In this document: piece by piece, positions 1 through 35,790 of the stretch | How positions within the stretch are numbered: position 1 is the stretch's first letter | Layout of the letters: each line of letters begins with the position of its first letter | Origin: Candidatus Brocadiaceae bacterium | GTDB taxonomy: Bacteria; Planctomycetota; Brocadiia; SM23-32 | DNA length: 35,790 nucleotides | Direction of reading: 5' to 3' | NCBI GenBank assembly: GCA_003551565.1 | Contig: PUMZ01000194.1 | Coordinates: 1-35,790 of the forward strand | The notes under the pieces: generated by a model | Told to the model about the DNA's origin: nothing | The model's database searches: none | The model's input: only the letters and a program-made list of their open reading frames with translations | Program-made: the position numbers and the translations under genes

Positions 1-156
1 CACGATGCGTCTTAAACTGTGCTATGTCCTATCATTTTTTTGCTCTTGGAGTCAACTGGCCATGGCTTTTTTCGGCTGCTGCGCAGCCGACGCCGTTTAT
101 ACATGGTAACTTCAGGGGCTCGGGAGTCCGGGAAATGCCACGCTAAAGGCGGGGAC

Positions 157-178
157 GCCTGCCTGCCGGCAGGCAGGC
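157..178. repeat. Perfect 22-bp palindrome of the CTGCC/GGCAG type
   Basis: The two 11-base halves (GCCTGCCTGCC and GGCAGGCAGGC) are exact reverse complements with no spacer. The unit is itself internally repetitive (GCCT twice, then mirrored). I have the impression that this kind of palindrome occurs as a dispersed intergenic element in many uncultured-bacterium genomes, where it produces artefactual ORF peptides such as PACRQAG; that is memory, not a search. There is no U-tract on either side, so it is not an intrinsic terminator. Confidence 0.8.
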
Positions 179-384
179 TTGAAAGCGCCCACTACGAGCA
201 GGGTTTTCGGCCACGCCCCCAGCCATTCACTCTGCATTTCGCTTTTGAAGGAGTATTCTTTTCCCCCACCCGGCAAAGTTTGCCGCATCGTTCCGCCTCC
301 GGCCGTTTTTCTTTTTTTTAATAACAAGCGATTTCCCCCCTCAAACGCATCTCTCCGCCCATTTCAGCGCTTTTCCTTGCCTGC

Positions 385-400
385 TGGCACAGGCTTTGCG
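385..400 (+). promoter_or_regulatory. Sigma-54 (RpoN) promoter for flagellin
   Basis: TGGCAC (385-390), five bases, then TTGCG (396-400) match the sigma-54 consensus TGGCAC-N5-TTGCW at ten of eleven defined positions. The invariant GG (386-387) and GC (398-399) are separated by exactly ten bases, as the sigma-54 holoenzyme requires. Predicted transcription start is near 412, about 180 nt before the flagellin ATG. An NtrC-type activator with intact GAFTGA motif is encoded in the same cluster (7621-9006) and is the obvious candidate to fire it. Confidence 0.85.
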
Positions 401-590
401 AACCTCTTCTCTCAGCACGATCCGACCGGCTTTTCGGAAACAGGACATCGCGCCGCGAGCCGGTTTTCGGCGAGTGGCAGGGAGGTCAAAAAACTGTTTC
501 CCGAATCTTACAGGTAAGTTCGGGCGGGAGGGGGCCGGCGTGGTCGGCCCCGGGAAAAGGAAGATGACTCTATTTTGAGGAGGATATCTC

Positions 591-1712
591 ATGAGCATGG
601 TGATCCGGCAGAACCTGATGGCGGAATCCGCACTGCGGAATCTCACAAACACTTATAAGGGTATGGACAAATCGATCCAGCGGCTTTCATCCGGCCTGCG
701 TATCGTGGGCGCAGAGGACGATGCGGCCGGCCTGGCCGTGCGGGAAGGGATGCGGGCCGAAGTGGGCGCACTCGAGCAGGGCATGAGGAACGCAAACGAC
801 GCCATCTCGATGCTGCAGACTTTCGACGGAGGGGCGCAGGTGATCGACGAAAAACTGATACGTATGAAGGAACTCGCCATGCAGGCCTCGACCGGCACGT
901 ATACCACACAGCAACGCGCGGTCATGAACGATGAGTTCAACGCCATGCGCGAAGAGATCGACCGTATCGCCCGGGCCACTTCGTTCAACCAGATACGAGG
1001 CATCGACGGCGGGCTGGAAAACATTAAAATTCACTTCGGGCCGGGCAACGACGCGGCAATGGATTTCTACCACGCTATCGGACAGAACTTCACCGCAGAG
1101 GGACTGGGTATCGATCAGCATGTGAGCGGTGAGTTCTCGGAAGGGGAAACCCGTGAAATGGATGCGGACAATGCCCTCATCGAACTCGACGAAATCGTCA
1201 ATGCTGCATCTGCCGATGAAGATATCGTAACGGTGGCGGTCGATGATACGTCGGACCCAAATGAACTGACACTCACCGGAGTGGCGGAAGGCTCGACAAC
1301 CGTGACGATTGACGACGGCGACGGTAACGAACAGGTTCTGGCAGTTACGGTCGAAGCCGACGGAACCATCACCGTGGACGGAGACTACGCTACGGATGCC
1401 AATGTCGTGGAGGTGAACATCGCCACCCAGGACAGTGCGGGAGCGGCCCTTGGCGCTATCGATCGGGCAATCGAACAGAAGGTCGCCGGGCGGGCCCATT
1501 TCGGGGCGATAATGAACCGTCTGGAAAACACGGTCACTGCCACCGGCATCCAGCGTGAGAACCTGATGGCGGCCGAATCACAGATCAGTGACGCCGATGT
1601 GGCCACCGAGATGTCGGCCCTGGTCAGACAGCAGGTGATGTCGCAGGCGGGTACAGCCATGCTGGCACAGGCCAATGCTGTGCCTGAGATGGCGCTTCAA
1701 CTGCTCCGGTAA
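591..1712 (+). CDS. fliC: Flagellin with an Ig-like (Big_2-like) central insert
   Basis: Structural subunit of the flagellar filament, exported by the flagellar type III system. Residues 1 to about 180 are the conserved N-terminal D0/D1 helices (IQRLSSGLRIVGAEDDAAGL, then RNANDAISMLQTFDGG and RMKELAMQAST). Residues about 285-373 are the C-terminal D1/D0 part (GIQRENLMAAESQISDADVA, ending ALQLLR). Between them, about residues 205-270, the variable region has an alternating beta pattern with VTVAVDDTSDPNELTLTGVA and a GNEQVLAVTVEADG segment, typical of bacterial Ig-like group 2 domains. The start is fixed by GAGGAGG at 577-583, seven bases before ATG. At 373 aa it is mid-sized for flagellins. 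It is followed by its chaperone gene fliS and preceded by a sigma-54 promoter. The gene symbol is generic; hag or fla would be equivalent. Confidence 0.95.
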   Translation: MSMVIRQNLMAESALRNLTNTYKGMDKSIQRLSSGLRIVGAEDDAAGLAVREGMRAEVGALEQGMRNANDAISMLQTFDGGAQVIDEKLIRMKELAMQASTGTYTTQQRAVMNDEFNAMREEIDRIARATSFNQIRGIDGGLENIKIHFGPGNDAAMDFYHAIGQNFTAEGLGIDQHVSGEFSEGETREMDADNALIELDEIVNAASADEDIVTVAVDDTSDPNELTLTGVAEGSTTVTIDDGDGNEQVLAVTVEADGTITVDGDYATDANVVEVNIATQDSAGAALGAIDRAIEQKVAGRAHFGAIMNRLENTVTATGIQRENLMAAESQISDADVATEMSALVRQQVMSQAGTAMLAQANAVPEMALQLLR

Positions 1713-1756
1713 TATCTATCACAACCAGGTAACATTCCGTTAAAGGAGGCGTTCTT

Positions 1757-2146
1757 ATGAGCACGACGGTGGAAGCATACAAGGAGCTTTGTCACACTGA
1801 AGGCACGCAGGAAGTCGCCGTTGACGGGGGCCGGCTGGTGATCATGCTGTATGACCTCGCCATCGACTCCCTCCACAAGGCGAAGGAGCACCTCGCGGCC
1901 AACGACTACATGCGTAAAGGCATACATATCGGGAACGCCCAGGACGTTGTGGCGGCCCTGTCGGAGGGCGTTAACACCGCCGCCGATCCCGAAGTCAGGG
2001 ATAACCTGATCAGGCTTTACAACTTCGTTTACCGCGAACTGATAAGAGCGAACATCGAGCTCTGCCCGGAAAAAATCGATCGCTGCATCAACGTGCTGAC
2101 AAATCTCCGGGAGGGCTGGCAAACGGCCCTGGAAGACGGAGTTTGA
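1757..2146 (+). CDS. fliS: Flagellin export chaperone FliS
   Basis: Small four-helix cytoplasmic chaperone that binds the disordered C-terminus of flagellin and keeps it export-competent. The 129-aa length is typical of the family. Visible family features are the N-terminal AYKEL segment, the LVIMLYDLAIDSLHKA helix, the NAQDVVAAL helix and a C-terminal NLREGWQTAL helix (family pattern L.eLReAW). A strong ribosome-binding site AAAGGAGG lies at about 1742-1749, just before ATG. It sits 44 nt downstream of flagellin and is probably on the same sigma-54 transcript. No fliD (filament cap) follows, although fliD-fliS pairing is common elsewhere. Confidence 0.93.
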   Translation: MSTTVEAYKELCHTEGTQEVAVDGGRLVIMLYDLAIDSLHKAKEHLAANDYMRKGIHIGNAQDVVAALSEGVNTAADPEVRDNLIRLYNFVYRELIRANIELCPEKIDRCINVLTNLREGWQTALEDGV

Positions 2147-2167
2147 ATGCAGAATCCCGAATGCGGA
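2147..2167 (+). repeat. Three imperfect heptads of ATGCAGA type after the fliS stop
   Basis: Directly after the TGA of fliS come ATGCAGA, ATCCCGA and ATGCGGA in register, seven bases each. The same ATGCAGA unit follows the stop of the TPR gene at 4915 (two perfect copies), and single copies or near copies occur at 6086 and 11818. This looks like a dispersed short tandem-repeat family that sits at 3' ends of genes. Confidence 0.6.
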
Positions 2168-2601
2168 GGAGCATAGAAGGGAATGACAAACGACAAGGAC
2201 TTTGCCCAAGCAAGACCCGGAGCCCGCTGTTTAAATTCCAAACATATTGCCGCACATGTGTTTTTTTTCGGGACGCTTTCGCAAACAACGCACCGGGAAC
2301 CGCCCGCCTTTAAATGATTCCGCAGGACTCCTTCCCGATATAGCCATAAGCTCAAATTTAGAATATAATAAAGAAATGCTCCACCGGTGCTGAAAGAGTC
2401 CGCCCTCCCCCACGCTCCCCCGGAAAGGGGGGCACGCCGTGAACCCGCCAAAGAAAGGGCACGAAATTTGCTCTATCCTTCAGAAAACGATGCGAAGGTT
2501 CCTGACTTGCCAATGACCGCGCAAATTCGCCGTCCGTTGCAACCACACCGGACGTGACGTTCTGATGCTTGCTGATATTCTTTCAGAAAGGTGCGTATTG
2601 G
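2168..2601. other. 434-nt intergenic stretch, no gene seen
   Basis: Between the heptads and the TPR gene I find no frame with a ribosome-binding site or recognisable protein. It contains a run of eight T (about 2262-2270) next to a loopless CACATGTG palindrome, an AT-rich patch (about 2335-2375), C/G-rich tracts (about 2400-2435) and a weak sigma-54-like site (2496-2511). The layout suggests a transcription unit boundary between fliS and the following TPR gene, but no clear intrinsic terminator is visible. Confidence 0.5.
2496..2511 (+). promoter_or_regulatory. Weak sigma-54-like promoter candidate
   Basis: AGGTTC, five bases, TTGCC. The essential GG (2497-2498) and GC (2509-2510) are ten bases apart and the -12 box TTGC is good, but the -24 box deviates from TGGCAC. 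The site lies about 90 nt before the TPR-protein start at 2602. It is reported because two stronger sites of the same kind flank it in this cluster; on its own it could be chance. Confidence 0.3.
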
Positions 2602-4914
2602 ATGGAGCGAAAGGAGGAAAAAAAACGGCCGGAAGACGCTGACATACCGGAGAAGGAGGAAAATGCCGGGCCGCAAGGTTTGGATGAAGAAGACGTGGCG
2701 AGTATGGAAAGCGAAACCTCCGGAGAGGCCGGAAACGATGCGGGGACCCCGGGGAACGATTCCGGGCACAATGAGGAAGCTTCCACGGTCCCCCCCCAAA
2801 GACGGAAATTCTGTATCAGGGCGATGACAGTGGCCGGGGGCGTCCTGCTTTTTGCCGTTGCCTTCACCCTCACCACCGTTCTCAGCCCCCGGTGCAGTGC
2901 CGAAGATCCGAAACGCGGCCGGGCGGCGGAAGATATCCTCCAGATGGCCGATGAGCATGATTACGAGGAATGGATGGAGATCGCCATCGAACTGCGTCGC
3001 AAAGGAGACAGCGGGGAGTCTGCGCGGATATTCAGGCATTTGATGGATGATTTTGTTGATGAACCTCCGAAGCATCTCTATGCCATGTACAAGCTCAGCA
3101 AGCTTCTGCTGGAGAACGGCAGGTTCGAGGAAGCCGGCCGTATGGCCGAAAACATTGCGGCTGCCGCGGATCCGAACTCGGAGTTGTGGAAAAACTCCAT
3201 GCTTTTGCAAACGACAGCGGCATTTGAAGGAGGAAAAGCGGGGCGATTTTATACGAGCGGGAGAAAACTGAGAGCCAACACGGGACGTTACGAGGACCAG
3301 GACCGACTCAACAAGTGGCTCTCCTACATCCATGCCATGCAGGCGGTTTCATCCTATCAACACGCTCACCCGGACCGCACCGCTCCCTTCGGGATTGAGG
3401 AGCCGGTTTTCGGCGGGCGAAGGCCGGATTTTAGCCGGATCAAACTTGCGGATGTGCGGAGCGCTTTGGAAGAATCGCCCCCCCCTACCGCAGAATACGC
3501 ATTGCAGATGCGTGATGAGAAATACACGCTCAGGGCCTGCCACGCCCCCCTGCAGGACGTGCTTGCGGAATTGACCGAAGTCGCCGATCTGCGGTTCGAC
3601 TACGAAGATGACGTAAATCTGGACGTGACCGCCGATTTCCGCTGCATCTCGGCGCAAAGCTGCCTGAAAATACTTGCGGGCGCCGCGGGGCTGAGGGCAT
3701 TGCAGGTTCAGGACGACCTCTGGGTGCTTGAACCGTCCGAACCGGAGCAGCAATCATATGCTTTCGACGATGCCGTCTGGGCTGTGCAGGATTTTGTGAT
3801 TGCCTATCCGGCATCGGAATTGCTTTGTGAAGCCTATTTCGCGCTCGCCTACCTTTCCCTGATGAATCGGGATTGGGGAGCTGCAGCCGACAGATTCTCC
3901 ATCCTGCTGGAAAAAACTCCGCAATCCAGCTGGGCCCAGCTTTCGTATTACCTCCGGGGTTGCGTCAACTCCCGACGCGGACGCCGGGGCGATGCACAGA
4001 ATGATTTTGAAAGCTTTATTGACCATGCCCCGGATCACGCCCTCCGGTGCAGGGCGTTCTATCTCCTGGGACGTTCACTGATGGAGGGCGGCAAGTATAA
4101 TCGAGCGGCGGCATCCTTCCATCGCGCGCTGACTCCCCGCATGGGACCTGAAAAACCGGAGATTTTGTTCAACATCGCTTACTGCATAGAGAAGTCCGGC
4201 GCCGCAGTGCCTCCGGTGAAAGAGCGCTATTTACGCCTGATAACGCTCGCTCCTTTCAGCGAATACACCCGAAAAGCATACCGGCGTATTGGGGATATGA
4301 TGCGCAAAGAGCGGCGGTTGCAGGAAGCCGTCCGATGGTACGGGGAGTACCTTCAGAGGTGGGACATCACGGACGGAGAAGAGGCAGCGGAAGTGGCCGC
4401 TGCTCTTTTCAGTTGCTATACCAAACGCCGGCAATGGAGCAATGCCGCCCTGCTCTACGATACGCTTGCCTCGGCAGGGCGCGCCGAAGGAGTACTGGCG
4501 CATCTGATGCCGGAGGCATTGAAAGCCGCCCGCAAGGCGGGCATGGTCGGCCTGACAGAGGACTGGTTCGCACGGAGCGGTCATGAAATAGACGATGAAG
4601 CGGCATTCGAAATCGGAATGGAAAACGTCCGGTTGCTTCTGGAAGGCCGGGATTACCGGAACGCACTGGAAACCCTTCAGGCACTTTCGGAACATGCGAG
4701 GACCCGGAATCACAGGGATGCCATGGAGCTGTTGCGAGGCGATATCCTGAAAGCCGCCGGGGAGGAAGAAAAGGCCCTCGAGGCGTGGGCGAAAGCTGCA
4801 TCTGCGGAAGATGCCTCCCCCCGCCGGGAAGCACTTTTGCGAGCGGGAAGATATTACGAAGATATCGGTGAGTTCGAAAAAGCCGCCAGAGCCTATGGGG
4901 GAGAGATGCCTTAA
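2602..4914 (+). CDS. Membrane-anchored TPR protein with STN-like domain
   Basis: I do not recognise a named family for the whole 770-aa protein. Residues 1-74 are very acidic and lysine-rich and likely cytoplasmic; about 75-97 are one hydrophobic membrane segment (MTVAGGVLLFAVAFTLTTVL); the rest should be periplasmic. TPR-like helical pairs follow at about 105-240. Residues about 307-378 resemble a secretin/TonB N-terminal (STN) domain: LRACHAPLQDVLAELTEVAD, then a strand with LDVTADFRCISAQSCLKIL and a closing DDLWVLEP. More TPR-like repeats fill residues 395-770. I chose ATG 2602 rather than the upstream TTG (2569) because AGAAAGG precedes it and the leader peptide would add nothing. It lies between fliS and an flgN-like gene, so a role in flagellar assembly in the envelope is plausible but unproven. 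Confidence 0.8.
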   Translation: MERKEEKKRPEDADIPEKEENAGPQGLDEEDVASMESETSGEAGNDAGTPGNDSGHNEEASTVPPQRRKFCIRAMTVAGGVLLFAVAFTLTTVLSPRCSAEDPKRGRAAEDILQMADEHDYEEWMEIAIELRRKGDSGESARIFRHLMDDFVDEPPKHLYAMYKLSKLLLENGRFEEAGRMAENIAAAADPNSELWKNSMLLQTTAAFEGGKAGRFYTSGRKLRANTGRYEDQDRLNKWLSYIHAMQAVSSYQHAHPDRTAPFGIEEPVFGGRRPDFSRIKLADVRSALEESPPPTAEYALQMRDEKYTLRACHAPLQDVLAELTEVADLRFDYEDDVNLDVTADFRCISAQSCLKILAGAAGLRALQVQDDLWVLEPSEPEQQSYAFDDAVWAVQDFVIAYPASELLCEAYFALAYLSLMNRDWGAAADRFSILLEKTPQSSWAQLSYYLRGCVNSRRGRRGDAQNDFESFIDHAPDHALRCRAFYLLGRSLMEGGKYNRAAASFHRALTPRMGPEKPEILFNIAYCIEKSGAAVPPVKERYLRLITLAPFSEYTRKAYRRIGDMMRKERRLQEAVRWYGEYLQRWDITDGEEAAEVAAALFSCYTKRRQWSNAALLYDTLASAGRAEGVLAHLMPEALKAARKAGMVGLTEDWFARSGHEIDDEAAFEIGMENVRLLLEGRDYRNALETLQALSEHARTRNHRDAMELLRGDILKAAGEEEKALEAWAKAASAEDASPRREALLRAGRYYEDIGEFEKAARAYGGEMP

Positions 4915-4928
4915 ATGCAGAATGCAGA
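4915..4928 (+). repeat. Two perfect ATGCAGA heptads after the TPR-gene stop
   Basis: ATGCAGA at 4915-4921 and again at 4922-4928, followed by a decayed copy starting ATCA. The first copy abuts the TAA stop codon (4912-4914), just as the fliS copies abut their TGA. The remaining bases to 5046 hold no gene. Confidence 0.65.
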
Positions 4929-5046
4929 ATCAACGGATTGGGGTCGTGGTTCAGAGGTTGAACGGAAAAAAGCAAGGATCGGCGTACCCGGGGAAAGACG
5001 GCCGGGAAATGGACAAGCCGGAGCAGCAAGCAACTGAAAAAGGAAT

Positions 5047-5652
5047 ATGAAACGGAACACATTCAACCACGGTGCGTTTTTAGCGCTTTCCCTCAAGGTG
5101 TTGACGGTTGCATGGGCACTGCATGCCACGGGCGTTTGCCCGGCCGGGGAAAGCGCTGCCGAATCCGAAATCAGGTCCATGGAGCGGCTCGAACGCGAAT
5201 ACAGGCAACCTGTCCATGACCCCCACATGGGCCGGCTTGACGAAAAAGTGATCGGGCTGCTCGAGGCCGCGCGGTCTCTGTCAGCCAGGGAAGAGGAAAG
5301 ACTCAGAACGGGCCGGGTCGAAGAAAGACCGGCGGACGATGAGGTGGATCCGCCCGGCGAGGGGCTCGAGATCGTTCCGGCGGGCTCACGCCGGGATCGG
5401 GGTTATGCCTATTTGAAAACGGGCCGGTACGGAAAGGCCGCCGCTCTTTACAGGGATATACTGGAGTCGGAACCGGAGGACAGGCACGCAATCCTCATGC
5501 TCGCTTTTTGCCTGCGCAGAAAGGGTGAACGGGAAAAGGCCGGGGGAATGATGAATAGATTGAAAGAGTTGGAGGGCGGAAAAGGGGATGTCGCGGGAGC
5601 GGAATGGCTGTCCGGGATCGATGCGATGCTGGATGATTTCAATGGCAATTGA
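5047..5652 (+). CDS. Secreted TPR-repeat protein
   Basis: 201-aa protein with an N-terminal signal peptide (KRNTF then hydrophobic FLALSLKVLTVAWALHATGV, likely cleavage after an Ala near residue 30-35), so probably periplasmic. Residues about 38-100 are charged and helical; about 118-185 carry two TPR-like units (RDRGYAYLKTGRYGKAAALY and ILMLAFCLRRKGEREKAGGM). No enzyme motif is visible. The ribosome-binding site AGGA sits only two bases from ATG, so the start is not firmly fixed. It lies 132 nt after the larger TPR/STN protein and 13 nt before the flgN-like gene, so it is probably co-transcribed; the two TPR proteins may act together. No specific family is recognised. Confidence 0.75.
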   Translation: MKRNTFNHGAFLALSLKVLTVAWALHATGVCPAGESAAESEIRSMERLEREYRQPVHDPHMGRLDEKVIGLLEAARSLSAREEERLRTGRVEERPADDEVDPPGEGLEIVPAGSRRDRGYAYLKTGRYGKAAALYRDILESEPEDRHAILMLAFCLRRKGEREKAGGMMNRLKELEGGKGDVAGAEWLSGIDAMLDDFNGN

Positions 5653-5665
5653 CGGAGGCATGCCG

Positions 5666-6085
5666 ATGAACGAACCGTGGGAAATTCTGGCCGAAGCATG
5701 CAGGGAAGAAAAGAAAATGTATCTGTCGGTTCTGGATCTTGTGAAAAGTCAGCGGTGCGCCATGGTGCGAGAGAACAATCCATCCGCCGTGCTTGCGGTA
5801 TGCCGTCAGGTCGAAGCGCTGATGGACCGGATAATGCAAAAGGACAACAGCATCGGAGGAATAAAAAAACGCTGGGTGAATGAGGGGAAGAAAGATCCCT
5901 ACGGTGAGCTTGAGGCGCTTTTTGATGAACTCGAAAAAATCATCAGAACGGTTTCAAAGCTCCAGGAGAGCGTTCAAAACGAGCTGCAGCATTATATGGA
6001 ACGTATCAGAACGCAGACAGAGCGGACGCAGTCGGAGCTCCGGTCCCGGAGGGCCGGGAAGGTCTATGGAGGGGGCGGTCTTTGA
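5666..6085 (+). CDS. flgN: FlgN-like flagellar export chaperone
   Basis: 139-aa, almost entirely helical cytoplasmic protein. FlgN binds the hook-filament junction proteins FlgK and FlgL before export. The pattern matches FlgN-family proteins: an N-terminal helix (WEILAEACREEKKMYLSVLD), a second helix with CRQVEALMDRIMQKDN, and a long C-terminal coiled coil rich in Glu/Arg. Identity to any one family member is likely low, so the call rests on size, helical pattern and position in a flagellar cluster. Start ATG 5666 is chosen because GGAGG at 5654-5658 is seven bases upstream; ATG 5660 would be too close. flgK and flgL are not in the window. Confidence 0.65.
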   Translation: MNEPWEILAEACREEKKMYLSVLDLVKSQRCAMVRENNPSAVLAVCRQVEALMDRIMQKDNSIGGIKKRWVNEGKKDPYGELEALFDELEKIIRTVSKLQESVQNELQHYMERIRTQTERTQSELRSRRAGKVYGGGGL

Positions 6086-6334
6086 ATGCAGCGTGTGGGA
6101 CAAGCGGACAGGCTTGCGGAAGTCAGGATCCCGGGCCGGGGGGTCGGAGAATACGGCGACGGCGGAACGGCAGCGAACAAAAAGCATCTCCCGCCTCCTC
6201 CGGCCGGTGCTTCAGGAATTTTTGCCGGCGTAAACGCCGGTGTTTTCGGAGCAACCCACACCGCCGGTTGCACAGCGGGCCGTCTGGAGCCGTTTCAACA
6301 GGCAGCCAGAACTTTTCGAGGGTATAAAAAGTGA
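6086..6334 (+). CDS. Small hypothetical protein, translationally coupled
   Basis: 82 aa, no recognised domain. Rich in Gly, Ala and Pro (a KKHLPPPPAGASG linker), ending in a basic helix-like tail (FQQAARTFRGYKK). Evidence that it is real is positional: its ATG directly follows the flgN-like TGA, a GGAGGGGG ribosome-binding site lies at about 6068-6075, and its TGA overlaps the GTG start of the kinase gene (6331) by four bases. Such tight packing on both sides suggests coupled translation. Its placement next to FlgN and a FleS-like kinase makes an adaptor or regulatory role possible, but that is inference. It could also be merely a spacer ORF. Confidence 0.5.
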   Translation: MQRVGQADRLAEVRIPGRGVGEYGDGGTAANKKHLPPPPAGASGIFAGVNAGVFGATHTAGCTAGRLEPFQQAARTFRGYKK

Positions 6335-7578
6335 CGTCCATAAGCGAGTTCATTGATGTGGAACAAATGGATGCGCGGTCGCTGGAACGTGCGTTTGACC
6401 AGTTCTGCGAGCAGACCGAAAAGCTTCAGACGGCATATGACGGCCTGAAAAGGAAAGTCGAGGCCGCCAACCTCGAACTGGAGGCCGTCAACCGTGAATT
6501 GGAAGCCAAGGTGCGCAAGCTGGATGAAATGAGCAATTTCCACAAAAGCATCCTCGAAAGCATACCCACCGCCGTAGTGGTGACCGACCTGAAAGGCGGA
6601 ATAACCACCTTCAACAGCGCCGCCGAAGATATGTGGGGAACCACCGCCGGCTACGCCCGCGGGCGCCATTATGAGGAGGTCATGGGCGAACATGGCGGCC
6701 TGCTGGCGAAAGTACTGGAGGACGGCAAGCGTCGGGAAGGCGTTCGCAGGGAGCTGACGGACGGCGATGCGCGCGTGCTTTTCAGTTCCACCGCCGATGT
6801 GGTTCACGACTCCCGTGGCAACCCTATAGGCGCCGTTCAGACGGATAGGGATCTCACGCAGGTTTGCATACTGGAACGGCAGCTCATCCAGCAGGAAAAA
6901 CTGGCTGATTTGGGCAGGATGGCGGCCAATATGGCCCACGAGATCCGCAAGCCGCTCAACGGCATAAAGGGGTTTGCGAGTCTGCTCAAACACGAATCGG
7001 GGACGGAAGAAAAAAATGGACGCTATCTGGCCAATATCATGTCCGCCACCGACAGGCTCAATAATATGCTGGGGGAGCTGCTGGACTTTGCAAAACCCGC
7101 CGATGCAAGGCCCCGCCCGTGTGACCTGGCCGAGGCGGCGGGGGAAGTCGCTCAGTTCATCTCTGCTGAAAATCACCACGCCGGCGATATTGTCACCGTT
7201 GACATTCCGGACGATCTCCGGTTTGTTCGCGCCGACCCGGCCAAACTGAGGCAGGTATTGCTCAACCTCGTAAAAAATGCTGTGGATGCGGTCGGCAACA
7301 GGGGGAAAGTCGGTGTCCGGGCGGAGCCGGAAGCAACGGAGTTTGGGGGCGAGCAAGGAATACGCGTGATTATTTCAGACAACGGGTCCGGCATTGCACC
7401 GGAGAAAATAGATGTTATACGGCAGCCCTTTTTCAGCGGTAACAGTGGTGCGGGCCTGGGGCTTGCAATCTGCGATCGAATCCTGCAGCAACACCATTCG
7501 GAACTTGAAATAAACAGTGTCGTGGGGAAGGGAACCACCGTAGAGTTCCGGCTTTCCGGTGCAGATAAAATGTATTGA
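6331..7578 (+). CDS. Cytoplasmic PAS histidine kinase (FleS/FlgS-like)
   Basis: 415-aa sensor kinase without membrane segment. Residues 15-70 form a coiled coil, 72-180 a PAS domain (ILESIPTAVVVTDLKGGITT), 190-255 the HisKA dimerisation helix with phospho-acceptor His203 in MAHEIRKPLNGIKGF, and 300-412 the ATPase domain with N-box Asn316 (LVKNAVDA), G1 DNGSG (350-354), PFF (366-368) and G2 GAGLGLAI (373-380). The H-box has Lys where Asn is usual (HEIRNP). Start GTG is preceded by GAGGG eight bases away and overlaps the upstream stop. The response regulator follows 42 nt downstream. Soluble PAS kinases of this build (FleS, FlgS) control sigma-54 flagellar genes; that role is inferred here from context. 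Confidence 0.9.
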   Translation: MTSISEFIDVEQMDARSLERAFDQFCEQTEKLQTAYDGLKRKVEAANLELEAVNRELEAKVRKLDEMSNFHKSILESIPTAVVVTDLKGGITTFNSAAEDMWGTTAGYARGRHYEEVMGEHGGLLAKVLEDGKRREGVRRELTDGDARVLFSSTADVVHDSRGNPIGAVQTDRDLTQVCILERQLIQQEKLADLGRMAANMAHEIRKPLNGIKGFASLLKHESGTEEKNGRYLANIMSATDRLNNMLGELLDFAKPADARPRPCDLAEAAGEVAQFISAENHHAGDIVTVDIPDDLRFVRADPAKLRQVLLNLVKNAVDAVGNRGKVGVRAEPEATEFGGEQGIRVIISDNGSGIAPEKIDVIRQPFFSGNSGAGLGLAICDRILQQHHSELEINSVVGKGTTVEFRLSGADKMY

Positions 7579-7620
7579 TCGGCTCAGTTTTTACAGGAAA
7601 CATAAAATATAAAAAATAAC

Positions 7621-9006
7621 ATGTTAGAAAGAATATTGATAGCCGACGACAATGCGATGGACCGGCAACTTTTGGCGGAGCTGCTGGGCAGTGCTGATGA
7701 CAACATTGAGGTATTGACCGCTTCCGACGGCGTCGGCGCCTGTACGCTGCTTGAGAAGGAGGGCTTCGACGTGGTGATGACCGATCTGAAAATGCCCGGT
7801 TGCGACGGTCTGGAGGTGTTGAAAAAGGTCAAATCCTTCGACCCTGCCATAGAGGTTGTTCTGATAAGCGGTTACGAAGACGTTTCTTCGGCGGTGGAAG
7901 CCATGAAAAGCGGCGCCTTTGATTACCTGGTCAAGCCCCTCGAACTGGACCATGTGCTCGTGCTTCTTGAAAAACTGCGCGAACGCCTGAGACTGCTCAA
8001 TGAGAACAAGTACCTCCATGCCGAGCTGGGCGCCTATTCCGGCAATGGCAACATCGTCGGCCAAAGCCGCGTTATGGAAGAGCTTTGCCGGCAGGTCCGG
8101 CACGTGGCGGGATCGGATGCAACGGTTCTTCTGCAGGGCGAAAGCGGCACGGGCAAGGAACTGATATCCCACCTGCTCCATCGTTGCAGCCGGAGGAGAG
8201 ACAAGGCCTTTATCAGGGTGAACTGTGCCGCACTGAGCGAATCCATACTGGAGAGCGAGCTGTTCGGGCACGAGAAAGGGGCTTTTACAGGGGCCGTCTC
8301 CTCGCGGCACGGACGATTCGAGCTGGCGGACGGAGGCACCCTGTTGCTCGATGAGATCAGCGAGACCAGCGAGAAACTGCAGGCCGAACTGCTCAGAGTC
8401 ATTGAAGAAAAGGAGTTCGAACGCGTCGGAGGGAGCAAAACCATCAGCGTCGATGTCCGAATCATCGCCACCACCAACAAGGATCTTGCGGTCGAGGTCT
8501 CCGAGAAAAAGTTCCGGGAAGACCTGTTCTACCGCCTTAACGTCGTGCCCCTATATCTGCCCCCTCTCCGCGACCGCCAAGGTGATATTGAACTGCTGAG
8601 CAAGTTTTTCGTGGAGAAATTTTCCGAACGCCTCGGCAAGCCCGCTCCGGAGATCGACGAACGGGTTTACAGCAAATTCCGAAGCTATCCCTGGCCGGGG
8701 AACGTAAGGGAACTGGAGAACCTTATGCAACGGCTTGTCATTATGGATGTTGACGGGGTTCTGGATCCGGCGGATCTGCCCCCCCACCTTCTTGAAGGTT
8801 CCGCTTTAACCCGTAAAGACGAAGGCATGCTATGGGGCGGCACGCTTGAGGATATGGAACGGCGGCTTATTTTGCAGACGCTGAAGCGGACCGGCGGAAA
8901 CCGCAGGGAAACAGCTCGACGGCTGGGAATTTCGACCAGGACCATACGGAACAAACTCAAAGCCTATGAGGAAGCGGGGAGGGAGGAAAAGGTTGCTTCT
9001 CCCTGA
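7621..9006 (+). CDS. NtrC-type sigma-54 activator (FleR/FlgR-like)
   Basis: About 461 aa in the standard three-domain order. Receiver domain 1-120 with phospho-acceptor Asp55 (VVMTDLKMPG) and the conserved Lys in YLVKPL near 104. AAA+ domain about 140-370 with Walker A GESGTGKE (172-179), sigma-54-contacting GAFTGA (219-224), Walker B GTLLLDE (about 238-244) and the WPGNVREL motif (357-364). C-terminal Fis-type helix-turn-helix about 412-450 (NRRETARRLGISTRTIRNKL). All elements needed to open sigma-54 promoters are intact. No clear Shine-Dalgarno precedes ATG 7621, but the N-terminus matches the beginning of receiver domains. With the adjacent kinase it probably drives the sigma-54 promoters at 385 and 9046. 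Confidence 0.93.
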   Translation: MLERILIADDNAMDRQLLAELLGSADDNIEVLTASDGVGACTLLEKEGFDVVMTDLKMPGCDGLEVLKKVKSFDPAIEVVLISGYEDVSSAVEAMKSGAFDYLVKPLELDHVLVLLEKLRERLRLLNENKYLHAELGAYSGNGNIVGQSRVMEELCRQVRHVAGSDATVLLQGESGTGKELISHLLHRCSRRRDKAFIRVNCAALSESILESELFGHEKGAFTGAVSSRHGRFELADGGTLLLDEISETSEKLQAELLRVIEEKEFERVGGSKTISVDVRIIATTNKDLAVEVSEKKFREDLFYRLNVVPLYLPPLRDRQGDIELLSKFFVEKFSERLGKPAPEIDERVYSKFRSYPWPGNVRELENLMQRLVIMDVDGVLDPADLPPHLLEGSALTRKDEGMLWGGTLEDMERRLILQTLKRTGGNRRETARRLGISTRTIRNKLKAYEEAGREEKVASP

Positions 9007-9045
9007 AAAAATGTTTGATGAAACGGGCGTGCAACTGCAAAGTTT

Positions 9046-9061
9046 TGGTACCATATTTGCT
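9046..9061 (+). promoter_or_regulatory. Sigma-54 promoter for the flgB-fliN operon
   Basis: TGGTAC (9046-9051), five bases, TTGCT (9057-9061). GG (9047-9048) and GC (9059-9060) are exactly ten bases apart; only one base of the -24 box differs from TGGCAC. Predicted start of transcription is near 9073, about 45 nt before the flgB ATG. It lies just after the activator gene, so the basal-body operon can be transcribed separately from its own regulator. Confidence 0.8.
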
Positions 9062-9116
9062 TTTAACCCGACGTATAAAGGCCAATAACGTAGCGGATGG
9101 AAAGGAGAGATCGGAT

Positions 9117-9470
9117 ATGAATTTATTGAACGCGGAATCACTGGTCCGGCTGCTGGAGGCGGGACGGCTCAACCACAGCGTTATCGCCAATAACCTTGCC
9201 AACCTCAACACCCCCGGATACAGGACCGGAAGGGTGAAGTTCAGCCGGGCACTTGACGATGTGCTGGACGCGCAGGGGAATATCATGGAAGGTTCGAAAA
9301 TAGGAACTGAGTTTTACCGTCCACTCTACGACGACGTCTCCCGCGACGGCAACGACGTTGAGCTGGCCCGGGAGATGGCGGAGCTGAATAAAAACGATCT
9401 GCGGATGCGCCTGTATCTCAACGTGCTCGGGGTTAGAATCCGTAAGATGCGCGATGCCATTAGAGGATGA
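9117..9470 (+). CDS. flgB: Flagellar proximal rod protein FlgB
   Basis: 117-aa rod subunit of the flagellar basal body, exported through the flagellar type III system. The N-terminal flagellar basal-body rod signature is clear: NHSVIANNLANLNTPGYRTG, with the RVKFSRAL continuation. The C-terminal helix (MAELNKNDLRMRLYLNVLGV) matches the rod-protein C-terminal segment. Start ATG 9117 has AGGAG at about 9103-9107. A longer frame from 9015 is ruled out because it would begin upstream of the sigma-54 promoter at 9046. First gene of a tightly packed flgB-flgC-fliE-fliF run, the usual order. Confidence 0.95.
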   Translation: MNLLNAESLVRLLEAGRLNHSVIANNLANLNTPGYRTGRVKFSRALDDVLDAQGNIMEGSKIGTEFYRPLYDDVSRDGNDVELAREMAELNKNDLRMRLYLNVLGVRIRKMRDAIRG

Positions 9471-9555
9471 TTCTTTTCCACGATGCTGCCTGGAAAGGAT
9501 GTGCGGTTTCGCAGAATCAACGAGCGCCCGGTCGCTTCAACAGGAGGTAAAAAAA

Positions 9556-9960
9556 ATGGAAAACGAGGGAGTCTTCAGGGCCATGAACGTATCGGCCACG
9601 GGGCTGGACGCCCAGTGGCGACGGATACAGATGATTGCCAGCAATGTGGCCAATGCCGAAACCACCCGTACCCCGCAGGGCGGACCTTACCAGCCGAAAA
9701 AAATCGTCTTTTCGACAATTATGGACGGCCTGCAGGGCGTGAAAGTGGAAGGGGTTTTCGATTCGGACAGAGAACCCCGGCTGGTCCAGAACCCGGGACA
9801 TCCGGATGCCGACGATGAAGGGTTCGTCCGGATGCCAGACGTGAACATCCCCGAGGAGATGGTCGGGATGATGGCGGCAAGCCGTGCGTATGAGGCCAAC
9901 CTGGCGGTCATGGACAGATTCCGCAAGGTAACCGAAGAAGCCTTTAACCTCCTGAGGTGA
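9556..9960 (+). CDS. flgC: Flagellar proximal rod protein FlgC
   Basis: 134-aa rod subunit. The N-terminal rod signature (MIASNVANAETTRTP) is followed by a short beta region (YQPKKIVFSTI) and the conserved FlgC C-terminus (NIPEEMVGMMAASRAYEANL). Length is standard. Start ATG 9556 is chosen over an open frame beginning at 9454 because AGGAGG at 9542-9547 precedes it and the protein then begins at the family N-terminus. It lies 85 nt after flgB and its stop region carries the ribosome-binding site of fliE. Confidence 0.96.
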   Translation: MENEGVFRAMNVSATGLDAQWRRIQMIASNVANAETTRTPQGGPYQPKKIVFSTIMDGLQGVKVEGVFDSDREPRLVQNPGHPDADDEGFVRMPDVNIPEEMVGMMAASRAYEANLAVMDRFRKVTEEAFNLLR

Positions 9961-9966
9961 TCCGAG

Positions 9967-10275
9967 ATGGTCAACAATGGGATCGATTCCGTCGGTTCGG
10001 GATTCTCCGAGCCAGTAGAACAAAGCAACGGCAACCGGCAAAGAAACAATAATGCCGGAGAGTTCGGAAGACTGCTGAACGAAAAAGTTCATGAAGTGAA
10101 TGAGTTGCAGGTCGAAGCAGACAGGCTCGTGCGCGACCTGATAGCAGGAGAATCGGACAACATTCACGATGTACTGGTGGCCGTTAACGAAGCAGACCTC
10201 AGCTTCCGTCTGATGATGGAAGTGCGCAACAAATTGGTGGAAGCATACCAGGAAATTCAGAGGATGCAGATATAA
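9967..10275 (+). CDS. fliE: Flagellar hook-basal body protein FliE
   Basis: 102-aa protein that joins the MS ring to the rod and is needed to start export. The N-terminal 35 residues are polar and flexible; the C-terminal part is the conserved helical core (VNELQVEADRLVRDL, GESDNIHDVLVAVNEADLSF, RLMMEVRNKLVEAYQEI). The Shine-Dalgarno GAGGTGA overlaps the flgC stop codon, indicating translational coupling. Its own TAA is immediately followed by the ATG of fliF. Confidence 0.95.
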   Translation: MVNNGIDSVGSGFSEPVEQSNGNRQRNNNAGEFGRLLNEKVHEVNELQVEADRLVRDLIAGESDNIHDVLVAVNEADLSFRLMMEVRNKLVEAYQEIQRMQI

Positions 10276-11802
10276 ATGCCTGCAATAACAAACTCTCTTA
10301 AAAAATTATATCAAAACATATGGATAAACCTCGCTCCCGGCTACAGGGTCCTGCTGGTCTTACTTACGGCCGTGTGCCTGAGTGCGGTGGTGGGCGTCTT
10401 CTACTGGAGCACGCGACCCGATTATGAGATACTGAGTGCCCGTCTGGAGGCAAAAGAGGCATCCCGGCTGGCGGAGGCGCTGGAAGAGGCCGGGATCGGG
10501 GCCCGCTTCGGCAAGGACGGCAGCGCCGTCATGGTGCCGCGGCGCGAGCGGCACCGGGCCCGCATGGTGGCGGCCAGGGAGGGACTCACCGTCTCAGCGG
10601 CTCCCGGTTTCGACACCTTCCGCGATCCGAAAATCGGGATGACCCCCTTCGCTGAAAAAGTCAGCTACCTCAGCGCACTCCAAAACGAACTCGCCGCAAC
10701 CATCATGACGCTCGAAGCGGTCTCGGAGGCCAGGGTGCATCTCACACTGCCGGAACGCAGACTTTTCCGCGAGGAGCTCGCGGGCCCGTCCGCAAGCGTC
10801 CTTGTCCATACAAGAGCATCACGGCGGATCGACCGCAACCTGGCGAATTCCATCGCCAACCTTGTAGCTTCAGCCGTGGAAGATCTTTCGCCCGGAAACG
10901 TTACCGTTACAGATAGCGCAGGAAACGTCGTCACCGGAGCCGACACCGACGGCAAGGAGGTGGTCGCCGGCGACCAATTCGCCTACAGGCAGCGCGTGGA
11001 GAATTACCTGGCCCAAAAGGCCGAGTCCATGCTCGCCCGCGCGATGGGGCCCGGACGCAGTGAAATAAGGGTCAGCGCCGATCTGGATTTCCATGACGAG
11101 CGTACCAGGCAAAAGACTTATGATGAGGACAACCGTGTGCTGGTCAGCGAGATAATATCCACATCAAGTTCCAGCGGCCCCGGTCTGCGCGTGGGCGGGA
11201 TGGTCGGAGAGATGTCGGCGGAAGACGGATCGGCTCAAGGCGCAGAGCCACAACAGACCCGCTCCGAGGATATCGATACCCGCTTCCTGGTGGGTGAATC
11301 CCTGACCGAGTCCGTGAACCGTGGTGTGGCCCTCAACCGCCTCTCTGTGGCGGCCCTGGTCGACCTCGATACCGATGGTGAGTTTGATGTGGAAAAAGTG
11401 ACGGCGGTCATCGAAGATGCCGTAGGTCTCGACAGGGAGCGCGGGGATACAATCAGGGTTGCTCAGACGAAATTCTTTCACGACGAAACGCAGCCGTCCC
11501 CTCTCTTCCACAGCCTGTGGTCGCAGCCGGCAGGCAGGTATGCCGCCGTGGTTCTGTTCGGATTCATACTTTTATTTATCGCCAGACGCGTGTTGAAAAA
11601 CCTCGAATCGGTATCCGGGGTTCCCAGGAAAGTCCTTATCCCGGAGGTGATGACTGCGGAAGGAACGGATGAGACCGGGATGTGGGACGCAGGCGCTGAA
11701 GAGCTCATGTATCAGCAGGTAGCAAAACTTGTGGAGGAAGACCCCGAGACAGCGGGCCGGCTCATTGAAAGCTGGATCGAAGAAGGAAATGGAGAAGGAT
11801 AG
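10276..11802 (+). CDS. fliF: Flagellar MS-ring protein FliF
   Basis: 508-aa inner-membrane protein whose oligomer forms the MS ring and houses the export gate. A first membrane segment lies at about 20-42 (VLLVLLTAVCLSAVVGVFYW), then the YscJ/FliF ring-building domain (GFDTFRDPKIGMTPF, LSALQNELAATIMTLEAV, ARVHLTLPERRLF). A second membrane segment lies at about 425-443 (RYAAVVLFGFILLFIARRV), and the cytoplasmic C-terminus ends with the FliG-binding helix (EDPETAGRLIESWIEEGN). Size is near the family norm. The ATG abuts the fliE stop; only a weak ribosome-binding site is seen, consistent with coupling. Confidence 0.95.
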   Translation: MPAITNSLKKLYQNIWINLAPGYRVLLVLLTAVCLSAVVGVFYWSTRPDYEILSARLEAKEASRLAEALEEAGIGARFGKDGSAVMVPRRERHRARMVAAREGLTVSAAPGFDTFRDPKIGMTPFAEKVSYLSALQNELAATIMTLEAVSEARVHLTLPERRLFREELAGPSASVLVHTRASRRIDRNLANSIANLVASAVEDLSPGNVTVTDSAGNVVTGADTDGKEVVAGDQFAYRQRVENYLAQKAESMLARAMGPGRSEIRVSADLDFHDERTRQKTYDEDNRVLVSEIISTSSSSGPGLRVGGMVGEMSAEDGSAQGAEPQQTRSEDIDTRFLVGESLTESVNRGVALNRLSVAALVDLDTDGEFDVEKVTAVIEDAVGLDRERGDTIRVAQTKFFHDETQPSPLFHSLWSQPAGRYAAVVLFGFILLFIARRVLKNLESVSGVPRKVLIPEVMTAEGTDETGMWDAGAEELMYQQVAKLVEEDPETAGRLIESWIEEGNGEG

Positions 11803-11846
11803 GCTCTGGAACACCGCATGCAGAATGTACTGGCAGGTTATCTCTT

Positions 11847-12911
11847 ATGGCCGGGAAAAAGCAGATCAAACGGAAAGATGAGGATATGACCGAGGCACAG
11901 AAGGCTGCGATGCTCGTTATGAGCCTGGACGGAGAAAAAGCCGCATCCGTGCTGCAAAACATGAGCGATCATACCATTGCCAGACTGGGCAAGGCCGTGG
12001 AAAGCCTCCAGAATAAGGGCATAAAAAACGAACATAAGATTGAAGCGCTGAAGAGCTTTTTTCTCAAAAAAAGACGCGGGGGGATACTGATAGGGGCCCC
12101 GAGCGAACGGTTCCGGAAGGTGCTTGTTCAAGCTTTGGGAGAAGACAAGGCCAGGGAACTCGGTCCGGAGGAAGAGGTCATTGAAGAAGAAGAAATGTCT
12201 CAGGTGGAGGCCAACAGGCAGTATGTCGAATCGATGGAGGACGAAGTGCTCGCCGAAGCACTGAGCGGGGAGAGCCCCAGGACCGGAGCCGTGATGATCG
12301 CGATGCTGGGAGGAGAGCGGGTCGGTAAGATACTGAACCTTCTGGAAGCGGACCTCCGGGAAAAACTGCTGAACCGCATCATCGCCTCGGGAAACATTTC
12401 TGCGGACATCTCCGAAGAAATACTGGCGGGGTTCTGCGAGAAGCTGAGAAAAATCTCTGATTCCGAGGACAAGCCCGGGCCCGGCGAGCAATATCAGGCC
12501 CAGGAACTGAGCCAGATGCTGCTTACGCTGGAAAAAGAATCCCGGGATCGCATTCTTAACCAGTTGAAAGAACAGAATCCCGACCTTGCTGAAGAACTCG
12601 AACGCCTGATGCTGCAATTCGAAGATATCGTCAAGGTTGCTGACAGGTCCCTGCAGGAATTGATGCGCAATATCGAGACCAATGTCATTGCCATGGCGCT
12701 CAAAGGCGCGCCGGAAGAACTGGCCCAGAAAGTCATGGACAATATTTCCGAAAGAATGCAGGAACGGGTGCAGGAGGAACGTGAACTCAGCGGAAGGGTG
12801 CCCATGCGCGATGTGAAACAGGCAAGGGAAGAGATAATGCAATACGCCAGACAGCTCTACAGGGAAGGATCCCTGGTTGTCGAAACCGGAGGTGAAGAGT
12901 TTGTCGAATGA
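11847..12911 (+). CDS. fliG: Flagellar motor switch protein FliG (divergent)
   Basis: 354-aa rotor protein linking FliF to the C ring and contacting the MotA stator. The C-terminal torque domain is clear: FEDIVKVADRSLQELMR, then ALKGAPEELAQKVMDNISER and GRVPMRDVKQAREEI. The N-terminal domain is recognisable (MTEAQKAAMLVMSLDGEKAA) but followed by an unusually acidic EEEVIEEEEMSQ linker. The middle-domain EHPQ motif that binds FliM in model FliGs reads GESPR here, and the usual charged run EVD in the C-terminal domain reads NIET. These changes suggest co-evolution with the equally odd stator downstream. A 44-nt gap after fliF contains one ATGCAGA heptad. Start is supported only by a weak AGG. 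Confidence 0.92.
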   Translation: MAGKKQIKRKDEDMTEAQKAAMLVMSLDGEKAASVLQNMSDHTIARLGKAVESLQNKGIKNEHKIEALKSFFLKKRRGGILIGAPSERFRKVLVQALGEDKARELGPEEEVIEEEEMSQVEANRQYVESMEDEVLAEALSGESPRTGAVMIAMLGGERVGKILNLLEADLREKLLNRIIASGNISADISEEILAGFCEKLRKISDSEDKPGPGEQYQAQELSQMLLTLEKESRDRILNQLKEQNPDLAEELERLMLQFEDIVKVADRSLQELMRNIETNVIAMALKGAPEELAQKVMDNISERMQERVQEERELSGRVPMRDVKQAREEIMQYARQLYREGSLVVETGGEEFVE

Positions 12912-13533
12912 TAATGTCAGAAAACTCAGGCTGAAAGCGCCCCTGCAGAGGGTGCGCGAAGGAGGAAGAAACGAAACCGCCGGGACGGACCATCGGGGGG
13001 AGGAACAACGACAGCTTGCAGCAATGCGCGCTGCCATCACGCAGGACCGTGAAGAATTGGAAAAAAAAGAAGGGGCGCTGGCGGAGAAAGAACGGAGGTT
13101 TGACCGTCAACTAGAACGCCTGGCAAACCTTATTGCGAGTGCGGAAGAGGAGCAGGTCAGGATTCTTCAGGCAAGCGAAGAGGAAATCGTTTCCCTCAGT
13201 CTCACCATTGTGGAAAAAGTGCTCCAATCCGAGATAGAGAACGGACGTTATGAAATCGGCCGGATCGTCGAATCCACGTTAAAAAATGTCAAAAACCAAA
13301 GCGATATCGCCGTACGGGTGCATCCCGATGATTATGAAATGGCCAGTGTTGCGGTGGAGAAGATCGGCCCGAACGGTGCTGCAACCAGCATGAAAGTGAT
13401 TCCTGACGGCTCCATTGCGCCCGCTTCCTGCCGTATTGAGACCGGAATCGGTAAGGTCTACTCCGACATTTCCGGACGGCTGCACCGGATTAAGGAAGCT
13501 TTGCTGCCGGGGGAACAACGGGAGCAGGAATGA
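12901..13533 (+). CDS. fliH: Flagellar assembly protein FliH
   Basis: About 210-aa regulator of the export ATPase FliI. The N-terminal third is charged coiled coil (EELEKKEGALAEKERRFDRQ), and the C-terminal half is the FliH/YscL fold: EEEIVSLSLTIVEKVLQSEI, DIAVRVHPDDYEMA, and CRIETGIGKVYSDISGRL, the counterpart of the family VET.fG.vDa...RL motif. The best start is TTG 12901, eight bases after GGAGGTGA and overlapping the end of fliG by 11 nt; an in-frame TTG at 12877 lacks such a site. Start confidence is moderate, identity is good. Confidence 0.88.
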   Translation: MSNDNVRKLRLKAPLQRVREGGRNETAGTDHRGEEQRQLAAMRAAITQDREELEKKEGALAEKERRFDRQLERLANLIASAEEEQVRILQASEEEIVSLSLTIVEKVLQSEIENGRYEIGRIVESTLKNVKNQSDIAVRVHPDDYEMASVAVEKIGPNGAATSMKVIPDGSIAPASCRIETGIGKVYSDISGRLHRIKEALLPGEQREQE

Positions 13534-13582
13534 GAGCAGGGCTGGGAAACGCCGTCATTTTGTCCGGGAAAAGCTTGAACCA

Positions 13583-14929
13583 ATGGATATGACCGAAAAA
13601 ATTAAAGTCGACCTGCAACCCTACATTGAACGCATAAAAGACATGGATTGCATGTCTTACGAAGGCGTCATCACCAGAGTTACAGGTTCAATTATCGAGG
13701 CGCGCAGCCCGGCGATGTCGGTCGGACAGCCCTGCGTGGTAAAGCATGGAAACGGTTCAGGGCGTACGACATTTTCCGCCGAAGTGATAGGGTTCCGGGA
13801 AGACATCACCGTACTTATGCCCCTGGAGAAGATGAACGGCGTACAGGCCGGGGATCGGATCTGTTCGGCGCCGCACGAGCTTGAGATAGGACTCGGCGAA
13901 GGGCTTCTGGGCCGTGTGGTGGACGGACTCGGCAAGCCAATCGACGGAAAAGGACCCGTCATCTGCCCCGATCGCCTGCCGGTCAACAACGCGTCGCCCC
14001 ATCCGCTGAAACGCCCGCCGATCAACGAAGTGTTCGAAACCGGTATAAGGGCCGTCGACGTTCCCCTCACGCTGGGTAAAGGACAGAGGGTGGGCGTTTT
14101 CAGCGGCGCCGGCGTGGGAAAGAGCACGCTGCTGGGAGAGATCGCACGCGGCGGAGAGGCGGATGTGAATGTTATATGCCTGGTGGGCGAGAGGGGCCGC
14201 GAAGTGGGAGAGTTTCTGCGCCATAACCTGGGAGAAGACGGCCTCAGAAAATCGGTGATAGTGGTGGGGACGGCCGACGTGCCCCCTTTGCTGAAGATCA
14301 AGGCGGCTTATACTTCCACCACGATTGCCGAATATATGAGAGACAGGGGTATGAACGTTCTGTACATGATGGATTCCATTACCAGGGTGGCCAACGCGCA
14401 ACGCGAGGTGGGGCTGGCGGCCGGAGAACCGCCAACCACGCGCGGTTATCCGCCGACGGCGTTCAGCATTATTCCGGAACTTGCGGAACGGCTCGGATGT
14501 TCCCGGACGGGGAGCATTACCGGAATATATTCCGTACTGGTGGAAAGGGACGATTTCACCGAACCCGTCGCCGACGTTGCCAGGGCGACACTGGACGGGC
14601 ATATCGCCATGGGCCGCTTTCTGGCCGACAGAGGCCATTACCCCGCAATCGACGTGCTGGCTAGCGTGAGCAGAGTGATGCGGGAGCTGGTAACGGAAAA
14701 ACACCTGAAAACGGCGCGCAAACTGAAACACGCCCTGAGCACGTACAGGGAAGCTGAAGACCTCATCAAAATAGGCGCTTACGTGAAAGGAAGCAACCGG
14801 CAGATCGATATGGCCATCGACCTCATGCCGGAGATCAACCGGTTTCTGTGCCAGGATACCGGACACAGGACCGATATGGAAACAGCCCTTGCGGATGCTT
14901 CCGAAATACTCCGGAACTGGGAGGATTAA
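13583..14929 (+). CDS. fliI: Flagellum-specific ATPase FliI
   Basis: 448-aa ATPase of the flagellar type III export machine, related to F-type ATPase beta subunit. N-terminal barrel, then Walker A GAGVGKST at 175-182 (Lys180), the ICLVGERGREVGEF segment with its catalytic Glu, YMMDSITRVANAQREVGLA with the Walker B aspartate, and GYPPTAFSIIPELAERLG. All catalytic elements are present. ATG 13583 gives a standard-length protein; the open frame runs back to 13415 inside fliH but that extension is unrelated in sequence. No strong ribosome-binding site is visible for 13583, so ATG 13589 is an alternative. Confidence 0.96.
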   Translation: MDMTEKIKVDLQPYIERIKDMDCMSYEGVITRVTGSIIEARSPAMSVGQPCVVKHGNGSGRTTFSAEVIGFREDITVLMPLEKMNGVQAGDRICSAPHELEIGLGEGLLGRVVDGLGKPIDGKGPVICPDRLPVNNASPHPLKRPPINEVFETGIRAVDVPLTLGKGQRVGVFSGAGVGKSTLLGEIARGGEADVNVICLVGERGREVGEFLRHNLGEDGLRKSVIVVGTADVPPLLKIKAAYTSTTIAEYMRDRGMNVLYMMDSITRVANAQREVGLAAGEPPTTRGYPPTAFSIIPELAERLGCSRTGSITGIYSVLVERDDFTEPVADVARATLDGHIAMGRFLADRGHYPAIDVLASVSRVMRELVTEKHLKTARKLKHALSTYREAEDLIKIGAYVKGSNRQIDMAIDLMPEINRFLCQDTGHRTDMETALADASEILRNWED

Positions 14930-14935
14930 AAACGA

Positions 14936-15391
14936 ATGGCTGAAAATAAATTTCCGTTCAGGTTCCGAAAATTGCTTGAACTGCGTGAACAGCAGCAGAA
15001 AATGGCCGAAATGGAACTGGCTGAGAAGGAACAAACCATCTGCAGGCAAAAAGCACTTGTCGATGAAAAAGAAGCTCTTAAGTGCAAAGCAATAAAACAT
15101 CAGCGCGAAGCTTCCCTTGCCGCGGATCTGCTGATGAGGTCGGCATGTGCGGCCCACCTCCGGCGCCTCAACGGACAGATCGCTGCCGACCGCAAAAAAC
15201 TGGACGGGCTTGTCCGCAGCCGTGAGCAGGCACGGGGAAAGCTACGGAAGGCGGCTGTGGCACGGGAAGCTTTAGAGAACTACAGGGACAAAAAAAGATC
15301 GGAATTTTTCGCCGGAATGGAACGGCTTGATGAAAGGGTTGCCGAAACCAACAGGATCAATGGAAGGGCCGTCTTGGAGAAAGCGCGATGA
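14936..15391 (+). CDS. fliJ: Flagellar export protein FliJ
   Basis: 151-aa coiled-coil stalk protein inserted into the FliI hexamer that connects ATP hydrolysis to the export gate. It shows the family N-terminus (FPFRFRKLLELREQQQKMAE) followed by uninterrupted charged helices to the end, including a RDKKRSEFFAGMERLDE segment typical of FliJ. Length is standard. It begins six bases after the fliI stop, and its own stop overlaps the start of the next gene by four bases (ATGA). Confidence 0.9.
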   Translation: MAENKFPFRFRKLLELREQQQKMAEMELAEKEQTICRQKALVDEKEALKCKAIKHQREASLAADLLMRSACAAHLRRLNGQIAADRKKLDGLVRSREQARGKLRKAAVAREALENYRDKKRSEFFAGMERLDERVAETNRINGRAVLEKAR

Positions 15392-16110
15392 AAAAAAAAG
15401 TGATAGTTATTGCTGTTCTGGCCACACAAACTCTGCTGGTGTTCGCTTTGAGTTTCGTAACGGTCGTCGTATGGCGCGGCGGCGTTGCTCCGGACAGCCG
15501 CCTGACCCGCCTGCCGGTTCTGGGTCCGCTCCTCGTTGCCGAAGAGGCAAAGCCGGTGCAGAAGGAAGCTCCCGATCCCACCTTCTCGGCCGTACCGCCG
15601 GTTTACGGTCCGGCGCTATTTTTGCAGCTCGGAGCGGAAGGGCGGGTGGAGCGGTTGGGCAGGAAACTGGAACAAAGCAAACTGGAACAGGAAAGAAAAC
15701 TCTCGGAGCTCCGGCTGCGTCGGAGGGAACTCGACTCCTGGAGCGATCAGATCGAAAAGGAACGGGAAGCTTTGAGGGAGAAGTTCGAGAGCAAGGCCGA
15801 GCAAATCGGCAGGAGAGAAGACGAGCTGGAGCGGCGGAGCGAGGAGCTGAACCGGCAGGAGCATCGCATCAAAGCGGCGGAGCGGAGCAATCTTGAAAAA
15901 ACCGCACAAATCTATGAGAGGATGGATCCGGAAAGAGCCGGAGCCATCCTCGCCGAGATTTACCGGGAGGGTGATAAGGATACGGCGGTAAAAATCATTG
16001 CTCTGATGCGGGACAGGAACGCTGCGCAGACGATCGCAGCCATGCCCGGTGAACACATCGGAGCCGATATCACCGGAATGCTGAAATACGTTACCACCGA
16101 GGAGAAATAA
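15388..16110 (+). CDS. MotE-like coiled-coil membrane protein
   Basis: 240-aa protein with one N-terminal membrane segment (residues about 5-27, IVIAVLATQTLLVFALSFVT), a proline-rich linker to about 75, a long Arg/Glu coiled coil (about 85-170) and a C-terminal MgtE-N-like helical domain (YERMDPERAGAILAEIYREG, then VKIIALMRDRNAAQTIAAM). This build matches MotE, the periplasmic chaperone/adaptor encoded with stator or fliJ genes in several phyla, often at the place where fliK might be expected. Translation is coupled to fliJ by an ATGA overlap, and motA follows after one base. It is not FliK: no hook-length-control C-terminal domain is visible. Confidence 0.75.
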   Translation: MKKKVIVIAVLATQTLLVFALSFVTVVVWRGGVAPDSRLTRLPVLGPLLVAEEAKPVQKEAPDPTFSAVPPVYGPALFLQLGAEGRVERLGRKLEQSKLEQERKLSELRLRRRELDSWSDQIEKEREALREKFESKAEQIGRREDELERRSEELNRQEHRIKAAERSNLEKTAQIYERMDPERAGAILAEIYREGDKDTAVKIIALMRDRNAAQTIAAMPGEHIGADITGMLKYVTTEEK

Positions 16111-16111
16111 T

Positions 16112-16879
16112 ATGGACATCGCCACAGCGATAGGAATCCTGGCTGGTTTCGTGGTGGTTTCCGGGGCCATCGTCCTTGGGGGAGGCGCCCTGATGTTCGT
16201 GAACGTGCCGGCCATGCTCATCACCTTCGGCGGAACATTCTGCGCCACCCTGGTCCACTTCCCGCTCGGCGATATCGTGGGGATTACCGGAGCGGTTAAG
16301 CGAACATTTTCCGTGAACATCCCCCTGGCCGAGGACATCATCAACAGCATGAGTGAGTATGCGCGCACCGCCAGGCGCGACGGGGTGCTGGCGCTCGAAG
16401 AAGCCATGTCCGAATGCAGGGACGATTTCCTCAGCAAGGGCCTTCAGATGATCATCGACGGCGTGGAGCGCGATCAGATCGAGGAAGTCATGCTCATCGA
16501 GCTCAACGCACTTCAGAGACGGAACCGTCTGGGCGCGAAAATACTTGCGTTTATGGGCGACGCAGCACCGGCCTTCGGAATGGTGGGTACGCTGATCGGG
16601 CTTATCCAGATGCTCCGGGAACTGGAAGATCCCGATGCGATCGGCCACGGCATGGCAGTGGCGCTTCTTACGACATTCTATGGCGCCCTGATAGCCAATC
16701 TGCTCTTCATACCACTTGCCGGAAAGCTGCGAAAAAGAGAAGAGGAAGAAGAAACTGTGCGGCGGATGATCATCGAAGGCTGCTGCTCCATACAGGCGGG
16801 CGTCAACCCCGCGGTGCTGGAAGACAGACTGACCTCGTTCCTGACCCCCGGCGAACGGAATGAACAGCAAGCAAAATAA
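16112..16879 (+). CDS. motA: Flagellar stator protein MotA
   Basis: 255-aa polytopic stator subunit; five MotA surround two MotB and convert ion flow into torque. Four membrane segments are visible: about 3-22, 30-50, and the pair after residue 150. The cytoplasmic loop keeps the conserved ARRDGVLALE segment with torque residues, and the third helix begins with the family signature APAFGMVGTLIGLIQML followed by GHGMAVALLTTFYGALIAN and IPLAGKL with both conserved prolines. A GAGGAGA ribosome-binding site precedes ATG. It is followed by two MotB-type genes rather than one. Confidence 0.96.
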   Translation: MDIATAIGILAGFVVVSGAIVLGGGALMFVNVPAMLITFGGTFCATLVHFPLGDIVGITGAVKRTFSVNIPLAEDIINSMSEYARTARRDGVLALEEAMSECRDDFLSKGLQMIIDGVERDQIEEVMLIELNALQRRNRLGAKILAFMGDAAPAFGMVGTLIGLIQMLRELEDPDAIGHGMAVALLTTFYGALIANLLFIPLAGKLRKREEEEETVRRMIIEGCCSIQAGVNPAVLEDRLTSFLTPGERNEQQAK

Positions 16880-16923
16880 CCAAACGACAGAACCTTTGTA
16901 AGCTCCGTTATGAGGAAGACAAG

Positions 16924-17562
16924 ATGGCGGAAACTAAAAAAGGCGCGCCGAAATGGATGGTGACATTCGGCGACGCCGTGACACTGCTGCTGACTTTTTT
17001 CGTGCTGCTGATGACCTTCAGCGGGCCGGAAGAAGAAGCTTTGGATGAGCTGAGGAGGGGATTTTCCGCCGGAATCGACAGCTTCGGAATTTACCGGGCG
17101 AAACCGGGCGCAGATGCCGTGATCGAAAAAGAACTGAAGCTCTTGATGGCACGCATGGATGTTGGTACATCGCAATACCCCGAGAAATATGCCCGACTGG
17201 CCGTGCAGGAGATGCAAAAGTTTCACGAGGATATCGATGTCGAAGAGCTCCCCGATGAAGACAAGCTGAAAGCAATAAAAATAAGGGTTCCTCTCGATGT
17301 GATCTTCGGACCCGACGGGCGCCTCAGCGAACAGGGCGCCGGGATACTGGACCGAAACGCCGTCATTACGCGGGCAAAGAACTACAGCATCGTGGTCAGG
17401 GTCGAAGCGGGTGCGAAAGGCACTGATTATGCCTTAATAATAGCCGATTACCTGAGAGAAAGGGTATCTCCGGACACGCGGGAAATCGGCCTGTCAAACG
17501 ATTTCCAGCCCCGCAGCCCTTTGAAGGACGGGGAATGTCTGATCCTCCTGATCGAGGTGTAG
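16924..17562 (+). CDS. motB: Stator protein MotB with degenerate OmpA-like domain
   Basis: 212 aa, shorter than most MotB. The N-terminal stator helix is canonical: PKWMVTFGDAVTLLLTFFVL, with the ion-binding aspartate at position 17. The periplasmic part (about 115-212) has the OmpA-like opening (IRVPLDVIFGPDGRLSEQGA) but the peptidoglycan-binding block is missing: the GHTD motif and the following NweLS..RA segment collapse to RVEAGAKGTDYALIIADYL. So it probably conducts ions but may not grip peptidoglycan by itself. A GAGGA ribosome-binding site is seven bases upstream. The next gene starts five bases after its stop and uses a ribosome-binding site inside this gene, so the two products are likely made together. 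Confidence 0.9.
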   Translation: MAETKKGAPKWMVTFGDAVTLLLTFFVLLMTFSGPEEEALDELRRGFSAGIDSFGIYRAKPGADAVIEKELKLLMARMDVGTSQYPEKYARLAVQEMQKFHEDIDVEELPDEDKLKAIKIRVPLDVIFGPDGRLSEQGAGILDRNAVITRAKNYSIVVRVEAGAKGTDYALIIADYLRERVSPDTREIGLSNDFQPRSPLKDGECLILLIEV

Positions 17563-17566
17563 CAGC

Positions 17567-18325
17567 GTGAACCTCCTGAGAAAGAGTGCGAAAGAAGACG
17601 ATGATGGCGAGGGCAACGGCGCCCCGGCTTTCATGGTCTATTACTGCAGCGTTATGATCCTGCTGCTGGCCTTTTTCATCGTGCTGCAGGCGTTTGCAGA
17701 AGAACGGCATGAAGAGATGTTTTACAGGGGAAGGGGCTCCTTCATCAGCGCGCTGGATGCGTTCGGGCTTGGGACCCTGAGCCCGGATCTCAGCCGAAAT
17801 CCGAGCAGAAAGATCGCACCGCAATACAAACCGGAGGAAGGCGCCGACAGGGAACCCACCGACCAGAGAATCGACCCCGACACCGAAGCAGCCCGGAAAA
17901 TCATGATGGAACTGGCCAGGGAGATGGAACTCGAACATGTTGAGGGGGCCACCGGTTACAGGGTGGAGATTGCCACCCCGGTCGAATACAGACCCGGCAA
18001 GACGGCCCTGACGGAAGAAGAGAAGCGGATCCTCAAAAGGGTGGGCCCGAGACTGGAAGGCCGGATCCGGGCCCACGGCTTCGTGGTGAGGATCAGTTCC
18101 GCAATGCCCGGCGGGCCGGAGGATCAGGTGGGGCAACGGGTCGACGAAGTGCTGAAACTGGCCACCATGGTCCGCAGCACATTGATATCCGGTATGAGCC
18201 CCCGGGGGCGCAGCATGGCAGAACAACACATATACTCTTTTGTCCGAAACGACGGGGACGGTCGGGCCGCCAACGGAGAAACCCGGAACTTCAATCTGGT
18301 TTTGACCCAGCCGTATACGGATTAG
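17567..18325 (+). CDS. MotB paralogue lacking the ion-binding aspartate
   Basis: 252 aa. The N-terminus aligns without gaps to the upstream MotB: APAFMVYYCSVMILLLAFF against APKWMVTFGDAVTLLLTFF. The aspartate of FGD is replaced by serine (YCS, residue about 28), so the essential ion-binding carboxylate of stator B subunits is absent. The C-terminal domain keeps an OmpA-like outline (YRPGKTALTEEEKRIL, IRAHGFVVRISSAMPGG) but no GHTD or LS..RA motif. Start GTG 17567 has GAGGTG within the end of motB, giving coupled synthesis. It may form MotA5-B-B' heteromers, or be a structural or regulatory stator partner. It is not simply a pseudogene: the frame is intact and its spacing is operon-like. Confidence 0.8.
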   Translation: MNLLRKSAKEDDDGEGNGAPAFMVYYCSVMILLLAFFIVLQAFAEERHEEMFYRGRGSFISALDAFGLGTLSPDLSRNPSRKIAPQYKPEEGADREPTDQRIDPDTEAARKIMMELAREMELEHVEGATGYRVEIATPVEYRPGKTALTEEEKRILKRVGPRLEGRIRAHGFVVRISSAMPGGPEDQVGQRVDEVLKLATMVRSTLISGMSPRGRSMAEQHIYSFVRNDGDGRAANGETRNFNLVLTQPYTD

Positions 18326-18334
18326 CCGAACATT

Positions 18335-18364
18335 TTATCAACCAACGACAATAATTAATATAAA
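18335..18364 (+). promoter_or_regulatory. Possible sigma-70-type promoter before fliL
   Basis: The 93-nt gap before fliL is strikingly AT-rich compared with its surroundings. TTATCA (18335-18340) and TATAAA (18359-18364) are 18 bases apart, a tolerable -35/-10 pair. The match is modest and experimental support is absent. A GG-N10-TC site at 18369 fails the sigma-54 rule. Confidence 0.25.
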
Positions 18365-18418
18365 TATTGGAAAGTTTGATTCTTTCCTCAAAAACCATCG
18401 CCTGGGGGAAATGCAAAA

Positions 18419-18925
18419 GTGAACAACGCCATTCCCGGAAGCGGAAATATCATGGGGCGTCGTGACGGAGTCGGATCCGTGATGGCGCTGTTACTGTTGT
18501 CCACCAGTATCCTCTTCGTGGCCCTGGGGGTTGCGGCTGCAGTCCTCGTTATGCGTCCGGGCAAAGAATCTTTACCGGAGGCGGAAGCGCCGCGTGGACG
18601 AAAGACGGCGGAGGTCACGTTCCGGACGGTGGTGGTGAATCTGAAAGGAGAACGGCTGACCCGTCTTGTGCAGACAACAGTTGCGGTGCAGGTGCAGGGT
18701 GAGCGCAGACGAGAACTTGAGGCGCTGTTGGAAGACAGGAAAGTGCTGTTCCTGAACTGGTTGATAAAACACCTGTCCGACAAAACGATCAAAGATGTGG
18801 AAGGGGCTGCGGCCCTGCGAAAACTCCAAAGGGAAATCGAGGACGGGTTCAACGCCATTCTCGCTTCCATAGGTACGCCGTTTGAAATCGAAGCCGTCCT
18901 TTTCGAGGAGTTCAATGTGCAATGA
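18419..18925 (+). CDS. fliL: Flagellar basal body-associated protein FliL
   Basis: 168-aa single-span inner-membrane protein that rings the stator in other bacteria and stabilises it. One membrane segment at about 22-45 (SVMALLLLSTSILFVALGVA), then the periplasmic stomatin-like FliL domain: TFRTVVVNLKGERLTRLVQT, ALLEDRKVLFLNWLIKHLSD and the family ending VLFEEFNVQ. GTG 18419 is preceded by GGGGGA; ATG 18452 is a possible later start. The stop overlaps fliM (ATGA). Given the degenerate peptidoglycan-binding domains of the two MotB proteins, FliL could carry extra weight in holding the stator here. Confidence 0.88.
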   Translation: MNNAIPGSGNIMGRRDGVGSVMALLLLSTSILFVALGVAAAVLVMRPGKESLPEAEAPRGRKTAEVTFRTVVVNLKGERLTRLVQTTVAVQVQGERRRELEALLEDRKVLFLNWLIKHLSDKTIKDVEGAAALRKLQREIEDGFNAILASIGTPFEIEAVLFEEFNVQ

Positions 18926-19917
18926 GCGAGAAGGGAAAACAAAAACTGAGCAGAGATGAACTGTCGGAGCTGCTGAATTTGCGGGAAAAAGCCACCGCAA
19001 CAGCAGAGCCCGCCGAGGACGGGCGGCGTGTGAGCCGGTACGATTTTTCCCAGCCCAGCAGGTTCAACAAGTCCGAATTGGACTCGCTGCGCAAAATCAA
19101 CGAGTCCCTCGCGCAGGGCGTGGCCGGCGGACTTTCAAAACTGATGGAAGCCGGACTCAAAGTACGCCTGGAAGAGATGGACCAGATGAAATGGGGCGAT
19201 CTGACCGAAGATTCCGGGGATTGCGGCCCCGGCTTCGCATTCAAAATGGATCCGGGAAACTACGATTGCGCTTTTCTTATCGACCGGAAGCTGGCGGTTC
19301 ATTGTGTTGACCGGTTGACCGGCGGTATGGGACCTCTGGAGGCAGAAGAAACGGAAGACGAAAAAGAGGCGGAAGCCGCCGTACTGACCCCCCTGGAGCA
19401 AAAATTGCTCGTGAAGATTGCCGGCTGCTTTCTGCATAAACTGCCCGAAATATGGGCGGGGGCGGGACCGCTTGAGGTCGCTGCAGGAGAGTTTGTCGAC
19501 GACCTCAGCGATTATGGCCTGATGTCGCCGGAAGAAGACGTTTTTTGGGTCTCTTTTCTCGTTCAGAGCACGATAGGGACCGGGCGGGCGGGTCTGGCGG
19601 TTCCCTTCCAGGCCATACAGTCACTTCCACCCAGCTCACACCAGACGGGACGGAACGTCGCCCGGAGCAATGAAGATGTAGAAAAAAGCCTCCGGGGAAG
19701 CCTGGAGGGTAGTCCGGTCACGCTGACCGCCGTGCTGGGGAATACCGATATGAAGGTAAGAAACCTGTTGAACATCGAGACGGGAGACGTTCTGCTCCTG
19801 GGGAAAGCTATAGATGCAAGGATGGATTTGCTGATCAACAAGCGCCCCAAAATGAAGGGATATGTGGGTATTTCCTCGGGCAAGTATGCCGTTAAAATCG
19901 ATAACCGGGAGGAGTGA
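18922..19917 (+). CDS. fliM: Flagellar motor switch protein FliM
   Basis: 331-aa C-ring protein that binds phosphorylated CheY and sets rotation direction. Residues 8-20 (KLSRDELSELLNL) match the CheY-binding peptide (LSQ.EID.LL). YDFSQPSRFNKSELDSLRKI is the family signature that opens the CheC-like middle domain; this domain is divergent and carries an acidic loop (EAEETEDEKEAEAA). The C-terminal SpoA domain (about 250-328) contains LTAVLGNTDMKVRNLLNIET and ends with KMKGYVGISSGKYAVKI. Translation is coupled to fliL by a four-base overlap. Confidence 0.95.
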   Translation: MSEKGKQKLSRDELSELLNLREKATATAEPAEDGRRVSRYDFSQPSRFNKSELDSLRKINESLAQGVAGGLSKLMEAGLKVRLEEMDQMKWGDLTEDSGDCGPGFAFKMDPGNYDCAFLIDRKLAVHCVDRLTGGMGPLEAEETEDEKEAEAAVLTPLEQKLLVKIAGCFLHKLPEIWAGAGPLEVAAGEFVDDLSDYGLMSPEEDVFWVSFLVQSTIGTGRAGLAVPFQAIQSLPPSSHQTGRNVARSNEDVEKSLRGSLEGSPVTLTAVLGNTDMKVRNLLNIETGDVLLLGKAIDARMDLLINKRPKMKGYVGISSGKYAVKIDNREE

Positions 19918-19920
19918 AAA

Positions 19921-20337
19921 GTGGCAGAAGAGCTGACAGAGCCGGAAATGAAAAAGGAAAACGACGTCACCGAAGAGTCCGACGCGGCGAAGGAGCCGGA
20001 AAGTCCGCAGGCCGATGTCTCCGGAGCGGAATTCGAGTCCATAGAGGATGCCCCGCAGGGACCGGCCCTCAGTTTGGATGTCGTGCTGGACATATCCATG
20101 CCGGTCACTGTGGAACTCGGTCGCACCGAACTGACGGTCAAGAAGCTCCTTCAATTGCGGACCGGCTCGGTCATCGAACTGGATAAAATGGCCGGCGAGC
20201 CGCTGGATATCTATATAAGGGATGTATGTTTCGCCAGAGGAGAGGTGGTGGTGGTGGATAACGATTTCGGCGTCCGTATAACCGAGATCCTGAATCCGGA
20301 CCAGCCTCTGGAAGAATTGGATAAAGGAGAATCCTGA
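19921..20337 (+). CDS. fliN: Flagellar motor switch protein FliN
   Basis: 138-aa C-ring component. An acidic, disordered N-terminus of about 50 residues precedes the SpoA domain: VVLDISMPVTVELGRTELTV, LLQLRTGSVIELDKMAGEPL, DICIRD-like segment DIYIRDVCFARGEVVVVDND and GVRITEIL. All these match FliN/YscQ. Start GTG 19921 is preceded by GGAGGA within the fliM end. It is the last gene of the flagellar run; the following genes are of a different kind. Confidence 0.95.
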   Translation: MAEELTEPEMKKENDVTEESDAAKEPESPQADVSGAEFESIEDAPQGPALSLDVVLDISMPVTVELGRTELTVKKLLQLRTGSVIELDKMAGEPLDIYIRDVCFARGEVVVVDNDFGVRITEILNPDQPLEELDKGES

Positions 20338-20445
20338 ACAACGGGATTTTGGGCCCCGGGCGTCTCCGGATTGGCGTCCGCACGATTTGACCCCTGTTCG
20401 TCGGGCGGAAGCCGTCTTTCGCGAGGCTCCGGGCGACAAAGACCC

Positions 20446-20464
20446 GTCCGCAACGGTTGCGGAC
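20446..20464. promoter_or_regulatory. Perfect 19-bp dyad, possible operator
   Basis: GTCCGCAAC, one central G, GTTGCGGAC: nine-base arms that are exact reverse complements. The one-base centre is too small for an RNA hairpin loop of full length, so a dimeric DNA-binding protein is the more natural reader. It lies 34 bp before the start of the secreted subunit gene and after the end of the flagellar operon, the correct place to control the downstream surface system. Confidence 0.45.
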
Positions 20465-20497
20465 GAACGCGTTTACTTTTTTCAGAGGAGGTGCATG

Positions 20498-21034
20498 ATG
20501 AAATCGTTAAGAAAATTGTCGTTTGCAGTTGCAGCGCTCGCGCTGCTCGGCGGGGTCGTGTTGGCGCAGAGTGAAGACAACGAGGACACGACCACTTTTG
20601 ATGTCACCGCGGAAGATGTCAATGAACTGACGATCGATGCCGCTGATAATGACTTCGATCTCAGTCTGGACATTACCGCTGCAGGTGACGATACCTACAC
20701 CGACGGAGACGAAGCAACATTACCAGATTCGTTGCTTTTAAGTCACAATTTTGATGGTGCCGTTACGGTTGATGCCGAAGTTACTGCCGACCCGGGCATA
20801 GAAAGCAACGATATCACACTGGACGTTCGGGTTGCTGACGTGGGAGAAGGATGGGTCACGATTTTGGACGATGGCTCACCGACCGCAGCTCAAGATATCT
20901 GGACGGGTATTGCCAGCGATGGATATACGCAAGATCTCGGATTCCGGGTTGATGACGGAGCGGCAAGTCTGTCCGGCACGCCCCGCGGCACGTACGAATT
21001 CACCGTGACATTAACCAGCAGTGAGGACCCTTGA
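20498..21034 (+). CDS. Secreted acidic beta protein, putative pilus-like subunit
   Basis: 178 aa with a clean signal peptide (MKSLRKLSFAVAALALLGGV, cleavage after VLAQ). The mature protein is very acidic, nearly lysine-free and of alternating beta character; it begins with a strand-like TTTFDVTAEDVNELTIDA and ends GTYEFTVTLTSS, a closing strand reminiscent of DUF4402/CS1-type fimbrial subunits. No cysteine is present. Start ATG 20498 has GGAGG six bases upstream (20487-20491); ATG 20495 is too close. It is followed by a PapD-like chaperone and an outer-membrane barrel protein, so a chaperone-dependent surface subunit is the best guess. The family assignment is inference from pattern and context. 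Confidence 0.6.
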   Translation: MKSLRKLSFAVAALALLGGVVLAQSEDNEDTTTFDVTAEDVNELTIDAADNDFDLSLDITAAGDDTYTDGDEATLPDSLLLSHNFDGAVTVDAEVTADPGIESNDITLDVRVADVGEGWVTILDDGSPTAAQDIWTGIASDGYTQDLGFRVDDGAASLSGTPRGTYEFTVTLTSSEDP

Positions 21035-21122
21035 GTGGTTTTGCTCCCGTCCTTCTGAGAATATCTTTTCTGCACGGAAGGATATCAGCAAGGTCAAAGG
21101 GGTTTTTTGGAGAACAACAACT

Positions 21123-21965
21123 GTGAGAAAAATCATCATGCTTTTGATGGCGCTTGCACTGCCGGCCGGGAACTGCCCGGCCGGCGTTTCCGCCGTAGGC
21201 GGGCTTTCGCGCCGGCACACAGCGGAGCCGGGAGGCCGGTATGATGGCGTTATCCTGGTGCGCAACAGGGGCGATACGGAACGGGAGGTGGTAGTTTATC
21301 AGACCGATTTCCGGCGAAACCACGAGGGCCGCAGAACCTACAGCGAACCGGGCAGGCTTGCGCGCTCCAACGCCGGATGGGTCACGCTCAGCCCCGAACG
21401 GTTCATCATACCCCCGGGGAGCTCCGAACAGGTCTACTACACCGTCAGCGTGCCCGAGGACGAAAATTTACGCGGCACATACTGGTCGATGGTGATGGTC
21501 GAACCAATCGACACACCCGATCCGGAAACGGTCGGGGCGGAGGAGACGAAGGTCAGTGTGGGCATCCGGGTGACGGGCAGGACCGGTATCCACATGATCA
21601 CAAATATCGGCGAGACCGGCGAACGCGACATCCGTATCATGGACCGCACGCTCGTGCAGGACGACGAAGGACGTGTTTTCCTGCAGATGGATATCGAAAA
21701 CACCGGCGAGCGGCACATATCGGCGCGCATATGGACGGAGCTTTACAACGACGAGGGAATGAATGTCGGACGGTTCGGCGCCGAACGCACGCGTATGGGC
21801 CTGCTTCCGGGCAACTCGTCAAGGCAGAGGATCAACCTTACGCATGTCCCCCCGGGCAGTTACCAGGCACTGGTCATTATCGACGATGACAGCGAAGAGG
21901 TCTTCGGCGCGCAGCTTTCGTTCAATCTGCAGGAAGCCGAAGGGACGGAAGCGGGCGGCGATTGA
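21123..21965 (+). CDS. Periplasmic PapD/DUF916-like chaperone
   Basis: 280 aa. Signal peptide (VRKIIMLLMALALPAGNCPA). The first Ig-like domain (about 30-140) has the chaperone pattern: EREVVVYQTDFR, WVTLSPERFIIPPGSSEQVY, YTVSVPEDENLRGTYWSMVM, close to the segment in fimbrial chaperones and DUF916 proteins in which strand G1 lies before the hinge. A second beta domain (about 160-280) contains FLQMDIENTGERHISARIWT and GSYQALVIIDDD. Start GTG 21123 has GGAG about ten bases upstream; ATG 21138 is possible. It sits between the secreted subunit and the barrel protein, where a fimbrial chaperone would be. No invariant Arg/Lys pair of classical PapD chaperones could be confirmed by eye. Confidence 0.6.
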   Translation: MRKIIMLLMALALPAGNCPAGVSAVGGLSRRHTAEPGGRYDGVILVRNRGDTEREVVVYQTDFRRNHEGRRTYSEPGRLARSNAGWVTLSPERFIIPPGSSEQVYYTVSVPEDENLRGTYWSMVMVEPIDTPDPETVGAEETKVSVGIRVTGRTGIHMITNIGETGERDIRIMDRTLVQDDEGRVFLQMDIENTGERHISARIWTELYNDEGMNVGRFGAERTRMGLLPGNSSRQRINLTHVPPGSYQALVIIDDDSEEVFGAQLSFNLQEAEGTEAGGD

Positions 21966-22036
21966 CGAAGACGTCCTGGAACTGCGGGAACATAAGGTTG
22001 TAAGTTCTCAGTGAACCACGTCATTTCCGCAGGTTC

Positions 22037-22055
22037 TTCCACCGGGCCGGTGGAA
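22037..22055. other. Perfect hairpin between chaperone and barrel genes
   Basis: TTCCACCG, loop GGC, CGGTGGAA. An eight-base perfect stem in the 133-nt gap between the chaperone gene and the 944-aa protein. There is no U-tract after it, so it may attenuate or stabilise the mRNA rather than terminate it, allowing different amounts of the two products. Confidence 0.4.
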
Positions 22056-22098
22056 ACGGACGGGGATCACTGAATATTTACATAAGGTTGAGCGCTCA

Positions 22099-24933
22099 AT
22101 GCCGCAACATCGATTACAAATTGCCGATGTAGCATCTGGCCGGAACCGGAAATTCAACATTCAAGACCCTCGTCTTTTGCCCTTGCTCGCCCTTCTCCCC
22201 CTGCTGACGTTCACGCACACCATCGCCCGGGGCAAAGGCCCCGGCGTGGAGGTGCGCGTGACCTCCCCCCATGATGTCGAGACCGATCCCGGTATGATAG
22301 TGACCGGCGCCTTCCTGGTGCGTAACGATACTGGCCGGGAAAGAGAGTTTGTTGATATCCTGCAGATTCCGCACGGCTGGCGACCGGTCACAACGCACGG
22401 CGACCCGTTTGTGCTGGACGACGGCGCCGAAGCCGTCAGGACGGTAGCTTTGCACGTACCTTCCGCCGCGGGAGCAGGCGAATACGGCATTTCGTACACC
22501 ATCAGGGACCGGAGGGATTACGGCATAACGGATTCCGACACCTTCACCGTGCGGGTGCGACCGGTGGTGGCGCTGAAACTGATGCCGGAAGATGCGCCGG
22601 AGTCGGTCGTCGCCGGCGACGTGATCGAGATCGTGATGCGGCTTATCAACCGGGGGAACGTAACGCGGACTATCGCGCTTGAGGCGAGTATACGACAGCA
22701 CTGGCCGCTCCGGATCGATCCGGAGAAGCAGCGCCTGGCGCCCGGAGAGTCCACGGTGGTGAACGTAACCGTTGAGACCGACGAACACATCGCCAGGGAC
22801 ACCCGGTGCCGCCCGACCGTCAAAGCGACGACAGGGCGCATTATAGCAACCTCTGCCGAGGAATCGGTCTCGGTCCGGATCGTGCCCCGGCCGCCGGAAC
22901 GGATCGACCCGTACCGCAGGATCGATTCCCGGATCAAAATCGTTGCCGTCGGCGGCGACCGCGGCGAAGGGATGCAGGCAGAGCTCTCCGGCGGAGGATA
23001 CCTGGACGCGGACGGGGAGCGTCGTTTGGATTTTTTCTTTCGCGCCCCCGATATCAGCGATCAACGCTACGGAAGACGCGACGAGTACCGGATGAGTTAT
23101 TCCGACAGCGCGGTCACCGCCCATATTGGGGACAGATCATATTCGCTTTCCGATCTGACGGAAAGGCACCGGTACGGGCGGGGGGTGGAGCTCAACCTGC
23201 ATCCCGGCGAAGTGTTCGCAACGGGCGCGCATTTCGTGCGTACCCGTTGGGGCGAGCCGAGGGAGAAGCAGAGCGGCGTGTACGGCGAGGCGCAGATGAA
23301 CGACTGGTTCCGGCTGCGGGGAAACGTGCTGTGGAAAGAAAGAGAGAAGGAAAATCATATCTACAGCCTCCAGTCGCGCATCACTGTGCATGAGGCCTTC
23401 AACCTCGGCCTGGAATATGGCTACAGCAACACGCGCGGGGCCGGCAACGATACCGCTTACCGGATGGATTTCTCCGGCCGTGCATGGGAAAGAGTAAGAT
23501 ATTCCGTGCTCAAAATCCGGGCTGAACCGGGCTATGCCGGCTATTACAGCGATGCGGACTCGCTGTCGGGCCGCATTTTTTTCCCGCTGACAGACGGCGT
23601 CCGGGGCAGTTTTTCCTACAGGGAGTATGCCCGGAATCTCGACCGTGATACCGAACTCAGATCTGCCGAGCGCACCCGGCACTACGGAACGGGATTGAAC
23701 TGCCGCCTCCCCACACGGACAAACATTTCTCTCGATTACCACAGACGCTGCACCAGGGACGTGCTGCCCGATCCGCGCTATGACTACATGACGGATGTTG
23801 TCGGACTGGGGGTGCGTCAGAGAATTGGTTGGGCAAGTCTCAGCTTGCGCACCGAACGCGGCGAACACCGCGACAGATTGAACAACTCGACCCGACGCGG
23901 CCTGGAAAGATACCGGCTTTCCGCCTCCTTCCGGCCCAGCAGCCGGCAAAGATACGGCGCTTACTACAACTTCGGGCACAGCTACTTCCGCACCGCCGAA
24001 CCGGCAAGAACCAGGTCGGCCGGTGCGTCCGGTTCCTGGGACATAACCCGGACCCTCACAGCCGGACTCCGTTATTCGAAAAGCGGACTGGAATCGGAGA
24101 CTCTTCCGACCGGCAGGTGGAGCGGATCGCTTTCCTACTCGCTGCCGAACGGCCACCGGCTATCGGCACGCGGCTCGTGGAGCAGGCGCAGAGGCCGGGA
24201 TTCGAGCAGTTATGCCTACGCTTCCTACACCGTTCCGTTCGGCATACCCGTGGGCAGGGATCAAGATATCGGACGGATCAAGGGGGCGATCTACGATGCC
24301 GAAACGTACGAGCCCCTCCCCCGGGTGAGGGTTTGGTTGAACGAACATACGGCCGTCACCGATGACGACGGCGAGTTCGATTTTCCGGCGCTGGAACCCG
24401 GCACGCACCTGTTGCGTATCAACAGGCATGACGTGGGGCTCGACAGGGTGACGGTTGACCGGACGCCCATCAACGTTGAAGTCCAGCCCGGGCGGACGGA
24501 ATACGTCGATGTACCCGTGGTCAAATCCGCCGAAATATCCGGACGCGTGGCTGTTTTCGGTTTCGATAACGGCAACAACTATCTCGATTACAGGGATATC
24601 AACGATTTTCGGGACAACAATTTGAAGCTTTCCGGTGACGGAAATGGGTTGGTCCAGGTCGGCGCCCTGGCCGGTATTCTGATCGAGCTCCGGAACGGCA
24701 CAGAGGTGTTCCGGCAGATGACCGGATCCGGGGGAGCGTTTGTTTTCAAAGAGCTCAGGCCGGGGCGTTGGACGCTCAGGATGTATGGCAACGATAACTT
24801 GCCGGACCATTACTATCCGGAACAGGAAGAGTATGTGTTGAAGCTCGATCCGGGCGATATGTCCCATGTCCTCATCCGGGTCCTGCCCCGAGAACGGCGG
24901 ATACGTATCATTGATGAAGGAGAAGTGGAGTAG
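22099..24933 (+). CDS. Usher-like outer-membrane barrel with Ig and Cna-B-type domains
   Basis: 944 aa. After a long basic leader and hydrophobic core (LLPLLALLPLLTF, about 28-41) come two NEW3/CARDB-like Ig domains (about 48-145 and 150-265). Residues about 270-735 are a run of amphipathic strands with alternating aromatic/Arg and Gly/Ser residues (WSGSLSYSLPNGHRLSARGS), typical of an outer-membrane beta-barrel. A CarboxypepD_reg domain follows (GRIKGAIYDAETYEPLPRVR, TDDDGEFDFPALEPGTHLLR), then an SdrD-B-like domain with Asp/Asn-rich FDNGNNYLDYRDINDF and KELRPGRWTLRM. Classical ushers have a different N-terminal domain, but the barrel plus two C-terminal beta domains is usher-like. Start ATG 22099 has a weak site. 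Partner genes upstream support secretion or assembly of a surface fibre. Confidence 0.65.
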   Translation: MPQHRLQIADVASGRNRKFNIQDPRLLPLLALLPLLTFTHTIARGKGPGVEVRVTSPHDVETDPGMIVTGAFLVRNDTGREREFVDILQIPHGWRPVTTHGDPFVLDDGAEAVRTVALHVPSAAGAGEYGISYTIRDRRDYGITDSDTFTVRVRPVVALKLMPEDAPESVVAGDVIEIVMRLINRGNVTRTIALEASIRQHWPLRIDPEKQRLAPGESTVVNVTVETDEHIARDTRCRPTVKATTGRIIATSAEESVSVRIVPRPPERIDPYRRIDSRIKIVAVGGDRGEGMQAELSGGGYLDADGERRLDFFFRAPDISDQRYGRRDEYRMSYSDSAVTAHIGDRSYSLSDLTERHRYGRGVELNLHPGEVFATGAHFVRTRWGEPREKQSGVYGEAQMNDWFRLRGNVLWKEREKENHIYSLQSRITVHEAFNLGLEYGYSNTRGAGNDTAYRMDFSGRAWERVRYSVLKIRAEPGYAGYYSDADSLSGRIFFPLTDGVRGSFSYREYARNLDRDTELRSAERTRHYGTGLNCRLPTRTNISLDYHRRCTRDVLPDPRYDYMTDVVGLGVRQRIGWASLSLRTERGEHRDRLNNSTRRGLERYRLSASFRPSSRQRYGAYYNFGHSYFRTAEPARTRSAGASGSWDITRTLTAGLRYSKSGLESETLPTGRWSGSLSYSLPNGHRLSARGSWSRRRGRDSSSYAYASYTVPFGIPVGRDQDIGRIKGAIYDAETYEPLPRVRVWLNEHTAVTDDDGEFDFPALEPGTHLLRINRHDVGLDRVTVDRTPINVEVQPGRTEYVDVPVVKSAEISGRVAVFGFDNGNNYLDYRDINDFRDNNLKLSGDGNGLVQVGALAGILIELRNGTEVFRQMTGSGGAFVFKELRPGRWTLRMYGNDNLPDHYYPEQEEYVLKLDPGDMSHVLIRVLPRERRIRIIDEGEVE

Positions 24934-25025
24934 TTCGCCCTGTTCCATTTTTGCCGGGCATCCGGCACCTCGTCGTGATAAAAACGTTTCCCCATCATTT
25001 TTCCTTCCTTGGCGAGCGCACATAT

Positions 25026-25053
25026 TTGCGATGCACATCCAATCCGTTATAAT
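25026..25053 (+). promoter_or_regulatory. Sigma-70-type promoter of the giant secreted protein
   Basis: TTGCGA (25026-25031), 16 bases, perfect TATAAT (25048-25053). The expected start is near 25060, about 35 nt before ATG 25095. Spacing is one base shorter than ideal, -35 matches four of six positions. The gene therefore probably has its own transcript, distinct from the barrel gene that ends at 24933. Confidence 0.6.
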
Positions 25054-25094
25054 AAAGGAAGAGTTGCGAAAACGCTTACAAGGGGTGCGATGGG

Positions 25095-28000
25095 ATGCAA
25101 AAGATATTTAGATACTTGCCCATGGATGAAGTCTTCAGCGGTGTTCTGTCGTTATTTCCCGGCAATCCGGGCAGAAGTTTGCTGCTGACGGCCCTCATCA
25201 TGGCCTCCGGATTTTTTTCTGTTTCCGTCGATGCACAGCCGTCGGACGTCGTTCTGGAATTTGACGGCGCCGACGGTTATGTCGAAATACCACACGCAAG
25301 TGCGCTGGATCCGGAGGACGATCATTGGACCTGCGAATTCTGGGTCAGGGTGCTCGAGCGCGTTGAAGGGGCCGATAAGTTCATAGCCAAACGGCACAGG
25401 GAGCGGGGTGTCGGCGCCGTGGGGTTTTATCTTGGGAACCGTTTTGCTCCGAATTGTGACGACGGAATCAGGCAAAACTTCGGGTTCGGAAGGATACCGC
25501 TTGATGAGTGGGTCCATATCGCCGTGCAGATTGACAGAGATGAAGACAAGTTCAGGGCCTATATGAATGGCGAGCTGGTTTCAGAGGGTGTTTCGGGGTT
25601 GACCGGGTCGGTTGCGTCTTCTTCCGACCTCATAATAGGCGGGGACAGTTTGGGACGGTTGCAGGGCTACCATTGCCAGATAAGCCACGTGCGCATCTGG
25701 AAAGGCGTGCACCTGACGCAGGAGATGATCCGCAACAACATGCATAATAAGGTTGCCGGCGACGCAGAAGGGCTGGCGGGTTACTGGCCCCTGGACGATG
25801 GCCGCGGCGGTACTGCACGGGACATCTCTGTGAACCGGAATGACGGGATCCTGACCGGAGAACAACAACCGAAGTGGATGCCTGCCCGGGCATTTGCGAG
25901 GAATCTGCCGGACGAAAAGAACGTCCAGCCGGGACAGGATGCAGTACTCGGTCCCGTGATGTTGCATGAACCGGAAGGAGAAGTCACCTATCAATGGTAT
26001 TTCAACGGAGAGCCGATCGCTGACGCCGAAGAGCCCTCGCTGACCATACAGGATGTCACGACCGATCATCTGGGGGTTTATTATGTCAAGGTCAATGACG
26101 ATCGCGAGGTGACACCGATAGCTTCCAACCACATGGAACTGCCGCCCTGGCCGCTGTGGCGGTCCGAACTGGAGGGCAAAATTGCAGAACGGGGGGACAC
26201 CGTTACTCTCGGCCCTGTGGAACTGTACGCGCCGCGGGGTGAAGTCAGCTACCAGTGGTTCCGGGACGGGAACCCCATCGAAGGAGCCACGGGCAACAGC
26301 CTCAGGATTGAGGGGGTCCGGGAAGAGGATCTGGGCGTCTATTATGTGCGCGTTGACGATGAACAGGACATGACCCCGGTCACCACCGGCGATTTAAGGT
26401 TGGCAGAAGCGCCTGCATGGCCGATGTGGCGGTATGATGCCGCCCGGTCCGCTTCGGCGCCGCAAGTTTTAGAAGAGGATCTGCATCTGCATTGGGTGAG
26501 GGAACTTCCGGAACCGAAACGTGCCTGGCCGCAACAGCAGGACGACGGCCGCACGTTGCAGTTCGACCTTTCTTACGCGCCGGTGGCCGCAGGGCGCCGT
26601 GTGTTTGTCCCCTCCAGCGTTACCGACAGCGTTACGGCGTACTGCATCGAAGACGGCAGCAAGCTGTGGCGCTACTACGCCAACGGCCCCGTGCGCCTGG
26701 CGCCTGCAGTGTGGCGGGGAAACGTTTATTTCGTCAGCGACGACGGTCACCTGTATTGTGTCGATGCAGACAGCGGAGAACTCGAGTGGAAATTCCGCGG
26801 TGGACCGTCGGACCACCGGCTGCTGGGAAACGCCAGGATCATCAACTTCTGGCCGGCGCGCGGCGCTCCTGCCGTCAAAGACGGCAGGGTTTATTTTGCC
26901 GCCGGGATATGGCCGTTCCACGGCGTGTTCGTCTACGCCCTTGATGCCGCGAGCGGAGATGTCGAGTGGGTCAGCGATACCAATGAACGCCTGGTGCCGC
27001 AGGGCTATATCGCAGCGGGAACCGATAAGCTCGTTGTCGCGGGCGGAAGGTCCGCGGGATATTATTTCAATCGCCATACCGGCGAACTCCTTGAACGCAC
27101 CCGGAGGGGCTACGAAGCGCATGCGGTCGATGGAGGCCGCATCGGGGAGGTCAAACCCCGCTCAACGTCCGAGACGACCTGGTATCTCGTCCACCGGCTC
27201 GATTCCCCGAGAAAAGCCAAAGTGAATCCGATGCTGCAATCGCGGTTGAACACTGTCAAAGATCGGATTGAGGGGACTGTTTTTTATAAGCTGGCGGCCT
27301 ACGGCAGGATGATTGTCAGCACAGAATGCGGCAAGCTGTACTGTTTCGGTCCGGAAGAGGTTGAACCGCAACGGCACGCACACAATCCCCTCCCGCTGGA
27401 GCCGGAGGGTGGACGATGGGCGGAGGTGGCTGAGAGCGTTCTGGATGAACTGGAAAGTCCGGGCGGCTATGCACTCATGCTCGGAGCCGGGTCCGGCGGC
27501 TTGCTCAAAGAAATTCTGAACGGAAGTGACTTGCATGTCGTGGTGGTCGAATCGGATGAGGAACGGGTGAGGGAACTGCGCGACAGGTTGGCGGAGTCCG
27601 GCCGTTACGGGCGCCGCGCCGCGGTCATCAAGGCCTCCCCATCCTCGTTCTCGGTACAGCCCTACCTGTTCAATCTCGTGATAAGTGAAGACATTGCCGG
27701 CGCAGAAGCCGGCGGGGAGGCCCGAATATCTGCTCTTCTCAACTGGCTTATGCCTTACTCGGGTGTCGCCTGGCTCGGGGCTTCTTCGGAAGACGCCGCT
27801 GCGCTGGCGGCTGTCGCCAACTCCGCCGGTGTTGACCGGGTATCGATTGAGGCGCGGGAGGATCACCTTTTCGCCACCCGAGATGGCCCGCTGACCGGCG
27901 CCGGGGAGTGGACCCATCAGTGGCATTGTACCGCCAATACGCTCACCTCCCTGGACAGCCGGGTGCGACTGCCCCTTGGTCTGTTGTGGTTCGGCGGTCC

Positions 28001-29795
28001 CACAAATCACAACATTCTGCCGCGCCATGCGCGCGGGCCCCGCCCCCAGGTTGCGGGGGGACGCCTGGTGTTTCTTGGGCCGGACACCATTGCGGCGCGC
28101 TGTGTCTATTCGGGACGCCATTTGTGGGAACGCGGCTTCCACGGTATCGGAGGGCCTTTCGATACCACGTCTCACCAGGCGGGCACTGCCTATATCGGCA
28201 GTCCGTTTGTAACCCTGCCCGACAGCATATACCTGCGCCATGACGGTATCGTTCATCGCCTCGACCCGGCAACCGGAGACACGCTGGCGGAATTCGAACC
28301 GCCGGGCAGAGCGCTGGAAGAAATATACGCGGCGGAAAAACTGGATGGCCTCATGGGCCTCGGGCGGAGGGAGCGTGCGCCGGACTGGGGACACATCAGC
28401 GTCCAGGGCGACTTTTTGATAACGACATCGGAACCGCATATGTTTGAAGGAGAGAGGTTGGGAGATCTTGAAAGCCACAGCGGATCCTCAAGCAGACTTC
28501 TTGCAGTGATGAACCGCTATAACGGTGACGTGTTATGGCAGCGGAAGGGCGATGCAGGCTTCCGGCACAATGCCATCATCAGCTCGGGAGACGTTCTCTT
28601 CGCCGTGGACGGGTTGTCCGAGGGAGCGCTTGCTTACCTGGCCCGCCGCGGCAAACAACCCGAAGATAATTCGCAACTGATGGCGCTCGATATCCGGACG
28701 GGGAAAGAACTCTGGGTGAAAAACAGCGAAGTTTTTGCCACCTTTTTACTCTACAGCGACGACCATGACATCCTTGTCGAGGGCGGGAGCTATGACCTGG
28801 ATAACCGGCGTATTCGCCGCGGCCTCGTCCTGCCCGGGGAACCCGAAATCGTCTCCGCCCGCCGTGGCCGTGACGGACAGCTCCTGTGGGAAGGAATCGA
28901 CCTGCGGCTGCCCGGTGCGGTCGCCGGAGAGATGCTTATTTCGGGATCGCAGAATAAATCCATATCGTTGCTGAGCGGTGAAACGTGGATGCGGGAACAG
29001 CCGCTGACAGGAGAAAAAAGCAACTGGACATATTCCAGGGCCGGAAAGGGTTGCGACATCATCAACGCAAGTCAACACCTGCTGTTGTTCCGCGCCGGAG
29101 ATGCAAGCTATCATGATCTGGAACATGATTCCGGACAGGGGTATTTTCACGGTTTTCGCAGCGGATGTACCACGAACCTCATACCCGCCGATGGTGTACT
29201 CAGCGCACTTGATTATACGCGCACCTGCAACTGTTCCTATTCCCATCAAACATCACTGGCCATGGTCAATATGCCCGATGGGCCGGGCGTGGATTTCTGG
29301 ACGCTCCACGAGGGATCACCACCTGACCCGGCGGGATTCGGTTTGAATTTCGGCGCACCCGGACGCAGGGTCGATGTCGAGGGTACGGGCTTTGTATGGC
29401 ATGACCGTTCCGGGACGCACCGGCGCCACCCGTCCGCTATCAAAGACAACGGCGGCGGCATCGGCTGGGTGGCCGCATCGGGGCGCGAAACAAGCGGCAC
29501 GATAACGATCAACGACCTGATCGACACCACGTATACGGTCCGCCTCCACTTTGCCGAGCCCGACGAAGAGATCGGCCCGGGCGAGCGGGTATTCGACGTG
29601 CTCATCGATGGCGAAAAGGTTCTCGACGGATTCGATATCGTACGCCAAACCGGTGGCGCTTTGCGCGGAGTGGTCAAGGAATTCTCCATGGTTGTGGAGG
29701 GCAGCCGGATGAGCCTGGAGCTCCGCAGCTGCGAAGATTCTCAGCGCGATCCGGTTATCAGCGGCATCGAAGTGCATGCAGAGGGTTACGAATGA
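25095..29795 (+). CDS. Giant secreted LamG-Ig-PQQ propeller-methyltransferase-malectin protein
   Basis: 1566 aa. Signal peptide (SLLLTALIMASGFFSVSVDA, residues about 35-52). Domains: LamG/concanavalin-like about 52-256 (VVLEFDGADGYVEIPHASAL, WVHIAVQIDRDEDKF, GYWPLDDGRGG); two Ig domains about 271-346 and 361-436 that are near duplicates (VTYQWYFNGEPIADA and VSYQWFRDGNPIEGA); first PQQ-type beta-propeller half about 442-752 (LWRYYANGPVRLAPAVWRGN, FRGGPSDHRLLGNARIINFW); a Rossmann methyltransferase-like domain about 775-933 with MLGAGSGG and acidic VVVES; second propeller half about 936-1386; malectin-like carbohydrate-binding domain about 1412-1565 (YTVRLHFAEPDEEIGPGERV). Substrate unknown; glycan binding is suggested by the end domains. 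ATG 25125 is a possible later start. Confidence 0.85.
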   Translation: MQKIFRYLPMDEVFSGVLSLFPGNPGRSLLLTALIMASGFFSVSVDAQPSDVVLEFDGADGYVEIPHASALDPEDDHWTCEFWVRVLERVEGADKFIAKRHRERGVGAVGFYLGNRFAPNCDDGIRQNFGFGRIPLDEWVHIAVQIDRDEDKFRAYMNGELVSEGVSGLTGSVASSSDLIIGGDSLGRLQGYHCQISHVRIWKGVHLTQEMIRNNMHNKVAGDAEGLAGYWPLDDGRGGTARDISVNRNDGILTGEQQPKWMPARAFARNLPDEKNVQPGQDAVLGPVMLHEPEGEVTYQWYFNGEPIADAEEPSLTIQDVTTDHLGVYYVKVNDDREVTPIASNHMELPPWPLWRSELEGKIAERGDTVTLGPVELYAPRGEVSYQWFRDGNPIEGATGNSLRIEGVREEDLGVYYVRVDDEQDMTPVTTGDLRLAEAPAWPMWRYDAARSASAPQVLEEDLHLHWVRELPEPKRAWPQQQDDGRTLQFDLSYAPVAAGRRVFVPSSVTDSVTAYCIEDGSKLWRYYANGPVRLAPAVWRGNVYFVSDDGHLYCVDADSGELEWKFRGGPSDHRLLGNARIINFWPARGAPAVKDGRVYFAAGIWPFHGVFVYALDAASGDVEWVSDTNERLVPQGYIAAGTDKLVVAGGRSAGYYFNRHTGELLERTRRGYEAHAVDGGRIGEVKPRSTSETTWYLVHRLDSPRKAKVNPMLQSRLNTVKDRIEGTVFYKLAAYGRMIVSTECGKLYCFGPEEVEPQRHAHNPLPLEPEGGRWAEVAESVLDELESPGGYALMLGAGSGGLLKEILNGSDLHVVVVESDEERVRELRDRLAESGRYGRRAAVIKASPSSFSVQPYLFNLVISEDIAGAEAGGEARISALLNWLMPYSGVAWLGASSEDAAALAAVANSAGVDRVSIEAREDHLFATRDGPLTGAGEWTHQWHCTANTLTSLDSRVRLPLGLLWFGGPTNHNILPRHARGPRPQVAGGRLVFLGPDTIAARCVYSGRHLWERGFHGIGGPFDTTSHQAGTAYIGSPFVTLPDSIYLRHDGIVHRLDPATGDTLAEFEPPGRALEEIYAAEKLDGLMGLGRRERAPDWGHISVQGDFLITTSEPHMFEGERLGDLESHSGSSSRLLAVMNRYNGDVLWQRKGDAGFRHNAIISSGDVLFAVDGLSEGALAYLARRGKQPEDNSQLMALDIRTGKELWVKNSEVFATFLLYSDDHDILVEGGSYDLDNRRIRRGLVLPGEPEIVSARRGRDGQLLWEGIDLRLPGAVAGEMLISGSQNKSISLLSGETWMREQPLTGEKSNWTYSRAGKGCDIINASQHLLLFRAGDASYHDLEHDSGQGYFHGFRSGCTTNLIPADGVLSALDYTRTCNCSYSHQTSLAMVNMPDGPGVDFWTLHEGSPPDPAGFGLNFGAPGRRVDVEGTGFVWHDRSGTHRRHPSAIKDNGGGIGWVAASGRETSGTITINDLIDTTYTVRLHFAEPDEEIGPGERVFDVLIDGEKVLDGFDIVRQTGGALRGVVKEFSMVVEGSRMSLELRSCEDSQRDPVISGIEVHAEGYE

Positions 29796-29822
29796 TCAAA
29801 GAATGAAATAAGCGGGATAAGC

Positions 29823-29847
29823 GGCGGGTAACCGAATCGGACCCGCC
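29823..29847. terminator. Hairpin between convergent genes, possible terminator
   Basis: GGCGGGT and ACCCGCC form a seven-base GC stem; inside, CCG and CGG can extend the pairing around an AAT loop with a two-base bulge. It lies between the convergent giant-protein gene (plus) and the GerMN lipoprotein gene (minus), where a shared terminator is expected. No U-tract follows on either strand, so if it terminates it is not of the simple intrinsic type. Confidence 0.35.
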
Positions 29848-29893
29848 AGGCCCGACGTCGTGCACATCCCCCCCATCCAGACCCCGGCATCAT

Positions 29894-30427
29894 CTACGGC
29901 TGGAGCACATCCTCCTTCCGCGATTCAACCATGATCTCCACCGTGTCCACATCATCAAATTGCCGCAAGGTCCTCGTTATCTGTTGCCGGATCGCCGTCA
30001 CCCATGCCGACCCGCCACCTGGTTCGATATCCCGGCTGAAATTGCATCGGGCAGCCCCGTTCTGCACTTCGAACGACAGCAGAACCGTCCCCGCCGGGAT
30101 CGCGCTTGAATAGCCTTTGTGCTTCTCCTCACCAGTGACCCCATTCAGAAGTAAGATCAGCGCTGATTCTATAATGCATTGTCCGGCGGATAGTTCTCTG
30201 GCAACCGGCTCCACCGATTCCATCCCGTCGGTGACCTGAACAAAATAAAGGTTGACGGTTTCCGTTGCCGATTCTTTTCCAGGCATGTCAGAATCGATCG
30301 CCCCGGCTGTGCCGTTATTCACAGGATCGCATCCTGTTAAGATGGATGCGAAGCAGGCGATCAGTAAGGCAGAATATGCGATATGTTGTTCCATGGCTAC
30401 CGTTGGATTTATCGTTCTGGGGACCAT
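29894..30427 (-). CDS. GerMN-domain lipoprotein
   Basis: 177 aa (166 aa if ATG 30394 is used). The lipobox LTGC near residue 33 after a hydrophobic stretch (ALLIACFASI) marks it as a lipoprotein. The remainder matches the GerMN domain: VNLYFVQVTDG, ALILLLNGVTGEEK, YSSAIPAGTVLLSFEVQNGA, RCNFSRDI and AIRQQITRTLRQFDDVDTVE. In Bacillus GerM works in sporulation and germination; in non-sporulating bacteria single-domain GerMN lipoproteins have no settled role. Both candidate starts lack a good ribosome-binding site; the later one gives a more usual signal peptide length. It is convergent with the giant protein and separate from the PIG-L gene by 159 nt. Confidence 0.75.
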   Translation of the reverse strand: MVPRTINPTVAMEQHIAYSALLIACFASILTGCDPVNNGTAGAIDSDMPGKESATETVNLYFVQVTDGMESVEPVARELSAGQCIIESALILLLNGVTGEEKHKGYSSAIPAGTVLLSFEVQNGAARCNFSRDIEPGGGSAWVTAIRQQITRTLRQFDDVDTVEIMVESRKEDVLQP

Positions 30428-30586
30428 GCGGACACTTCACTGCACGTACTTTAGCCCCCATATTTCATAGACCAAGCCGGACAAATGGCGGTTGACCTGC
30501 CTGCTGCAGGCTGGCCCTGCGGGCGCCCGGCAATCCGATCCCATCCCCTGACATCCAGTGCATCCGTTCGCGGAACACAAAAGCAA

Positions 30587-31390
30587 TCAACCGGGGAAAA
30601 GGAGCTCCAGAAGTTTTTCGTCCGGTTGACGGCCGTATTCGGACAGTTCGAAAGCTTCGGCGTAGCGCACTTTCGCTCCTTGCTCCGGTCCGTAACGTGC
30701 GATCAAACCCTCCCGGCAGCTCTCGGCAATCCGGCGGAACCTTTCCGCAAACTTTTTGCTGAGCCATTCCCGCCGTTCTGATGCATCTTCAGGCACTTCG
30801 TGCAGATAGCCGCAATTGAATGGAATCCATTCAAAAAACTGACTCTCATGACAAGCCATCATGCCGATTTTCTGTGCGAACTGCTCATCGACAGACAGTG
30901 CGATGTCCGCCTGAAAGGGGGTTGGCCTGCGGAAACGATCCCATCCATGAACGATAACGGGCATCCGCTCCATCGCCGGAACGTCCGGGCAGACAAGAGG
31001 CACGGTCAGCAAATAGGAAACATCGACGGCAACCTGACCGGCAGCCCGATGGTCCGCATGATAATCCACGGTCCGCGGAGCAACCAACAGGTCGGGGTGA
31101 AACCGGCGTATCAGGCGCAGGACTTCCTCCCGGATATCGAGTGTGGGCTGGATTCTGCCATCGTCATGGTCCAGCACGACATATTCGGCGCCGATTGTCG
31201 CCGCCGAACGCCGGGCCTCTTCTTTCCGTCGTTTCGCCAGAGCCTCACGGGCCATCTCATGATGGCCGGCATTACCGTTGGAAATTGAGACGAACAACGC
31301 TTCCCCGCCACGTTCTATTACCTGCGCAGCCAACCCACCCGCGCTGATCTCTCCATCATCGGGATGCGCACCGACAAACATCATTCGCAT
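30587..31390 (-). CDS. PIG-L/LmbE family deacetylase
   Basis: 267-aa zinc-dependent N-acetylglucosamine-type deacetylase. The metal and catalytic motif GAHPDDGE is at residues 7-14 and the second metal histidine motif YHADH at about 110-114 (RTVDYHADHRAAG). Length is typical. Family members deacetylate GlcNAc-phosphatidylinositol, GlcNAc-inositol or lipid-linked sugars. AAAGGAG six bases before ATG 31390 fixes the start. The neighbouring GT2 and GT39-like glycosyltransferases on the same strand suggest a substrate in an envelope glycan or glycolipid. The exact substrate cannot be told from sequence. Confidence 0.9.
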   Translation of the reverse strand: MRMMFVGAHPDDGEISAGGLAAQVIERGGEALFVSISNGNAGHHEMAREALAKRRKEEARRSAATIGAEYVVLDHDDGRIQPTLDIREEVLRLIRRFHPDLLVAPRTVDYHADHRAAGQVAVDVSYLLTVPLVCPDVPAMERMPVIVHGWDRFRRPTPFQADIALSVDEQFAQKIGMMACHESQFFEWIPFNCGYLHEVPEDASERREWLSKKFAERFRRIAESCREGLIARYGPEQGAKVRYAEAFELSEYGRQPDEKLLELLFPG

Positions 31391-31572
31391 AACAGGCTCC
31401 TTTCATATACAATGCCACCGGCCGCAATAATTCCCTTAAACGGACATGCAACCGAAAGCTGGGTAACAAAGAAATTTCCGGGAAACAACAGCAGTTTACA
31501 CAATTCTTTTCCGCCAATCAAGGAAACGATGGCCGGGACAATACCGGGAAGAAGGAACGCCATGCACACCGG

Positions 31573-32310
31573 TCATTTCGCGCGAAAACGGAGCCGGAGG
31601 AGGGTTCGCAAATACCGGACGGAGGTCGTCAGCACCCCGAACTTCGACCGCCCCGCCGTTCGCCGCTTCCACGATATCGGCACAGTCACGACCGGATGCC
31701 CCCTTAAAACGGCCTTCAACGGCAGCTCGACAGACAGCTCGAACCCCTGCGATTCAAGCGGCTCCACATCCCGCAGGACATCCCGGTGGTAGGCCTTGAA
31801 AGCGTTGGTTATATCTCCGTGCCGGATGCCGAACAGGCCGGCGATCAACAGGTTGCCCAGGCGGTTGACGATCATTTTAACCGGCGGATATCCCTGGGCA
31901 TCCGCACCGCGGATGAAACGTGATCCGAAGACGCACCGGGCGCCGCTCTTCATTTTTTGGTAGTAGAGCAGGACATCCCCTGCAGATTCCGAACCGTCCG
32001 CCATGACCACCGCCACGGCCCGCCCCCGGCAATGCGCAAGGCCGGTGCGAACCGCACTGCCGAATCCGCCGGGAGGCCGGCTCTCAAAACGCCTTACGGC
32101 CTCGAGTTCGTCGCTCAAGCGCCGGATCACCGCGCCGGTTGCATCCGAGCTCCGGTCGTTGACCACGAGTATTTCGTAGTCAGTCACTTTTGCCTCAGCA
32201 AACCGCACAGCTATGCTTCTGACGGTTTCCGCGATCGCGTCCTCCTCATCACGTGCAGGTATAAGGACTGAGAAAGCAACGTCTCCGGTGATATCTTTCT
32301 TCGGTGACAT
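31573..32310 (-). CDS. GT2 family glycosyltransferase (DPM1-like)
   Basis: 245 aa from ATG 32310. The nucleotide-sugar fold is evident: FSVLIPARDEEDAIAETVRS, ILVVNDRSSDATGAVI, GFGSAVRTGLAHCRGRAVAV, VMADGSES at the DXD position, and GARCVFGSRFIRGA. The C-terminal part (GFELSVELPLKAVLRGHPVV, VPISWKRRTAGRSKFGV) is typical of polyprenyl-phosphate mannose/glucose synthases. No C-terminal membrane pair, so likely a peripheral enzyme that charges undecaprenyl phosphate with a sugar. That lipid-linked sugar could feed the two GT39-like enzymes encoded just upstream. The frame continues to 32394 but this would overlap the end of the upstream gene; a CAGGA site supports 32310. Confidence 0.85.
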   Translation of the reverse strand: MSPKKDITGDVAFSVLIPARDEEDAIAETVRSIAVRFAEAKVTDYEILVVNDRSSDATGAVIRRLSDELEAVRRFESRPPGGFGSAVRTGLAHCRGRAVAVVMADGSESAGDVLLYYQKMKSGARCVFGSRFIRGADAQGYPPVKMIVNRLGNLLIAGLFGIRHGDITNAFKAYHRDVLRDVEPLESQGFELSVELPLKAVLRGHPVVTVPISWKRRTAGRSKFGVLTTSVRYLRTLLRLRFRAK

Positions 32311-32356
32311 GGTCCTGACAAGAAAAGCCGCTATGAAATATGGGGGAAGCGCCTGA

Positions 32357-33880
32357 TCACCGGCCCATATACAGCAGGTACGGCCCGACTTCACGATGCA
32401 GCTGATAATGCTCCTCGACGGCTGCTACCACATCCGGAGGGAAATCGGACCCTTCCGGTCCGCCCGGTTGTTGATCTCTCAGTATAATCAGGGCAAAATA
32501 TCCCTGTCCGATGCGGCGCTGGAGCGCTGCATCGGACATCCGCCCGGCCCGGACAAGCCGGCCGTATTGGAACGGCTGTACAGGTATATCTCGTCCGGCC
32601 GCAAGAAGGTACCCGGGGTCATCCGCCAGGACCGGGCCGGTGGTGCTGCGAATCTCCGCAACCATAAGATGCCCAATCCGCCGGTCGCTCGCGCCCGGCG
32701 TCAACGCCGAGTGACCTGCCGGCACCTCCTGTCCGTAGGTGGCGGTAAAGACCGGCTGGGGGGCGACGGGCAGATACAGGGCGAACTGCGCAACCAGGCA
32801 CCACAGCACAATATTGACCCGGCCCCCGCTGATTACACGTGCAGAAAACGGCGCCGTCATCAAAACACCAGCCGTCAGGGGGCCGAGGAAATAATGCGAG
32901 TCGGCCCCCGTTTTCATGCCGCCCAGCAGTAACGTGACCGATAAAATGAGCGCAAACCACCAGCGCGGAGAGGTGCGGTCGCCACTCTGCAAGCCCAGCA
33001 CCAATGCGAGCAGGACAAAAGGATGACGTCCGGCGCCCGCCAGGGCGATAACTGCCATTGAACGCCATGATGTGCCGACCCGGTTCATCTCTCCGAAATG
33101 CCCGATGATGCCACGTTCCCCTCTCGCCCACAGCCAAAGGGTAATGGCCAGGGCGGGAAGCAGCAGTCCGAGACCAAAAGCCAGGCCTTTGGAGCGCCAC
33201 TCGCGCCGGCCCGCCACCAGCCCCGTGAGCGCCGCGGCGGCGAAAATCGGTTTGATCAGTACCGCCGCCGATGCCGCCAGCCCGGCAAAGAACCAGTGCC
33301 AGGGAAAGGACACGGATGTTTCGCACCCCCCCGCTCCGGGGCCCTTCAGCCGATCCGGCCGGCCTTTTTCCATCAGCGCCAATGCGGCCAGCGAAGCCGC
33401 AATCGCAGCCATGTCCACCCGCGCCATCAGAGCATACCGCCATACCAGCGGCGATGCGCAGAAAAGAGCAACCGCACATGCCGCTCCCACAGGCCGCAGA
33501 TCGCGACGGCACAGTCGGTAAATAAAGGCAAGACTCACAATCAGCCCGAGCAGAGAAATCGTCCGTGCAGCAGTGAAAACCCCCTCTCCCCAACCGGCGA
33601 ACGGCGCCGCCAGCGAGAACCATAGCGGACCGTAAGGGTTATGGAGCCATGGCATGTCCTCCGCCGCCATCGGAGGGTAAAGCGCCAGACCTTCCCGCAA
33701 GCGCAGCAGCCAGTTCAGCACCACACCTTCCCCGTATTCCACCGGATAGGGAAACGGCAACGTCACCACGACGTGCCGGATGAATGCGGCCAGTAAAATC
33801 AGCAGCAATATCCCGCTCAGCCCCCACGGGATTCGTGGATCCGGCGCTTTTGTTCCGATCGGTTCCTTCGAATTATTCAT
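32357..33880 (-). CDS. Polytopic GT39/ArnT-like glycosyltransferase
   Basis: 507 aa with about ten hydrophobic segments, the first at about 22-40 (GILLLILLAAFIRHVVVTLP). The first periplasmic loop carries acidic residues and an aromatic patch (PFPYPVEYGEGVVLNWLLRL, MPWLHNPYGPLWFSLAAPF), as in PMT/ArnT enzymes that use polyprenyl-phosphate sugars. The RVDM segment after a membrane helix (about 150) and KTGADSHYFLG (about 330) recur in this superfamily. A soluble C-terminal region follows (about 390-507) with no recognised domain. The start overlaps the end of the upstream glycosyltransferase by four bases (ATGA), indicating one operon. Acceptor unknown. Confidence 0.8.
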   Translation of the reverse strand: MNNSKEPIGTKAPDPRIPWGLSGILLLILLAAFIRHVVVTLPFPYPVEYGEGVVLNWLLRLREGLALYPPMAAEDMPWLHNPYGPLWFSLAAPFAGWGEGVFTAARTISLLGLIVSLAFIYRLCRRDLRPVGAACAVALFCASPLVWRYALMARVDMAAIAASLAALALMEKGRPDRLKGPGAGGCETSVSFPWHWFFAGLAASAAVLIKPIFAAAALTGLVAGRREWRSKGLAFGLGLLLPALAITLWLWARGERGIIGHFGEMNRVGTSWRSMAVIALAGAGRHPFVLLALVLGLQSGDRTSPRWWFALILSVTLLLGGMKTGADSHYFLGPLTAGVLMTAPFSARVISGGRVNIVLWCLVAQFALYLPVAPQPVFTATYGQEVPAGHSALTPGASDRRIGHLMVAEIRSTTGPVLADDPGYLLAAGRDIPVQPFQYGRLVRAGRMSDAALQRRIGQGYFALIILRDQQPGGPEGSDFPPDVVAAVEEHYQLHREVGPYLLYMGR

Positions 33881-35526
33881 TGTGGTGCATAGTCCCGTTC
33901 GATGCGGATGTTGTAGACGAGTCCGCTCGCCTGAAAAACGTGTTCGCCGGCGCTTAAGAACAGCGTCTCTCCGCTGGCAACATCGCGGGAATTTACGGAC
34001 AAGCCTCCCCCCTGCCAGCGCAGGCGCCAGTGCCCGTCCACGGGAATCTCGATCCCGGTTTCCCGGCCCGGCCTGAGCCGCTCGCGTCGCACACCGGCGC
34101 CGTAAACGTCTTCGATGCCGGTGGGCATGTAATATTCTTCGATAAATATCTGTATTTTAACCGGCATATCTTTCACCCTGTAATCGCGGATCAGGGGCGG
34201 CAAGCCGGCATCATAAAGGCCGCGGATAACGTCCCCGGCGTATTCATCAACGCCCTCCAGGAGCTCGTCATGCTCTATCATCAGCAGTATTTCTTCGTGC
34301 ATGAACGCATGATACCCCACGTGGGGGCGCCAGAACATCAGGGCGCGGCCGTCGAATACGGGCCCTTCGGGCGCAAACTCATCCAGCGCAGCCATACGCT
34401 CGAGGTCGCCATGGTTGCCGGCCGCAAGATGCCCGGGCAGAGCCCGCAGCGATGCAGCGCCCGGCAGCAGCAACACAGCAACCGTCGCCAAAACCGGCGA
34501 CCCTGCCCCCGGGCCGGCGCCGACGGCCTGTAACAATGACGTGCAGAACAGCATAGAACCCACCCCCAGCACTGCAAGCAGGGGCAGAAAAGATTGACGA
34601 TACGGAACCGGTATGATGGCGATAAGGGCGATGGAACCCGCGAGCAATACGGCCAACGCCGCCCTGTGGCGCCGCTTTGATGCATCCCCGGCCATGAAAA
34701 TCCCCAGGACCCCGGTCACAACCAGCGCACCTGCACTGAGGAACAATTCAGCGCCGTAACCGGCCGCGGAAAATGAATGGAGCCACCGGAGGTTCAGCAG
34801 CACTGTCAGCTCATAAGCGTCCCGCGCCACCCCCATCGCGACCATCCAGGCGGCATAGCCCGCTAAGGCCACCAAAAAAGCTATCCCCGCCCATCCCGCA
34901 TGGCGGCGGCCATGCAAAAAAATCACGGCAACAAGCAGTGCAACGGCAACGACCGCGTATTTCTGGCTCAGCAGGGCCATCAGTGCGGCCAGGAGACCGA
35001 CAGACACCGGTTTCCACGGCATCCTCCGGCCCCCGGAGCCCGCAGAGGCGGCCGGGACTCCCGTCAGAACCCAAACGGCCCCGGCAAAGGCCAGCATGGC
35101 GGGGACCTCCGGGCGGGCCTCGGTCATCTTCAGCAGGAACATGGGCGTCAGGCCCAGCAACCAGATCCCCGCACCCGCACCGCGTTGCGATGCGCCCAGC
35201 CTCCGGCCCGATTTGTAGAGCAAGAAGAGCGTCCCGGCGGCGGCGAGCAGACTGATCGCCCTGAACACGAATATCATCGCCCTGCCCTCGCCAAGGCGGA
35301 ACAGCGGAGCCGCCATGCCGTGGTAGAGAACCAGGTGATGCTCGAAAAAATCGGCATACGGACGCTCCCCCCGGTGCATCAGCCATGCAACGTTCGTGTG
35401 CTGGAACTCATCGTCGTCGAATGCATGGAAAGCCGTGGAATACGTCCACAGACAGCCCAGTGCAATCGCCATGGCGAAAAGTAAAAAGCTGCGGCCCTTT
35501 TTCCTGTCCGAAATGTTGTCGTTCAT
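33877..35526 (-). CDS. Polytopic GT39-like glycosyltransferase with C-terminal beta domain
   Basis: 549 aa with about ten to twelve hydrophobic segments. The first loop has FHAFDDDEFQHTNVAWLM followed by YADFFEHHLVLYHGMAAPLF, where the acidic cluster and the H/Y-rich stretch occupy the catalytic-loop position of GT39/GT83 enzymes; EARPE near residue 138 is another typical family site. After the last membrane helix comes a soluble part with HEEILLMIEHDELL and a final beta domain (about 480-549) ending in VFQASGLVYNIRIERD. ATG 35526 lacks a clear ribosome-binding site. It shares an ATGA overlap with the downstream glycosyltransferase; the pair probably modifies the same lipid or protein glycan. 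Confidence 0.8.
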   Translation of the reverse strand: MNDNISDRKKGRSFLLFAMAIALGCLWTYSTAFHAFDDDEFQHTNVAWLMHRGERPYADFFEHHLVLYHGMAAPLFRLGEGRAMIFVFRAISLLAAAGTLFLLYKSGRRLGASQRGAGAGIWLLGLTPMFLLKMTEARPEVPAMLAFAGAVWVLTGVPAASAGSGGRRMPWKPVSVGLLAALMALLSQKYAVVAVALLVAVIFLHGRRHAGWAGIAFLVALAGYAAWMVAMGVARDAYELTVLLNLRWLHSFSAAGYGAELFLSAGALVVTGVLGIFMAGDASKRRHRAALAVLLAGSIALIAIIPVPYRQSFLPLLAVLGVGSMLFCTSLLQAVGAGPGAGSPVLATVAVLLLPGAASLRALPGHLAAGNHGDLERMAALDEFAPEGPVFDGRALMFWRPHVGYHAFMHEEILLMIEHDELLEGVDEYAGDVIRGLYDAGLPPLIRDYRVKDMPVKIQIFIEEYYMPTGIEDVYGAGVRRERLRPGRETGIEIPVDGHWRLRWQGGGLSVNSRDVASGETLFLSAGEHVFQASGLVYNIRIERDYAPQ

Positions 35527-35610
35527 GGGAGCAACGCAGACCTTATGATAATGCAGCGCGTATCCAGGATCCCTTTGCCTTCCACGATGCGGTCACCGCG
35601 AGGAGCTTCA

Positions 35611-35790
35611 TCAAAACGCCACCTTTTTTTCGACCATTTCCCCTTCGTCGATGGACACATCAATCTCTTTTTCCTCATCTCCACAGGTTATTAAAAGCCT
35701 GTAATCCCCCTTCCGAAGCGGAATGATGAGCCCGGGGTCGGCATAGACGGGCAGACGCACTCCGGCCAGCTCCGCCCGGGCATCGGCGGG
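35611..35790 (-). CDS. 3' end of an unidentified gene (cut by window edge)
   Basis: Reading the minus strand from the window edge gives 59 open codons ending in TGA at 35611-35613. The peptide starts PADARAELAGVRLPVYADPG and ends DVSIDEGEMVEKKVAF; it has a beta-type pattern with LIIPLRKGDYRLLIT, reminiscent of the C-terminal strand region of a carbohydrate-binding or Ig-like domain. No start lies inside the window. It is on the same strand as the glycosyltransferase operon and stops 84 nt before its first gene, so it may be the preceding operon member. The function is not recognisable from this fragment. Confidence 0.6.
   Translation of the reverse strand, partial: PADARAELAGVRLPVYADPGLIIPLRKGDYRLLITCGDEEKEIDVSIDEGEMVEKKVAF

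Follow-up and report, generated by a model that had tools for sequence, protein, structure and literature searches.

Two unequal MotB subunits, one of them without the ion-binding aspartate, in the flagellar operon of Brocadiia: a candidate stator with a single ion site

The window analysed here, a stretch of 35,790 nucleotides, carries a flagellar operon in which motA is followed by two motB genes, and the second of these codes for a protein that has Ser in place of the ion-binding Asp. We propose that the three products form a heteromeric stator in which five MotA subunits would surround one MotB1 and one MotB2, with MotB1 contributing the only ion-binding carboxylate. From the sequence evidence, we put the probability of this arrangement at about 0.63. 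The host belongs to the class Brocadiia (Planctomycetota), which it shares with Brocadia, Kuenenia and Scalindua. A wider claim, to which we give slightly better than even odds, is that Brocadiia including the anammox bacteria have an obligately asymmetric MotA5:MotB1:MotB2 stator with one carboxylate, which would use about 5 ions per turn and would derive from an ancestral two-site heterodimer that persists in other Planctomycetota.

The operon is encoded on the plus strand of the window in the order fliF, fliG, fliH, fliI, fliJ, a MotE/FlbB-like gene, motA, motB1, motB2, fliL, fliM, fliN, with the motB pair next to motA. The features of the stator region are:

15388..16110, plus strand: MotE/FlbB-like coiled-coil protein, a member of the flagellar operon directly upstream of motA (weak matches to FlbB of NCBIfam and to MgtE_N; the gene order is the same in relatives)
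16112..16879, plus strand: MotA, PomA-like (MotA_ExbB, 97 bits; the best NCBIfam model is PomA with 250 bits, which is under that model's own cut-off)
16924..17562, plus strand: MotB1, 212 aa, ATG start, one transmembrane helix and a degenerate OmpA-like periplasmic domain (MotB_plug, 42.8 bits; AlphaFold2 model)
16972..16974, plus strand: GAC codon of Asp17, the single ion-binding carboxylate of MotB1 (all 75 readable MotB1 rows have Asp)
17567..18325, plus strand: MotB2, 252 aa, GTG start, an Asp-less MotB paralogue (MotB_plug, 27.3 bits; phylum-wide MotB2 clade, SH-aLRT 98)
17648..17650, plus strand: AGC codon of Ser28 of MotB2, in place of the ion-binding Asp (alignment with MotB1)
17735..17743, plus strand: GSF of the MotB2-specific motif GxGSFxxALxxFGLxG, directly after the transmembrane helix (motif conserved in MotB2 throughout the phylum)
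18419..18925, plus strand: FliL, a stator-associated protein, directly downstream of motB2 (PF03748, 45.4 bits)

Both MotB proteins pass the curated cut-off of the MotB_plug family (PF13677, 24 bits), and they are the only two MotB_plug proteins found in the genome from which the window originates. The stop codon of MotB1 and the start codon of MotB2 are separated by 4 nt, and a GAGGTG-like ribosome-binding sequence, which overlaps the end of MotB1, is located just 5′ of the GTG of MotB2. Gap and ribosome-binding sequence are consistent with coupled translation of the two proteins. Outside the stator region, positions 591-1712 code for a flagellin whose central part matches the pilus-formation N-terminal domain (PF13629, 24.2 bits). 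A protein of 1566 aa encoded further downstream (25095-29795), beyond the flagellar operon, combines laminin-G, Ig-like, PQQ beta-propeller and malectin domains.

The MotA protein of the window aligns end to end with MotA and PomA of solved stators. The threonines of PomA in GTL... and LLTT..., which we take to be pore-lining in that protein, are conserved. Only one MotA was found in each of 8 Brocadiia genomes tested, 2 of which are single-contig assemblies, and all other matches are weak and in the range of TolQ/ExbB. As each of the 8 genomes has a single MotA, both B proteins must share it. In the genome of the window, only one stator A subunit was found; the sole other match, again weak and in the TolQ/ExbB range, is on another contig. 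MotA and MotB1 of the window align with the chains of the canonical stators MotA5MotB2 and PomA5PomB2 (PDB 6YSF, 6YSL, 8BRD, 8UCS and others). However, the canonical stators have a homodimeric B subunit with two aspartates, whereas the operon of the window provides one Asp-bearing and one Asp-less B protein.

The membrane helix of MotB1 (KWMVTFGDAVTLLLTFF) contains Asp17, which aligns with the Asp of PomB and MotB in solved stators. In the membrane helix of MotB2 (AFMVYYCSVMILLLAFF), the position aligned with Asp17 is occupied by Ser28. The earlier note had claimed that the aspartate of the first B protein is Ser in the second, and the alignment confirms this, with exact coordinates for both codons. 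The match of MotB2 to MotB from B. subtilis is weak (E 0.13) and places Ser opposite the Asp. The transmembrane helices of MotB1 and MotB2 from the window differ at many positions. A replacement carboxylate in MotB2 could be ruled out: in the 32 Asp-less helices no other membrane carboxylate takes the place of Asp, and 22 of them are free of acidic residues from -6 to +15, counted from the Asp position. The other 10 (Scalindua-type, f8) have an Asp only at -6, which is at the membrane edge and is where MotB1 has its invariant Trp. Sequencing or assembly error as the source of the loss was ruled out by its recurrence in independent genomes; being common to relatives, the loss is not due to chance either.

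The pore-helix signature LL-A-FF-I is nearly invariant in MotB2, with LAFFI being invariant among 17 MotB2 proteins, and 96% of the MotB2 helices have Thr at +3, the exception being the Ile of the window. Trp at -6, present without exception in MotB1 and single MotBs, is missing from Asp-less MotB2. The Asp-less proteins have Ala at +7 in 93% of the cases and a polar residue at +13, where their MotB1 partners are hydrophobic. The counterpart of +13 in E. coli MotB is Trp45, which has been reported to be at the B-B interface (PMC10659934). The asymmetry between the MotB1 and MotB2 helices at -6, +7 and +13 is consistent with a heterodimer.

The periplasmic domains were compared with the canonical MotB signature GHTD/LSRA/NRRV. 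In Scalindua, this signature is complete in MotB1 (GHTD and NRRV are kept) and partial in MotB2. The peptidoglycan-binding signature is gone from the MotB1 proteins of Brocadiaceae (TN.., no NRR) and preserved in their MotB2 partners (GHT-R/LSRA/NDRV), and a profile made from single MotBs scores these MotB1 with 32-49 bits and these MotB2 with 64-71 bits. Thus, with the ion site on MotB1 and the wall-binding residues on MotB2, each of the Brocadiaceae subunits is without what the other has. Of all sequence arguments for a complex that both subunits share, this complementarity of Asp and peptidoglycan motif is the strongest; in such a complex, MotB2 of Brocadiaceae may serve as peptidoglycan binder or anchor. 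In the window's own family, the C-terminal domains of both MotB1 and MotB2 are degenerate and without canonical binding residues, so that anchoring may rely on other proteins there. The AlphaFold2 model of MotB1 from the window has a confident OmpA-like C-terminal domain, which matches H. pylori MotB and OmpA periplasmic domains in PDB (E about 1e-4). That of MotB2 is poor (pLDDT 57), with weak MotB/PomB-like matches (best E 0.03), and this may count against the heteromeric reading.

The peptidoglycan motif that MotB2 keeps in Brocadiaceae would also suit a protein that stays outside the pore, as a membrane-tethered peptidoglycan-binding anchor or scaffold which recruits MotA5:MotB1(2) in a role like that of MotY or FliL. 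The lack of Trp at -6 and the polar residue at +13 in Asp-less MotB2 point in the same direction. A plain anchor, however, would have no need for the conserved pore-helix signature with Thr at +3, and the Asp-bearing orthologues of MotB2 are pore proteins by every sequence criterion. We consider it quite unlikely that MotB2 acts outside the pore.

Decaying genes typically lose catalytic residues, and the C-terminal domain of MotB2 is strongly divergent in the family of the window, as might be expected if MotB2 were a decaying duplicate. However, the MotB2 reading frames are intact in all relatives that were read. For pairs of related species with estimable dS, the omega of MotB2 is 0.08-0.35 and is usually equal to or below that of MotB1; the counts are by NG86, and several dS values are rough, as they are close to 1 or exceed it. 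Purifying selection thus acts on MotB2, and we consider decay, which is extremely improbable on these values, to be ruled out by omega together with class-wide conservation.

At 25 of the 26 named Brocadiia loci found by profile, motA, motB1 and motB2 occur in this order, and the remaining locus is a contig end that starts at MotB2. The cassette is present in the anammox genera Brocadia, Kuenenia and Scalindua. MotB_plug matches were obtained in 40 of 75 genomes from the class, with exactly two matches in 36 of the 40 and one match in 4. In two of the one-match genomes (G036, G046) an adjacent MotB2 was found with the MotB2 profile; of the other two, G056 is the genome with the contig end just mentioned, and G418 was left unread. 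MotA alone, used as query in the named genomes, gave no match, while the MotB2 profile did find loci. FliF is absent from all 15 pairless Brocadiia relatives that were checked, and thus the pair goes together with the flagellum. The motB1-motB2 pair is retained by nearly all flagellated members of the class that were examined, and no decay of the second gene is seen in the relatives. Of the two findings named in the earlier note as refuting its claim, a replacement carboxylate and a decaying second gene with no such pair in relatives, neither was obtained. In the draft genome of Brocadia carolinensis, one of the 25 loci (L058:1500-2316), the reading frame of MotB1 appears to be disrupted inside the membrane helix, by either a frameshift of the draft or a real lesion. 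Three high-completeness genomes from an anammox family (G016, G020 and G028 of family f5) have neither FliF nor the stator pair and have apparently lost their flagella.

Many further families of Planctomycetota share the motA-motB1-motB2 cassette, and most of them have Asp in MotB2. The tandem pair described in the earlier note stands, but its spread throughout the phylum, with Asp in both subunits in many families, had been missed. In a tree of 112 MotB proteins, all 45 MotB2 are on one side of a single branch (SH-aLRT 98), and MotB2 is therefore an ancient paralogue rather than a local duplicate. MotB1 has its Asp at all 75 loci where both proteins are readable. Among the MotB2 proteins of these 75 pairs, which include that of the window, Asp is present in 43 and has been lost in 32 (Ser in 23, Ala in 9). 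A further MotB2 at a contig end, outside the 75 pairs (L066), has Gly at this position. Outside Brocadiia, Asp is missing from MotB2 only in two genomes, which belong to families f47 and f72. The data fit between one and three losses, and a single clade of Asp-less MotB2 is not rejected (AU p 0.055). The Asp/Asp pairs from other Planctomycetota (e.g. families f82, f75, f79, f39) have the same cassette and belong to the same MotB2 clade but differ in that their MotB2 keeps Asp, and therefore look like the ancestral two-site form. One genome of family f39 (G371) has two separate motA-motB1-motB2 cassettes (L192, L203), with Asp in both MotBs of each.

A profile scan with one short pattern covered about 85,000 species, and among its best 80 loci every locus not from Brocadiia has just one MotB, which bears Asp. 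Tandem motB genes were not seen in 11 genomes of other phyla.

Both MotB proteins might also enter a mixed population of stators. MotA5:MotB1(2) would then be a two-site torque stator, and MotA5:MotB1:MotB2 or MotA5:MotB2(2) would be weak or inactive, serving to adjust torque or to occupy positions at the rotor, with MotB2 as a regulatory B′. MotB1 homodimers (MotA5:MotB1(2)) are compatible with the sequence, as MotB1 has all membrane requirements and, in Scalindua, keeps the full peptidoglycan-binding motif. However, with the loss of this signature from MotB1 of Brocadiaceae, MotB1 homodimers would be poorly anchored there. If MotB2 were a tunable brake, some lineages should have lost it, but the pair persists in nearly all flagellated members of the class, and the widespread Asp-bearing orthologues of MotB2 suit an ancestral full partner better than a brake. 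We regard a mixed population as unlikely. An asymmetric A5BB′ stator with a single ion site, as suggested in the earlier note, is favoured because there is one MotA per genome, because the losses of Asp and of peptidoglycan-binding residues are complementary, and because Asp is lost on one side only; that B and B′ share one pentamer is what we infer from this.

Asp-to-Asn mutants of homodimeric MotB are non-functional, which counts against a stator with one site. The published two-site models also count against it: in 5:2 models, two carboxylates alternate, each step being 36 degrees and one ion, with 10 ions per turn (PMC9389320), and one model assumes that both aspartates are protonated for rotation (PMC10659934). 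For the heteromeric stator we envisage the following. MotB1 and MotB2 would be made together from one operon, as is seen at the gene level, and would come together within the pore of the MotA pentamer, the only one available. Ions would bind to and leave from Asp17 of MotB1 only. The neutral Ser28 of MotB2 would resemble a permanently protonated site, which never blocks rotation and never carries an ion. As the second site would thus always count as protonated in terms of the both-protonated model, rotation would be gated by MotB1 alone. Extrapolating from the 5:2 models, one active site would result in about 5 rather than 10 ions per MotA turn, with 72 degrees per ion, and in half of the maximum torque per stator. 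The periplasmic work may be split too, the signature lost by MotB1 of Brocadiaceae being present in its partner MotB2, which would bind peptidoglycan.

A flagellar stator that conserves one B subunit without Asp would represent a natural experiment on two-carboxylate models. If the heteromeric reading is true, it allows a direct test of whether two sites and ten ions per turn are necessary for a 5:2 motor, for which the Asp-bearing MotB2 orthologues from sister lineages would be matched two-site controls. The suggested division of labour, with the ion site on one B subunit and the wall anchor on the other, is one that homodimeric stators cannot reveal. A published report of a conserved Asp-less flagellar MotB was not found in the open-licence literature, and the passages searched of a survey from 2025 on the evolution of MotAB make no mention of B subunits that are duplicated or without Asp (PMC12505986).

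Other systems with two B subunits are known. The gliding motor of Myxococcus xanthus has one A-type subunit (AglR) and two B-type subunits (AglQ/AglS), but it is not flagellar and the conserved Asp is predicted to be present in both B-type subunits; heterodimer formation between AglQ and AglS had not been settled by 2022 (PMC9389320). Aquifex aeolicus resembles the window in that two motB genes come after a single motA within one operon (PMC4525482). The N-terminal and transmembrane regions of its MotBs are 97% identical, with one Gly/Ser difference, and only the periplasmic parts diverge (PMC4525482). Chimeras of each of them are functional with MotA in E. coli (PMC4525482), and both Aquifex MotBs are thus ion-binding. 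The Aquifex helices are therefore near-identical and ion-competent, whereas those of the window have diverged and MotB2 is without Asp. The statement of the earlier note that Aquifex has two motB genes with one motA holds by this paper, and there is no loss of Asp there (PMC4525482). In family f84 of the Planctomycetota (L131, L145), there is a different tandem MotB pair with near-identical helices (RWLISYADFMMQLVCLFILLYSVSS) and Asp in both proteins, and its MotA is on a long branch. This pair looks like an independent duplication, as in Aquifex.

Follow-up and report, generated by a model that had tools for sequence, protein, structure and literature searches.

An exported propeller protein family with two circularly permuted domain orders and an altered methyltransferase-fold pocket

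What does a methyltransferase fold do in a protein that leaves the cytoplasm? The question is raised by a single ORF with an ATG start (1566 aa; 25095-29795, forward strand) in Candidatus Brocadiaceae contig PUMZ01000194.1, of which the window, the whole stretch of DNA analysed here, covers 35,790 nucleotides. An earlier note on this DNA, made from its letters alone, had described a methyltransferase-like domain with a GAGSG motif and an acidic strand end, placed between propeller parts in a protein that carries a signal peptide. The ORF, Pfam searches, AlphaFold models and fold matches in the PDB confirm this observation, with GAGSG at residues 797-801 and the strand-2 acid at E819.

Layout and fold of the window protein

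The order of parts is signal peptide, LamG, two Ig domains (both missed in the earlier description), a first propeller part (P1), a class I methyltransferase-fold domain (M), a second propeller part (P2) and malectin:

25095-29795, forward strand: whole ORF, exported propeller/methyltransferase-fold protein, 1566 aa (ORF and Pfam)
25095-25235, forward strand: predicted signal peptide, residues 1-47, cleavage between VDA and QP (from sequence; homologues agree)
25263-25724, forward strand: LamG/Laminin_G_3, residues 57-210, lineage-specific accessory (Pfam E 1e-14)
25923-26093, forward strand: Ig-like domain 1, residues 277-333 (Pfam Ig_3, the better of two matches)
26190-26396, forward strand: Ig-like domain 2, about residues 366-434, limits approximate (second Ig_3 stretch and sequence repeat)
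26409-27365, forward strand: P1, first BamB/PQQ-like propeller part, residues 439-757 (Pfam, core alignment, AlphaFold model, boundary profiles)
27396-27902, forward strand: class I methyltransferase-fold domain, residues ~768-936 (family profiles, AlphaFold, PDB fold matches)
27477-27479, forward strand: M795, where class I methyltransferases have the motif-I Asp/Glu (alignment with control methyltransferases)
27483-27497, forward strand: glycine loop GAGSG, residues 797-801 (sequence/alignment)
27549-27551, forward strand: E819, acid closing strand beta2 (sequence/alignment)
27906-29390, forward strand: P2, second propeller part, residues 938-1432 (core alignment, model, boundary profiles)
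29226-29234, forward strand: invariant CxC, C1378-N-C1380, in TRTCNCSY (core alignment)
29523-29768, forward strand: malectin-type C-terminal domain, residues 1477-1558 (Pfam E 1e-10)

The N terminus, ...GRSLLLTALIMASGFFSVSVDA followed by QP, is taken from the sequence as the signal peptide. P1 starts with WPMWRYDAARS, ends with GKLYCFGP and has about five blades in the AlphaFold model, while P2 starts with EWTHQ and includes LLWFGGP; PQQ_2 is matched by three stretches of the protein (Pfam, E 3e-26).

In the window protein itself Methyltransf_25 falls below threshold at residues 794-864 (E 0.026; 15.7 bits, cut-off 27), and the same Pfam family is matched by 42 of 49 homologous domains, with a best E of 2.5e-9. 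The AlphaFold model of the isolated domain (pLDDT 96, pTM 0.92) displays the strand order alpha-beta1-alpha-beta2-alpha-beta3-beta4-alpha-beta5-alpha-beta6-beta7 of a canonical class I methyltransferase, a seven-stranded alpha/beta fold with an antiparallel last strand that Foldseek also recovers. The top PDB fold match is the SAM-dependent methyltransferase 3dlc (TM 0.80, E 2e-8), which also ranks first when the domain-family profile is compared with the sequences of solved structures, and the 50 PDB fold matches listed are methyltransferases, mostly SAM-dependent, or spermidine synthases. Domain search and structure prediction thus both uphold the class I methyltransferase fold. Two features led us to reject a NAD-type Rossmann fold: the last strands form the beta6-beta7 hairpin of methyltransferases, and the glycines are not spaced as in GxGxxG. 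A model of the whole core (residues 439-1432), built from a 43-sequence alignment, places the methyltransferase fold between the two propeller parts (pTM 0.86); whole-core Foldseek superpositions were poor. The domain shares its fold, glycine loop and beta2 acid with class I SAM-dependent methyltransferases (Methyltransf_25/11/31; 3dlc, MMP1179). However, it is exported, has lost the motif-I acid, is never free-standing and has no identified substrate site.

The propeller parts also display features of known families. Blade repeats of the core match the PQQ_2 (PF13360) and BamB profiles, and these likewise belong to exported proteins. The core differs from BamB in its length of about 1000 aa and in combining two propeller parts with a methyltransferase-fold domain, and the window protein does not reach the BamB equivalog TIGR03300 (51.8 versus 285 bits). 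PQQ-dependent alcohol dehydrogenases and tetrathionate hydrolase are periplasmic propeller relatives of the core by sequence and fold, but the core matches generic blades only, at 10-17% identity. A PQQ enzyme was considered and set aside, as the family cut-offs are missed (PF01011, 26.5 bits with a cut-off of 26.7; TIGR03075, 24.8 versus 480).

Spread, export and domain order of the family

Scanning species genomes yielded at least 569 relatives. The best 80 of these are mostly from Planctomycetota and also from Hydrogenedentota, Verrucomicrobiota, Kiritimatiellota, Armatimonadota, WS1, Latescibacterota, Omnitrophota, Firestonebacteria and others. The spread in PVC-type bacteria that the earlier note had supposed is therefore real and reaches beyond them; some of the genomes are metagenome bins, so single odd taxon placements may be contamination. 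Within the window's own phylum, the domain is found in 28 of 149 genomes in 1-19 copies each, essentially always inside a large ORF, and the window's own genome holds about 19 copies, paralogues of the window gene. In five such genomes, taken for comparison, the listed Methyltransf_25 matches sit in ORFs no longer than 515 aa, the only longer ones being members of this family. Among the relatives, a Gemmataceae member (L102, 478-5142) carries a complete-looking WD40 propeller at about residues 795-1112, within its P2 region. No viral relatives of the family were found, and a role in anti-phage defence was discounted, the sole match being a weak MADS-2 hit on the methyltransferase-like part. 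The open-licence literature searched holds no description of this family, in line with the earlier view that the combination is functionally undescribed.

Export appears to be a general property of the family. By a simple hydrophobicity and cleavage rule, a hydrophobic signal with a cleavage-like site, in keeping with Sec export, is present in 68 of the 72 testable homologues; this is the outcome of the check on signal peptides that the earlier note had asked for. In many of them the signal runs straight into the conserved start of P1 (ADWPMWRYDAxRS). The four invariant cysteines of the core alignment were also counted in support of export. Tat-like signals occur in only 2/160, which makes Tat export with pre-bound SAM unlikely.

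Assigning domain order with profiles for the starts and ends of both propeller parts revealed two circularly permuted arrangements, P1-M-P2 (the window protein and most members) and M-P2-P1 (about 25 others). In the latter the domain directly follows the signal peptide, and the proteins end in a segment (GKVLCFG) that in the window protein comes just before the domain. In a tree of 192 domains, 24 of the 25 rows assigned to the permuted form group in one supported clade, the exception having a very long branch, and the main P1-M-P2 form falls in a separate clade. The description of the domain as inserted between propeller halves is thus true of P1-M-P2 proteins, including the window protein, but not of the second arrangement, which starts with the domain.

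The SAM pocket and the genomic partners

Conservation of the pocket was assessed in 153 members with the P1-M-P2 order (type A), divided into a main branch of 138 with at least 80 bits and 15 outer members, and in 25 permuted members (type B). In class I methyltransferases, the acid at the end of beta2 binds ribose. It is present in 131/138 main-branch members and ranks 18th in conservation among 165 columns. GxGxG is complete in 92/138 main-branch members, at least two loop glycines are kept in 122/138 (the window protein has GAGSG), and at least two glycines and the beta2 acid occur together in 120/138. Of the 15 outer type A members, three have the beta2 acid and only one has at least two glycines together with the acid; for type B, this combination is found in 9/25. 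The glycine loop has decayed in the outer paralogues L044, L045, L046, L047, L049 and L050 (GEPEPG, AGGNDT), possibly a pseudo-methyltransferase branch.

A further position departs from the classical pattern. In classical class I enzymes the motif-I acid, which stands two positions ahead of the first glycine of the loop, is used near the methionine moiety of SAM. This acid is absent in 149/153 type A members, where V, L, M or I mostly takes its place, whereas correctly registered control methyltransferases from these genomes carry Asp or Glu there. The complete D-x-G-x-G motif survives in a few deep members. A conserved SED stands at the end of beta4, a usual site of catalytic residues, and the most conserved positions include ones outside the pocket (P887, R829, Y838-G-x-R841 and L885-R-P-Y-G-G). 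Because the motif-I acid is replaced in most members, by M795 in the window protein, the classical SAM site of the family is altered rather than intact, although a ribose-bearing ligand could still bind. Loss of the SAM pocket throughout, which the earlier note had named as refuting its view, gave a mixed outcome: not every homologue has lost the pocket, but its motif-I acid is gone in nearly all, and the outer branches have decayed further.

At 12 of 79 loci, from different phyla, a protein with the motif ACxVPVFRYALExW and/or an FtsX-type permease bearing a CxC lies within about 5 kb of the core gene. The fuller operon runs in the order partner, FtsX-like permease, LolD-like ATPase, core, ModA-like binding protein, ModB-like permease and second ATPase, with some members missing or reordered in single genomes; its ModA scores above the NCBIfam cut-off. 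The partner is an uncharacterised, membrane-anchored protein that matches no Pfam or NCBIfam family; it has a signal at the N terminus, a hydrophobic segment at the C terminus and a GPCSCEVK motif. It is near single-copy per genome (for example L253, 10423-11625; L248, 8212-9519; and, in the window's own genome, L247, 5381-6445). Of the 149 genomes, 28 have the core and 26 the partner, and 25 have both (Fisher p 5e-24, without correction for shared ancestry); in the lone partner genome without the core a P2 fragment stands at the end of the partner's contig. A CxC is invariant in the core alignment (43/43), the partner (10/10) and the permease (9/9), and it recurs in 14/25 permuted members. 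In the permeases it forms part of ALECxC and lies in the periplasmic part (L253, 9138-10442; seven relatives; own genome L247, 6498-7895). The operon resembles LolCDE/MacB-type ABC systems and ModABC importers in its FtsX-like permease, LolD-like ATPase, ModA and ModB-like permease. It differs from them in that the permease falls far below the LolC/E cut-off and has the invariant CxC, and in being joined with a membrane-anchored protein of no known family and the core protein.

In the window's own genome the partner and permease are found on contig C344, and the window gene is neither beside them nor in an operon of this kind. Upstream of it lies a flagellar cluster (591-19917: flagellin, FliF, FliG, a FliI-type ATPase, MotA/MotB and FliM), accompanied by a PAS histidine kinase and a sigma-54 response regulator. 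Between the two, at 22099-24933, is a 944-aa protein with a signal-anchor-like start, a long beta-barrel-looking region and CarboxypepD_reg domains, possibly an outer-membrane usher-like protein. No functional link was found between the ORF and its window neighbours, flagellar upstream and Germane, PIG-L and PMT-like downstream.

Possible roles of the domain and the family

Loss of the motif-I acid, together with the fact that the family travels with an envelope transporter operon, points to a repurposed binding or scaffold module that is probably not a methylating enzyme. With moderate confidence, we regard the domain as an exapted module that, within an envelope apparatus, would bind a ligand or act as a scaffold and would not methylate. 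In most main-branch members, however, the kept beta2 acid and glycine loop could just as well reflect genuine SAM binding, another residue standing in for the motif-I acid. The full D-x-G-x-G in a few deep members, the position of the window gene outside the operon and a co-occurrence uncorrected for ancestry also count against this reading.

Were the domain a real SAM-dependent methyltransferase in the periplasm or at the cell surface, SAM would have to come through an unknown exporter or from lysed neighbours. The intact fold with 3dlc as its nearest PDB match, the glycine loop with beta2 acid in 120/138, the conserved SED at the end of beta4 and the few complete D-x-G-x-G motifs all suit such an enzyme, but we consider it improbable: the motif-I acid is lost in 149/153, GxGxG is complete in only 92/138 with the outer branches decayed, no extracytoplasmic SAM pool is known, and export signals that are not Tat-like make a pre-bound cofactor unlikely. 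A purely structural role, in which the old fold braces the two propeller parts and binds no ligand, is more likely than a true methyltransferase, if still rather unlikely. It would fit the degenerate motifs of the outer type A and part of the type B members, and the top-conserved residues outside the pocket could form an interface; the fold alone, however, would not require a charged beta2 acid in 131/138 members at rank 18 of 165. The earlier note had also suggested a role on glycans for the whole protein. An enzyme that acts on or binds glycans, with the methyltransferase-like part as an auxiliary, would agree with LamG in some members, malectin in several, and two downstream genes of the window, PIG-L and one resembling a mannosyltransferase, yet only accessory domains of the protein itself speak for it. 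The protein lacks a catalytic carbohydrate domain. LamG and Ig are extras of particular lineages and missing from most relatives, only the malectin end is common, and the recurrent partners form an ABC/ModA-like operon rather than carbohydrate-active enzymes. This suggestion was not upheld, and we hold it to be very improbable.

Returning to the exapted module, we tentatively propose the following course of events. A SAM-binding enzyme ancestor may have been captured into an exported protein, its domain now serving to bind a ligand or to aid assembly; the retained ribose-binding acid might hold a nucleoside-like molecule. Beyond the cytoplasmic membrane, the core would work alongside the conserved FtsX/LolD-like ABC pair, the membrane-anchored CxC protein and the ModABC-like importer, and a thiol or metal relay built on CxC could plausibly connect them. 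LamG, Ig and malectin parts may have been added for surface attachment in paralogues like the window protein. More speculatively, and with low confidence, the family could form an undescribed envelope machine that evolved via circular permutation and uses either an extracytoplasmic SAM-like or nucleoside ligand or a CxC thiol or metal relay shared with these partners.

New here are the circular permutation, the partly kept SAM pocket with loss of the motif-I acid, and the co-occurring partner/ABC operon with its shared CxC. An exported methyltransferase fold in hundreds of species, with up to 19 copies per genome sampled, raises the question of whether these bacteria have an extracytoplasmic pool of SAM or nucleosides or have reused a catalytic fold as a scaffold. 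The conserved operon offers a single-copy genetic handle on the role of these abundant giant proteins in Planctomycetota and allied phyla.
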